This document shows, in pieces, positions 1-64,000 of a stretch of DNA of 64,000 nt. The notes beneath the pieces were generated by a model that saw only the letters and a program-made list of their open reading frames with translations, had not been told where the DNA came from and searched no databases. The DNA lies in contig JBANAY010000004.1 in assembly GCA_037952775.1 (NCBI GenBank), positions 8,494,001 through 8,558,000 on the forward strand, written 5' to 3'. The stretch's first letter is position 1, and each line of letters begins with the position of its first letter. The position numbers and the translations under genes were made by a program. The DNA is from Clonostachys chloroleuca (lineage: Eukaryota > Ascomycota > Sordariomycetes > Hypocreales > Bionectriaceae).

Positions 1-1115
1 CCTGACCCTAATTCTAATGAAGCTGGCTGTTATTATCTGCCTTTTTCAGCTGTATGAGACCTTTGAAGATACCACAGTTAGTTCGGCAGGTGCCTGTAGC
101 TCCGACCCTCAAATCTTTGAGAACGATGAAGAGGTCCGGGCTTGAAAAGAGGTTATCTAAGAAGATGTGATAAATGGCTGGAGGCAGCTGTTTTACTAGG
201 TCAACTACTACGGCTTGTATCGGATTGAGGCTGTATTCACTATCTCTTTTCCTCTTCCTTGTTCGAGGCTCTTTCTTATTAATAGAGTCAAACACCTTCT
301 GAGGTAAGTGCGGCAGCCACGAGAGGAAATAGCCAGCTTCAGCTACAGCCCAGATTTTAAACCCTTCTGGCGTTAGCTTTGACTTGATAATAACCTTCTC
401 AATTACTCTGCCCTCAAAGTGCTGAATACACTCATCTACAGCTATATTCGTACCTGGGATCCAGAATTTAAGAGAGGCTTATTGCACAACTTCAGACCAC
501 TCGCGAACACGGTCAAAAGAGCTCTCATAACTAACCCTTGGGTCATAAGGCCGGAAGGTGCGATAAAGCTGTTCAAAGGTCTTAAAGCTCAGGAACTGCT
601 TAATAGGATAGATCAGCTTCATCTTCTCACGCTTGGAAGTACCCCAATAGCCTTATAGCTGCTTTTCAGAGTAATTTCCCATATAAATTAAGACCCCAAG
701 CAAGAGATATACTTACTTAGAGGAGATAGCCTAGCGTCTTGACTATTAGCTCACTTTTGTATATATAGTTAGAAGAGCCGGCTTCAACCCTAGCTCAATT
801 ACCTACCTTATCAGCTGGAAGGTCGAGATTCATATAGCTAGCCCATGAATTTGCTAGGGATTCAGGTATAAAGGCTTGGAAAAGTGATAAGGGCGTTGAC
901 GGCAGCTGCATAATGTATAGTTTGCGAATAGAGCCAATTATGAAGGGCATAAAGCGCGTGCCGCGTTGCTCGGTTGCTGGCTTTGACGGGCGATAGGTGC
1001 AGTCAACGGGCTGCTCGCGTTGGGCTTCATCAACCCGGATGTATAACTCCACATCGTCAGAAACCTCAAATGGTGCCTCTAGGGCCGGGTCGGGAAAGGG
1101 AGGAATGCTTGCCAT
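1..1115 (-). pseudogene. piggyBac-type DDE transposase relic
   Basis: Read on the minus strand, in-frame pieces match the piggyBac (DDE_Tnp_1_7) transposase. They comprise an N-terminal block from 1115, a GTSKREKMKLIYPIKQF-like block, then VDECIQHFEGR around 390–440 (first catalytic Asp) and IFLDNLFSSP around 140–165 (second catalytic Asp). The frame is interrupted by stops, including TAA in a QL*GYW context near 655, TAA in VVQ*AS near 488, and the terminal stop near 11–13. The TAA at 488 sits where CAA (Gln) would fit, as expected for C-to-T change at CpA under RIP. The third catalytic region would lie outside the left edge. It cannot encode an active enzyme as read. Confidence 0.8.
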
Positions 1116-1404
1116 AGTAATTTGTGTGGGGAAGCTTCTTACGTTGCTACGCGTAGCCCGAAGTCACGGCTTGAGGGTTTTAGTAAAAGTGGAGAAATAC
1201 CTGACTGTAGTCTTAGGGGCACCAAGGAGATATAATCATCTTCTTGCCGCATGTTCATCTATTCCCTTGCGCCAGTGATGATGTCTCTGCCAACCGACCC
1301 CATCCAGCCCACGTAAGCACGTACCGGCTGCCTTCGACGAATATATAAGACCTCCCCGTTGTCCTCAGCCTTGCCCAAATCAGTTTCTTCCCACTCGCCT
1401 GAAG

Positions 1405-1635
1405 ATGTCGATGCCTACAGTCACCACTATCCCGAACGAGATTTTATTTTGTATTGTCGAAAATGTGGAAGGAAGGGATATTCAGTCGATGATTTTTACC
1501 TGCAAGACGATCGAGAAGAAACTTCTAGACAGCCATGTCGGGGCTCTTCGACTGAATAAGCGCTTTTCTGAATTTCTGGATAGCCGTGCTCCGGCCAATC
1601 GCGCGACGAAGGTGAGCCTGGGTGAGCCTGGGTGA
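1405..1635 (+). CDS. F-box-like N-terminal fragment
   Basis: The ORF opens with an F-box-like stretch (TTIPNEILFCIVENVEGRDIQ followed by FTCKTIEKKLL), which in fungal F-box proteins binds Skp1 in SCF ubiquitin ligases. After about 70 residues the sequence reaches ACGAAG followed by three tandem GTGAGCCTGG units (about 1611–1638), the first of which could act as a splice donor. No convincing continuation was found downstream, where an unrelated GC-rich stretch follows. It is probably a truncated or broken gene. Only the F-box similarity is seen; partner and substrate are unknown. Confidence 0.4.
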   Translation: MSMPTVTTIPNEILFCIVENVEGRDIQSMIFTCKTIEKKLLDSHVGALRLNKRFSEFLDSRAPANRATKVSLGEPG

Positions 1636-4244
1636 GCCCCCATGACTATGCCGCTGCCCTGAGGCGAGCCAGGCACCCATACATCAAAGGTGGTGTGCAG
1701 CTGACGCGTCCTGCGCGTCGACGCGGTGCCACGGACGCGAGGGTTCGGTGAGACGTCGTTGAGGGCGAGCTGGGCCACCATAAGACCATGGAGATGCCCC
1801 GGGCCGACAAAGGCTACGGTGCAGCCAGTATCCAAACTCGACGCCGTCGAGCTCGCTGCCATCACGCAGCAGCGCGTTGAGCACAATATGTAGCCGGCAA
1901 AGAAGAAGGGATAGGCGGCGCAGCCGAGCATGACGGCGCGGGTGCCAAAGCGGCGCGGGAGGAGGTGGTAGGAAATAGCAGCCAGAGGGCCTGGCTGGCA
2001 CTAGACCCTCTGGTTGGCTATAGACGCCCGATAAACTGCTGATCAGGACATGCCCGCAAAAATGCGAGTCGACCCTTCATTGGTACGACCTCGGTCGTCA
2101 CTGCCTCCTCGTCACGGCCTCCTCGTCATTGTCTCATGGCCTCACAACCTCCTCGCCATAGCCCTCGCCGCATCTCGACGTATTGAATGATCTTTGGTCG
2201 CCTGAGGTCTTGTCTACGCATGCACGATGCTCACAGTTAGTCGAAAGTTATATTTCTTGACCTAGCCGGGGCCCGAATCTAATGACATGCGGCCGATGCA
2301 GTTAGAACAATGTGGCGAAGAACGCGCAGTGAGCTGAACAAAAGTACTGCTCCTGGTCGGTATGATCTACGAATACGAGCCAAGAGATTAATCTAGGCGT
2401 GGACGAGGCTTGAATGAGCCTGCCGAGTTACCCGCGATGCCTTTTAGAGTCGAACTCGAGCTCCCGATCCTGCCCTCATGGCACCTGACGACAGTGCGTA
2501 GCATAGAAGGAACCTATGGGGACTGCTTGCGACGATTCTTGAGCTGATATTTTGATGCAAAGGGCGGCCAGAAGTAGAAGCATCTCCGACTGGCAGTCGA
2601 CGCTGCGGCCCGATATAGGGACGGTGATGACGACGTGTGACTCTGAGCGTCGCACGACAGGTCGCGGCGACAGCTAGACCCATGTGCAGAATGGCGATGC
2701 AGAGCAAAGATTGGCGGATAACGGAAATGAAAGGGAGTCGGTGCTGGCACGGCTTTGTCGTCCTCTAGTCTCATGAAGAATGACGGGCTGAACCTCGATA
2801 CTTTGACCGATGCCCTGATACAGGCAATGTAGACGGTACACGCTCCTGAGCATTACATCACCGGTTTAATTTCAAATAATCAGATCCTCAACAAGGAAGC
2901 ATCAAGCGTAATTGGTTTAGTGGTAAAATTCTCCGTGGAAAGTCTTCATTCAACCTATCCATATGGTGTCGCTATTTACCTACAGTAACAAAGATTGGCT
3001 CTATTTAGAGTCATCTGTCTCTATTTAAAGTCGTTTTAAAGACAACGCTCAAGCGTATACGTAATCAAGATACTAACATAGTAGCAGACAACGCGTCCAT
3101 ATAGCACAGGCATAGAAGATCCCTCTTCTCCAAGGTACATTGATTCAACAGTGCGTAAATGCATCTGCAGCTGGTGCCTGCTATTCGAGGAAATACTTCC
3201 TGTTAAATTCGCTGTTTCGGCTTCGGCCTAAAATTTCACCGACAAGGACCAACATTTGGCCGTTGCCAGGCCGCACTCTAAAAATGGATACGCAAAGCCC
3301 GAAAAGTGGGAACAGCTGGTGCCCAGTTTAAGGACCCCTCCCCTGAGGCCCATACTGACTACGTGCGCCATGCCCGTTGTTCTTGGTGCCCCTCCTCTCT
3401 ATAGTGGAAGGCGCAATGGGTGTCGCGGGTTTTATTACACGTAGTTGAGGCCATCCTTACGTTGCTCTAACGAAGGTCCAGCCCTTAAAAAACTTACCTA
3501 CATCTATATTTCATCGGATCCACCCTCGGCTATGGAAACAAGCATGTTTGGACGAGGCCTTACGCTTTAGCCTATGCGTACATATCGTCTTCCTATCTGC
3601 AGAAAGCAAGCTCTAAGTGTTTGATTGGTTAGCGTCCAGTCAGATTATCGCCTAAGAAACTGTAGACAACCCTAAAATGTCCCTTCATATTGCCTTGAGC
3701 TGCAGCAGCTATTCACAGGATATCTCCACCTGTCCAACAGTTATCTTTCCCTTAAAATCAGCTGGTCATAGAAGACGTTAGCTGCACAGGGCTTCGAGGC
3801 GGGAGGGGGAGGAGAAGGTGGAGGCTTTGCTCCAACTCGCGCACCCGCCTACATGTCTTACACAGCGAGGAATGGTCCGCTGGCTGCCTGATTAGCTGCC
3901 TTACCAGAGCCCGACGAATATTCTAAGATTACTTCTTGGAAGGTGCTAAAGAACTCTCAGTGGTATTCTGGAGGTAAGTGTTCTGATAAAATTATCTACT
4001 CTCTCTGCTATTAGAAATCATTGCGCATAAATTTATATACCTCATTAGAGCACCCACCATTCAAGCTAACAATCTATCGCTCTGCGGTCAGTACAAGACC
4101 GAACCAACCTGACCAGACCTTGCCCCATAGAGTAACCCTTACTGCAGCTCCAGCTGGAAGCTGTTTCACTAATATTTCCTCAGTCTTCGTGCACACCTGC
4201 CACTATCCCTTTCTAACGAAGCATTTTTCCGACCTGGACGCAGG
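1636..4244. other. Gene-poor interval
   Basis: About 1640–2000 is GC-rich with overlapping minus-strand open frames that match nothing I recognise. 2440–2780 has short open frames with no family features. 2905–2935 resembles the 5' half of a tRNA-Gly but cannot be folded into a full tRNA. The rest shows no supported gene. The promoter of the ankyrin–CorA gene should lie in the last few hundred bases. Confidence 0.5.
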
Positions 4245-7200
4245 ATGAGCACAAATAGCGATCCAGTCGCCAACGATGAGGAGATTTATTATACATCACT
4301 GCTGCAAGCCGCGTCGGATGGTAACGAGGTTGTGCTCAAGGAAATTCTATCCAAGCAGTCGTTTCGGTCGTTCTCAAGCGACGACATCTTACGACGAGCC
4401 CTGCAGGAGGCGGCGGGGAACGGTTCAATACAATGCGTGCGACTACTGATAGATCACGATGCCAATCTAGAGAGTCACTCATCGCCTAGTAGATATAGCG
4501 ACGGTGAGTACTCGGCACTTTGTCGAGCCGTCTACGGGAGACATAGAGCCGTTGTTTCAGAGCTACTTGTCCGTGGTGCGGACGTCGACCGGCCAGACCC
4601 TGATGGTGAACCGGCACTATTTGGAGCATGCCAGTTAGGCCTGGTTGACATCACTAGGTCACTACTGCAAGCAGGGGCTGATGCAAATTTTGAGAGACCT
4701 GACTGGAGAGGTGGCAATACGACACCTCTCATAAGGTGCTCAGCCGGCTCTCGCTCGACCGAGGCGGACAGGGCTGAGGTGGCGAAGTTGCTCGTCCACC
4801 ATGGCGCCGATATCAATGCCCACAGCAACGGACGTACGGTAGCGCTTTGGGCTGTCGAAGGAGGCAATATTCCACTTCTGAGATTATACATGGATGGCGA
4901 ATTAGGGCCGTATCAAGGCCTTTCCCGTCAACAACTCGAAGCTAATGGACTGCTCGCGGCCGCCGAGGAAGGACAGGAAGAGACTGTCAGATTTTTGATC
5001 GGTCGTGGCTTTGACTCCAACGTGGCCAGCCCGAGTGGATGGACAACTCTCCATTTCTTCGCGATGCAGGGTACTGTGTCTGCAGTCGATTACTTGCTGT
5101 CAGCACCGGCCAACGCTGACCCAAACGCCCGCCTTGTGAACAACATGACTGCCATACATGTTGCTACCGTGAATGGCCACAAAAGAGTGGTTGCACGTAT
5201 CTTGGAAGACCCGCGGACCGATACAACCATAAAGGACGTATGGGGTAGAACTGCATTGATGTGTGCAACCGACAAATCCATCGCTGAGCTTCTGTCACCC
5301 GCGAGGATTGATACCAATACGCTTTCTCCAAGTGCTCTCCAGGCATGCAAGGAAACTATAGCTACCGTGTTTGAAGTTGGTCGTTCAGCTCTGTCCGAAG
5401 CTCTGATGGGATCACCGCCCAGGGTGTCAAACCCGTCCATCTATGAGCTCCTGTATGGCTGGAACCTGAATCATGATGATGTGTCCGACCAGGGAGCATC
5501 CGACCAGGGAGCATCCGACCAGGAGACATCGGAGGAAGAAGGACAAGAAAAGAAGGTTCAACGCGACTCTCCAACAGTCTCAACCATTCCGAGGGACGGA
5601 ATCAAATGGATTCACCTACCCGCCAATAATGTAAGCTAAGAGATGTAAGCGGGCCATCGCTTACACTTCTCCTCTGGTCGCTGTGCGAACTTGCTAACAC
5701 GTATCAGTTGGCCTGGCTACAGGTTTGTACTACACCAAATTACAGTCAGGGACTTTCATCGCTGTTTCTTTTTTTTTTTTTTTTTTTGCAAATCCTCAAT
5801 ACTGACATAACTGATACTATATCTAGACCCTTATTGGTAAAGCTTGGATCGAGCGGGATTGCAAAAACATTGGATCATTCCATACGATCATGAACTGTCT
5901 GGATAACAGCAACAGAACGTCTTCGAAACACGCCAATTACTTGCTACCATCCTGTCATATAATACGAGGTCCCCCGAGCGACTTCTCCTATGGCGATGAG
6001 CAAGCAGTATGGCACCAACACACCGGGTCAAGTCGACAACATAAGCTCGATTCTGCAGATGAGCAAAATGAGAAAACGAAGCTTGCTTTATTCGTAAGTC
6101 TCTCAACCCAAGCAAGCCTGCATGCGTGGTTTTTCTAATTGGCGACCAAGCTGCCTTACCTCCACTATGACACTGTTGATGGTTATGACCAGATGAGACG
6201 AGCAATCAACAAGGTCGGAGGGAAAAGCCCATCGAGCTCAACCAGCGAAGCGGCCGTGCAGGGCTACTTACATGATAACATTGGTCTTCACCCTCGTAGA
6301 ACAATCGATCAGTTTTTTTATCCTGATGTTCAAATCGCTGCGAGCGACCTGGATGTCGTTGTCATCGAGGAAGATAAAGTGTCTAAGCGAAACAATCACA
6401 TCTTCCTAGTGGATCAGCTGTGGCTCGTGGTCTTAGACGGTAAGTGTAGACTTATATTTTTCTCATTTACAGCCTTAATGAGACTCATATGTCTGCTCCA
6501 GATCTCGTCATCACCAGCTTTCCTGGAGCTTGGGAGCAACAGCCTCGCAACGACGCCGTCTCTGTTCTTGGTCAGGCCATCAAACATGTCCAAAGCACTA
6601 AGTTCAAGGGAAGCCAAGAATATGGAGGGCCGACGGTGTTGGCATATGACCTCGCCGTTGTCATGGCTAATTCCTGTGTCAACGCCTTCGACTCTTCTAT
6701 GGAAAACAAAAGCTTTCACTTTCTCCCGAGATTTCAGGAGCACTTCTCCATGCTCCTAGCCCGCCAGACTAAGGTTCTTGACAGTTTTCGAGATACATCC
6801 AAAGGCTCGCAACGCCTGCTGCAAAACCAGCAGAAAGACCAGCAGCCTTTGGGCCTTGTAGCTCTACAGATCAAAGAAACAGACACTATTCTCGACGCTC
6901 TGCTAGACGTCAGCGAAGAAACATCTATGATGGCTGAGCTGAAGAAGATACAGGACGAGCTCGGCGTCATCGCTCATTTGATAGATCTGCAGCTAACAGT
7001 CCTTACCAAGTTTGAAGGCCATGTTCAATATGCACTTGATAAATCGCACCTGCTGCAGGCACGGGAACAACAGCAGCAGCCATACGGATACGGAGGGCAA
7101 CCATATATGTATCATTCCGCGTATTGGCAACAGCAACAGCCATACGGATATGAGCAACAAAACTTCAAGCCCACGCCTGAAAACCCCACCCTCACTGCAT

Positions 7201-7700
7201 TTGCGAGGGTGAATCAGCGTTTTCGAGACATGCTTGAACAGGTCAGGGCGCGAAAGACTGACATTGGGCAAATGCAAGGACGCGCAGACGACACCTACAC
7301 GAGCCTTAGGGTGCTTCTGGAGCTCAAGCAAATGCAGAGCAACGCGCTCGAGGCCAAGTTCGCGCGCCACCAGGCCATCAGCGCGGCGGTGCAAGGACAG
7401 ACGATGCTCGTCTTCACGACTGTGACTGTCTTCTTTTTACCCATCACCTTCATCGCCACCATTTTCACCATCGGTTTTCAGGAGTGGGAAGCGGGGGAGG
7501 GCGGCAGTCTGCTGACGATACCGTTCGTGTTTAAATATGTGTTTGGAGTCGGCTTGGCCGTCTCGATCCCCCTTGTCATGCTTGCGTTTACTGCGGTTAA
7601 TATTGTAGACGCTGCGAAGGCCACTTTGGCGTTCGCAAAGCTCGTTCTCTGTTCACGCCCGAGCCGATGGACACAAGGAACCGAAGGCTCTTCAGTATAA
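4245..7700 (+). CDS. Ankyrin-repeat protein with C-terminal CorA-like domain
   Basis: Exons 4245–5630, 5708–5722, 5827–6093, 6151–6439 and 6502–7700 join in phase to give about 1051 residues. Exon 2 is a 15-nt microexon. Residues about 15–350 are ankyrin repeats (for example TTLHFFAMQG, TALMCATDKS). A low-complexity SDQGA repeat follows, then the linker IKWIHLPANNLAWLQ seen in fungal ankyrin–CorA proteins. The C-terminal region has a helical stalk and two membrane spans, about 954–977 and 990–1015. CorA magnesium channels carry a Gly-Met-Asn signature at the end of the first span; here it reads Thr-Ile-Gly, so ion selectivity is doubtful. A Gln/Tyr/Gly-rich stretch (QQQQPYGYGG) interrupts the stalk. 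A poly-T run lies in intron 2. Role unknown; a membrane sensor or scaffold is an inference. Confidence 0.85.
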
Positions 7701-8897
7701 TACGGCCCATGTGGTTGTAGAGTCGCAAAATGTACGCAACAGCTTTGCTGCACAAAACTAGCCGACAGACTCGACTCAGTACAGGCTAAAATTCAGTTCC
7801 CCATGAAAGTTTTGTTCGATTTCTCAGCTAGGCGTAGAATGACGCAAAGTGCAATGTTCCTTCCATGCACAAAGGCCATCGTGTTAAACAGGGTCTCAGA
7901 CCATCCGACCAGCAAAAGTGGGATGCACATCCGCACCCATATCAGTACTCCACAAGTCATTAAGAAGCACCATATCCGTTCATTCCTGCCCTTCATCTAC
8001 GGAGTAGTCGTCTATTATAAGGACTGCAACATTTTGCCAATTTTCAAATCAGCAATACAGATACTGGACTCTATTGGGATGAAGGAGATGATTATTCCAG
8101 CTGCTCTTTTTATGGGAAGCTCAAAGGCAGAAGGACAAAAGTTTAATGAGGCCATTTCACTACTCACATGGGCTGAAAAACAAATTCAAGGCATCACCTG
8201 TCAAGGTGGACAAATGAATATGCCTCGCCGAATCACCGACCGCATTTGGGAGGTATTCGCAGTTCGCCCAACGGATTGGGGAGCAGGGTGGGAGCATGTT
8301 GCGCCAGTGATGACGTGGTATTCCAGCGTCTACATGTGCCAAGCTCCAGTCCAAGCAGGCACCAGAAATGCGAGAAGAATGAAGTTGTCGGGGGAAGGAG
8401 GATCGCAAATCAAGCCATCGCCTAAGAAACAATGCGCATATGGTCTATCGGAAAGGCGGGGGAGTAGAAGGACATTAATACGGGTTAGCTTTGCATGGCG
8501 CTCCTGTCACACATAGTCACAACCAAGCTGTACTGAAAGTATAAACCACCCATCAAGGTCGAGTTGCCCGAGGCGTACAACGAAGCTGAACCCAGTCCCA
8601 ACCCAGTCCCCCTTTCTATACAGGCAACGCAGTGTCCTGATTGCATCGGCGATGAGTGACTATCTTGCTTCAAAGCAGATTTAATAGAATGTTAATTATC
8701 CGTTTACAGGCAAGTATATCAAACGAGTGCAAGAGGAATCTCCCACGCGAGAACGTGATTATCACAGGCAAGGCACCCTGCAACTTTGAATTGGTAGAAT
8801 TGGATTATTAGCCTAGTAATTAACAGATCACCACCTAGCTAGAAAGAGCCTCGTTAGAAGTCTGGTGTTTCCTAGAACACTGACGGAGCCACCAACA
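7701..8897. other. Interval with one long unrecognised open frame
   Basis: A 237-codon plus-strand frame (7803–8516) is open but has no recognisable family, biased composition or splice structure, and an antisense frame overlaps it. It may be chance. Nothing else was seen. Confidence 0.4.
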
Positions 8898-10118
8898 TCA
8901 TTTTCTTTCTTCTTCCCACTGCCTGTACCACTGCGCCATCTGGTCATCTGCATAATCCCAACTTGCTGGCAGTTCATGGCGGGATGGAAGCGAGCCAAAT
9001 GGGGAGTTAAACGTTGTAGGATTCAATGGGCGTCTCGATGAGGGGATTTTGTATAGCTCAGCAATTGTCCAGCGTTTGAGGCGTTGTTCGGCATATTGAC
9101 GCCAAGCCTCACTGAGCAAACCATGACCAGTGGTATATTGATAGTAGAGAGCTGGCGAAGCTAACTCCTGCACCCGTATTGACAGTTCTTCGCTGAACAA
9201 TTGTAGAGTATTTCTCGATGGAAATTTAGAAGTAGACCGTGGAAGAGGCAGTCTCTGGTCGAATACGTGAAATTCGGCATGTTCTAAAACGTAATCCGGC
9301 GTCTGCCCCGTCCCTTCCAGTACTGGATGAAGTGGCATAGCCAAGGTGTGTCGATCGCCAACTCGTCGTGAGCCTATGTTTTGCACCTTGAGCCGGGCTA
9401 GATCTAGCCATATAATGTCGCGACTAGTCCAACCTTGTTTAGAAAGCTCGGCAAGGTGAGCTCCTAGGTGATCATCTAGCGGACGCAGAGGATAGAGTTT
9501 GTGAGTTACGATTGTTGCAAGAGGGAATATCGAGTAGATCTTATTCCACGACATGAAACTTAAGTCCGCGATCGTGCAGGACGAACGCAGAAGGGCATGG
9601 ATCGGGATTGTGTCTGAAGTCGTGATATGAATCGTTCTATCGGGCGAGGTCGGTCGGTGGAGTACGAGAGTGCTCTGTTCAATAACCTTTTAGTTAGCAA
9701 AGAAGCATCCATTGATCATATCATTCCTCACATCTCCATCGTCAAGTCTGATGTAGTGCTCCTTCAAGCACAAGTAGTCAATAAAATTGGTTGTGCAAGG
9801 ACCGCCTTCCAGCAGGACATCCAGGCGTGGAACGGTGTTATGACGCCGCTCTAAAAATTCGAGAATAGCTCCACCAACAAGGAGACCATTGTAGAAGGCA
9901 AGGTTGTATCGGAATAAAGCACAATCCTTGACAAAGGCCCCTAGAAGATGGTTGGCGTTGAGTCGACTTCGATGCTGAGATTGGACAGCATCGCGAAGTG
10001 CCCGACATACACGATGAAGGATGACAATGTCTGCGAGCGTGAGAAATGATAGAATCACCTCAGCGATTGTAGGAATGCAAAGGAGCCTTGATAGATGAAG
10101 CAAAGCTAAGGAGGACAT
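8898..10118 (-). CDS. F-box protein of a fungal expanded family
   Basis: Exon 1 is 10118–9732 and exon 2 is 9674–8898. The 57-nt intron (9675–9731) has donor GTGAGG, branch GCTAAC and acceptor ACAG, and removes an in-frame TAA. The product is 387 residues. The N-terminus has an F-box-like helix set (LLCIPTIAEVILSFLTLADI, then CRALRDAV). A middle block (GGAILEFLERR, then LDVLLEGG) and a later block (MSWNKIYSIFPLATIV) resemble the FALQFFER and YDKAYSLYPYATF blocks of a widespread fungal F-box/hypothetical family. Expected role: substrate adaptor of an SCF ubiquitin ligase. It appears intact. Substrate unknown. Confidence 0.75.
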
Positions 10119-11862
10119 AGCTTTTACTATGGGGACTCAGATGTACAGTAATCAGCAGTTCTTCGAGGTTGTTGCTCCGAGCAACTTCGTTGGTGGGGCC
10201 AAGTGCGGGGTAACGCCAACATCAGTGGTCACATGAGTGGATGTATGTTTGCCAGGGCACAACTACATGGAGCAAAGATTATGCGACTAAAGTCTTCCAA
10301 AGCGCCTTCCTGACCCTGCGTATGGTCGAAACTCCATGCAGGTAGCTCTGAACCCATTCGACTTCTTCAAGCTTTGATATCAAGTTCGAGAGTAGCCCCG
10401 GATCGGCATTGAGTTGCTCTTGGCTGGCCAGTTTGGCGGGAGCGGTCTTGCCGGCCATGGCCGCGCAGGTTGAAGGTCACTCGAAAAGGCAGCACGATGC
10501 AGATAACTTCAGTCCAAAGAGTCTTATTTTGATCGCGTCTCAAATGAGGTACGTGCGCGGAATTTATTGCAATAGGTTATCAGCCCGTGTGTACCCCTCA
10601 GTGACCCAGTTGCCCTCACGTGATCATCCCAATTTGTCTCTAGACTCGAAATGATCAAGTACCTGCTGAATTCAACGAATCTTGGAATGAAAGGATTGCT
10701 AATTGTGGGAAAGTTGGCACCAGTGGCACCAGTGAAGGGATTGGCCTCATTATGGCTCTTCGGTGCGCCGGGCGCTTCAAAGTGCTTGTGCTGTTTAGTT
10801 GTAGTTCAAATATGACGAATTGACTACCATTCTCTTCCCCAATGATGGTTGACGCGCCTCTGTTCCGAAATAATCCCGAGACCTGGCTGGGAGGCTGGTT
10901 AACCGTGCTACATACGCGACAGGGTGCTATGGTTTTCCAAGGTTAGTCCAAAGTGACTGAGGACAACCCCATAGGAAATGCTACTGATGCCTTCTGTACC
11001 CACAAAGCGTTGAAGTCCTGTCATCGGGAGTAGTGAAATATATCTATAGCTATGAAGCGTAATCCAAAGAACTAGGACCAAAGGCATCGAGCCGCAAGCC
11101 GGGACCGTGGTCGGTGTTGGATGACGCCACGCATCCCAGGTTGGGATCCCGCTGAGTCTCTTACAGCTTAGCGGCTGCTTGCCTGGAACTAAAGCACGAA
11201 ACGGCCTGAGCAGCAAGCTATCGCGCCTGCGCAGTGCCAAGCCGCTCAATGGCTGAACAAAAAATAAAATAAAATAAAAATAAAGGAGACCCGCAGATGC
11301 CACCTGCCTTCAACCAGGCGCCTGGAGGGTTAGCGCCTCATTCCGAATGGCATTGGCTGACCCAGAATCAGGCTCCTGGCTCGGCCTCAAGGCCCAAACT
11401 CTGGGCCAGCTTATCTTAGATACTGGGACCAAGTAATAATCGTTCGTAAACTACCAGTCCCCTAGATTTCCCTTTGCTTAGATACTGGTACCATATTATT
11501 TTAGTTTATCTAGTACTAGTATCAAAATACTGTAGTTTTTTCGGTCCTAGTATCCAGACACTGCAATTTAACTTGAACCAGTATTCAAGCGCTATAAATT
11601 GCCTGGCGCTGGTATTATCCGATACTGGTATTGGAAAACCTACGTAGGGCGTGGGCATCTTCAAGGAGATAGACAAGATTACAACGTCTTCCCATAGTCC
11701 TGCGACAGGAGACCGGTCCCCCTTTAGGGACCGCGAACGCCTTTTCGGAACGAGTTAAGAGCGTAGGAACAAGACGCTTGCCTCGTGAAAGAGTGAGCCT
11801 GATACAAGTACGTATATTATGAAGCCCTTTCTCAAGGCATATCCATTTCCCAGCAATATTCG
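10119..11862. other. Interval with dispersed repeat copies
   Basis: No supported gene. About 10785–10925 shares the CCGAAATAATCCCGA…GTGCTACATA stretch found upstream of the FunK1 gene at 28.9 kb. About 11400–11640 repeats GATACTGG/CTAGTATC-like words. About 11695–11765 (ACAGGAGACCGGTCCCC … CCTTTTCGGAACGAGTT) matches 13909–13965 in the left endosulfine repeat. Confidence 0.5.
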
Positions 11863-12686
11863 CTATTTGAAAGTATCTCTGCAACGGACCATTTGCTGTA
11901 TTTGCAAAATGCCTGCCTTGATGGCATCAATGACATACAGAGCCTCGCCCATGCGCTTCCCTAAGAACTTGGTTGCGGTAGAGCGGACGATGTCCTCTAA
12001 TTCGGCCGTTACTATGCAACCTATAACCACGCATCGAGCCAAACCTGACTGAAGTAATTGCCCTGTTGCTTCTCTTATACCATTTTTCATATCCTCTTGA
12101 GAAATGGCATTTGGATCGGGGCTGTAAAATTTCGCTGAGAAGACACCGGCGAACCTGTCATTACTACTATTCTCATCCTGACCCAGAAATGACTTGACTT
12201 CAACCATGAGATAGCTCTCCCAGAAGTGGTCCAGTGTGACAATTCCCCATTTGTCGCTACTATTAGGGCGCAGTAGTGTCTGGGCCGTTAGAATGCTCGC
12301 TTCAAAGACCCCCATGATACATTCAGGGCCAAGATTGGACAATTTTGAAATTAGAGATTTGGTACCAAAGCCAGCGATGAGGACGGCATCGTAGTGATCT
12401 AATGTAGGGCCATCGTTTGATAGTCTCGAGTAGACAGTTTCTTCGCTTGTCTTGATGTCGCTGTAACTAGTTATGCTTGACGGAGATGGCTGTGGAGTTG
12501 TATAGGCACTGAGCTCCATGGACTATAGTTGTGGTCAGCTTGTCAGTCCCTTTGATATGTTAGTTCCAAGCGTCTCCGTACATCGCCCAACTGCATTCTG
12601 TCTATTCTAGCTACTATCGCCGCAGTTATTGCCTCTGAGGAGTTGGGGTTGATGATGAGGATACGAAAAGTCTGGCGTGGATTCAT
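11863..12686 (-). CDS. Dcg1-like Asp/Glu/hydantoin racemase-family protein
   Basis: Exon 1 is 12686–12582 and exon 2 is 12522–11863. The intron (12523–12581, 59 nt) has donor GTACGG, branch GCTGAC and acceptor ATAG. The product is 254 residues, close to the usual length of Dcg1/hydantoin racemase proteins. The N-terminus reads FRILIINPNSSEAITAAI, the family signature; a TTPQPSPSSI block and a C-terminal EALYVIDAIKAG block also match. Members use two cysteines as acid/base pair. The second is present (VVIGC, residue about 204), but the first position reads IAGFG, with Gly86 where family members have Cys (ACFS-like). Racemase activity is therefore doubtful, although the rest of the fold looks intact. 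I start at the Met just before the family N-terminus; an upstream Met at 12848 is possible. Confidence 0.8.
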
Positions 12687-13004
12687 GTTGCCGAGATGGT
12701 GTCCTCTTGACCGCTTGAAAAGATATTGATAGACTTGTTGGATTGTAGTACTGTCAAAACTTATCACCTGGTCCAGTTGCTCCTGGTTTATAATTTCCTT
12801 CTCACAATCTGTGTGGTTGACATGCGGATGACGTGAGGCAAACGTCAAGTTGTTTTGCTAATCAACGCCAACTCCACCCTCTCGCCCTAGTCATTGTACT
12901 CTAACCATGCCCGTTTTCCGCGGCTAGTAATAGTGGAATCCAACCATCAGCAGTCATACATTGGATATCAGCACTTATAGCGGATTATAACATCAGTTTC
13001 ACAT

Positions 13005-14152
13005 GTCAGCAAGCTTAGATGAATTATGACGTGAGTTGAATGGCCGCTCCACGATCGATAAGCGCTTACCGAGGATGTGGGGGGAAGGGGGGTGGCAATG
13101 TATTCGTGACCGTTTTAGATAAGCATTATACTTTATTCTCCCCAAGGGAAACTACATATATTTGCTTTTGTATATATTAAACCAGTGGCGTTTACCAGCC
13201 CCGCCTCAGTACAACACCATATATCCTGCAATGGAATCCCAGACAAAAGGACATTGTGAGGCAAGTAAGTATATATCCTTATTCTCCAATAAAGCGCTAA
13301 ATACCTAACGCTCCCCGAGGCCAGAAGCCTAATAAAAGAGCAGAGCGCCTCCAAGAAATCTATGGGACACCACATCGAGATCTCCTTAACCACCAGTTGG
13401 ATGTACGTATATATGTGCTTCACCCTAAGCACCCTCCTAATCATCTCTTGGTCTCATTCTGGTATAGTATTAACTGTATATAGGAAAGAAGGTATTTCGA
13501 TTCTGGTGACTTTGCCCTTTCGCAAGCCCAGAGGGGTTCCGATATTGGAAAAATCAAAACCGGAACCCAACACCCACGCCGGGAGAGTATATCTCATCCA
13601 AGAGCTCCTATGCCAGGCTCTGATAATGCTGATGAGAGCGCAAACAAGGGTCTGCAAGACCAGGAGAAAAGTAGCGAGCCACAGAATCAGAGCCACCTCC
13701 ACGAAATGGCGCGCTCGGAGAATGGGAAGCCGTTAGCGTTGGATGTGTGATATCAGTAAATCTATTTTAGCAGATAATCAAGATCTACAGAGGCGCCGGG
13801 TGGCCCTCCAAGGGATAGGACGAAGCGGCTGGCATGGCGCAAACCATGGCGCAAACCGTGGCGCACGGGTTGTGGCGCAGACGATTGAACGAAGGAGGGC
13901 GCGGAAGACAGGAGACCGGTCCCCTACGGGTCCGCCAATGCCTTTTCGGAACGAGTTGAGAGCAGAGCGTGGAATATCACGTGACACGAACTGTTTTTCC
14001 TGGTAACGTAATGGCACCCTTTACTCAGGCCTAAATGACCTCAGCCACTCCACTTCCAAAAGTCCAAACTAGACACAAGACATATTACTAGCGGATATCA
14101 GCCGACTGAAGCTCGAACGTGACGAGTTATACGCTCTTCTATTGAAACAGGT
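13005..14152 (+). repeat. Left arm of a large direct repeat containing an endosulfine gene
   Basis: This stretch is repeated in the same orientation at 19537–21018. The two share the whole endosulfine gene with no difference I could find between its start codon and the C-terminal coding end. They also share the 5' flank from ACATGT(C/T)AGCAAGCTTAGATG and the 3' flank through a GTGGCGCA-rich segment to TCTTCTATTGAAACA. The left arm lacks several hundred bases present in the right arm and carries an ACCGGTCCCC segment instead. Differences in the 5' flank are mainly C/T and G/A changes. The arms bracket the 14-3-3 and Reg1-like genes. Confidence 0.85.
13231..13750 (+). CDS. Alpha-endosulfine/Igo-family PP2A inhibitor, copy 1
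   Basis: Exons 13231–13264, 13320–13402 and 13484–13750 give 127 residues. Introns start GTAAGT and GTACGT and end GAG and TATAG; the second falls just before the ERRYFDSGDF block. Endosulfines (ENSA/ARPP19, yeast Igo1/2) share an LYG…L..KL(K/Q) helix followed by ERKYFDSGDY. Here RLQEIYGTPHRDLLNHQLD precedes YFDSGDFALSQAQ, then a TGTQHPRRESISHP tail typical of filamentous fungi. In the family, the Ser of FDSGD is phosphorylated by Greatwall/Rim15 and turns the protein into a PP2A-B55 inhibitor; that Ser is present, and the following Tyr is Phe. The gene looks intact. It is paired with a second copy 6.5 kb downstream. Confidence 0.88.
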
Positions 14153-14450
14153 AGGCGCGGAGGCCAATCTTGCCGGTGCACATCTAGGTGATGACAGAGC
14201 TGATGGCCCGATGCATCCCTCTATTAGTATAACGCAAAGTGACTAGTCCTAGTGTCAACCTCAATATAGACTCCCTATACCGTCGCCATACTGTGTACTT
14301 GCACTGATGATCTAAACCATAACAACTCCACGCAGGAACGCCAGGAAATTATCAGAGCTTGAAGGGAAATCTCCGAAGTCTGAGGCCAGTTTCACATAAT
14401 TATACACGAGCCTCACTAAGTAGGTAGTTGATACCTATTTTTCATTCATT

Positions 14451-15401
14451 TTAACATGTTACAGAAAGCTTCTCCATTAATGTCGCTTGGGTTGAGGCTC
14501 CCCGCTGACCACTGTCAGTAGACGTCCAAAGGCACAGGTTGTCACGGAGCATGCGTATGATAGTAATGCTCTCGTCATCAGGCTCCTTGGCAACCCCCGA
14601 GAGTTCAGCAATGGCGTCATCAAAAGTACGCTTTGCAAGATGTCGGGCATGATTATGTAAGTTCAGAATTTCGTAGTAGAAGACCGAGACGTTCAGAGCC
14701 AAACCTAGCCGCAACCGATGAGTGGCCGCAAACTCGGTCTGCACAAAATCGGTGGCAATCTTAGAAGTACCCTTTCAATCAATACTCTTGGATAATTCAA
14801 AGCTGAAGCAACAGACTTGGAACCCACCTTGTAGGCCATGTAGGCAGAACTAACTGCAGCTGTGTACTTCTCACCCAACGTGAACTCGGCTAAGTAACGG
14901 TTATAGTCGCCCTTCCTAAAAACAGAGCGAGTCAGCCCATGCGCTTTCAAGAAGTGAAGACCAGTAGAGTAGGCATACATCTTGTAATAGAAGACCTTTG
15001 ACTCGACAGTGCCGGCATAGGGAATCAGGCTCCCGTCTAGCAGATCCAAGACATCGCTACAGACTATCTCGAGCTCATTCTCAATCTTCTTGCGGTATCC
15101 ACGGGTAGTGGCAATATGCTCCTCGTTAACCCTTGGCTGTTTCTTTTGTTCGATTGATAAGATGGTGCGCAAGCTGGAACGGCGGGTGCAGACCATACTC
15201 GAATAAGCAGTGGCAAGAAGGCTCCGCTCATTGACACTGAGCTCACCACCCGCGCCGATGACTTCCTTCAGGTGGGGGACCATATCGTCGTAACGCCCAG
15301 CCTTCTCACAGAGGTGAGCGAGAAAAGAATGGCTACCGCTATGAAGTTAGTGCTATTGTCCCGATGAGGGTGATCGAGTGGCCAAACTTGTCGCGCTGCA
15401 T
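14451..15401 (-). CDS. Divergent 14-3-3 protein
   Basis: Exons 15401–15388 (14 nt), 15338–14979, 14915–14828 and 14759–14451 join in phase to 256 residues, normal for 14-3-3. Family blocks in order: GRYDDMVPHLKEV, GAGGELSVNERSLL, RRSS…SIEQK, LDGSLIPYAG…SKVFYYKMKGDYNRYLAEF, RLRLGLALNVSVFYYEILN, FDDAIAEL, and LRDNLCLWTS near the end. 14-3-3 dimers bind phosphoserine/threonine peptides through Lys49, Arg56, Arg127 and Tyr128 (human zeta numbering). Arg56, Arg127 and Tyr128 equivalents are present, but Lys49 is Ser (residue about 51, AYSSMV) and Trp59 is Leu. The 14-nt first exon and its GTTTGG donor are the least certain part. Lies between two endosulfine genes, next to a Reg1-like gene on the same strand. 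Confidence 0.87.
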
Positions 15402-16816
15402 GATTCCTTAGGCTAAGTTGGCAAAAGATGGCTGCGAATTTGCGTGATAATCGCCAGATGTGCTAGTAAAGTGGAATGAAAGCATCTAAGGAGAGAGATG
15501 TACTTTAATCCTAAGACCACTGGGATAGATAAACTGTGTAATTTGAATTGGAATAATCTTAGGACTATGCGCGGAGCACCGAGGGACGGAAAACGGAAGG
15601 TGGTTTTATTATCCGTCAACTCTCAGGTGTGGTAGATCAGTCTCGAGTTTGTTGGGCGGAAAGTAAGTAAACAGTCCAGCTTAAAGAGCGCAGTCACTAG
15701 GCCTAGGTGATAATGACCTTGAAACTCAACCGCTGCGTCTAGCACACGCAGGTTTGGCGGCGAGGAATGTGTTGAACCGGTGAGGAATGTAGTGGATGTG
15801 GTCTCTTTATTAAGGTCGTGTATGGGGAATGGCTATAACTAGTTAGGTCCGGCGAACAGCCGAAGCTCCGTAGATAAGCCGCTGCGTCTACGAACGTGAC
15901 AGTGGTGCCCGAACTCGCTTTTTCCTGTTCAACCTCTATCTACATCCGCCTACCAGCTTCTGTGGGTAATTCTATGACTAAGTGTGTGGAATATTTTCCC
16001 ACTGGGCCGTCGAGGCAGCTAGGGATTTTAACGACACTCTACTCCGAAGCAATCCCGAAACGTGGCTAACTAGCTCGTTGAGGCGTTGCTGTACACATCA
16101 CACCTGCGCCAATGCGCACCGACTTCTCATGCTACACACGCGCTACTTGTCATGGCGCACCAATTCCAATCAAATACATATATGCAATACGATGGATACT
16201 CGATCGGTCAAGCAAACTCGCCAACGATGGAACCACCAAGCATGATATCCCGCCAAATAACGCATAATTGGGGGTTGGCATTCCAGGACACGCGACAGAT
16301 GAGACTATATATAAGGATAACACACTCACTCTTAGCAGGATACCGCCGTTTAAGTTAAATGAATGCTAGAACTGTTATATTCTTACATTCCTATCAGGGA
16401 GATACCGGTTATCTACACAGTTCCTATCCGCTTCTTAATACTTTCAGTGGATGGACTGAGAATATTAGCCTCGTACGTGACCCTACCGGTGCTCGAATTC
16501 TTAATTTAAAACTTCGTGTTAGTACGTCCATAGGGTAGCCTCGACGGAACGGACCTACAATGACGTTGAGGCTTTGGCCATTGCGTGTGACGTCTCGATG
16601 GGCGATGGAGCATGCCTATCAAGTAGCAGCAGGCTACTAAGATCGCCTTCACAAAACAGTCTTACCATCATTGGAACAAGTGCTTGCGGGATCCGTTCTT
16701 GTGTCAAATACTAGGTAACACTGCGAAAAGCATCGAGTAGTCGTCTCCCTCCATAACTCCAGACCAGGCTGCACGTGACCGGTATCTTAACGATTACTGC
16801 GACAATAAGAGCTCTC
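15402..16816. other. Intergenic interval inside the cassette
   Basis: Holds the presumed 14-3-3 promoter. About 15915–15965 (CAACCTCTATCTACATCCGC…CCAGCTTCTGTGG) recurs near 32360–32410. About 16040–16165 resembles the 5' flank of the FunK1 gene at 28.93–29.04 kb, including the start context GTCATGGCGCACCAA; a short frame from 16152 could be a captured first exon. No supported gene. Confidence 0.45.
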
Positions 16817-17572
16817 TTAGTAATCCACTAATTCGTCATCAAATGGGGTCTCTTGACAATCACCAGAACAAGTGCTTGCCGGCAAGATGTGACTGCATCT
16901 GTCTCCCTTAACTTGGATTACGATGAAATGGTCAACCTGCTCGTTGAAATGAACGCACTTTCGCTTCCAGCTTGGATATGATACATCGTGGGTCGTAGAT
17001 GAAGTGGCGCCACTGTTGCCTCGGCTCACTAAGCACCCTGAAGCAGGCCTGGTTATCCTGCTTCGTCCATCCTTGCCCTGGTATGGGGTCGCAGCCCCCA
17101 CATATGACCCTTCGAGTATTCTCTCGGATATGCTTCGTTTCTTTAGGATTGGTTTCTTGTCGATAGAGGACGACACGTGAACGTGCTGGCCTGTCCTTAC
17201 AGTAGCGTTGGTACTATCGTCTGCCTGTAGAGGTCCATAGAGCCAAGTTACGTCACTATCCTTCAGCCTAATAGAGCGGGGTTAGCGCAGAACGATAATG
17301 CCAACAAATATAACCACAAACTCCACATACCAATAGAGCGTCTCTGGGCGCACCGTCTTCAGCTTATTCTTCGCTTTCGTCCACGCTCTCCAAATAGCAT
17401 TTTCCAATCGCCTACTGTTACGGTATTCCAATTGCTGGGATACAACGTATTTCCGCGATGACCATATATCCTCCTCTTTCCAGTTGTATGATAAATAGTC
17501 GACGTGTCTAGTCGGCTGTGGCTTGATCGCGGTATCATCGTCTGCACGATGCATGCGGAGAAAGGCATCCAT
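16817..17572 (-). CDS. Short Hex2/Reg1-type protein phosphatase 1 regulatory subunit (DUF1752)
   Basis: Exons 17572–17331 and 17267–16817, with a GTATGT…GCTAAC…TTAG intron (17268–17330), give 230 residues. The N-terminal part has the DUF1752 core: RHVDYLSYNWKEEDIWSS, then LENAIWRAW, KLKTVRPETL and, across the splice, WLKDSDVTWLYGPLQ. Next come DKKPILKKRSISE and KCVHFNEQV (about residues 184–192), the equivalents of the Reg1 PILK and IHFN blocks. In Reg1 the latter is the RVxF-type PP1 (Glc7) docking site; K-C-V-H-F fits that pattern. Reg1 proteins are usually several hundred residues longer, so this is a minimal paralogue: an upstream frame is open to about 17690 but then stops, and the long C-terminus is absent. 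Predicted role: target PP1, as in glucose repression. Confidence 0.82.
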
Positions 17573-19536
17573 TCCGGGCCGCGAGGCTTTCCCTACTGCA
17601 CTGGAATTAGCCCGGGAAGCAGAGCACGAATCGCCTGGCTTCGAATACGCTGGGAGCTCCGGGTCTCGGGCTCAATCGCCTCTGGACGCCCCCTCGTTGA
17701 TCCAATTACTACCCCAAGAGTAAGTAAGGTATTAAGGTATCATATGAGACATCCGTAGCTAAAATTGATGATGCGGTAAATGAGATCAGAATCTGATACG
17801 GGAGCATTGACTTGGACAGTCGGCTAGATTCTAGAATATATGGGGATACGGTTCTTGTGCGATGAGCCACTCCATAACTATCAAGCAAAGGTGGAGGCAT
17901 TGGAAGAGAGCAAGGAAAGTAGCTACAATATCTTACCAGCCACCCCGTTTATAAGTAAACACCTGCATCTAGCAAAACCTGATCAGAGTTTTTCTGGAGA
18001 ACCGCCGAGGGTTCATTTCTCACTTACAAGCCACCATTCCAATTGGCAACTCTGCCTGCTTAGTTCATTTGCTTAGGATTCTAATAGCAGCCATAATCCT
18101 GAGGCACCGGTTCCACTTCGAATCACAATATATTTAATAATTCTTGAGGGTGTTTCTGTGACTGTTGATACTGGCTGTTTACTAACAAAGCTTGTATCTT
18201 GATCTGCCCTTCCAACGTAATCTATAAGAGCAAGTTGTCCTAGCCTTCACCGCAGAGGGCGATGAGCTGCAACAGGTCTCATATGCAGCTCGGAGGGCGG
18301 AGATGCTTACTGCTACATACTGGCGCTAGTGCCGTCCTTATTGACACTTTGGGACGACTTTGTTTCAGGGGGCGCGCTAAAAAATGCAGAACGGGCTTTA
18401 TTTCTGGGCCCCCGTCACGTATGTTATTGGCGCATACTTCGCTTATCACCAGTATTCCCTAAAATAATACTAATGAAAGCGCAATGACCCAACTTATACT
18501 GCATTATTAGACCCTGATGCTCGTCTCAGTCTGGCCTGTTTGTTTGTTTTCCCCTCTTTCTCGGGGTATAGGCAAGGATAGTACGGATAGTACACTCTGT
18601 TTATCACTCCGTCTATTCCTTTATATTAACATCTGCCCTTTTTATCGACTCAAAACTATTCTTACTAGTATTATATTTCATCAAGATGGAACAACCTTCT
18701 GATAGGCTGGTAAGCCTTGTCCATGTGTTAAATACTACCCTATTTTAAACTACTCCTACCCTCGATATGTGATATTCTCTCATGGCGGGATAAGAAGTTC
18801 TATCAACGAGTCCTTCTTTGGACCTAAAAGACTGATTATCGATCTTATGGAGGACAATAGGTCGGAATTGGAGCTATGGGACACTTGTTGGAAACCAGAG
18901 GTTGGCGCGAGCGCCAAAAAAAGTTACTCTACCTTAGTCCATACGCAAGGACGCATGGGACGCTCTTTGCATAGAGACTGTGGCAAACTGAATGCTGGAT
19001 GGCCAGAAGCCCCAAAAAGCAAACGCAGACGACTCAGAGCCGTCAATCTTCCTTTCACACAAGCTCTGGACACGATCCACGAATAACAACCGGCTTCTCT
19101 CAGCGCGATATCTCATCTATGCCACTCTGCATCTACAAATTTCTCGTACTACCGCGTAATACCGTTATGTACATCTCCACACAGCCTCAGCTCAACAAGA
19201 TATCTTCAAACAGCAATGGCCATATATGGAGATGTTGGAGAATTTCAAAAAGGCCAACGCCATAAAGTCGGGAGGTATAGAGAGATTTAGAAGAGAGATC
19301 TTCGGAGAGAATCAGCTCTGGATGATGCTGGCAATTTGGCGAGGGATATCCATGGCCAGGTCTGCCTAATGTACCCTGCGGAGATATCTTATAAGTTGTT
19401 ACTTGAGGAGGATGGGGTGGCTGCTTATTTGGACGTTTGAAAATCATTCGTTCACCTATTATAGTCATTTCATTAATCTTCCTTAATTACTGACTTATTT
19501 CCCACTTAACGCTATATGAATTGCAATATTAATCAC
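17573..19536. other. Interval without a supported gene
   Basis: Upstream of the Reg1-like gene, frames toward its possible lost N-terminus are broken near 17690. Around 18769–19470 are short open frames on both strands (for example 18769–19086 plus) with no recognised family; they could be an old degraded gene. 18560–18600 carries a GGATAGTAC duplication. Confidence 0.4.
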
Positions 19537-21018
19537 ATGTTAGCAAGCTTAGATGAATTATGACGTAAGTTTAATGACCCCTCCACGATCGATAAGCGCT
19601 TACCGAGGATGTGGGGGGAAGGGTGGGTGGCAATGTATCGTGACCGTTTTAGATAAGCATTATACTTTATTCTCCCCAAGGGAAACTACATATATTTGCT
19701 TTTGTATATATTAAACCAGTGGCGTTTACCAGCCCCGCCTCAGTACAACACCATATATCCTGCAATGGAATCCCAGACAAAAGGACATTGTGAGGCAAGT
19801 AAGTATATATCCTTATTCTCCAATAAAGCGCTAAATACCTAACGCTCCCCGAGGCCAGAAGCCTAATAAAAGAGCAGAGCGCCTCCAAGAAATCTATGGG
19901 ACACCACATCGAGATCTCCTTAACCACCAGTTGGATGTACGTATATATGTGCTTCACCCTAAGCACCCTCCTAATCATCTCTTGGTCTCATTCTGGTATA
20001 GTATTAACTGTATATAGGAAAGAAGGTATTTCGATTCTGGTGACTTTGCCCTTTCGCAAGCCCAGAGGGGTTCCGATATTGGAAAAATCAAAACCGGAAC
20101 CCAACACCCACGCCGGGAGAGTATATCTCATCCAAGAGCTCCTATGCCAGGCTCTGATAATGCTGATGAGAGCGCAAACAAGGGTCTGCAAGACCAGGAG
20201 AAAAGTAGCGAGCCACAGAATCAGAGCCACCTCCACGAAATGGCGCGCTCGGAGAATGGGAAGCCGTAGCGTTGGATATATGATATCAGTAAATCTATTT
20301 TAGCAGATAATCAAGATCTACAGAGGCGCCGGGTGGCCGTCCAAGGGAATAGGACGAAGCGGCTGGCATGGCGCAAACCATGGCGCAAACCGTGGCGCAC
20401 GGGTTGTGGCGCAGACGATTGAACGAAGGAGGGCGCGGAAGAAAGAACCTTTTCGTTCCTCAAAGGCATTGGTCTGCCAATTTGAGGCTGTTTGATGTGT
20501 AGTATCGCCAGGTTTGGCCGCTAAATAAAATATGCCCAGCGCCGAATCAATCGTGGTAAATGAGGAGGCGCAGGCGTCTGTGGTGCAGCTGTTGAGCACG
20601 GATCGCCTAGTGGTTCGAGCCTGGGAAAGCAGGGTGCGGAAGAAAGAACCTTTCGTTCCTCAAAGCACTGCCAGTCGTAATTTGATTTGTGCAACTCGGT
20701 TGATGCCATGAATCACCATAGATCAACAAATACTACGTCACAAATAGCACAACAGAACGTCATTCAGTGAACAGCATTAAAAGGCGCTCATCCTTTAACT
20801 TAACTATTAACTCGAAAGATATTTCTCCATCCATTTTTCTTTTTCTTTTCGTGAACTTGTCAGTAAAACAATGGCACCCTTTACTCAGGCATCTGACGGC
20901 TTAAATGACCCTAGCCACTCCACTCCCAAAAGTCCAAACCAGACACAAGACAAATTACTAGCGGACATCAGCCGACTGAAACTCGAACGTGACGAGCTAT
21001 ACGCTCTTCTATTGAAAC
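19537..21018 (+). repeat. Right arm of the large direct repeat
   Basis: Direct counterpart of 13005–14152, offset 6534 bases over the endosulfine gene. It is longer than the left arm because of material between about 20440 and 20870. That material holds two copies of a GCGGAAGAAAGAACCTTT(T)CGTTCCTC word (about 20438 and 20634), also found at about 22275 next to another GTGGCGCAGACGATTGAA stretch. Similarity to the left arm ends near 21018 (ATTGAAACA), where a minus-strand coding relic begins. Confidence 0.85.
19765..20269 (+). CDS. Alpha-endosulfine/Igo-family PP2A inhibitor, copy 2
   Basis: Exons 19765–19798, 19854–19936 and 20018–20269 give 122 residues. It is identical to copy 1 through the YFDSGDF phosphosite, the TGTQHPRRESISHP tail and up to NGKP. 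One T is then missing (CCGTTAG in copy 1, CCGTAG here), making a stop five residues earlier. The known functional core of the family is unaffected, so both copies may be active. The near-identity including introns points to recent duplication or gene conversion. Confidence 0.87.
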
Positions 21019-21086
21019 ATCAATCAGCTTGCCAACGCTGTGCACGACCTTCTCGATGTAGTTGCGGTCCCTCCAAAGCTCATTGA
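20871..21086 (+). CDS. Small charged ORF at the end of the repeat arm
   Basis: The frame starts MAPFTQASDGLND and continues with a heptad-like helix (LLADISRLKLERDELYALLL). The same sequence exists in the left arm near 14009, but there it is broken by a TAA after MAPFTQA. The last about 20 residues (Cys-rich) lie beyond the repeat boundary and are read antisense to another relic, so the natural C-terminus is probably lost. No family recognised. Confidence 0.3.
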   Translation: MAPFTQASDGLNDPSHSTPKSPNQTQDKLLADISRLKLERDELYALLLKHQSACQRCARPSRCSCGPSKAH

Positions 21087-21502
21087 TCTGTTCATACTGA
21101 CCTAATTGCTGCCTTGGCGTCGTCAATGCGGTCAATTTGATACCCGCCGATGAGCCGCGGATATCGTTCACATAGGGTACCGAGTTTGCACTTACCCTAC
21201 CTCAACCAAAAAAAATCCGGTAGTCTTTTAAAGAATGGGGTACAAGGATCGCAAGTGACATTATCAGCCATGATCGGATGTGGGATGGTATCAGGGGGCA
21301 TTTTCTGAACGTCCGGCGCAGCAGCTATACAGGTTATGGAACTGACGGGAATATCAGTACAGTTCTGAGCCTGGATCTCCCTAGCAATTGACTCATTAAA
21401 GAGATCTTGTGTGCAGTCAACATAGTTTTGGGAGGTAGTCACATCCTCACCCCAGAGGCCCATAGCTGAGCCCTGGTGCGCCCCCCATAAAGGGGAACGC
21501 AA
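20968..21502 (-). pseudogene. Unrecognised coding relic, two frames
   Basis: Minus-strand frame 21502–21197 includes NYVDCTQDLFNES, a NCTDIPVSSITC stretch and NVTCDPCTPFFKR. A second frame, 21171–20968, includes TTPRQQLGQYEQINELWRD and YIEKVVHSVGKLID. Both have protein-like composition and could be exons of one Cys-containing, possibly secreted protein, but no clean splice joins them. The 3' end runs into the right repeat arm. I do not recognise the family. Confidence 0.35.
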
Positions 21503-22927
21503 TTAGTAGTACATTGACCAACATAATTGTTAATTGTCCACTAGGCCTGAGCACCCTCTGAAAGTAAAGCAATCCCTATACTAATACTCGCTTGGTATAT
21601 TAGTAGAACCTTGGTTTGCCAATAAGTTTTCCGATAGGGATAAGTTGCTGTCCCAACCCTATATATGTTGAGGCATCCTCGGTTGCGTAGAGATGTCGGT
21701 TTTGCCTAGATGCTTTATATCTTATTAGAATATCAAGCAGTGGATGATGCGAGGGTTTACAGCGTTCCTGGTGTGTGCTCTGCCTAAAAATTGGCATAGC
21801 CTCTGCCGTCTATTATACATAGGAGGGATGTTGGTTGCCGCGGAAATTCCTGATTCATACGTAAACATTTAGTTGATTGCTAGTCTGACGTGTCTGACAT
21901 AGTAGATCCATGCACTATGACGAGCGAATGACTGCTGTGAATAAAGTCAAACGCCTCCATTGGCGACCTTGGTATGCGATCAGCTCTGAATAAGGCTGAT
22001 GCGCGGGATGTTGTGTATTCTTGTGATGTAATATTGCAGTAAGTCGGAGCTGCTCCAGAAGTAAGTTCATTTGATCTGCTCCTTGAGGCGGCAACGATGA
22101 CGATCCTGATGACAACTTTTGTCCTCTGCAAGCTTAGTCAAGCTGTGGCGAGTCTTAACTACATATAATAAGAAAAATATGGTGCAAAAAAAACTATGAC
22201 GCACGAGTTGTGGCGTTATCCCTTAAGGGCTCATATGTGGCGCAAACTGTGGCGCAGACGATTGAAGGAAGGAGGGGCGGAAGAAAGAGCCTTTCGTTCC
22301 TCAAGGCATTCTTACAATTGGTTGCTGTGCTGAAGCGCGTACGATTTGCCAAGCGTTTACGCGAGCTTGCAGTATGGCCGCCCTTTTCCCCCATCATCAT
22401 AGCAGGATCAGAGCAACCGTTCAATGTGAGGTGTGTCGCGAGCGGATGTAAGGCGGAAATTAGAGAAGCGGCATTTGGATGACGTAAGTACATAGTGGAA
22501 TGTACTCTGTACCCGCTGCTATGCCCCAACATTTAGTCGCATTTCGTTGCCCTTAGTCGCAGCGGGTCGCATTTAACGTATTTGATTGTATTTAATTGCA
22601 TATAGCTGCATTTAATCGCATTTGATCGCCGGTGCTTATTGCACAGGTTAGAGGTGCTGGTGTGATGGTTGATTACTTCCTAAAACTGGGCTCGGCGGGG
22701 GTGAAATGAGTCCCAATTCTTGGTAAAGCGGCCAAACCGTGGGTCAAGGTGCCAAGATTTTAAAACGAAGCCAAGTCTTAGGTACATCGGACACAGCACA
22801 CTTTAATCAAGGCCTGATTGTACATATGTACTTATGGACTAAGCCATTGTCCGGGCTACAGGTCAACAAATTAGAGACTGACCCTATCGGTGCCACAAGT
22901 AAGCTAGAAGCCTCATAGGTACGTATG
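21503..22927. other. Interval with repeat fragments
   Basis: About 22205–22310 is a fragment of the GTGGCGCA…GACGATTGAA…GAAAGA(G/A)CCTTTCGTTCCTC repeat seen in the endosulfine arms. About 22537–22635 is a degenerate short tandem repeat (CATTTAATCGCATTT-like). No supported gene. Confidence 0.45.
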
Positions 22928-23255
22928 ATGTAGACTCTGGTGTCACAGCCTTCAGACGCACGACCGGCCGTCCGTCCATCGAAGCCTCCAAGGATCTATT
23001 TTCTGCTTTCGTGTCTCATCCCTGCGTGGGTCGCCAGCAACTTCGCTTCCATTTTCTGCTCCTCGTGTCCAATTCCTCTTCCCATTTAGTAATGTGGACC
23101 TTGGTGTCACAGCCTTCAGATGCACGACCGGCCGTCCGCCCATCAAATCCTCCAAGGATCGATTCTGCTTTCGTGTCTCATCCCTGTGTGGGTCGCCAGC
23201 AACTTCGCGTCCATTTAATGCTCCTCGTGTCCAATTCCTCTTCCCATTTAGTGTT
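22928..23255 (+). repeat. Two-copy direct repeat of about 165 bp
   Basis: Copies at about 22928–23089 and 23091–23255 share GGTGTCACAGCCTTCAGA, ACGACCGGCCGTCCG, GTGTCTCATCCCTG and GTCGCCAGCAACTTCGC, and end CCTCTTCCCATTTAGT. They differ by scattered substitutions and small gaps. Not coding as far as I can see. Confidence 0.75.
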
Positions 23256-23502
23256 AGGCCTAATATCCTATGCTGATACGTGCCTTTCGTGTATCATTCG
23301 CCCGCAACATTTCTTAATTACTCCTGGTCGTTTCATTGACCTAGCCGCCCTTTTCGGCCTTTTCGCAGCAGCGTCTCACTGTGTTCATCCGCTCTTACAT
23401 CGCTTACAGATATCAATAGCTCGCCACTAGACATAGAGCTGATCATGAGCAAGCACAGATAAATAAAAGAATGCCTTAATTATAGAAAGTCACTCTAGAT
23501 AT

Positions 23503-23844
23503 CTAGATAGAAGTACTATTACCATCCTCCTTCATAGTATAGTCGGCCGGCGTCTTTCTCACAGGGCGTGGGAATGATCTTCCCTTTGTCAAAGAAAATA
23601 AATAAGTAAGCCGTAGGAATTGATATTTCATTAGGCTACTTACAATCTCGTCAATAGAGGCCGGGAACGATGAGTCGCTGGCGGAGTTATACTCGTAATA
23701 CCTGTTATTCCGACGCACAAGGAGATAAATATCAAAGTTACCCCGAAGGCTAATCTTGTCGCATCTACGTATTAGCCGCTCTATTGTCCTGGTGAGATTC
23801 TCATTTGAGCGATCTCTCTTAGCAGGTAGCGGCTTATGTTCCAT
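23503..23844 (-). CDS. Small MADS-box-like (SRF-type) protein
   Basis: The 113-residue frame has KRDRSNENLTRTIERLIRRC then DKISLRGNFDIYLLVRRN and NRYYEYNS. This resembles the compact MADS-box-like proteins common in filamentous fungi (helix, then a D-(V/I)-Y-(V/L)-L strand and R(Y/F)YEY). A GTAAGT…AAAG intron is plausible after DEI (about 23586–23646); it is in phase, so the frame stays open either way and ends in KTPADYTMKEDG. The N-terminal DNA-binding residues of classical MADS proteins are poorly conserved, so DNA binding is an inference. Confidence 0.5.
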   Translation of the reverse strand: MEHKPLPAKRDRSNENLTRTIERLIRRCDKISLRGNFDIYLLVRRNNRYYEYNSASDSSFPASIDEIVSSLMKYQFLRLTYLFSLTKGRSFPRPVRKTPADYTMKEDGNSTSI

Positions 23845-24164
23845 AGTCTTGTTTTCCTTTTGGGGAAATATTAGTTAGTTAGCAATTTGGTATCCAAGGT
23901 TGAATTGCTAGATTTGATAGCTGCGAGGAAGGAGGATGGCGAGCCCGGGGGTATTTAACCCCGACTCAGGGCCTGTTCTGGGCTGGTACCAGTTCTAGGA
24001 CCATAGAGCTCCATGATCTTGGCACACCTAGTCAGACGAGCCACCCCTGTACCTACAGTGTGTGATTTATATGTACACCCCCTTCGTTACACGCAACCAA
24101 CATCTTAACGCCCTGCAAATCTTTACGCGACTGCCTAAGCACTCTAGTTAGCCGTTTACATCAT

Positions 24165-24850
24165 AAATTGCTAGCAACTTTTAGCGCTGTGCAAAACTGT
24201 TTTCTGTGAATGGAGCATGTTGCTAGCAACCTACACGCTCTAGAGCAACCTCAGCTTTCCTGTGCCCCGTAGGTTGCTGGCAATCTGAGCTTCCCTGATT
24301 GCTGCTTTCTGTAGGTTGCTAGCAACCTCAGCTCCCCTGATTGCTGATTGCTGATTTCTGTAGGTTGCTGGCAACCATTTGTTTTCCTGGTCTCTGCTTT
24401 CTGTAGGTTGCTAGCAACCTCAGCTTCCCTGATTGCTGCTTTCTGTAGGTTGCTGGCAACCATGTGTTTTCCTGGTCTCTGCTTTCTAGAGGGTCGCTGG
24501 CGACCATGAGTTTTCCTGATCTCTGCTTTCCGGGGGGTCGCTGGCGACCATGAGCTTCCCTGATTGCTGATTTCCGGAGGGTCGCTGGCGACCATGAGTT
24601 TTCCTGGTCTCTGGTCTCTGGAGGGTCGCTGGCGACCATGAGTTTTCCTGGGTCTCTGGTTTCTAGAGGGTCGTTGGCGACCATGAGCTTCCCTGATTGC
24701 TGATTTTCGGAGGGTCGCTGGCGACCATGAGTTTTCCTGGTCTCTGCTTTCTAGAGGGTCGCTGGCGACCATGAGTTTTCCTGATCTCTGATCTCCGGAG
24801 GGTCGCTGGCGACCATGAGCTTCCCTGATTGCTGTAGGTTGCCAGCAACC
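24165..24850. repeat. Palindrome-based minisatellite
   Basis: About 14–16 units spaced roughly 43–48 bp apart, each centred on a 14-bp palindrome. Outer units read GGTTGCTAGCAACC or GGTTGCTGGCAACC (for example about 24313, 24361, 24406, 24447, 24836). Inner units read GGTCGCTGGCGACC (about 24492 to 24801). Spacers alternate CATGAG(T/C)TTTCCTG(G/A)TCTCTG and CATGAGCTTCCCTGATTGCTG types. Minus-strand frames stay open through much of it because of the repeat, which is not evidence for a gene. Confidence 0.9.
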
Positions 24851-25129
24851 TCTGGCTTTCGCTTGCCGCGCACCGTCCTGGCCATCCCGCACCCATGTAA
24901 ATTGTGGAGGCAGTGAAGAAATACGAACTTAAGGGAGGAGTTAGTACAAGTTTCATTGTCACAATAGAAGCAAAAATAGCTGTGTAGGTACAGGTATGTA
25001 CATGTACCTACAGTACATACGTATGTAAACACGGTATGTGATTGCAAAGCTCTATGTACACACAATAATGACCTAGAAGGTTCTGTGGGGCCTACCTGAA
25101 TCCGCCTTCAGCGCCTCCTAGCATGCCCA

Positions 25130-25650
25130 GATTCTCCCTCAGTCCCAAAAGATGGATGAACATGCAATGTACCAGCTCTTCCAATGGGATAGCACACAAT
25201 GGGACAGCCCTTCCAATGGGACAGCACAGGGTGCACCAGCCCTCCTGGTGGGATAGTACATAGTGTACCAGCCCTTTTACTGTAACAGTATTCAATATCC
25301 TAGCTCTTCAATGTACTAACCCATCTGTATCCCAGCCCCTCCATGTACCAGCCCATCCGATGGGATAGCCCATCTAGTGGGACAGCCCATTCGATGAGAT
25401 AGCCCATCTGTAGGACAGCTCACCTGATGGGATAGCTCATTCAGTAGGACAGCCCATCCAGTAGGATAGCCTATCCAGTAGGTCAGCCTACAATAGGTCA
25501 GCCTACAATAGGTCAGCCTACAATAGGCCAACCTACATAATAGGCCAGCCTACAATGGGCCAACCCACACATTAGGCCAGCCTACAATAGGCCAACCCAC
25601 ACAATAGGCCAGCCTACAATAGCCCAACCTACATAATAGGCCAACCCGCG
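25130..25650. repeat. Degenerate minisatellites (CAGCCC/GGCCAGCCTACAATA)
   Basis: 25160–25480 repeats ATGGGA(T/C)AGC(A/C)C-like units of about 20 bp. 25480–25650 repeats a crisper unit built on AGGCCAGCCTACAAT and AGGCCAACCCACAC. The array runs into the 3' end of a gene relic. Confidence 0.8.
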
Positions 25651-25659
25651 GTAGATATG

Positions 25660-26180
25660 GTCGAAAGCCAGTCGATGTCGTATCTGCTATTTCGGTAGCT
25701 GGAGTGACATCTTTGCTCGGTAATGGTGCCCTTTTCGGCGTGTCTTCACGGGACGATGCCCAAGACTTGGCTAGCGACACCTCGATCTGTACGTAATCGT
25801 GAGATACATCCGACGAGCCGACAGCACGACCGGAGGTGGCGGCGAAGGGCGGCGCGGATATCGGCGAAGTTGAAGAAGCCTGCTGGAGCCTGGACGACGA
25901 CAACGACACCAGCGTAGCGCTATCGGCGGGGACGGGTTGTCGCGAGCGCTGATGCAGCGATATCTACTCGGAGGTGGCGTGAGTTGAACGTTGTCGATAT
26001 TCTGCTTTAGGGCACCATTTCGGCCCATCTCTTCAATGGAGATAGAAAAGATGGGTTTTGGGCTGGGGTCACGTAGTGTAGGGAGTTTGGCGAGGCATGA
26101 GTAGATGTGGCTAGCATTGGCGATGCCTTCAACATGGTCTTCGGCGCATGGCTCGTGTCGTTGTCGTTATAAAACCGGCA
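25660..26180 (-). pseudogene. Frameshifted gene relic cut by a minisatellite
   Basis: The minus-strand frame from about 26170 reads RHEPCAEDHVEGIANASHIY, then SCLAKLPTLRDPSPKPIFSI and NVQLTPPPS. It then continues in another frame as SRQPVPADSATLVSLSSSRL and ASSREDTPKRAPLPSKDVTP, before the reading runs into the AGGCCAGCCTACAAT array. Composition is coding-like, but no start, splice or family is recognised. Probably an old gene truncated at its 3' end. Confidence 0.3.
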
Positions 26181-26920
26181 GTCAGGAAAGATGAACTGAC
26201 AGGTTGAGCAGAGTATATTACGTCAACTACCACTCCGGGAAGGGGTAAAGTACGGCTGACTTGTGGATTTGATTACCCTCCGCTTATGCAAGACACTCAC
26301 GTGATCACGTTCCAGTGCGTATCCAGTACCAGATATTTCCCGACCCAGAGGCATATTGATCTTATCTTTTTGTTTTTCTTTGTGCTACATCTTACATATA
26401 CTCAGACCTGATCTATATTATTAACTAATGTCATATTATATTGCTTATTCGTAATCTGTCATGTACAAGCTCATCCTACTCATTTCTCCTCTTGTTGCCC
26501 ATTTTGAAATGAGTGATTATATTGCTTGTTCTATTCATTATTTAACAGGCGGGAGCACTCATACTTATACACATCCCCAACTCATGTTATACATTACTGT
26601 TTCAGTCGAGATGTTTAACAGCCCAAGATGTCTTCGTGTCTAGATTTACGAATACAGACATTTGAGAGCCGGAAAAGGCTTCTTGTGCATACACTGTAAA
26701 TGGCTTAGCTATTCGGCCATTCTTAGCCCTGCACTAGAAGCACGTCTTTCGTATACACTCCATGCACATTGTTCCTTGGTCAATATCCCGGCACTTACCT
26801 CAGGCCAGAAACTGCGGCTCGAGCATAAAATGCGCGGCGTTTCATCGGGACGCTAGCTGTCCGCGTACACACCAGCTGTCCTCGTACATGTTGAAATGAG
26901 TGATTGTATTGCTTGCGGAC
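26181..26920. other. Interval without a supported gene
   Basis: Moderately AT-rich DNA with short open frames only. Nothing recognised. Confidence 0.4.
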
Positions 26921-27127
26921 CATGGGGCTGTCCCTGGACCATGCTGTTCTGGGACCACAGGGCTGTCCTGGGACCATATAGCTGTCCTGGGACCATATAG
27001 CTGTCCTGGGACCATATAGCTGTCCTGGGACCACAGGGCTGTCCTGAGACCACAGGGCTGTCCTGAGACCACAGGGCTGTCCTCGGACCATGCTGTCCTG
27101 GGACCATAGAGCTGTCCCCGTACACAC
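26921..27127. repeat. CTGTCCTGGGACCATATAG minisatellite
   Basis: About nine to ten units of 19–20 bp: GGGCTGTCCTGGGACCATAT and the related GGGCTGTCCTGAGACCACA. Flanked by CTGTCC(G/T)CGTACACACC words on both sides (about 26869 and 27113). Confidence 0.9.
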
Positions 27128-27775
27128 CGGCCGTCCTTGGGCACTGAATGTCTCCGGTACTTCAATGATTGTTGAAAGAACTGAATCGTCGGCTTCCGTG
27201 CTTATCTCTGCGATGGCGACAAGGCTAGTGACAGCTGGCAAGGTGTGTAACACATTCCGCTTGAATGCAGGAACTGGGCGGATGAATGAATAAATTTAGT
27301 GGAAACTGATCGTGCGGGTTGTGGGTGAAAAGATCGTTAGGTTGCCCATAAAAATCTAAGGAAAAGAAAGCAAGAACTGAAGTGTTTGTCGTTGCTTCTT
27401 TGTGGCTGAGGTGGTTTTAACTAGCAAATATGGTGTGAGCATTAGTAATACGAACTTCAGAGTCCAGGAAATGGTACCATCCATGTTCTTGGAGCCCAAC
27501 CAACAAACTCAACAAGTCCAATTAACTGTGAGTCTCAAAGCTGACTGGATCAGTTTGCAAATGCATAGGTCCTCCAACTGAATGTAAATTACCTGCTTCC
27601 CTTTCATCTACGCAATCTCCATATTCAACCTTCCACTTGTACCGGTGACAACGCTTCTCTGCTCCCGGTGCAACCCATACAAGCATTCCTCGGAATTGGG
27701 AGGGTTGGTCGAGCACCACATTTCTCTAGCACTATAGTTCGTGACACTCCATAGCGCTACATCCTTCGAGCACTA

Positions 27776-28160
27776 CCCCCCCCCCCCCCCCCCTACTGCT
27801 ACACCTCTTAGTACTATTTATAACCTATATGTAGCACACGCGTCTGGAGCACTAGGTACACCTCCCGAGCACTACACCTCCCGAGCACTACACCTCCCGA
27901 CTGCTACACCTCCCGACTACTACATCTCCCGAGCGCTACACCTCCCGAGTGGCACACCCCTCGAGCACTACACCTCCCGAGCACTACACCTCCCGACTGC
28001 TACACCTCCCGACTGCTACACCCCCCGACTGCAACTCCCCCCGAGCGCTACACCTCCCGAGTGGCACACCCCTCGAGCACTACACCTCCCGAGCACTACA
28101 CCTCCCGACTGCTACACCTCTCGAGTGCTACACCTCCCAAGCACTACGCGCCCCCTGTAC
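27776..28160. repeat. Poly-C run and 17-bp CTACACCTCCCGAGCA minisatellite
   Basis: A run of about 16 C (27778–27793) precedes some 17 units of CTACACCTCCCGA(C/G)(T/C)G(C/G)-type sequence. A higher-order block (GAGCGCTACACCTCCCGAGT then GGCACACCCCTCGAGC) occurs twice. The same CTAC words recur more loosely to about 28460. Confidence 0.9.
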
Positions 28161-28534
28161 TATCAATAGCTCCCATGGAGTGCTACGCCAACTGCATTGG
28201 TAGTACTATCTGTAGCATCTATGGAGTACTACTACGCCTACTGCCTTGGTAGTACTATCTATAGCATCTGTTTAACTAGCCGCCATGTCTAGCCCACCAA
28301 TGCAAGGTTTGCCAGAATCACACTCGTCAGATCTGAGCCGAGGACTCATCTAGATATCCCCCTAGCACTACGCCTCTTACCTCTCCAATGCTACATCTCT
28401 CACCTTTCTAGCACTATCTATAGCCTTCTTTAAGTACTATATGTACCTCAATGCCCTATAATGAAGCATACAATATGTGCCTAAAATATAGGTTGAAAAT
28501 AGCTCTTAATTAATGAATGATGGATTACCTGGGC

Positions 28535-28690
28535 TGCGTACGCCAAACTGCGTACGAGACGCCCCCTGTACAGACCGCACCCGCGAATTCGCGTACGAGA
28601 ATTGCAGCGTGCGCAGAAATGCGTACGAGAGATATCGCGAACGCAGAGTCGCATGTGAGAGTCGAAGCGCGCAGGGATTCGGGTAGAAGC
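28535..28690. repeat. Short repeats of GCGTACGAGA
   Basis: At least three copies of (T/C)GCGTACGAGA plus diverged forms (CGCATGTGAGA) at about 20–40 bp spacing. The GTACG core is palindromic (CGTACG). Not coding. Confidence 0.55.
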
Positions 28691-28859
28691 TAGCGGCTGA
28701 TCAAGGCCAGACTCGTTGGGAAGATCGGGGAGTATCATAATCCCATGTAACTACAAAAGCTCAAATAACCTTAGCGGGTCTAACAAGAAAGCGTCATGAC
28801 GGCATTTTTTCATACCGATCAAGTATGGGTTACTGTTGCTAGAAGCCCTGGAATGTGAT

Positions 28860-29027
28860 TGGAGAACGTGGGACAGGGTACAGTATGACTAATTGACTGC
28901 CTGCGAGGAATGTGGTTGACAACGCCGTTCCGAAATAATCCCGAAAGGGGCTGGGTGTCACTTTGTCACACCTACTTCAACACGGCTTTGTGCATCTCGT
29001 GCTACATAACAGGCCTATGACAGTGCC
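28860..29027. repeat. Dispersed 5'-flank repeat before the FunK1 gene
   Basis: GTTGAC…GTTCCGAAATAATCCCGA…GGCTGG and GTGCTACATA are shared with about 10850–10920. A similar but more diverged order occurs at about 16040–16165, where the start context TGTCATGGCGCACCAA also matches. It may be a mobile fragment or a duplicated promoter. Confidence 0.55.
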
Positions 29028-31442
29028 ATGGCGCACCAAGGCCAGTCCAGATTGATTGAGGACCATCCTATTGGAAGCAGTCTCGACGTTTTTCGCGATT
29101 CTTTCAACTCCCTCTGCAAAGACAGAACCATCTTTCACTCGCCTGATCCGCTTGCCCACTTTACCCATGAAGGTAAGGTATATAAACTTCGCCGAGGTCT
29201 ACTCCTCTAACCAGCTCGCAGATATCCAGAATCTCGCTCTCGATCTCCTTTCCCTTCTGCGAAAACTCCCCGTCATCCTCTTATTGCAATCAAAGACAGG
29301 CCACGGCCCCCTCCGAAACGATCTCCTCAAACTCATTTCTGCTGTTGCCTCGGATGACTTCGACTTTGACCGCGTCAAACCCTTGTTAAAATCCGCGCTC
29401 GCTGATGAGCTAGACGATGCCATCATCTGGAATCATCTCTACGAAGCTGTTACAGAATCGACCCCGCCTCCTCGACCAATACCTTCGTCGATCCAACAAA
29501 CGCCGTTGAGTCAGAATACAAGCGGCCTCGTGAACTCGTCGGAATTTCGCCAGAATGTGGATCCGATCCTTAAGTTGGAGCTTGAGCATCTCTATACTGG
29601 ATTACCCAATTTCCACAAAGCCTTCTTTGGAGACGTGCCAGACCTCGACAGAGTCTCTGAGGCGGTTTTTCGCAGGTGCACCGACGGCGACCATCCGCTG
29701 TTCACTGATGGTTGGACTGGATGGCCAGCAACCGCCAAGAGAGCGAGGTGCTGGCTTGGTTTAGTGGCTTGATACCCAAGCTGGAAGCATTCGCAAGCGA
29801 CCACGATCCGAGAGTGGCGACCCGACGCAAGCTATTGGCGCAGCCTAGGACTCCATTAATTGGCTCCACAGGCAAACGCAGCATGGATATCGGCTTTGTT
29901 AACAGTGGAATCACTTACAATCCTGACTCTGAAGATTCGAGATATCGCTGGTCACACATCCTCGTTGCCGGCGAACTGAAAAGCAACCCGAAGGCGGACA
30001 CACAGTCGATTGCATGGATTGATCTTGCAAGGTATGTGAGAGAGGTTTTCGGGGCCCAAGAGACTCGTCGCTTCGTACTGGGCTTTACTCTCTGCGGGTC
30101 TCTTATGAGGGTATGGGAGTTCGACCGGCTTGGGGGAATCGCCTCCGAACAATTTGACATCAACAAGAAGGCTGGTGGGCTACAGTTTGTGACGACCATC
30201 CTCGGATTTCTACGGATGAACGAGGAGATGCTTGGGTTTGACCCTACCATTAGAGCATCTGGCGATGAGCAATATATCGACATTGAACGACACGGCAAAA
30301 CAGAGCGCCTCATCATTGACGAGGTCATGAAGCGAGCACATTGCGTTGCCGGTCGGGCGACTGTCTGTTGGAGAGCTCATCGCAAGGAGGATCCGCAGAC
30401 ACCGCTTGTTATCAAAGACTCGTGGCAATATACTGATCGGGACGAAGAAGGCGAACTTCTCCGAGAGGCGACTGAGAAAGGCGTTGCTAACGTTGCCCGA
30501 TATTACCATCATGAGACCGTTCGCGTACGAGGTGCCAATGACGACATCCAACAAAACATTCGAAAGTGCCTGGACGTCACGGAAGCTGCTAACTATCGAC
30601 CAGGACGTGCGACGCTACAGTCCAGTACGAACGTATCTATTTCCCGCAAAGTGCGAAGCACCAGCGCTGGCATTAAGCGGCCATCCAGCGATGCTGACGC
30701 CACTCTACCGCCGATTAAGCGGTCCCGTCCAACTTCTCCAATAAAGGCAAGCGGCGAACGACCACCAAACCGGATGCACCGGCGAGTTATCCTTAGCGAC
30801 TACGGAAAACCAATCTATAAAGCAAGCTCTCGCGTAGCGCTGCTTTCTGCGGTGGAAGGCTGCATTGACGGCCATTATCACTTGCACAAGGCGGGCCTTC
30901 TCCACAGAGACATTTCTATCAACAACCTCATGATGAACGAGGACGAAAAGAACCCCTCTAGGACAGCCTTCTTGATCGACCTTGACCTTGCTGTCCGAGA
31001 GCAACGAGAAGGTGCTTCTGGAGCAAAGGGAAAGACAGGAACGAGGGCATTTATGGCTATAGGAGCACTGTTGGATGATGAGCACTCCTTCATGCATGAT
31101 CTTGAGTCCTTCTTCTGGGTATTGTTCTGGATATGTATTCACTACAATGGCCCTAACGACGGCAAGCCGGTGCCGCGATTTGAAAAATGGAATTATGTTG
31201 ATACGGATGAGTTAGCAGAACTGAAGAAGGGCGAGATCGCGGATGAGGAAGATTTTCTCAAGAAGGTAGACAAGCATTTCACGTCGCACTACCGGCCGCT
31301 GATCCCATGGGTCAATAGGCTGCGAAGGAAAGTATTTCCTAATGGTGGGAGATGGAAGAGGCAAGAGCCGGAGCTCTATTCCTCGATGAAGAAGATCCTC
31401 CACGATGCCCGGATGGATCCAAAGGTGTTGGCGGAAGGTTGA
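29028..31442 (+). pseudogene. FunK1-type fungal protein kinase, one frameshift
   Basis: Exon 1 is 29028–29172; a 49-nt intron (29173–29221, GTAAGG…CTAAC…GCAG) leads to DIQNLALDLLSLLRKLPVI. The N-terminal region (GPLRNDLLKL, FTDGWTGWP) and the kinase region match FunK1. Catalytic features seen: Lys in VIKDSW, HRDISINN (30903–30926), DLD in place of DFG (30978–30986), GTRAFMA and HDLESFFWVLFWI. Near 29729 the frame must change: reading stops in one frame at ARCWLGLVA and resumes in another at NRQESEVLAWFSGL, as if one base were missing. Otherwise full length, about 800 residues. Either a recent pseudogene or a sequence error. Substrates of this family are unknown. Confidence 0.8.
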
Positions 31443-32001
31443 ACCGTATAATAAGATAAAGTTGCTTATATTTACAATTAATTGGCTGTAGCTAGATTTG
31501 CAGACTGTGGTGGTTACCTTAGTAGATCATCTCAATCCTTATTGACAATGCCACCTACAGACTGTCTCAAAATCTAGCTGCAGAGAGCCGGATATGCCAG
31601 ATCGCGTTCGACAACCCGGCCAAAGTCCTGGGGCATGACGTGGATCAGCACGATCTATACAAGACATGCAATATATATTTTAATTCAACTTCAAATCTGG
31701 AAATAGTCCGCAAACGAAGTGTACTTGAGATCTACGATTCTTGCGTAGTTTGCTGATTTTCTCGCTAATTTTCTCCCTAGCATTCTAAGACCCGCACCAA
31801 TGGAGATTTGAAGTGCAAAGGATGCACTCAGTATTTTACCACTAATTCCGTGATGGTGTTAAGCAGTCAATCCTCCAATTTCCTATCGATAAGATATCAC
31901 AGCTTAGGCAGTCTCCATATGGCTGGAAAAAACGCCATGGCACGTGACCAGTGAATCTAAATCAACGCTGGTCGACAACCCGCAAGACTGGCCCAGGCTA
32001 G
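31443..32001. other. Interval without a supported gene
   Basis: Nothing recognised. Contains the 3' flank of the FunK1 gene. Confidence 0.4.
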
Positions 32002-32287
32002 ATGCACCGCACCCACTTCTCTCGCTCCCAGGATCTATACAAGTTTCGCCCGTCTCATAACGAGCTTGAACACGTGAAGAGGACGCTGAGGGTGTTCTCG
32101 AATAAAACGCGCAATAACCCGGCGACGTTTGTCATTAGACAAGGGGATCTGGGCTTTATCGCCTTCCAGAGATCGGACGGCACCATGACGCTTAAATGAG
32201 GTATACCGTGATGAGAAGTATGTTTGTTGGACTTGGGATGTGGAAAAGGGCGGCATCATAGAAACTGGAGGCAATGCCCTCCCTGTG
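32002..32287 (+). pseudogene. Small orphan frame with apparent one-base frameshift
   Basis: From ATG at 32002 the frame reads to TMTLK and stops at 32197. In another frame the sequence continues without delay as NEVYRDEKYVCWTWDVEKGG and ends PVKFID at 32287. Removing one A from the AAA at about 32193–32195 would join both into a protein of about 95 residues. No family recognised. Either a broken small gene or a sequence error. Confidence 0.35.
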
Positions 32288-33316
32288 AAATTCATTGATT
32301 GATTTAATCCTACTCGGTTCCAGCCGCTTTTCAGTTATGCAGCTATGCCTATTAAGCATTCTCGCCTCTTCCTCTTCAACCTCTATCTGCATCCGTCCGC
32401 CAGCTTCTGTGGAGAATGGTTCTAATACTGATGTACATGCGCCCCCAGGCTCCTACGAGGCGGTTTCCTCGTTTCTGCGTCTAACGTGTATCTAGTCTCC
32501 CCCCAGTGCAGGGCTTCGTCTAGTTAGGTCTCGATCCTGAATCGCACGAGCATCTGTGTTTGTTGATGGCCTTGAAGGCTGATTTGCGTCCATTGACTAT
32601 TCTCCAAAGGTTTCCTGGGAATAGCCCGAATAGTTATCGTCGACAGCGCCGGTATCTTCGGCATTGTACCAGGACATGCATTACGGTTTGTCACCTTCCT
32701 CCGTAGTCGCATTTGGGGTCTATAACACCCGGAATATGTCGGTTGAATAAGACGTCTTTGAGGCCAATATTCTCTGTGCGGAGTTGGGTAAGAATGGAGC
32801 ATTGTCGTATACTTAGCTGACGTGAAGTCCTCCCTGTGAGTATTGATACCGTTGATACTGGCGCCATGATTTATTGATCACGTGCTAGTGGTAGTCACCC
32901 GGTTGAACCCAGCTGAGTGTCCACTCAGGCACTGCCAAACCCAACGCACCTGAACATCGAACATCGCGGCTTGAGCTATTAGCTTGAAAGGTCTAGCTTT
33001 CACACTATTGAAGCAGCCTATACTGGAAGAGGCTATTTGAGAAAAGTCTGGCCCCTTAAGATGGACCACATTTTGGATCCGATTTGTTCCCATCCCCGGA
33101 GACGTCTCTCGGTAGGTCCAGTGGCCACTTCCTTAACAACAATGACAACATCGTGCGCTCATAAACTCTCTGCTGAATTGCACTACATTGCGGGGTGATG
33201 GTGGCAAAGTGGATTGAAGGACTATAGTTACCCTGTCGAATCTGTCTTCCTCGTAATCTCTCCGTTCCCAGTAGCCTTCACTATCATTCTTTTGATATAC
33301 GTTTACAGAGACTACA
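32288..33316. other. Interval with a dispersed repeat fragment
   Basis: About 32360–32410 matches about 15915–15965. About 32520–32810 has minus-strand protein-like but broken frames that I do not recognise. No supported gene. Confidence 0.4.
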
Positions 33317-35092
33317 ATGGGAACACACCTCAGCAAGCCCTCATCATCTAGGTACAGACCTGTACGAAATAGAATATCACGTGTCCGCCAACCTCAATGT
33401 TGCTCTAGTGACAACCAAAACACGACAATCTGTATCCAAATGAATGCCAAAAATGTGGCAAATCGCGGAAGAAAAGGGCCAAGAATCGGGACACGATTAG
33501 AAATCCCAAGAACAAGGATTTTGCAAGACAATGTGCATCTTGCCATGAATTGGAACCTATGTCTGCGGCTGCCCAATTCGAATGCAACAACAAAAATCTA
33601 TCCAATGTTGATGATGACGCAGAAAAGAAGAACTCAGATAGCGGATGGCCATCATCCAACACCAAGTAAAGGCGACGCGACTGATATCAAACCGCAACCT
33701 ATAATCGTACCTGGAACGTCCCAAGATCCGGCAACCTTCGATCAGGGTACTCATTACCAATACCTAGAACATGGAACGGCGGGTACAGATATGCCGTCAA
33801 GGCGTGCATCCACTAGCCTGGGGGTCTTCGTTGCTGCAGATGACCACAAGCCCTTTCCCCTGCAAGACATACACCAGGAAAGGACTCTCTTGCTTCCTGG
33901 GCTGGAAAAAGCCGATCGAGCGAAGGATTTCAAGGGAGTGGACCACGAAGTCCACAGCCCTTTCAGTATTCGTCAGACAAAAAGTAGGCCCGTCAAGTCT
34001 ACCAGAGATTTATTCCCGGCAGCAAAAGGCTTTGAATACAACGACAAGGCAGAGCTCCCGCCAATTCTGGCAGATCTCATCGAGACCCACAGCGGGCGGA
34101 ACATCATACCAGCTATAGTTGAAGTTCGTCGGCGCTAGAAACATGCAAAAATACAACTGACCTCCTTCTAGAGCCATCTGGCGAGCGTGCTTGATAAGAA
34201 CGAAGTTGTGCACCCGTGGATGATTGATCAAGACAGCTCAATAACCGATCATGAAGAAGCACTTCGAGAATTGAGCGAGATACAATCTATTATTCACGAA
34301 TCACGATACTGCACTCTCGAGGGTGCTTCTGAGGCGGCCTGGAATGATGGCGTGACCAGTCGTGTTTTATTCCTAGCTATGCGCCAGGCAAAGGGCGTAA
34401 GACACCACAACATGTCAGTATTGCTTTTGAGGTTTTTTAATACTGTCATTTCTGACTCGAAGCATTCCAGCACGGCTGCTCAGATGGAGAGCAACCTGAT
34501 ACCAAAAGACACAAGGGGAGGTAGACTTGGTAGAAAAGCGGTCGACTATTCCATCAACTTGGTAACACAACAGGACACAGTGAACGACGGGGATGTGGAG
34601 GGTGGCTTAGGTTGTTCTATCCGAGAGCTTCTTACATGCATTCCGCCGGAGCGCGCAACTATCAACCAGACTATGTATGGACCAGTACGGTTCAACCCGG
34701 CAGGGGTAAGCATCGAAACCAAAGCGAAGCCGGCGTCCGACGGACGCGCGCAGCTCTCGGTCTGGATAGCAGCGTGGCTGCAGCAGATGCGATATCTGCG
34801 TGCCGTCTCCGCCGACCCAGAGGGCAATGCCTGGGAGTCCTCTGAGATCTACAAGGAACCCATTCAAATAAAGATGCCATTGATTGTAGCTACAAAGGGT
34901 ATGTGGCATCTATACCTTGCTGCCGATACCAGGGACAAGATTGTTGTGAGCTCGTTGTTTTCAATCGGCGACACAGATTCTCTGGTGGGAATCTACAATC
35001 TCATCAAGTCATTGCGGATCTTGGCGCTATGGGTTCAAGGGCCTTTTCGAGAGTTCATGTGTACACAGATTCTCCAGACCTTTTCCAATTGA
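33317..35092 (+). CDS. Fungal PD-(D/E)XK nuclease-like protein
   Basis: Exons 33317–34123 and 34172–35092 (48-nt intron, donor GTTCGT, branch ACTGAC, acceptor CTAG) give about 575 residues. The second half follows the fungal PD-(D/E)XK family: DLFPAAKGFEYN, LPPILADLIE, ASEAAWNDGVTSRVLFLAM, then SIETKAK (Glu codon 34715, Lys codon 34721) followed by AQLSVWIAAWLQQMR. The E-x-K after a strand and the Gln in the next helix are the nuclease-core pattern. The N-terminal quarter is uncertain: between 33421 and 33669 another frame looks more protein-like, so the true start or first exons may differ. Whether it cleaves nucleic acid is unknown. Confidence 0.7.
33421..33669 (+). other. Alternative frame with two CxxC motifs
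   Basis: In the frame starting at CAC 33421 the translation contains NECQKCGKSRKKRAKN and, 25 residues later, RQCASCHELEP. It ends at TAA 33667–33669, with a GTAAAG donor overlapping the stop. Two CxxC pairs, a basic centre and an acidic tail suggest a small zinc-ribbon-type domain. It overlaps the N-terminal part of the nuclease-like gene, so only one frame is likely coding here. Confidence 0.35.
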
Positions 35093-35109
35093 ATCTAGTG
35101 AATTGATAC

Positions 35110-35572
35110 CTAGGGCCACAGCTCGGTTGCAGATACCTCATTTCCGGGACAACAGATTATCGTGTGTAGATGACAGCATGGCATGCCATGAATCCACGTG
35201 ATCACATGTGGGCCTGGCTTGGCACGTATTACTGGGTAATTATGTATATTCTCCTGAGCTGGGTAGATCTTCGGGCAGTTCCTGCTGTATGATTCATGGG
35301 AGCCTCCGCATGGGACGCATTTCATTACCTCTTCAGCACAGCTGTCATGACTTGGCACACCAAGCACACCTCTGTCGTTTTGCTGAAGGCCTTGTGTCCA
35401 ATCTCCTAGCAATTATAGCACTATTCCGGCCGTCGCCGTCGCTCGAATGCACTGATGTTGTAGCCTGACTCTCCACCCGCGTGGAAGAAGCCCTCGTAAG
35501 AATCCCCCTTGCATCGGTGCCCTTGGTGAGCACCATCTCGGAGACTGACCTGTGGGTGGCGTTGCTGGTCAT
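35110..35572 (-). pseudogene. Tad-like LINE ORF1 zinc-knuckle relic
   Basis: Read on the minus strand, one frame ends RPSAKRQRCAWCAKS and the next continues SHDSCAEEVMKCVPCGG then SHESYSRNCPKIYP. Together these give two zinc-knuckle-like clusters, CxxC…H..C and CVPC…H…C, as in the Gag-like ORF1 of Tad-type non-LTR retrotransposons. A frameshift separates them and no reverse transcriptase was found nearby. Confidence 0.45.
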
Positions 35573-36263
35573 TTTCGGGTCAGATTATCTATTACGGGCA
35601 TGGCTAGGCCGCCCCGCCTCTCCCTTACTTCGCTAGGCTGACAATGCCTTCACCAGCAACAGGCATCCCCGCCTCGGACTCGCCGTATGTATTTGAAGAT
35701 ATCAATATTTCCGATCGATCGCACGCGCCGCGCTCCGCCGATGATGAGTTGTGTTCCTCTACAATGTTCCGCGCCGACGGCACAGCCCTTCCCTTTTCTC
35801 CCATTAGCCTGTTATGACCGATGCCGATCGAATCTTGTGCTCGACAAAGGAACACCAACGAAACGCTCCGTTGCCTGGCCAGACAAAGAAAAACAAGGCA
35901 ACGTTTAAGAGGCCTAAGGCATTACCTAGGACCACAATACCTACCACAATCAGGAATAATTATGTTTGGCTAGGCCGCGAAATGGATTCGGGTGCCCCCG
36001 TCTACGACTGTTTTAGCAATGCCGGCCGGTTGCGTTACCAATCTGATACCGAACAACGCGGTAGAGCAACGGATCCAGGGCCTAGCACGAGCCTTGTTCC
36101 TGCTTCTCATAAGAAGGTAGCATATCGCGCAAGGTTTCGAGACATGACATACCGATAGACCAGGGCGGACGTGCGTCGTCGGCTGATTGCCATCACCACG
36201 CAAGACTATTCGCACGGGGAAGCTTGATCGGAAACATCATTTTATGGGATATGATAAGCTGTG
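35573..36263. other. Interval with weak coding-like frames
   Basis: Plus-strand frames 35644–35816 (SDSPYVFEDINISDRS) and 35814–36158 (RILCSTKEHQRNA, IRNNYVWLGREMDSG) look mildly protein-like but are out of phase and unrecognised. Confidence 0.3.
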
Positions 36264-36651
36264 TCAGTCGAGCACTATCTTGCTCAGCTGGAGACGCAAC
36301 GCAGCCGTGTCTTTGTAGAAATGTTTAACGTTTCGAAAGATTTGGGGATTGGGTTGGATCTTTCGGCGTAATTTCAACCAAGAACGGTTTGCCAAAAAGT
36401 GCATCGTGCCCGTCTGATGCCGTGCTCCGTTTGGGCCGCTATCCCTCACCTTCGCTAAGGTCAGGTCAACAAGCATTATCTTGAAGCCGTGTGCTGTCTT
36501 GGATCTGTAATAATGATGTTATTTCATGAGATGTCCCGGTGGAGAATGTTGCCCATCTTGTAAAGTGACTGATCTGCCTTGACTCCAGCAGTTCCTTGAC
36601 CGATTTGAATTCGCTGACTACTCGGTCGACGAGATTACGAGACAGGAACAA
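36264..36651 (-). pseudogene. FunK1 kinase C-lobe fragment
   Basis: Minus-strand frames contain DRVVSEFKSVKELLE, a damaged HRDIS-like stretch with a TAA, then MLVDLTLAKVRDSGPNGARH and QTGTMHF. These are the helix before the catalytic loop, the DLD/DLDLAKV strand and the GARHQTGTM activation segment of FunK1 kinases. The order is right, but the frame is broken and the rest of the kinase is missing. It lies opposite in strand to the FunK1 copy at 29 kb. Confidence 0.7.
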
Positions 36652-37079
36652 ACCCTACTTTCCTATAAGTCTACGCCGCGGCAGTACAACCTATGCTTCA
36701 CCTTGCCAATCAATACTCCTGTTGTTTAGCTTCTAAGAATGGGCATGCTGGAGCGAGCGACACTGGAGATGGTGGCGCCGAAGGTGGCCCAACCGAAGGT
36801 AGTGAAGGTGAAGTGATTGACACCAGACATGCTGAGACCGGATATGGTGAAGTCGAAAGTGGGTTCAGTCGAAGTTGGTGACACGAAGCCCACTAAGGGG
36901 GGCGGCGTTGGAGCTTACAGTCAGAAGAGAACCAACCATCCTTCAACTCGAGGTGCTAAGAACTCTGCCCGAGCTCGGAAAAGGCCTAAGACGAGTAAAT
37001 AATCTTCCGATGGGCCGGAAGCGTTTCTCATGTACAGAATTTATGAGACCAACACTATCATGAACAGAACACTTATAAA

Positions 37080-37195
37080 CAGACGATCAAGCTCATAGAC
37101 ATGCGATCAGACCCATAGACATGCGATCAGACCCATAGGCATGGGATCAGATCCATAAACACGTGATCAGACCCATAAACACGTGATCAAGCACA
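37080..37195. repeat. 21-bp tandem repeat (GATCAGACCCATA(G/A)ACA)
   Basis: About five units of CATAGACATGCGATCAGACC, drifting to CATAAACACGTGATCAGACC. Each unit holds a GATCA word, and the last two also hold CACGTG palindromes. Confidence 0.85.
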
Positions 37196-37419
37196 ACATG
37201 CCGAGTGAGTCTGCTATGAAGCACCAAGTCCAATTCGAAGCTCTTAAGGATAACCACTTAGAAGCAGCCTTGATAACGTCTATTCTACATCTCAAGAGGC
37301 ACGCCAAGATAAGGGTATCTCCCGTAGACACGATGCAATAGACCAGCTTAACCAAGAAGATCAGTTGCGCCTGTCAGTCTCTTTATAGGAAGACTTCTAA
37401 CAATTTTCTATATATTCGA

Positions 37420-37800
37420 AACCTTGCTCCTCCTTCGCTCTCTACGAAATTATCGTGTTGCCAGTATACTCCACTCTAAAACAGGACGCAGCGCACTCCA
37501 TAACGACTTCCTACAGTCACATCTGCCGATTTTGACTTCGATTGCGTCAAACCTCTACAGAAGTGCGCTACTTTCAACGAGCCAGAAGACGCTCTCATAT
37601 GGGATCAAGTTTGCCAGGCTGTGACTGAAGCTATACCATCTCTTCGACCAATTGCCTCTTCTATACAACAAACGCCATGGTTGCACAATACCAGCAGCTT
37701 CGCGAACTCGTCCGAAACCCAAAAATATGTAGACGGGGTGCTAGAGCTGGAGCTTGACCCTGGCCCGATAGATGTTGCACTGCACTTACTGGGCTGAATC
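37420..37800 (+). pseudogene. FunK1 kinase N-terminal fragment
   Basis: Frames read LHSKTGRSALHNDFLQ, then after a shift ADFDFDCVKPLQKCATFNE, EDALIWDQVCQAVTEAIPSL, RPIASSIQQTPWLHNTSSFA and VDGVLELELDP. This parallels the N-terminal region of the FunK1 gene at 29 kb (DDFDFDRVKPLLKS, SSIQQTPLSQNTSGL, KLELE) closely. The kinase domain is absent. Confidence 0.75.
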
Positions 37801-37883
37801 CCACGTTGTCGAGCCCCTCAGCTCGCCAATCTCGACAATTACCCACCTGAGATAGGCAATACTATCTCATTCCTCGGAGAAAG

Positions 37884-38462
37884 CTAGACGGATGTTAGGT
37901 TGCCGTAATAGTGTTTACACCGGCATTCTGGACACTGAGCTGAGCTTGTGTGAGACCATTGATCTATAGCCAACTTCCACGAGGTTGCCTTCAATCTCCT
38001 TACTCGCCGATACTTGGCCGCAAACTGCCCCCAGTGGATTTTCTTCCTAGGTCGATACTGCAAACAATCGTAGCATAGCCCAAACTTTTTTCTCCTTCGT
38101 CGGCGACCCATTTGAGGCTCAAATCGCCAAAGTAGTTCGAATATGCGTATACAGGTAGATGGCAATAGGGCTCTATGTTTAGCGACTGAGGGTACCCTGA
38201 TTGTAAACATTACTAACACCTGGAGAAGGTGTTTGCACGTGAGGGCAAGGCAAACGCCGTCTATTTGATCTGCGTTTGCAAATATTAGGGCCAGAATTTC
38301 CGTAGGAAGACGCAAGAGGCCGCAGGAGATCAGTGGAGGTGCAACCACGAGCTTCGAGGCGTGAACTGTCAGTGACTGGATGTAGAAGAGAAACAGGGCA
38401 ATCACACCTCTGGAGGTCGCTTGAAGCGGCAAGAGCACGAATGCTGGGCCATAATGAGGCAA
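37884..38462 (-). CDS. F-box protein with Cys-rich tail
   Basis: The 192-residue frame has an F-box (GLLRLPTEILALIFANADQI then VCLALTCKHLLQV, about residues 47–83), the Skp1-binding signature of SCF adaptors. It continues IRVPSVAKHRALLP and ends with CYDCLQYRPRKK and CPECRCKHYY, possible zinc-binding pairs. The CYDC…YRP…CPEC order is seen in a large fungal F-box family. The start may be further in, since the first 40 residues are hydrophobic and atypical. Confidence 0.65.
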   Translation of the reverse strand: MPHYGPAFVLLPLQATSRGVIALFLFYIQSLTVHASKLVVAPPLISCGLLRLPTEILALIFANADQIDGVCLALTCKHLLQVLVMFTIRVPSVAKHRALLPSTCIRIFELLWRFEPQMGRRRRRKKFGLCYDCLQYRPRKKIHWGQFAAKYRRVRRLKATSWKLAIDQWSHTSSAQCPECRCKHYYGNLTSV

Positions 38463-38507
38463 GCCCGATGAAGGGATTTCAATTACCAGGTGTTTATCTC
38501 TACCAAT

Positions 38508-38540
38508 GATGACTGAGGCGTGACTGAGGCGTGACTGAGG
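38508..38540. repeat. Three copies of TGACTGAGGCG
   Basis: Perfect 11-bp tandem repeat. Confidence 0.85.
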
Positions 38541-38734
38541 CGTTCCTTAGGCGACGAAGGGTGCCGCATGATGAGATAATCACAAACTGGCTAATCGGGG
38601 TCATTACGATAAGGGCGGCTACGACCGGCCAATGAAATTCGCTTATTCGGCTAACCGCATGCAATGCCCCTAACACGATTGGCTGAGAAGTCCCTCTCAC
38701 GTAGTCAAATTGAGGTGCTCTGGGCAGCGCGCAC

Positions 38735-38800
38735 AAATAAGGCATAGCGTGCCTTGTCAGATACCATAAGCACGATCGGTCCGACTACTAATCCGACTGA
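38735..38800. repeat. Dispersed repeat, inverted partner at 52.35 kb
   Basis: CATAGCGTGCC … ATAAGCAC(G)ATCGGTCCGACTACTAATCC matches the reverse complement of about 52350–52420. Both are preceded by a similar (G)CGCA/ATA-rich stretch. Likely two copies of a small mobile element. Confidence 0.6.
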
Positions 38801-38865
38801 TGAGTGAGAAAAACTGCTGTGTGATTGGCTAGGCTAGATGCTCGCTGTTCTTGCACTCTTTTGGA

Positions 38866-38958
38866 AACGGCGCATTGCCAAACGGCGCATTGCCAAACGA
38901 CACATTGCCAAACGACACTTTGCCAAACGACACTTTGCGAGACGACATATTGGCTCTC
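38866..38958. repeat. 15-bp tandem repeat (TTGCCAAACG)
   Basis: Five to six units, GGCGCATTGCCAAAC drifting to GACACTTTGCCAAAC and GACACTTTGCGAGAC. Several frames stay open across it because the unit is a multiple of three. Confidence 0.9.
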
Positions 38959-39662
38959 CCGCCATGCATCCTTCGGCGTATACCCTATTTGCGGCACCTT
39001 CCTGTCGCCACCAACAGAATAGAACAATCCTTTGTCTCTTTTTCTTTTCTTTCTTTTATAATATTTATCGCTCATCTACACCGCCCTAAGTCGTGGACTG
39101 GCTGAGCTTGCTAACCTAGACTTATAATATTATTGACCACCTATTGACCACCATATAAAGCAAGGAGAGGCGGTGATGCAGCCCGACTAGCCCATAGTAC
39201 TCTCTAGGCTCTCTCTCTCATAATCATCTCCCTCGGGTCTTTAAGAATCGCTACTGTAGATGGAAATATGGCTGCAGGATGAGTCGACCCAGCCCTAGCG
39301 GTTGTTGTTGTGCCAAATTCAGCATTGCCTAAACATCTAGGTCTTCTCAAATCCAATGCTAGATTTCATCTAGTAGATTTGCTAGGGTGTAACACGATTC
39401 GGGTTTTTGGACCTCAAAGCGCGACATGATCGTGCTTGAGCTAGGCGGCGTTGGAAGGGGATAAGAAGAGTCAGAGTGGACAGAGGCCTACATAAAGCCG
39501 GTTACGATGGCTACCGGCTGGCCTACGCGCCGACCAACGTTTCTTCCTCCGCATCCAAACATGATATCTGATACCCTCACATCTCCTTACATGTATTAAG
39601 TGAATATATACGAGTACCAATCATATTCTCTTGACGCAACAATAGCAAGGGACCCATACGTA

Positions 39663-40217
39663 CTAGTTCTCCTCGGCCTCGTTCCTATTTCCAATCTCAT
39701 CCTCACTCTCATCACCGTTCCCATACTCGCTCTCCTCAACCTCAAACCCTTCATCCTCGCTTACGCTCTCGCTCTCACATGCCTCTGTGTCGTCTTCGAC
39801 CTCGCCCTCATATGCCTCTGTGCCATTCTCACCCCCGCTCCCTTGTGCCTCTTCGTCGTCCTTGCCCTCGCCCTGCTCAATCGCCCGTTCCAGAGCGTTG
39901 AGGAGCGCTGAGAGGGGGCCTTCGCGTCCCGGCTGGAAGTTTACACATATATTGACAAGATGATCCCTTCTCTTGGCGACAATAAGATCCTGTCCCCATC
40001 CCACTCTTGCCACTCGACGCCTCACGTCGTGGAGTAGTTGTCGTGGGATCCAAAAGAAAATCATATTATGTTCCTCGATAATTGTCCGCATCTTCCACTT
40101 GATCCTAAAAGTACCATGCTGACGAAAGCCTTCCTGCCAAACTGTAGGCGGCGGGGGCCTTCCCGATGGGGTGAGCCGCTCGCTTCCTAATACGTTAGAC
40201 TCTCTTCCAACGTACAC
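39663..40217 (-). CDS. Orphan protein with acidic C-terminal tail
   Basis: The 184-residue frame has an ordinary N-terminal part (RPPPPTVWQEGF, then a helical IIEEHNMIFFWIPRQLL and basic DVRRRVARVGW). It ends in about 70 strongly acidic residues (EDDTEACESESVSEDE and similar). The acidic tail makes the plus strand CT-rich. No family recognised. The N-terminus may continue in an upstream exon. The antisense hydrophobic frame is a shadow of the acidic tail. Confidence 0.5.
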   Translation of the reverse strand: MYVGRESNVLGSERLTPSGRPPPPTVWQEGFRQHGTFRIKWKMRTIIEEHNMIFFWIPRQLLHDVRRRVARVGWGQDLIVAKRRDHLVNICVNFQPGREGPLSALLNALERAIEQGEGKDDEEAQGSGGENGTEAYEGEVEDDTEACESESVSEDEGFEVEESEYGNGDESEDEIGNRNEAEEN

Positions 40218-41260
40218 TGCCTCTTGAAGCAGAGAACTGTGACTCTCCGCACCTGTCTTTCGTCATCGTGTTTGTCACCTGGTTTGTGACAGTCTCGGGG
40301 TCCGGTAAATTGTGGCTGGGATAGAGGGATGTCTAGTCGATCCGCGCTGTGCTACATGTACTCGAGCCGCCGGAGGAAAAGGGGTGTGTGCTCTTGACCG
40401 TCTGGCTTTTAGCTACCTTCGCCACAGACCTCCTCGGGCTACTCTCGGAAAGGACCAGAGGCTGACGACTGGCGACGCCTGCCTGGGCAGCTCATCTTAC
40501 GTTGCATACTGCTGGTAACAGCGGCCGGGATACATCATCCTGCTGACCCCTTTTCATACCGTGGGTGAGGGGGGTATCGTCTTTGTGCACTCACGGTTGA
40601 CTTGTCTGTGCCCCTCCAGACATTGGCTCTTGCCAGACGGCGGCCGCCGAGGGGGGCGTAGGCATAGGAGAGGGACCGTTGGTTCGGCTTGCTGAAACTG
40701 GTCATGTGCAGGAGAGACTGGCTATTGGATTTGGCGACCAATCCCTCCGAACTCCTCGGTAGCTGCTCCTCTGCCGTATCCTACTCGACCCTTCCCTCTC
40801 TGTCTCGCCAGACACCGCCGTCAGCCCCTTCAACTACGGTACTCAGCTCGACTCCGCCCCCCGTCGACGTTCCTCCGCATTTGTATTTGTTCGAGGGCTC
40901 CCCTCTCGGTAGAATATGGCGCCAGGCATTTTACTAGGGCATGAATTATGGCTATAAGTTTGCTTTTGCGAGATTGTGCCTCCACTTCGAGGCACAAGTT
41001 GATCGGCTCCGTTCCTTGTCTGAATTCGATTCGACGGAGGGCCCGAGCCATTAAGCAGTGCCGCCCGCACAGTCACGTTAGTAGTCAGGGCTAGTTAGGT
41101 AAAGGTATGAGAGGCCATGGTTTTCGTAGATAGTTGTTCTAATATTTATACTAAAAATTGGCTAGCTACGAAACAATTCACCATGTGGAAATGAAACCTT
41201 TCCCAACTCTTGGGTCCTGTGCTTTCGCTGTGATTCGAGCCCTTATTCCGCCCTTCCTCA
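40218..41260. other. Interval without a supported gene
   Basis: A short frame from 40312 contains DPRCATCTRAAGG and CALDR, vaguely reminiscent of Cys-rich nucleic-acid-binding motifs, but too short to assign. Nothing else seen. Confidence 0.35.
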
Positions 41261-42185
41261 TCAAGTTGCAGTCTCTTTCTGCGTGGGGCCCACGGGATTG
41301 CTACTTATCGTGGCAGCGAGAGAGTTGACTGTTTGAACTCTAAGCAACGATGCGTCGGATGAAATGGATTGTTGGCCGTTCAAGCTTGATGGATTAAAGT
41401 CATCGGAGACATCGGGAATTGCGGTTAATTCGAGTCCTGGGCCTTCATCTGCGTGAGAGGTTCGGCGAGAGCCCTCCGGAAGCCGATAACCCACTGTTGA
41501 TATTGCCATGTAGAGAAGCCATTGAGTGAGCATCAGCCTTGTGCAGTAACCCGCTAGCGATAGTCCTATTACCGTTCCTGAGATCAAGATGACACACATG
41601 CCCAGCACTGATAAGTGATTGATCATTCGATTTCTCTCAAATGGGACACCCCGGGAAGCAAGATGCAATACCCCGAGGGTGGCTATTTGAGAAGTAATTG
41701 GTGCGATGTAGGCAAGTTCGAGAGGTGCAAGGACGTTTGGAACGAGTGCCAAGATAACAACCAGTATGACTTCGATGCACTCGAGAACGACAAGGCATTT
41801 CCATAGCCAATCTTTCTTGACTATAACCGCGAACGTATACGTAATCGCGACAATCTGCAGGTATTTATTAGAAAGGCATTTCAAGCTTCTGGGGACTGTA
41901 GCAAACCTGAACTATGGCAACTCCCCACAGGGACATTATTGCCAAAATAAGATAAATGGAACTTGAAAGAACCCGTGGCAGTTTGGCCTGCTGGCTGTCT
42001 TCAAGGGAGAAGAGAATCAATGCTATCAGCTCTAACATGATCCATCCTCCAATCAAGAAGACCAACCATGCCTCCCGCGACCACGAGTGATGAAACTTGA
42101 GGGCGATGAAGAGACAGACGCAAGCCATCGAGAGGATAGCTACCAAGTAAGCGTCAGCTATCTGGTGTCGAGAGAGATGGTCCAT
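41261..42185 (-). CDS. Multi-pass membrane protein, family unknown
   Basis: Exons 42185–41907 and 41854–41261 (52-nt intron, GTTTGC…CTAATA…GCAG) give 290 residues. About seven to eight hydrophobic spans follow one another from residue 10 to 225 (for example YLVAILSMACVCLFIAL, WLVFLIGGWIMLELIALILF). A cytosolic-type Ser-rich tail follows, with EGPGLELTAIPDV-like acidic stretches. Both exons join spans without break, so the gene looks intact. It lies about 500 bp from, and on the same strand as, the BCS1-like gene. No transport motif recognised. Confidence 0.65.
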
Positions 42186-42682
42186 AGTTACTAATTACAA
42201 TCAGGCAGAAATGAAGAATTAGTTAGGACGGATACGCAAGCCCGACGATGGGGAGACACCAGCTCTATTTATGCTTGCGGCAGAGTCTGAACCGAGAGAA
42301 GTCTCCACCATATCAAACAGCGCGTGATTAATGAGACAAGAGGACCAACACGAAGATGTTTGCGCACCTCCGCTCCACCGGCCTGCTAATCTCAGGGGTT
42401 AAGGAAGTTTACGTCCGACTACGGTCGACCGTCGTCGTCTCCCAGACAGGCACACATATGTCCAGGTGGATCAGGCAGGCCTTGTAGGCAAGAGCCCTTA
42501 CGAAAATATTATTCTACAGCTTTTGTTCAGGAAATTACAAATGAATGAATGATATTGCTTATAAGGCATACTAAAGACTGTAGGGACAGAGCTTATTGAC
42601 CTACACCAGGCCGTTAACCTTGAGAAAGACAGTAAGGACTGGCAATCATCCTCTTTTATTCCGATGTTTTATACCAATCGAA

Positions 42683-44186
42683 TCAAGCCAGTTCAGGTTC
42701 ACCATGCTCTAATGATGCTGCATTCATCTCCTTTTCTTGGATGAGATCATCAACCCATTCCCTACAGTGCTCTATTGCACTAGCCGGTGAATCCCAATAC
42801 TGCTGCAGATACGCCATTACCTCCGCAGGGCTGAACTTCAACTCTGGTATCTTTGCTGCGAACTCTTCCCCTTGTTTCTTAATCTTTTCATTCGGGCCTG
42901 GCTGTGTATCAACATCTCCTGCTTGCCCAAACATGAAGCAGTAGATTTCCTTGGCGACGGTTCTACTAGCAAGCTGGAAAGAAATCTTCTTATCAACTCG
43001 ACCAGGCCTAGTGAGGGCGGCATCTAGCTTTCTAGGATGATTGGTCGTCATAATCAGCACTCGGTCGTCTTGGGAAGAAACACCATCGAGGGCATTGAGA
43101 AGACCTGAAAGAGTCAACCCTGTTTTTTGTGATCGCGTGTCTCCATCGCTGTCCGAATCCTCTTCGCTAGAATCTCGAGAGCGCGTGGCGTTTGCAGCAT
43201 CAATATCCTCTAGCAAGACAACGCATCTTCGGGGAAGCTCAACAAATAGATCCTTGAGCAGGTCATCCTTCATGCTAGGGATGCTAAGGACGTAGATGTC
43301 CATGTCCAGCGCACCAGCAATAGATAAACTGAAGCTTGTTTTTCCAGTTCCTGGAGGACCAAATAAGAGATACCCTCGCCTGTAGGGGACTGAACAAGCC
43401 AAATATCGGCTTTTAGTTTTTGGATCGAGAAATTTTTGAATATCATTGATGAGTGGCATTTTTTGCTGTTCATCAAGAATAACAGTCGAAAGAGGCCGAG
43501 TAATTACTTCCCTCTCTTTGACCCAGCAGTTACCACGATGACCATAGATTATCGTTTTGTTCTTCAACGTGTCAAGATATTCACGTCGGCAGTCTTCCAT
43601 GAAAACCTTTAGTATAGATGTAGATCGTCCGACACAGGTGATGGAGATCTGTTCCTGCGGATAAAAGCCGACCTGTACCCGTGTAGCCTTGTACAAAAAC
43701 AAGTTCAACCTATACCAAAAGTAGAAAGCTCCTTCCCAAGGGGCATACCGAAGCGATTTTTTAGTGTGTGCGTCATAGTCATCTTGCGTCTTTCGCTTCA
43801 TCATGACCTTAGCGAGGATGGAGCGAGAGGCATCGAGTTTATGAGAAGAGACCCAGGCTTGGATCATATCGTACGTTTCGTCCGACTGTTTAATGTGGAC
43901 CGTTGATGCTTCTAGTGGTAAGCTCGTGCCTTCGTAAATTTGTTCTGAATGACTTACTGAAATCTTCAATGAGCCAATCTCTCAATTGAGACAAATACGG
44001 CTTCAAGAGTGTAGCCAAGCCAAAGAGGCACATCAGCTGAGTGTAGATAGTCATGTTCCCATTGAGGACTTGACTAGCGACAGTCGTGATGTTTGAGAAC
44101 CCAGGAATGAAGAGGTCCACAATGGACATCGGCTGGGACAGTGCCTCTTGGATGAGAGGCGGGCTGACGTTGCTGAGGAGTGTCAT
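42683..44186 (-). CDS. BCS1-like AAA ATPase
   Basis: Exons 44186–43958 and 43911–42683 (46-nt intron, GTAAGT…CTAG) give 485 residues. The N-terminus has one membrane span (about residues 45–65), then the BCS1 N-domain (DMIQAWVSSHKLD, WEGAFYFWYR, REREVITRPLSTVILD-like). The AAA module follows: RRGYLLFGPPGTGKTS (Walker A about 261–268), CVVLLEDIDA (Walker B about 307–315), an acidic Ser insert, LSGLLNALDGVSS, then MTTNHPRKLDAALTRPGR with the arginine fingers. Bcs1 translocates the Rieske protein across the mitochondrial inner membrane. Fungi carry many BCS1 paralogues of unknown role, and this is probably one of those. Catalytic residues look complete. Confidence 0.88.
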
Positions 44187-45004
44187 GATAGTATAATAGA
44201 GGCTATACTAATAAGAGGAAGGAGACGACGGCAATGTAGATTGAATATGAAGGAACTGAAGTGGATCTTGCGCAGCTTCTGCTCACGACTTGAATTCTTG
44301 GAAGGATAGAGCTATATCAGAACGAATATGACCTCTTCCCGGGGAGATTCTGCGTTCTTATAGTTCTCTCGCTTATGTATTGTATCCAATCAGGGAGCAC
44401 CGCATCTCCGTTCCAACCTTCCGTCATCAGATTTGATCTGACGAGGCATTACCACGTTGGCCAATTGCAAGCATCATTAAACATTGATCAATCAGAAGGT
44501 TGGTGGCCAGTTCACTAATGCTATCATGCAGGTCACATCTAATGCAGCCAGGCTATGTGCAGCTGATGCAAGCATCCATGTCAGTAATGACTATCGGACC
44601 TCGTTGCGTCCACCTGCAGCAACTATCCAAGGTGACCAGAAGGTAGCCAAGGAGCTTTCGACAGCAATCTGTCTGTCATGTTCCCTTAATAGGAAATATA
44701 TCGGCGTAGCCGATTGTAGGATCTCATCCGCGCTATGGATCTGAACAGATCAGCAACCCTACTCAGGTTTCTTGAGATTATTAGCCGCTGGTGAAAGCCG
44801 CAGCGAGAGACCATGCTCCCACGCATCTGCTATTCATTGATACCACGGGCTGTAACTCACTGTCTACGCTCTTCAAATAAAATTTATGAGGCTGCAAATA
44901 TCTAGCATCATAACTAGCGTTTGATTTGCGCCTGATTTGCGCCTCGTGCTTGCTCGGGGCTCCAGTAAGAGCTAACTGCATGCACTAACTCTGTACGTAC
45001 TGCA
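44187..45004. other. Interval without a supported gene
   Basis: Contains the presumed BCS1-like promoter. Short open frames only. Confidence 0.4.
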
Positions 45005-45135
45005 TGTTCTGTGTTCCTGTGTTCCTGTGTTCCTGTGTTCCTGTGTTCCTGTGTGCCTGTGTGCCTGTGTGCCTGGGTGCCTGGGTGCCTGGGTGCCCGT
45101 GTGCCCGTGTGCCTGGGTGCCGATGTCTATGTGCC
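45005..45135. repeat. 9-bp tandem repeat (TTCCTGTGT to TGCCTGGGT)
   Basis: About 13 units; four to five exact GTTCCTGTG copies grade into GTGCCTGTG and GTGCCTGGG. The minus-strand frame encodes a Gly-Thr-Gln-His-rich string only because the unit is a multiple of three. Confidence 0.9.
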
Positions 45136-45436
45136 TGTTTGTGTCTAGATTTGATGCATATTACATACTGAATTATGCTTTGAATGAAGCCTTTGCTACG
45201 ATATAATGCCAAAAATGCCAAAATGCTAGAAAAAACCCATTGGACTTAATGATGACACGAAACAAGTAAGACCAATTTACTTCCTATGTTAGGCGCACGG
45301 ATAACCAGCTGACAAACCCCGCAGCCCCTCCATGGTCTGTGCGCTCTGCTCATGCTTTGAGCTCCAAAAACTTTGAAAACATGGTTCCATACCTTTCAGG
45401 CCTGGTCTGCGGTTGAGCGACTCCGACTATGCCATT

Positions 45437-46271
45437 ATGTCCTCACGGAATCCATTCTCGACGGCTGACGCGAAGACTGCCATAGAGCAAGTCGGCGTTT
45501 TTGTGGTAAAAGACGCGGACGATCGATCAAGCGATGCGGCAGACCGAGAAGGCAAAAAAGTGATTGGAAAGGGCAACCGCTTCGCCCAATTTTACAACAA
45601 CGGGTATCCTATCAGAACCCCAGAGGGTCTGGAGTTTGTCTATAAGAATACTATGGGAGACGAAGTACGTATAGAATCAAGCACCCAATAGAATGGTCTA
45701 ACGTCCTCTAGCAAATAGGTTCTGTTATAATATCCATAATTGAGAAGCCCCGTTGGGGATATTCGAGGTTTTTCAGCACACGACTTTCTGCCGATTACGC
45801 ATGGTTCTTCGCTATTCGAGATAAGAAAAAGAAGCACGAAGCAATACATACTCTTATAGTACAATTTTGGATGCCGGGATCCAGAGTCACCTTTTACGAA
45901 GGCTCGCATCTACAGTACTTTGATGCCGAACAGGATAAAGATAATTTCGGCGTTCTAAATACACCTCGAGCCGAGATGAATAGGAAAGGCATCGTGAGCA
46001 ACTATGTAGATATGCCGAATGGTGGATAGTAAGTATGCCGTCTACGGAAAAATGCGTGCTGGTCACTGACACACTAAGTACTATTATTGATAGTCGACTC
46101 GGTTGGACATACGAGGGTGGCGAAGGTTTTATGAACCTCGGTATAGCAGAGGACGAAGAAGTGCGGATCTGGCGGCCAATGGAGGTGCCGGATACACAGG
46201 CTATCCGCGCAAAGGTTGCCGAATTGGAGGGCCTTGGCTTCAGGACCAAAATTTCTTACGTAAACAAGTAA
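45437..46271 (+). CDS. Three-exon orphan protein
   Basis: Exons 45437–45664, 45712–46028 and 46094–46271 join in phase to 240 residues; introns are GTACGT…CTAAC…CTAG and GTAAGT…GATAG. Sequence features: an N-terminal NPFSTADAKTAIEQVGVF helix, a basic–acidic linker, then strand-rich blocks (GSVIISIIEKPRWGYSRFF, TLIVQFWMPGSRVTFYEGSH) and a C-terminal EDEEVRIWRPMEVPDTQAIR segment. The clean splice signals and uniform coding character argue it is real. No family recognised, no signal peptide or membrane span. Confidence 0.6.
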
Positions 46272-46337
46272 TTGATTGTATATTTGGATGAACTTTTTAT
46301 TTTTAATTTTGTTTACTTTTGTTTGTTAAACTGCCAC

Positions 46338-47565
46338 CTAAGCAAACTCCTGCGGGCTCCAATTACTTGGATAGTATGAGCCGTCCATAGTGTTGGTTAA
46401 GAAGCTCGAGCCTCTTATGGCCTTGGCATTATGCTCTTCAAGAAACTGAGTATCTGGAAATGATCCATCCATGGTATTGAGAAAGAAGCTCGAGGCTCTC
46501 AGGGTTGTGGAGTTCTGTTCCGCGGGAAACTGATCTTTTGCAAATGATCTGTCCATAGTACTGAGCAAGTAGCTTGAGTCTTCCGAAGCGGTCGGATCTT
46601 GCGGTACGGGATAATGGCTATCTGCGCCTAAAATTGGCCTATGCGCATCTGTCGCCAAATAATGGATAACCGTTGAATGGCTACTCGGGGTGCTCAGATC
46701 TATGGCTGATTTCTGTGCTGCTGAGACTTGAGGGTGATGCATGGTCGCTCCATTCACCGGATCCTGTCCCTTTGAAAAGTTATTAGCGCATTTATCAAAT
46801 TCCGACGTCTTAGTATTGAATCTAACCCTGTTCTGTGTACTTGAGAGATTGACGACTTGGCATGCCCGTGAGAAATCGTTACTATCAACTATCGTTTCAT
46901 GGACCTCTTCCGAGTTTATTGGTGTCAAAAAGTTCTGACATTCCCCTAATCTCATTCTTTTTCGTGGATTCGTGTCATCCGCAACCATAGCATTGAGGCG
47001 TTTGGACGCTTCTAGTGAGGCTCGAGCCTCCTGTGATGCTTTGGCAGCTGCCTTTTTGAGTTTTTGTTTCATCTTGTTCATCGCTGTCTTATGCTGAGGA
47101 ATGTTTTGTTTCTTCTTTAGTGTTCTACATGTCGTAACATGTCTTTTTAGAATGGAAACACGAAGTAGGTTTCTACCGCAGCCGGCACAAGTAACTCTGC
47201 ATTTAGCATCTGTTTGTAGATTAGCCACTAGCCTGAAGTACAGGAGAGGTGCAAGGATCACGTGTGTCATGGTGTCGTGAATATTGCTTGAAGGTTTTGT
47301 CGGGTTTGCGGCCTCTGCATTGGACGTCAGCGCAAACGTAGCCCTTCGTATCATCTTCACAATCGTCATCGTCATCATCATCATCGTCGTCGTTATCGCC
47401 ATTGTCGTCATCGCCATCGTCGCTATCGCCATCGTTATCATCGTCGTCCTCCTCAATGTCGTCGTCGTCGTCCTCCTCATCGCATCTGTTGTCTTCGCAG
47501 TTTTCTTCGCCTTCGAAACTATTCCCACTATTTCTTAGACAGGGACTCTCCAGCTGTTGCAGCAA
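46338..47565 (-). CDS. C2H2-type zinc-finger protein with Asp-rich region
   Basis: Exon 47565–47262, intron 47210–47261 (52 nt, GTGATC…ACAG) and exon 47209–46338 give 391 residues. An acidic run encoded by GAC/GAT repeats (plus strand about 47350–47480) is followed by a first finger (YVCADVQCRGRK … FKQYSRHHDTH), completed across the splice, and a second C2HC finger (CAGCGRNLLRVSILKRHVTTC, shortened here). The C-terminus has three imperfect repeats of about 28 residues centred on NTMDGSF/STMDRSF. No in-frame ATG lies at the start of this reading: upstream the same frame continues to about 47710 but is cut by TAG at 47593–47595 in an L-I-L-*-A-Q-V context. Either an upstream exon is missed or a CAG-to-TAG change has disabled it. 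Confidence 0.6.
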
Positions 47566-47904
47566 GCCTTGGAGAGTGGCAATGACTTGAGCCTAGAGAA
47601 TCAGCCTCCTGTCAACGCAAGGAGGATGAGGATTCGCACTGTATAAGCCTTGATATGCTCCGCCTGGCGCTTGATTTTGATCAATGATATCTTTAGCAGT
47701 CAACCACTTATGTATCAGACATAATAGGACATACGCAAGAAGAACATTTTTTTGCCATCATTCGATAGTGGTTGGGCACAGATTGGGCATAGGTTGGGTT
47801 GCTTGTGGTGTTGCAAGATGAATGGAATGAGTCCTGAGCGTTAATTAGTCGTGGCCACGTGTCTTGGACTCCGCAACCGGATCCACATGAGCAAAAAGAA
47901 CGCC

Positions 47905-48101
47905 AAGACTCGACATATATATTTGACCCCTCCACCTTGAGTAATTACATTACTACTTTTTGCTCAAGCTTTTCGCTCAAGCTTTCATGCAAATCATAGG
48001 TTAGCCCACCCCCTCCTGTATTTCCCCCCTTTATGTATTAAAGAATATCTTCGTTAACATTCATTATATAGCATTATTTACTGCCGCCGAACAAAAGAAA
48101 A
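47905..48101 (+). promoter_or_regulatory. Promoter/5' leader of the metallothionein-like gene
   Basis: A TATA-like CATATATATTTG lies at about 47914–47925. A direct repeat GCTCAAGCTTT(T/C) occurs at 47962–47973 and 47975–47986, 13 bp apart. The leader has C-rich pyrimidine tracts (ACCCCCTCCTG, TTTCCCCCCTTT) and a weak ATG context AAAAATG. Metal-response function of the repeat is an inference. Confidence 0.35.
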
Positions 48102-48176
48102 ATGTGTACAAATTGCATAATATGTGGTGGCAAACCTGGCGCCACTAAGTGCGGTGGCTGTGGATGTTCTGCATAA
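48102..48176 (+). CDS. Metallothionein-like six-cysteine microprotein
   Basis: A 24-residue frame, ATG 48102 to TAA 48174–48176: MCTNCIICGGKPG then ATKCGGCGCSA. Six of 24 residues are Cys, arranged CxxCxxC-x8-CxxCxC, with Gly, Lys and Thr between and no aromatic residues. This is the composition and spacing of short fungal copper metallothioneins (Neurospora-type, about 25 residues), which bind Cu(I) in the cytosol. The order differs from the classical CxC-rich Neurospora peptide, so it may be a divergent class. No intron is needed. The next gene starts 440 bp downstream on the same strand. Confidence 0.65.
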   Translation: MCTNCIICGGKPGATKCGGCGCSA

Positions 48177-48366
48177 ATAGTGTTGTCTTAATTCATGGAT
48201 GATTTCCGGCTCCAAATTGCATTGCTTAAGTCATTAATGAATAAGGAACAGCTAAGATGTAGCAAAAAAATAACAGCCACCCTTTGGCTGACATTGCCAA
48301 CTCCCCTCAGACACTTCTTCCAACCATCCCGAAATATGTGAGGTCATGCCAACATTAAAGCCCTAG

Positions 48367-48462
48367 GGGGACACAAGGCACACAAGTCACACAAGGCACA
48401 CAAGGCACACAAGGCACACATGGCACACATGTCACACAGGCACACATGACACACATAGGGGC
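48367..48462. repeat. 9-bp tandem repeat (GGCACACAA)
   Basis: About ten units of GGCACACAA with AGTCACACA and TGGCACACA variants. Confidence 0.9.
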
Positions 48463-48612
48463 GCATTCATCTTGGCCGCGGTGGTCACATTTACCCTGAT
48501 TTTCAGGAAGAGGAAACAACAGAAGAGATATAAGTACATCATAATGTCTTGGAGCGGCAGGACAAACAACATAGAATAATAGAGAGTGTGTATTGTTATC
48601 TTCTTCATTACA

Positions 48613-49185
48613 ATGCTTGTGTCCGGGAAGTCCAAGAGGTCAGGCAGGAGGTGTAGCAAGAAGAAGAAGTCAGACAAGCAAAAGCCTATCAACGACTCAA
48701 CTCACGAAAGGCACTTGTTTATTCTCGTCTATCGTGGAGATCCCACTGATGATCCCGAGGACCGACACACTGCCCTCTTTGTTACAGACCAGGACATCAA
48801 TTATGATAACCTCAACCAACGATCACGAAACTCGATGATACATGCGATCGGAGAGCCGGGCTATTTCCAGGTTGAAGAGAGACAGAATATCAGAAACCCT
48901 GCAGCTAGTCGATCTTTTCTTCAGGCTGTTTTTGTTGAAACATTCTATATGTCTTCCGATCGTGGTCTACAAGAATGGATCCTTCAAACACGGGTACAAA
49001 ATGATATTGATGCATACCCGGAATGGAACTGTCAGACATTCGTCACTGATGCGTTGGCGCACCTTTTGAACAATCAATTGTTGAATGGGGATTCCTACAC
49101 CAATGCAACCTCGGGCATGTTCACCGCACTTGATTTCGACAACAACATTGAAGACGATCCAGAAGAGTTAGTCTATAATGATTAG
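48613..49185 (+). CDS. DUF6914-like fungal protein
   Basis: A single exon of 190 residues from ATG 48613, with a very basic N-terminus (SKRSGRRCSKKKK, a possible nuclear signal). The core reads HLFILVYRGDP, then DRHTALFVTD, MIHAIGEPGYFQVEE and EWNCQTFVTDALAHLL. Fungal hypothetical proteins of the DUF6914 type share this order: a His before a hydrophobic ALFV strand, an IHA.G block, then W.C(Q/R).WV..AL. A conserved His and Cys in a reversed papain/NlpC-like arrangement is possible. The C-terminus is acidic. Function unknown. Confidence 0.55.
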   Translation: MLVSGKSKRSGRRCSKKKKSDKQKPINDSTHERHLFILVYRGDPTDDPEDRHTALFVTDQDINYDNLNQRSRNSMIHAIGEPGYFQVEERQNIRNPAASRSFLQAVFVETFYMSSDRGLQEWILQTRVQNDIDAYPEWNCQTFVTDALAHLLNNQLLNGDSYTNATSGMFTALDFDNNIEDDPEELVYND

Positions 49186-49384
49186 TTAAGCTGCTGGGTT
49201 ATTTGGCTTATCGGTTGGTTTATGAGGTTAGGATTCTGCTTTGCTTAAGTCGGGTATTTGGGAGTATCATTCGAGCTTAGTCTCTGTTTCAACAATAGCA
49301 GGCAGGATTTTGTAAAGGTATATAGCTACACTGTATTTTCGACAATTGTAGCTAACTATGCTCACTGGATAGGTGCATTGCATC

Positions 49385-50367
49385 CTAATGCGAACTGATC
49401 CGACCAAGCATTTGGTCGACCAAATATTCATGATCATACCGTCCTGGGAAAAAATCGAGGACATCATTAAAGTAACTTAAGGTCCATCGACTGCCTCGGA
49501 ATATCATAATTAAATCCCAGTATTCAGGGTACCACCCAGCTAGTTCCCAGTCAATAATTCCGACAACCTTTCCATCCTTGACTATAATATTTTGTGGTAC
49601 AAAATCGCCATGTGTTAGCACAATCCTGTGGTTTGTCTTCAGCTGGGTAGAAACCATGTGACGGATTGCAGCAGGGCATGATTTTGTAACATTAGACAGT
49701 AGAAATCTGTTAAAGCCCAACTCTGAGTCAAATGGACCTCCAATAGCACAATCCTTCCGAACATCTTTTACCGGCTCATTGTTGAAAAGACCGATATACT
49801 CTCCCTCAATTGCACGAAGCTCAGTAAGATATTCTTGCAATTGGCTTTTGATGCCTGCCTTGGTTGCTGTTGGTAAGGCGTTCCATATATCACTTAGACA
49901 GTCACCCTCAATGTAATCCATCGTTATAGAGGTGCTTGTCGTTTGGTGAACACGTGGGACTGGAATTGAGGTATGGTCCCTGATAAATTTCATAGCGATT
50001 GCTTCAGATGGTGTCATATCAACATTATACTTGATGGCTATATCACCATATCGAATGACCTTCCTGCCCATACGTTTATAGAGAACTATTGGTTATTTTA
50101 TTAGCAGCTAGCCTTCCAAAGATAATAATTGACATACTCAGGCCAGGTTCAAGAGGCTTAGTGTCTGGGGCTATGTGTCCCACTACCCGCTGTTCTCTCT
50201 TGGCATGTCTGTTTCTCGCTCTCTGAGCTATAAAGTATTAGGAACTGTATCCCTCAAACCATGAGTGACATACTTAGCCTAGATTGAGGGCGTTGAGAAA
50301 TTTCCCGCCCCTCTACCTCTTTTCTTATCAGAGCATTCTTATTTATTTGCTTGGCTTCCTCAGCCAT
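49385..50367 (-). CDS. Aminoglycoside-phosphotransferase-fold kinase (APH family)
   Basis: Exons 50367–50274, 50227–50138 and 50085–49385 give 294 residues; both introns start GTATGTCA and end TATAG/AATAG. The third exon holds the kinase-like fold: MGRKVIRYGDIAIKYNVDM (N-lobe strand with Lys), EAIAMKFIRDHTSIPVPRV, MDYIEGDCLSDIW, the catalytic LTHGDFVPQNIIV (HGDxxxxN) and GIIDWELAGWYPEYWDL (metal-binding Asp). The first two exons add a charged N-terminal extension. Fungal members phosphorylate unknown small molecules; resistance is not implied. It looks intact. Convergent with the DUF6914-like gene. Confidence 0.82.
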
Positions 50368-53015
50368 TGATCTTGTATAGACCATGGTTGATGTGAAGCC
50401 TACTTCGTTTTGTTGCTAAGCAAATCGTCAAGGTCAGAAGCATATGACAAAGTGGAAGGATTTCTTCGTACCACCCCAGATCGATTGCGGGGAAAACTTG
50501 AAGCCGACCACTTTAGCAAGACCTGACTTCAAATAGCTTAGTCATTGTTTCGTATTCGTATTCATCCTTACCCATTTAAATGGAAACATCGGCATAATAC
50601 TTTCCACCGCTTTTTGTTTACATTGGTCCTTAACCCTCACTACTTGTAATCCCTATCAAGCCTTACCACCGACAGTGTCCTTCGCGACAAGACAGAATGC
50701 TTTGATCTGCTTGATATGGCTCCTAAACGCCCTACTTTACACTCAGATTTGGCATGCATGTGGTAGCACACACGTGCCCGCTTCTGTCTCAGCTCATGTG
50801 CTTATCATGTGCATGTATCCTGGTTGCCCTTGTATGCTGACTCACACGCACTTGTGTCAGTAGTCTGGAAAGCCAAGGCTCCCAGCCAGTTCTTGCAAGC
50901 AAACTTTCAGGGACCACAGTCCCCACTTTACCATGGCTTTTACTGCCCTAATTAGCCCGGTGCGCTTTTACGCCCCACTTTTGGATGTACGTTGGTGCTT
51001 GGGGACCGGCCAACCACCAATAATAGCTCACAAAGGTCCCTCCCACCAGCTCGCCCAACACAGACAATGCCTACAATCTGACCAGTTCTTCTAAACGGTT
51101 GGTGATAACCAGGAAGTTTGAGAAGTAATGTGCTCGGCAAAATCTATTGAACCACAGGTTATGCATTATGCATCCTCCAGGGTGGTCAAGTGACTTAAAG
51201 ACAACACTTCATGATTTGGTCTGGTGACTCAAGGTGACCTAGAACGAGTATATATATGTTCAATCTCGGTTCTCCCTCATTTTTTGCATCAACCAATTTT
51301 CAACAATAATCTGCCTTGTGCAAGACAACATTTTTACTTTCTCTTCTATTTACGTCCATTCCGTTGAAGAGTTCCATATGTTACCCCACCTGTTGGTTCT
51401 CCAAGATGTTCCATCCAATGTCTAATGTCTTCAAGAGTGTGCTTTTGGGGGTGTGTGTGTTTTGTCTCTGTCGGTGACCAACGCCACCATGTGTGCAACC
51501 GTGCACCTTCAGTCTTCCCCCAGCCATCGGCTTTGTCTGTGTGGTTGCCCTCCTCGTGGCCCCAGGATCCTGTATGTTCCCTAATTTGTGTGCTTTTCTT
51601 GTTTTGTTGCCTCTGACTGGGTTCCTATGTGGTGACGTGTTGGTTCCGTGTGTGCAGCCCCTGACGACGTTGGCCATAGCTGTCACCATCTCCTTCGTGT
51701 TATGCAATGGCTCCATTCGTTTCGACATGTTGGACGACCCGGTATGCCAGCCCTCTCGTAACCGCCACCTCAGAGTCAACTAGCCGGGTGACAGAGGGAA
51801 GGGGCGACAGCGACGCATGCTGTCTGGAATCTGCAGTATTCTGTGGCGCTTGTATGTTGGCTGCCGAGCGCCTAGCGAGCGGTCGACGGGAGGTGGTACC
51901 GGTCTGTCCAGCATGTCGGCGTGGCGGGACGTCGCAAACGTTCGCGGAATGGGCCGAGCGGCGAGCCGCTGGGACCCATAGGTGACCATATATTTGTTGT
52001 GTTGAAAATCATGCTGTTGAGAGCGCCTGCGCTCGGTCGTCGCACTGCATGAAGTGTGATGGTGTCAGGTATGGGCGCGTGGTCGGGGGCGGGTGCTTTG
52101 CTTTCGTGGCATGTTCGTAGGGTTTTCGCTCTTTTTCCCGGCCGCGGCGAGGCTGCGAGGGACACACAACATCGTAGGGGAAGATGCTAGGCTCGTCGAA
52201 GCTTAGGCAGGAGTATGTGATCTTTTGCGCCTCTATTGTTTCAAAAATTCGTTATCGCTATTGTGAAAAGACTTTTTTGCTTTACAAATACGGTCGAGTC
52301 CTCATCTAATGAAGGGTTAAGAGTAATTTTATTTAACAAGATTATAGTGCGGCCGGATTAGTAGTCGGACCGATGGTGCTTACAGCTACCTAGGCACGCT
52401 ATGTCTTTTTTATACGCACTACGGAGTTCCTGGATTCCCTCTGCTTACATAATGTAATCTATTTGTATTCACTCTCCCGTCGCATCACAACAAACCGATT
52501 ATGAGCACTCATTATACACCCTCTACGCTCCTCCAAATACGTCATTAGGCTCTACAAAATCGAGGTCTTGTGGATTCAAGCGGTGCCCAAGTGAATCTAC
52601 GGTCGCTGGAGGAGCGACTCTAATGGCCGAGTCACGACGCGTTAACAATTACCAAGAAGACGCCCTGTCAAGCAAGACCGGTAAAACGTCGGAAGAATTG
52701 CAAATGTTTCGATACCCACTTTTGCCTTGGGCCTTCCGGCTTTGATTTCTTTAATGCTGCCGTTTACATTATTGGGACTTCGAGAATCGACGCTTGATGC
52801 CTAACGATGATTCCCTTCCTGGCATCGACACCGGAGCAGTCGAACTAGCGCATGGTAACAGGTAGACTAAGTGTCCATCGTTATCCCCCTGCTGCCTCTC
52901 CGCCGTTAGTTTCCCCCCTCATGCTTGTCTGCTAAGTTAGCCTTGACAACTTTTCCTAGCCGTGCGATCCGGATATTCGATCCTGCAATTATTTCGTGCC
53001 ATTACCTTTGCCAAA
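50368..53015. other. Long interval with one weak candidate
   Basis: From about 51404 a hydrophobic frame with a TATA-like TATATATATG upstream (about 51249) suggests a possible signal-peptide-bearing gene, and about 51695–51981 plus has FCGACMLAAERLASG then VCPACRRGG (two CxxC pairs). No complete gene model holds together. About 52350–52420 is the inverted partner of the 38.74-kb repeat. Otherwise nothing se	en. Confidence 0.35.
52350..52420. repeat. Dispersed repeat, inverted partner of 38.74 kb
   Basis: GGATTAGTAGTCGGACCGAT … GTGCTTACAG … GGCACGCTATG is the reverse complement of the 38735–38800 sequence with a few differences. Confidence 0.6.
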
Positions 53016-53379
53016 ATGTCCAAGAGCGCAAAGCAATTGCTGAAAGAAGCTGCTGAAATATATGTATGTCATTTTACCTACGGGAAAAACAATACTAACG
53101 GCCGCCTAGATCGCTGGAAGAGATGATGTTCAACTTGCCCCCGACCAAACGACAGGCGAGGACGACTTCAAATATAAACGGTCACCAGACGTGGGTGGAG
53201 TTGTGATAGATCGCAGCAGTGATTCGGGATACGTCCAGATATCTGGTGGAACCAAGGCGGCCGTGAAGATTACTACAGGTCTCGGGGAACGTGGCTATCA
53301 TTGCGAAATCATAGCGGAAGGCCAATCTTGTATGCTATATGGTCGTCCTACTGTGTGGTATATTGTGCCCCGTTCCTAG
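53016..53379 (+). CDS. Small orphan protein, 105 residues
   Basis: Exons 53016–53063 and 53110–53379 (46-nt intron, GTATGT…ACTAAC…CTAG) join in phase. The N-terminus is a helix (SAKQLLKEAAEIY); the rest is strand-like (DVGGVVIDRSSDSGYVQI, GGTKAAVKITTGL, SCMLYGRPTVWYIVP). Strong splice signals and balanced composition argue that it is real. No family recognised. First of three small genes between 53.0 and 55.0 kb. Confidence 0.55.
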
Positions 53380-53609
53380 GTCCCCGAACTTATCCTCTGC
53401 TTGTTTCTCTCCATAGTATATATCAGAAGCTCCTGGAGGAGATCATTGGAAAGTTGAATGGAAGGCAATTCTTTCTGGCCAAATCCCATATTGACTGTGA
53501 GAGAATGGTACTTTTCAGCGTGCTGCGTTAAGAACGAGCAGAGGTCAACTGTATATAGTAGCGATGTCATTCCATTTCGCCGAAGGTCTGTTGTGTTCAG
53601 TGTCTAATT

Positions 53610-53993
53610 TCAGTGATGAAGAGCTTGCGTCTTACGTTTATCAGTGTATTTGTTTGCTAGCGCCTGTAGCTCTTCTTTGGCGATGTCGTCTTTCTTCCCT
53701 TCCAAGTGTATAACCAACTCAACTCGATCGTGATCTCTTAAGGACAGTACCATAGTTGGTCCGAGTGCTGCACACAGAACGACGGCATACCCACCTAGCT
53801 TTTTGTCAACTCTTTGCAAGAAATCCAGATACGGCTGTTGTCTGCCCTTAGATCGTTTCGCAGCCAGGAGCGAGAACGCTTTGTCGACTCGTCCTTCCTC
53901 CTGAAATTTGAGACCCATGCGGTTGTTTATTACTTTCGATAAGTTAATCAGTCTCTCGACTACTTCCCCTATAGATAACTTTTTTTGCGGCAT
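53610..53993 (-). CDS. Small orphan protein, 127 residues
   Basis: An uninterrupted frame from ATG at 53993. Mostly helical and basic: KKLSIGEVVERLINLSKVI, KAFSLLAAKRSKGRQQ, then a hydrophobic YAVVLCAALGPTMVLSL strand and a RVELVIHLEGKKDDIAKEEL segment. It has no signal peptide. Divergently arranged with the 201-residue orphan across a purine-rich spacer. No family recognised. Confidence 0.5.
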   Translation of the reverse strand: MPQKKLSIGEVVERLINLSKVINNRMGLKFQEEGRVDKAFSLLAAKRSKGRQQPYLDFLQRVDKKLGGYAVVLCAALGPTMVLSLRDHDRVELVIHLEGKKDDIAKEELQALANKYTDKRKTQALHH

Positions 53994-54014
53994 CGGGAAT
54001 AGATTGAAGTGGGA

Positions 54015-54222
54015 AGAAGGAGAAGGGATAGGACTGGAAAAGAAAGAAAAAAAAAATGCAAGAAAAGAAAGACGGAAAGAAAAAGGAAAGGAAAGGAAAG
54101 TGAGAGGGAGAGGGAGAGGGAAAAGGAGGGGAAAAGACGGGAAAGGAGGGGAAAAGACGGGAAAAGGGGAAAAGACGGGAAAAGAGGGGGCAGGACGGAA
54201 AAAGAGGGGAAAAGAGTCACCC
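54015..54222. repeat. Purine-rich (GGGAAAAGACGG) low-complexity tract
   Basis: About 200 bp of nearly pure A/G on the plus strand, with tandem GGAAAAGACGGGAAA(G) units. Lies in the shared upstream region of two divergent genes (53993 and 54287). Long purine runs can form triplex or exclude nucleosomes, which may matter for both promoters. Confidence 0.85.
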
Positions 54223-54286
54223 CCGCCTTAAGAGGCTCACCATCGCCTATGAATTTTCATAGATCTATCACAGTTCATACATCATC

Positions 54287-54974
54287 ATGGCTCTAGAGCT
54301 CTACATACCCCCTTGTCTTCACGTCCCGGTGCACTCCAAGCATCCACCGCCGGTTGAGAAACCTCTGAGGATTCAGATTGAGGGACCGCTTGTTTCAATC
54401 CAGAAGCTCGTCCCCGAGGCACAGTGGCACATCGACATCTTCAATCAAGTGTTTCCGCAGCCTGCAGGACCTTTGCTTGCAAAATTAGCATTTCAAAAAC
54501 TCTACAAACGGCAGGCTCGCTTAGAGGAGACTGGCGACCTCGTCGTTCGCGATGAGTACCTTGGCTGGGTAATGGAAGGGAAAAAGCCTTTGAAGTAAGG
54601 ATGACAACAAGACCATTAGAGTCCTCACTTATATGCTTTCACTTTCTGCTATCACCAAAATGTTGACTCATAATAGCCAGATTGATTACTACGGCGTTAC
54701 TTTTGACCATCTTGTTCCTACCTCCGATAATAACCCGGAAGTCTTGCAGATTAATATTATTGAGATGGATAATGACGGAGGAGCATATGCAGAAGAGACG
54801 CTGCCGTTCAAGGTAAACCCGACAGAATATACTGGTAAAAGAGTCCTGGCGGTCCCTCGGTGTTGTCAAAAGAGGAAAGGGACTCAGGACCAAGAGAGGA
54901 TCAACTCTGGGGTAGCATTTAGAGATGCAGCAGCCGAGCCTAGCGAAGAAAAACAGACGGAAAGCCTCGAATAG
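54287..54974 (+). CDS. Orphan protein, 201 residues
   Basis: Exons 54287–54594 and 54677–54974 (82-nt intron, GTAAGG…AATAG) join in phase. Features: N-terminal LELYIPPCLHVPVHSKHPPP, a RIQIEGPLVSIQKL strand, helix QPAGPLLAKLAFQKLYKRQA, a DEYLGWVMEGKKPL turn, then across the splice QIDYYGVTFDHLVP and VLQINIIEMDNDGG. The tail is charged (EPSEEKQTESLE). No family recognised. Probably real from its splice phase and composition. Confidence 0.55.
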
Positions 54975-57900
54975 CGAGTGTCCTAGGTCAATGTACCTTC
55001 TTCTTTTCTATAGCATTATGTTACTTGGTGATATGTAGTGCTATATCTTGTGGAACAAATTGACTGGCCGAGGATCTACATCTGCAAAACACAAGGCGGA
55101 ACAAGAGCCATGAAGTTCAAAAGAAAAACTTGATCCGAAAAGTAACAGCGATGAGATAACAGAGAATTGGTTGCATATAAGGAAAGAACAAAGATACTGG
55201 AATGCGTCACAATATGATTCTCAATTTCCATAGTCATTGGGCTTAACTACACAAGGCGCCCACACCGAGAATTGCTGATTCCAATCTCAGGATAGGCAAC
55301 AAACAAAGAGCCTGCTAAACGGCCACCATCACACCATGCAAACACCTTGCAAGCACGTGGGGAATGGCAGCATAACGGTTACTCAGTCTGAAGACGGAGG
55401 AGTGTTGCATTGCTGGGCGCCACAGTGTACAGGCTTTGTAATTCCATCTCGATAAGATTTCACGCATGTACTTGGCGTGGGACATGCAGCAGTCCGAGTG
55501 CCAGCGGTATGCCCGCAACTGTAGTAGTCGGTGTAAATAGTACACATCTAAACATCCTTTTAGCAGCTTCTTAAAGACAACCTTGGACATTCCTGGTGCT
55601 GGAGACTTACGATGATATTGGTTCCAACAGGGGATAAAGGTAATTAGAACTGATATTGCAAGTTGAGTGTCGCGATTACTGAGTTTTCGATAGATGGTGA
55701 AATTATGTTAGAGGTAGTAGAGAAACAACTGTGATATATACGTTGAAATATTTCTCCTTTCCTCTCCTTTTCTCTCCTTTCCTCTCCTTTCCTCTCCTTT
55801 CCTCTCCTTTCCTCTCCTCTCTCTCCTCTCCTCTCCTCTCCTTTCCTCTCCTCTTCCCTCCTTTCTTCTCCTTCCCTCTCCTCTTCTCTCCTTTCTTCTC
55901 CTTCCCTCCCCTTTCCACTATACTTTCCCTCTCTATACTCTTTTCTTACACCTCGGTTATACGGCCGGGTCGCCTTGGTCCCCTCTCGAGACTAGCCCTC
56001 ATTCATGTTTGCCCAATCCCTCTTTTGAAAGTTGGGCATAATCTCAGCATTATTTTGCGCTGGCTATTTGCTTACGCCATCAAGGCGTCTTCAGACGAGG
56101 ATGTGGCGGGACGCTAGCGCGGAGCCCGTCCGATCACGTTAGATTAGTTATTATTATCCGTGGTCTGTAAATAGCTCTCTGTGGAAAGGCAAATGTTGTA
56201 CTATATACCTCCGTAGTTGTAGTTCTTTCCTTTACTAATCCCGCTCGATCGCTGCTTGGTCCTTTTGAGTCTTTGCTCAAGTAGCTCGCTCCTTCTCCCG
56301 TTCAGCTCTCTACCCTGCCTGTCGTAGACGCTGCAGCGATATCTCCATGTCCGCCAGAGCACTTATAGTATCGTCCAAGTGGATAAAAATCAAATATTAG
56401 CTCGGTGCTAGAGAAGTAGAGTTAGTATAGTATCAATAAAAGCCCAAGACAAACAGTCAAGGGGCAACGGATTACTTATTGCCTCTATGATGGACAACGT
56501 AGGGTGCAAGTACAAGATGCTGAAAAGATCAAATTTGATTGGAGTGCGTATTTTATCTTAAGTGTAACCAAAGGTGGGCCGCTGAAGGTTCGCGTGCAAG
56601 GGACACAAAGCGATAGGCAGCACTTACCTAGCGGTGATTCGTAGCCAATCGTTAGGTGCCCGGAATCTTGTTTGTGCCAGCTGTGATTGGTCTGGATGGG
56701 CTATCACATGACTTTGCGTGTTTGGGATTGATTATGTCGCCCCTGATACTTTGACGAAACGTTATAGGTTACTCGGTACACAGTTGGGTTCCAAAGTCTT
56801 CAGTCTCATTGTGCTGCTGAATCAAGCTCTTGAAGGCGTATGCCAATTATTCCGTCAAGTTAATGACACTAGGGCCACAACCTATATATATGTATGATCC
56901 GGTTAAGGGTCTAGCCTCTACCGAGTGACCCGGAAAGCTTTAGACTAAAGGCTGATACCTTTTGCAAAGGTCGGGACTGGGTAAAATAACAGCGGGACAG
57001 ATTATTGCTTAAGCTGCTAAGATGCTGTCCATTCTTAGATGAGAACACTAATTTCCAAGTGGCCTAGCTATGCTATATCGCTCTACTTTGAAGGCTGTTT
57101 CCCGTAAAATTTTATCCCACGCGGTAGCTGACCTTCTCAGTGTACTCGCGACCTGTAGTATTTCACCCTTAGACGCTATATGGCAACATCAGTGCCTCTT
57201 AATTATATATAGAGAAATTTTCTTTGTTATCAAACTCAACCTTACTATCTTGAGAAATCCAAATTTTGGGCACGACTTTCGTTAGCCTGATGAACTATTT
57301 GATGCTCGGTACCTTCTGTCTCAAGGCCTCTGGCTCGTTGGGGCACTATTCGTAATATGCAGTCGAGTGCCGACCATGTGGATATAAATCTCATTGAATA
57401 AGTTGTATTCCTAGCTGAGTAGTTCGCCACCTACAGCTTGCGCGGACGACCTCAACACTTCCAACCTTATCCTTGCACAAATCTCCGTAAATTCCTTTTC
57501 TGCAGTCGTGTATTTGAGCCTAAGAACACTTTCTATCATGTGACGTAGCCCTTCTTGCACGTCACGAGGTATAATCTCCCACTTCTGCCTATTTCGTACA
57601 TTGTAGAGTATAACGCGCGGAAGCATCAACAGGTAGGCATACGTAAATAATTGTATGCTCAGAATTTGGTGTGGCCAGCAGACATGTAGAGACAAACAGA
57701 ACTTATTAAATATTTAAGAATTATTTATTTCTTTAAGTATTAAATATAAGAAATAACTTTAAAACTATATAATAAAATATACTTTAACTTTTAAATATAC
57801 TTTTATATAAAGTTAAATTTATTAACTTATAAACTATAATAAATAAATATAAGTCTAAGTATATATAGAATTAATATAACAATAATAGTCACTAGTAATA

Positions 57901-58144
57901 CAGCAAATACTCGGAGGCATGCAGAAATAGATCCTGGAACTCCAGTAAATTCCCCAGAGTCAACTCCAATTAATTCGTGGACACAACTTGTCGAAAACGA
58001 GGACTTCAGAGATCCATGAGCCGCGTCAAGCAAGTCATTATGATACAGACCCAGCGGTCATTCAACTAGTTCACGGAACGATGTTGTCCTGGGAATCGGT
58101 GCCGTAGTGCGGGCTCAAGACGAAAGAGGTGTTTGTCGTACGTG
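54975..58144. other. Long gene-poor interval
   Basis: A minus frame 55590–55315 (KLLKGCLDVYYLHRLLQLRA) and a minus frame 57695–57411 (RHMIESVLRLKYTTAEKEF) are mildly coding-like but unassigned. 57720–57880 is very AT-rich. Nothing else recognised. Confidence 0.4.
55745..55918. repeat. Pyrimidine tandem repeat (CTCTCCTTTC)
   Basis: About 17 units of 10 bp, TTTCCTCTCC and variants. An almost pure pyrimidine strand. Confidence 0.9.
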
Positions 58145-58850
58145 TCACCCGCACCACATTCGTACCGCCGCGCAGGTGTTCCTGCGATTCCGACCTCTCA
58201 AGGTCAGACATTGAAATGCCGGACTTCCTGATCTTGAAAGGGAATTCGACGTCACCGTAGAACTGGACTTTCCGTGCGATCCACGACAGGGCTCGAAGTT
58301 ATCGTGGTTCGAGCGGTTGGTGGGCTGGACGCTGAGGCCGAGAACCACTTTGACCTTGCGCGGCAGCCTGGATCCCGCAATGATCCTAGGAAGATAGGGC
58401 ATGCTGAGAATGAAGAAACCGCACGTCATCTCGGCGCACGCCCAGAACAACAGCGGGCTTATAAAGTACATCCTGTCGGGGTCCTTGAAGTACTTGACTG
58501 TATACCAAAGGCGGAAGCACGCTGCAACCGAGGCACTGGTGAAAGTTAGCCTCTGAACAATGACTGGGATGAGGAAAGAACCAACAGTAGACCGACTCCA
58601 AAGATTATTGATATACCAAGCTTCCTCTGCCAAGTAATGTGTAAGCTCCAGATGAGCCTTTGCGGTAGCAACACCATGCTAATATCTACAAAAACCTGGA
58701 TGCTCGCAGAAGAGAGCATAACCTTGGATAGTTGATAGCATTTGCTCGGAAGATAGAATTCTCAAATAGCTCTACGCGGGACGCATTGCATGTTCAGAAG
58801 GATAACACACACAACTCCCAAGCACCACCATTCGCCCAGGGAACATCATC
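58145..58850 (-). pseudogene. Rhodopsin-domain (PTH11-type) GPCR relic
   Basis: Minus-strand frames give, in family order, LGEWWCLGVVCVILLNMQCV, a stop, FYLPSKCYQ, SIQVFVDISMVLLPQRLIW, RKLGISIIFGVGLLLVL, then in another frame ASVAACFRLWYTVKYF and FISPLLFWACAEMTCGFF, and a basic loop (LPRKVKVVLGL). These are the last four or so spans of the fungal rhodopsin domain. A TGA stands where the family has Trp (AI*E for AIWE), a G-to-A change, and a frame change follows GVGLLLV. The N-terminal spans are missing. Confidence 0.65.
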
Positions 58851-58900
58851 TAATGAGTACCTTGACATCTGGATGCGAAAATTTATCTCGTGGCCTGACT

Positions 58901-60624
58901 CTACCTAGACTTCCTTGTAGCCCCTTTGCCACTCCTCATCTTTAGCCGTGTACAGTACCGAACCTGAAGGCTCCCCTGAGATCGTCGTTGTGGAAATTTA
59001 TCGCTGAACTGCTTATGGATTTCTGGCCAACGAAGCTGCTCCTCCTCCTTCAATTTGACAATAAGATCCTCCTCCTCACGGGTGTAGTCATTACTGGCCG
59101 GGCTCCGCTGGGTTCGGTGTGACCCCTCTGCTTCTTGAGTTTGGGATCTGTTGTCGCTATGAGAGCCCGGCGAATGGCCACCGACACACGGCTCCCAGCC
59201 GAACTGTAGTTGGAAGGTCACTTTGCCGTCCACGAACAGGCGTTTGAGCATGGCCCCTTGTAAAGGCCATTCCTCATATCTTGCAGCTGGCATTTCGGCA
59301 TCAGCTCCGACGAATGAGTCATGCGATGACACCGAGCTGGCACTATGGACCGGCGTGTGTAGTCCTGATCTATTGGCCGTGTGTGTACGATCGGTACGGC
59401 GTTTCCCCCTGCGACGGGGTCCGGGGCTGGACTGAGACCCGCCCACCTTCCGACGTTTGAATGGAGGGGCCTGGCCAGGACTGTCCGCTTCATCATCAAC
59501 TAAATCGTTGTTTGCCTGCTCCCCTTCACCACGGCTTGGGGGGGGGCAGTAGTCCTCGTCGCCCTGTACAGCACCTTCAGAACCAGAGATTGAGCTGACA
59601 TCAGACTTAGAATCGCAGTTGGAGGCCGGGTCAGTGGAGCATTCCTTGCCTGTTCCCTTGCGGCGAAGCTGTACTAGGGGCTGGCTGATGTTGTCGTTGA
59701 TAGCCTTGTCCTTGTCGCTGCGCTCTTCCTCTTCTTCCCGGATGTACAGCGATAGTGAGGTGGAGGATACGACACCACCCTCCTCTCGCTGCCGCCGAGG
59801 GCCGTCGGAGTTGGAGCTGGCCTGGGAGGTGGATTGAGAATCGGAGCATTCTTCTGGATAGCTTCTCAGTGTGTGTCCGATGCTCTGTGAATCGTCTTGT
59901 GTCTGCTCCATCGTATGCTGAGGCGCCGTGACTTTAGCATCGGATGCTCCGCAGCTCTCAGAACAGTCGCATTGTGCATCTGGCTCACTAAGAGGAGATG
60001 GTGGTGGGCAGGAAACCTCCCGCATCTTCAGAGGGTGGCCTGTTGTCCCAGCCTTGCCCATGGTGACCAGGTCAACACAGCCACGGCTATCCGAGGCACG
60101 ACTCTGCTCTGCACTACCTGCCTGCGGAGTAGTTGGTAGATCAGAAATCGCCATGCCTGGACCTGTTGCTACCTCCAGGCTTGACAGACCAGCATCGGTA
60201 TTAAGTGGCTGTGGCTGGTTGGCGATGAGAGACCCTGGCAACAGTATTAGCTACGCCTGGACGCTGCGGTAAAAGTATGCTTTAATAACTCACTGGTGGG
60301 GGGCATCTTAGCCGAGCTCTTCTTAATAGATGCGATGATTGTATTGATGGACGGAAGTGTATCATCCGACCTTGTGTTATCCATATCCCGAGAGCCGTTG
60401 CAACTAGCTTCTTCTTCTGCGTCAGATGCACTCTCATCATCAGATGAGATGCAGATTGGCTCATGAGCTAGTTGATCGCAGAGAGCCGACGTAGAAGGTG
60501 GCTGGAAGGAAGGTTCTGGGTTGGAAATAGCATTTAGCTGTTTCGCCTGAATGGTACGCTCCGAACCACCACCAGCTGGAGGAGTCCAGGTGACCATTTT
60601 GTCAAGATTTATCAGGGATCCCAT
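58901..60624 (-). CDS. Myb/SANT-like domain protein, largely disordered
   Basis: Exons 60624–60294 and 60234–58901 (59-nt intron, GTGAGT…GCTAATAC…CCAG) give 554 residues. The C-terminus holds the only folded block: NDYTREEEDLIVKLKEEEQL, RWPEIHKQFSDKFPQRRSQG, SLQVRYCTRLK. This is the Myb/SANT-like helix set of many fungal proteins (Trp, FP.R..G.LQV.Y). The rest is Ser/Asp/Glu-rich with basic patches (FKRRKVGG, GPRRRGKRRT, possible nuclear signals) and an ICISSDDESASDAEE segment that could be a SUMO-interacting or CK2-type motif. Predicted nuclear DNA-binding protein; targets unknown. It looks intact. Confidence 0.8.
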
Positions 60625-62419
60625 GGTAATGATAGAGAAAAAGAAGGCTTTACGAGCGTGCTCTTGGGGTTCTCGTTTGCTGAGGGCATCGGGCGCCTTA
60701 TATAGGCAAAAGATTGCTAGTCTCGCCCCTAATCACGCGCCTTCCCCGTTTCCTTTGCCCTTGCCCTTGCCTCCTCGCGAATGTGCTCTCGGAATCTTAC
60801 AGCGATTCGTATCCAAGCTGCGCACATCCTACCAGGTCCGCCAATCATGAAGCTACTTTGGCCACGTCTGACGCAATGTAACAGAGGAGCACCACAGCCG
60901 GCGTCTCAACGGGGATCCACTTGCGAGGTTGAGAATGCAGAGATGTCGGCATCTCCGTGGGCCTCTCACATACTTGATGGGTTCCCGCCCTTTTTGGCAA
61001 AGAACCAAAATCTCGGCGCTGCCTGCGGTAACCAGCCTGGTAGGGAAAGGATTGGCCTCGAAAGTGCACGAGCATCCCGCCGGCCTGCTTCACACATGCA
61101 AAAGGTCGTGGAGCTGTTGCCTGAAAGGATGCAACTCGCTGCCCCTTTCTCCTTCATGCCCCCATCTTTGCCCCCAGACATATGCTGCCTTGCATCCACG
61201 CGACCCTCCATGAGCGACCAGCAGGGGAAAAGGGGAAGGAAGAGGGACAGAAACGCCGGGGCGGTGAGCGGGCGGCCGACTCTGTTCGAAGCTCACTCCC
61301 CTCTCTCTCGTATCAGTCCATCCTACATTGTGACTAAAATGTGATCGTGTGACAGCATGAGTAAACTCAGCTTGACAGGGGAGCACCAGTTTTGCGCCAT
61401 AACCGAGTCAGCTTTGCGTCAACTGATCATCATGCTGGCCTCCAACGTCATCGTAACCGCTGAGCCATCGCGAGCGGCACAGGAGCGGCCGATCCCAGGA
61501 AGAGTAGGAAGTAATCGACGGAACATTGTTTCTCAGCGGTGGGTGCGTCTCACCGCCCCCTGAACGGGGAGAGGAACAAGGAGATGGCGGTCAACCGCAT
61601 AAAGGCCTCCCACTTTGCAGTCTCCGCCCGCTCTCTGCGAGCCAATCAGGAGTGTCATCGTGCCAGAAACCCCTAGAACAACTGCGCTCGGGACTGAACA
61701 ATCAGCCCGAGATACCACCGTGCTCCATCATGCCATGGGGGCTATTGATAAGCATGGAGGCCTTTCTGCTACTGGCCGGGTATCCGTTGGAGGCCTCACG
61801 AAAGGGAGCATTGCTGTGAGATGCTCTGCTGTTGCCTGAAAGGCCGAAGTTCACAGTGTTGTGAGGCGGCCCGGTCGGAGCTACACCTTTCGGACTCTTA
61901 GCATCGTTAGTATCCGGAAAGAAAAGAAAAGGTAGCAGAGGAGAGAGGGCTGTACAAAGAGCTGGGTATGGCATTAGAGGATAGGATAGATACGAGAATA
62001 TCGTAGAATAATACCTCATCAGACCGTGTCTCCTACAATGTGAACGCGCATTAGCAATGGCTGACTGGCCTAGCTGTCGGTCTCGTCAACGTCAGCAAGG
62101 GACTTCATTCCAACGCGGAACCGGAAGGGCGCGACAGGATGGGAACCGTGTGGGACGGTGGGACGCAGCAACACTGCCTGCGGACGAAGCGAGATGGAGG
62201 AAAGACGGAGTGTAGGGGAGAACAAAAAGTCAAAGATACATCTTCAAGGGGCCGAGGTGGTCGTCAACTTATATAGGGACGAGTCACGTGATAGGGGCGG
62301 TAGAAGTGCGGCGGCGGGCGCACCTTGCCTGTTTGGGGGGAGCCGCCAAACCGGAGGGGGAAGCAGCGCATCCGCGATTACTATAGGAAATCTAAAAAAT
62401 CAACTCATAACCACCAAAC
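60625..62419. other. Interval upstream of the Myb-like gene
   Basis: A CT-rich stretch CCGTTTCCTTTGCCCTTGCC at about 60749 lies in the promoter region. Long overlapping frames at 60781–61344 have no family features and are probably chance in GC-rich DNA. No supported gene. Confidence 0.4.
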
Positions 62420-64000
62420 TATAAGACGGATATATATAACCTTTTTAAGACCCACTTTTATCTGAGAGAGCTAGTTAAGCTGATTAGTTGAGTATAGATA
62501 TTAGATATCTTATCTTTAAAGCTGAAAGAGATATCTAAGATCTAAGGTCTAGTCTAGGGTAGGTTGGTTATAGGGTAGCTTGGGTATAGGTTAGGCTACT
62601 AGAAGTTACTCAGATTTTTCCTGAATTTTCTAGACCCTTATTTAGGCTAATATAGCCTAATAACCTATAAATAACGCTGCTGACGCTCCTAGCCCTAAAG
62701 AGGAACTGGAGCCCGCTAAGCCGTAGCGGTCATAGGCCTGTAGCCACTGACCCACAGTGGCTGCAACCGCTATTGGCTAGTGATCGTAGTCGCTATCGGA
62801 TAGCGGTCTCAATCGCTATTGGCTAGCTGTTACAGGGGATAGCGATCGCTAACCGTTAGTGGCTGCGATCGCTAACAGTTAGTGGCTACGGTCGCTAACA
62901 GTTAGTGGTTGCGACCGCTAGGAGTTAGTGGTTGCAACCGCTAACTTATAGCGATACGGTCACTAACTTATAGTGGCTATAGTCTCTCAATTCAACATTT
63001 CTTTTACTAGTACTTATACTATATATTATTTTCTTTATTCTATTAAGCTTTCTATTTATTATTTATTTAGCTCTATTTTTTAATTCTAATATTAAATAGT
63101 TCTATAAATAGCTTTTCTATTTCCTTTTACTATTAACTATATTTAACTTTATATTCTTATTATTATTTTTTTATTAGTTAGTTCTAGTTAATTAGTACTA
63201 AGAATATATCTAAGAGCTATTTTTATTTCTATATTCTTTCTAAGATTTATATTATTTATCTTAGTTCTTATTAGAATAAGTTTCTTATTATATTAGATTA
63301 TAGTACTATTAAGGTTATAACTACTATATCTATTTACTATTATAAGTTATTATTTTAGTTTTTTATAATAGTACTTTTAGTTATTAAAGAATTATTTTAT
63401 TTTTCTAATATCTAATAAAATTTTAATTTCTATTAATTCTAATATAGATTTATAAGAGTATCCCTCTACTCTATATAGCTAGTAAACTAGTTTATTAATA
63501 GGTTTATATTTTATAGCTATAATAATCCTAATATTATATTATAGGTTCTTAGTAGTATTAGGTTATAGATAATATTAAATTTCTTTCCTTAGATTTTAAT
63601 TATAAGATAATTAGTTTTAGAGTTAATAATCCTATTATTATATTTAAACTTTAAGCTTTTAATATTTATAACTATATAGGTTTCTTCCTTTTTTTCTATA
63701 GTAAGTAGAGTTAGTTAATTACTACTAGTAAAATATAATTTTCCTATATTTTATAGTTAATAAATATTATAAACTAGTTCTCTTTAATCTTAATGTCTAT
63801 AAAAATATTAAATAAGCTTTCTATTTCTATTACTCCTAGAGTTCTCTAGTTTCTACTATATTATAGCTCTATTATAGATAATTTATATTATTTTTTATCT
63901 AGTTAACTTATTCTTCTATATTTTTATTAGTTCTATCTTTATTAAGCTGGATTTCTATTAGAGTTTAGATTCTCTTCTATTTCTTAATTTCAGCTCTTAT
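62420..64000. other. AT-rich, RIP-like tract
   Basis: Base composition shifts sharply: after about 62990 the sequence is almost all A and T with dense TA dinucleotides and no open frame of note. This is the look of RIP-mutated repeats or a large AT isochore in filamentous ascomycetes. It runs off the right edge. Confidence 0.8.
62740..62965. repeat. Degenerate tandem/inverted repeats (GCTAACAGTTAGTGGCTACGG)
   Basis: About ten units of 20–24 bp with the words GCTAAC(A/C)GTTAGTGG and GATAGCG. TAAC…GTTA inside each unit is itself an inverted repeat. Confidence 0.75.

What the first reader, a model, noticed from the sequence alone, without database searches (positions are those of the whole stretch)
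13005..21018. Direct-repeat-bracketed cassette of nutrient-signalling paralogues: endosulfine, 14-3-3, Reg1-like, endosulfine
Seen: two same-orientation repeats, each with a complete endosulfine gene, flank a 14-3-3 gene and a Hex2/Reg1-type PP1 regulator on the opposite strand. Known: in yeast, Rim15-phosphorylated Igo endosulfines inhibit PP2A, 14-3-3 proteins hold phosphorylated Rim15 in the cytoplasm and bind Reg1, and Reg1 targets PP1 in glucose repression. Inference: an accessory-region module that re-tunes PP1/PP2A output, perhaps as a dominant interferer with the core pathway. I know of no described cluster of these families.
Basis: partly seen in the sequence, partly recalled or inferred. 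Interest (0 to 1): 0.92.

Follow-up and report, generated by a model that had tools for sequence, protein, structure and literature searches.

The report
Helitron carrying three signalling gene copies
In the biocontrol fungus Clonostachys chloroleuca, extra copies of three cell-signalling genes (a 14-3-3, a Reg1-like phosphatase partner and an endosulfine) lie between the two ends of a Helitron jumping element that sits at two or more places in the genome; the element likely copied them there by rolling-circle transposition, and their products are predicted, not shown, to alter the fungus's nutrient signalling.

Summary
In detail: two same-strand repeats (98.6% over 915 bp), each with an open endosulfine gene, flank a 14-3-3 and a Reg1-like gene. 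All are extra copies in this 59.4-Mb genome, whose contig sizes match Clonostachys chloroleuca Cc878. The cassette is a transposon unit, not a conserved cluster. Window 13909-20467 runs between the two ends of a Helitron2-type element (5' TGCCT, 3' CTCCTGT, asymmetric inverted repeat), like FoHeli3-5 of Fusarium oxysporum. A second copy on contig C3 ends at the same two bases with unrelated DNA outside, and its empty target site survives 97% identical in this window. The direct repeats are two such units head to tail. Eleven of 12 endosulfine copies checked sit beside these termini; other 14-3-3 and Reg1-like copies mostly do not and spread by another or older route. Synonymous changes exceed replacements in all three families. 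The accessory 14-3-3 genes form one clade with Ilyonectria, Dactylonectria and Fusarium falciforme proteins, and 12 of 14 listed lost the phosphate-gripping lysine (K49) that 106 of 106 others listed keep, while dimer residues stay. Whether the products interfere with PP1, PP2A or 14-3-3 signalling is untested.

The parts
11705..11765 (-). Helitron 3' terminus of unit U1 (reads ...CTCCTGT on the - strand; ACAGGAGACCGGTCCCC on +)
   Evidence: Exact motif match; profile 68.9 bits (profile built from these loci); 36 genome places with at most 1 mismatch against 0 for the reversed control
11706..13907 (-). Unit U1: non-autonomous Helitron2 with a racemase-like gene and endosulfine 1; its 5' end is cut off inside the terminus
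   Evidence: 3' terminus and partial 5' terminus; matches the units at C4:3.84 Mb and C3:27.55 Mb, which are complete at 2.23 kb
11866..12522 (-). Asp/Glu/hydantoin racemase-like frame, cargo of U1
   Evidence: PF01177, 46.3 bits
13231..13750 (+). Endosulfine 1 (exons 13231-13264, 13320-13402, 13484-13750)
   Evidence: Gene model; PF04667, 47.8 bits
13908..13965 (-). Helitron 3' terminus of unit U2
   Evidence: Exact motif match; profile 63.1 bits; inverted repeat 13 of 15 at 31 nt from the end
13909..20467 (-). Unit U2: composite non-autonomous Helitron2 carrying 14-3-3, Reg1-like and endosulfine 2
   Evidence: Homology to C3:27048458-27035609 stops at both termini (40-bp identities: outside 0.25 and 0.28, inside 1.00 and 0.97); empty site of the C3 copy
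14451..15401 (-). Accessory 14-3-3 gene (exons 15401-15388, 15338-14979, 14915-14828, 14759-14451)
   Evidence: Gene model; PF00244, 252 bits; S at the K49 position
16817..17572 (-). Reg1-like gene (exons 17572-17331, 17267-16817) with a PP1-docking-like KRKCVHF stretch (motif recalled)
   Evidence: Gene model; PF08550, 25.1 bits; homologs include one named 'related to negative regulator of glucose-repressible genes'
19765..20269 (+). Endosulfine 2 (exons 19765-19798, 19854-19936, 20018-20269)
   Evidence: Gene model
20407..20467 (-). Helitron 5' terminus of unit U2 (TGCCTTTGAGGAACGA... on the - strand)
   Evidence: Exact core match; profile 67.9 bits; an A follows it on the + strand in all 14 instances listed
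11553..11707 (+). Sequence that equals the empty target site of the C3 copy of U2
   Evidence: 97.4% over 156 bp across the joined C3 flanks, about 45 nt of it left of the junction

Best explanation
The block at 13909-20467 lies between the two ends of a Helitron2 element and occurs as one unit at two or more genome places with different neighbours; it likely spread by rolling-circle copying, and its 14-3-3, Reg1-like and endosulfine genes are predicted, not shown, to act on PP1, PP2A and 14-3-3 signalling. Shown: both termini, an edge at the same base at both ends in both copies found, the empty target of the C3 copy, and a second unit (11706-13907) lying head to tail, which produces the direct repeats. 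Inferred: the composite arose by end-bypass. Copying started at the 5' end of an endosulfine unit (20467) whose own 3' end is missing (truncated at 19533), ran through the neighbouring Reg1-like and 14-3-3 genes, and stopped at the next 3' terminus (13908). Inferred: the cargo is kept partly because it works, since replacement changes are rarer than synonymous ones in all three families. Predicted: the 14-3-3, which lost K49 but kept the residues of the dimer interface, would pair with core 14-3-3 and bind clients poorly or differently; the endosulfine keeps the Rim15/Greatwall-type FDSGD site; the Reg1-like protein keeps a PP1-docking-like stretch (functional roles of these sites recalled).
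For: Termini found from edges, mapped, 36 genome places against 0 in the control. Their letters match the published FoHeli3-5 ends TGCCT and CTCCTGT with a 13-16 bp asymmetric inverted repeat (PMC5148889, passages); here 13 of 15 at 31-33 nt from the end. Edges: U2 against the C3 copy 0.25 outside-left, 1.00, 0.97, 0.28 outside-right, 40-bp ungapped. Empty sites: C3 composite against window 11553-11707 and L040, and the C4:3.84 unit against L059; in the two alignments printed, the filled site has one extra A. 11 of 12 endosulfine loci have a terminus within 2.3 kb, 0 of 7 core loci. At C4:6.40 Mb a frame with a PIF1 domain, next to one with Helitron_like_N, stays open to within 5 bases of the edge of a divergent 3' terminus. 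Selection: pooled pN/pS 0.46, 0.36, 0.42; six pair tests p 0.0044 to 3.1e-07. 14-3-3 clade support 100/100.
Against: Only 2 of 7 14-3-3 and 1 of 8 Reg1-like loci have termini within 2.3 kb, and both 14-3-3 cases are the composite, so most copies of these two families spread by another or older route. For the window copy itself the insertion is not clean: U1's 5' end is cut at 13907, the missing 26 nt do not follow 20467, and the joined flanks of U2 match U2's own right end (window 20143-20767, 95%), which recombination between the two endosulfine repeats could also give. The C3 copy carries a frameshifted 14-3-3 and about 6.1 kb of extra DNA with a NACHT-ankyrin gene. The flanks of the C4:3.84 unit are a local tandem repeat that also matches itself weakly across the junction. 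The profiles were built from loci they then scored. The partner element rests on one locus whose terminus scores only 18.5 bits. Introns do not diverge more than codon positions 1 and 2 in Reg1-like and in some 14-3-3 pairs, so the selection signal rests on synonymous against replacement changes. No expression or interaction data were available.
Confidence: 0.83

Rival explanations
1. A co-selected regulatory cassette: endosulfine, 14-3-3 and Reg1-like genes are kept together because their products act together on PP1/PP2A output; the transposon ends are incidental.
For: All three families show fewer replacement than synonymous changes; 14-3-3 and Reg1-like lie within 10 kb at 3 of 7 places, more than shuffled labels give (P 0.016, not corrected for 18 pair tests); all three families belong to nutrient signalling (recalled).
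Against: Two of those three places are the same unit. At 100 kb and 300 kb no pair of families exceeds the shuffle. Most endosulfine copies travel without the other two. The C3 copy has a frameshifted 14-3-3. The same islands hold FunK1 kinases, so they are not specific to this pathway.
Confidence: 0.12
2. Plain segmental plus tandem duplication by unequal crossing-over, with no transposition.
For: The islands hold segmental copies, e.g. window 3800-9839 at 99% in C4:1967920-1973951 and L050/L048 with the same left flank. Removing U2 from the window leaves an endosulfine unit next to the same right flank, as crossing-over between the two repeats would.
Against: Homology between the two composite copies stops exactly at both termini, and joined flanks of the C3 copy match uninterrupted DNA but for one A.
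Confidence: 0.06
3. Functionless hitch-hikers: the genes are transposon cargo decaying at near-neutral rates.
For: Broken copies exist: 2 of 7 14-3-3 and 2 of 8 Reg1-like read as frameshifted, truncated or stopped, 1 of 11 endosulfine with a stop. The closest 14-3-3 pair has dN/dS 0.74. Introns of Reg1-like genes diverge no more than codon positions 1 and 2.
Against: Pooled pN/pS 0.36-0.46 and pair tests p 0.0044 to 3.1e-07. Codon positions 1 and 2 diverge less than position 3 in most pairs, and for endosulfine less than most flanks. One 14-3-3 copy groups with a Bionectria ochroleuca protein (C. rosea; synonym recalled), not with its own paralogues, so lineages outlive a species split.
Confidence: 0.2

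Closest known systems
FoHeli3-FoHeli5, non-canonical Helitron2 elements of Fusarium oxysporum (PMC5148889; abstract, one section and passages read)
   Same: 5' TGCCT, 3' CTCCTGT, asymmetric inverted repeat of 13-16 bp with the 3' copy about 20-40 bp from the end, sharp borders, insertion right next to another copy.
   Different: No Rep/Hel domain found in the unit; 2.0-2.2 kb or 6.6 kb (12.9 kb at C3) instead of 9-11 kb; a hairpin at the 3' end, which the paper says this group lacks; carries open spliced signalling genes, whereas that paper lists 27 putative capture events, mostly hypothetical proteins, and found no evidence that capture plays an important role.
Gene-carrying Helitrons of Pleurotus ostreatus, HELPO1 (PMC4289320; passages read)
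   Same: Fungal Helitrons carrying expressed captured genes.
   Different: Those genes are of unknown origin and function and lie downstream of a RepHel helicase in the elements described; here the cargo derives from known core regulators and sits in non-autonomous units.
Accessory-chromosome TOR, CDC2, BCK1 and FunK1 paralogues of Fusarium oxysporum (PMC6001611; passages read)
   Same: Extra copies of nutrient and cell-cycle regulators in accessory DNA, some with altered key residues (a shared TOR change in the catalytic loop).
   Different: Kinases on accessory chromosomes; the word 14-3-3 occurs 0 times in its main text, and the passages seen name no transposon as vehicle of the copies.
Dominant-negative 14-3-3zeta K49E/K49N (PMC3868614; passages read)
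   Same: Same residue changed; N is the natural residue in the Ilyonectria and Dactylonectria proteins.
   Different: Laboratory mutants in mammalian cells; in the fungi S, A or N occurs naturally and the effect is untested.

Membership tests
Helitron2 (FoHeli3-5-like) | 5' end TGCCT | tested here: met
   T|GCCTTTGAGGAACGA on the - strand from 20467; published ends
Helitron2 (FoHeli3-5-like) | 3' end CTCCTGT | tested here: met
   Both window termini end CTCCTGT
Helitron2 (FoHeli3-5-like) | Asymmetric inverted repeat of 13-16 bp, 3' copy about 20-40 bp from the end | tested here: met
   13 of 15 identical, offset 31 (U2) and 33 (U1)
Helitron2 (FoHeli3-5-like) | No hairpin at the 3' end (FoHeli3-5); hairpins at both ends (Helitron2 at large) | tested here: not met
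   The 3' terminus folds a hairpin (RNA parameters, no shuffle control), as Helitron2 at large but unlike FoHeli3-5; so 'FoHeli3-5-like', not filed as one of them
Helitron2 (FoHeli3-5-like) | Precise insertion without a longer target duplication, sharp borders | tested here: met
   Edge identities; two empty sites printed, one extra A each, at AA on the + strand, i.e. T|T
Helitron2 (FoHeli3-5-like) | Encodes Rep/Hel protein | tested here: not met
   PF14214 finds no place inside the unit, so non-autonomous; candidate partner with PF14214 and PIF1 at C4:6.40 Mb
14-3-3 proteins | Full PF00244 domain | tested here: met
   252 bits, profile positions 1-223 of 223
14-3-3 proteins | Phosphopeptide pocket K49, R56, R127, Y128, N173 | tested here: not met
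   In the window copy R56, R127, Y128, N173 kept, K49 is S (residue numbering recalled, the K position seen against 14-3-3 epsilon)
Endosulfine/Igo | PF04667 with the FDSGDY site | tested here: inconclusive
   47.8 bits; site reads FDSGDF in all 11 genome copies read, FDSGDY in the core gene; effect of F unknown
Reg1/Hex2 PP1 regulators | AreA/Reg1-type domain and an RVxF-type PP1-docking motif | tested here: inconclusive
   PF08550 above cut-off; KRKCVHF present (motif recalled, binding untested)
Starship giant transposons | Captain tyrosine recombinase (DUF3435) at the element end | not tested
   No search was made for it

The most novel reading that the evidence does not exclude
A transposon family has armed itself, or its host lineage, with a kit of natural signalling modulators: K49-less 14-3-3 proteins that act as dominant-negative partners of the core 14-3-3, an extra PP2A inhibitor and an extra PP1 adaptor, spread by Helitron copying, the 14-3-3 belonging to an old accessory lineage shared across Bionectriaceae and Nectriaceae.
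Probability: 0.15. Interest if true: 0.92.

Novelty: new variant of a known kind. Interest (0 to 1): 0.76.

Why it matters
Helitrons are known to pick up genes, often only pieces (recalled). Here a fungal Helitron2 carries several whole, spliced genes descended from core nutrient regulators; those gene families still show fewer replacement than synonymous changes, and the element left empty sites that prove the unit. It gives a concrete vehicle for part of the pile-up of signalling paralogues in accessory-type fungal DNA. The natural loss of K49 in most of an accessory 14-3-3 clade turns 'do these copies interfere with the core pathway?' into a direct test.

Tried and rejected
Considered and dropped. 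LTR-type explanation of the direct repeats: the repeats contain genes and the edges are Helitron ends. Retrocopies: the accessory 14-3-3 has introns at the three positions seen in the core gene. Conserved operon-like cluster: label shuffles show no excess pairing beyond 14-3-3 with Reg1-like at 10 kb. Wider pile-up of phosphatase regulators: STPPase_N 2 places, TIP41 1, PTPA 2, none within 300 kb of an accessory copy (counts are lower bounds), so the expansion is of particular families. My first 14-3-3 model (260 aa) used a third acceptor that most other copies lack and was replaced by 256 aa; searches used the older model. A Starship origin was not tested. A look for FDSGDY mutants in one paper found nothing. 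Structure prediction and fold searches were not used. I did not find an empty site for the window copy of U2. Long-branch attraction in the 14-3-3 tree was not excluded.
Full report
Where it is. The window is G000:C4:8494001-8558000 of a 59,374,895-base assembly in 4 contigs. Contigs C3 and C4 measure 37,472,460 and 15,319,885 bases, the lengths attached to Clonostachys chloroleuca V2G26 proteins. The Cc878 genome paper gives four contigs, 59.38 Mb and N50 37.47 Mb (PMC11256822, whole text). That paper calls it a biocontrol fungus.

The observation. Repeats 12999-13911 and 19533-20445 are 98.6% identical over 915 bp. Each holds an open endosulfine gene; between them lie a 14-3-3 and a Reg1-like gene on the - strand (Pfam). 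Core copies lie elsewhere: 14-3-3 at C1:2.12 and C3:32.63 Mb, endosulfine at C3:3.04 Mb, the likely core Reg1 at C1:2.17 Mb (a second Reg1-type gene is at C4:2.14 Mb).

Families in islands. I took 7 accessory 14-3-3, 13 endosulfine, 10 Reg1-like and 20 FunK1 places (the last chosen from 42 rows by leaving out extra exons and weak rows). Within 100 kb of another of these families lie 6 of 7, 10 of 13, 9 of 10 and 15 of 20, against 0.5 to 1.0 expected at random; 0 of 12 core or control genes lie within 300 kb (places). Counts in those searches are lower bounds. 'Accessory' is inferred from this clustering; other strains were not compared. Shuffling family labels among the places shows no preferred pair except 14-3-3 with Reg1-like within 10 kb (3 of 7, P 0.016, uncorrected for the 18 pair tests made), of which two are the same unit.

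The transposon. A 58-bp motif sits at a sharp edge: the 12 instances printed have about nine different upstream sequences (three share one flank, and in two the end of another unit precedes). Its first 17 bases occur at 36 places with at most one mismatch, against none for the reversed control. A second motif ends the units on the other side and is followed by A in all 14 instances. Read on the - strand the units begin TGCCT and end CTCCTGT and carry an asymmetric inverted repeat, 13 of 15 identical, whose 3' copy lies 31-33 nt from the end. These are the ends published for FoHeli3-5, Helitron2-type elements (PMC5148889). I found the ends before reading that paper, so the match is an independent check. 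One feature differs: a hairpin at the 3' end.

The units. Four complete single units measure 2,022 to 2,233 bp, each with an endosulfine gene. In the window, U1 (11706-13907) holds a racemase-like frame and endosulfine 1 and is cut inside its 5' end. U2 (13909-20467, 6,559 bp) runs from the 3' terminus at 13908 to the 5' terminus at 20467 and holds 14-3-3, Reg1-like and endosulfine 2. U2 has a second copy at C3:27048458-27035609. Over 40 bp, identity outside the two ends is 0.25 and 0.28; just inside it is 1.00 and 0.97. Joined C3 flanks match window 11553-11707 at 97.4% over 156 bp and L040 at 95.7% over 255 bp, about 45 nt of each lying left of the junction; the unit at C4:3.84 Mb likewise matches an empty site in L059, 87.9% over 423 bp, although its flank is itself a local tandem repeat. 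In both printed alignments the filled site has one extra A. So the C3 block is a discrete inserted unit. It also holds about 6.1 kb of extra DNA with a NACHT-ankyrin gene and its 14-3-3 is frameshifted. For the window copy no empty site was found; its joined flanks resemble U2's own right end, so recombination between the endosulfine repeats may have shaped this locus after or instead of a separate insertion.

How the composite arose (inference). In U2 the endosulfine unit lacks its racemase side and its own 3' terminus (homology starts at 19533). Copying from its 5' end past the missing stop, through the Reg1-like and 14-3-3 neighbours to the next 3' terminus, is the end-bypass model described in PMC5148889 (passage). 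The gene order and polarity fit.

What the transposon does not explain. Termini lie within 2.3 kb of 11 of 12 endosulfine loci, 2 of 7 14-3-3 loci, 1 of 8 Reg1-like loci and 0 of 7 core loci (one further endosulfine fragment and two Reg1-like places were not examined, and flanks held were mostly about 1.5 kb, less for parts of two core loci). Both 14-3-3 cases are the composite. The wider spread of 14-3-3 and Reg1-like genes is by another or an older route.

Autonomous partner. Helitron_like_N matches 14 places. At C4:6.40 Mb the frame with PIF1, beside the frame with Helitron_like_N, runs through a divergent 3' terminus and stays open 4 bases past it; the terminus abuts another unit's 5' end. 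It scores 18.5 bits (E 3.3e-05 in a small search), so this is suggestive only.

Selection. Nei-Gojobori pooled pN/pS is 0.46 for 14-3-3 (5 of 7 copies), 0.36 for endosulfine (10 of 13) and 0.42 for Reg1-like (6 of 10); dropped copies were broken, fragments or not read. Six chosen pairs give p 0.0044 to 3.1e-07. Pairs are not independent and transition bias is ignored. Codon position 3 diverges more than positions 1 and 2 in most comparisons; flanks of endosulfine mostly do too, but introns of Reg1-like and of some 14-3-3 pairs do not. The nearest 14-3-3 pair has dN/dS 0.74.

The 14-3-3 clade. In a 34-row tree all 16 accessory rows (Clonostachys, Ilyonectria, Dactylonectria, F. falciforme) form one clade, 100/100, apart from the 18 other rows. 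These rows were picked because they resembled the query. Introns match the core gene, so these are DNA-level copies. At the K49 position the 14 accessory rows among 120 listed hits (of 7,986) read S 5, A 2, N 5, K 2; the other 106 all read K. R56, R127 and Y128 are kept in 14 of 14 and N173 in 12; of the dimer-interface residues tested (roles recalled), Y82, K85 and E89 are kept in 14 of 14, R18 in the 12 rows that cover it. K49N and K49E 14-3-3 are called dominant negative in a mammalian study (PMC3868614, passages). Interference in the fungus is therefore predicted, not shown.

Other cargo. All 11 genome endosulfine copies read carry FDSGDF where the core has FDSGDY; one copy has a stop just before it. 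The Reg1-like protein keeps the AreA/Reg1 domain and KRKCVHF, which fits a PP1-docking motif (recalled).

Literature. Accessory copies of TOR and other kinases are described in F. oxysporum (PMC6001611, passages). Among the papers listed (20 of 56; 8 of 43) none is on accessory 14-3-3 or endosulfine clusters by title and abstract start; two searches found no paper. Only open-licence papers are covered.

Noticed in passing
window 29709-31439: FunK1-type fungal kinase (PF17667, 470 bits), one of many copies concentrated in the same islands.
   Followed up: partly
window 3800-9839: About 6 kb (ankyrin and weak CorA-like frames) is 99% identical to C4:1967920-1973951: a recent segmental copy 6.5 Mb away.
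   Followed up: no
L059 1706-1858; window 20870-21019 and 14028-14149: A small reading frame (MAPFTQ...LLLKH, about 50 aa) sits near a Helitron 3' terminus at several loci; in U2 it has an early stop.
   Followed up: partly
L063 851-3300 and L034 1-305: A NACHT gene with a 99-bp tandem repeat that looks ankyrin-coding lies inside the C3 copy of the unit, at a point that is uninterrupted in the window.
   Followed up: partly
L074 627-972: A stretch of about 345 bp bounded by a 3' and a 5' terminus: possibly a minimal non-autonomous unit of the same family.
   Followed up: no
window 20610-20666 and 22250-22306: Two more Helitron 5' termini just right of U2, so the window probably holds remnants of at least four units.
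   Followed up: no
window 34172-35089: PD-(D/E)XK nuclease-superfamily gene (PF20516, 156 bits) beside the FunK1 kinase.
   Followed up: no
P0146, P0151: Relatives of the Reg1-like protein occur in F. oxysporum f. sp. cubense and F. poae (FPOA_12689); whether these lie on accessory chromosomes was not checked.
   Followed up: no
window 24251-24892 and 27741-28169: Tandem repeats of 44 and 16 bp run through these otherwise unassigned open frames.
   Followed up: no
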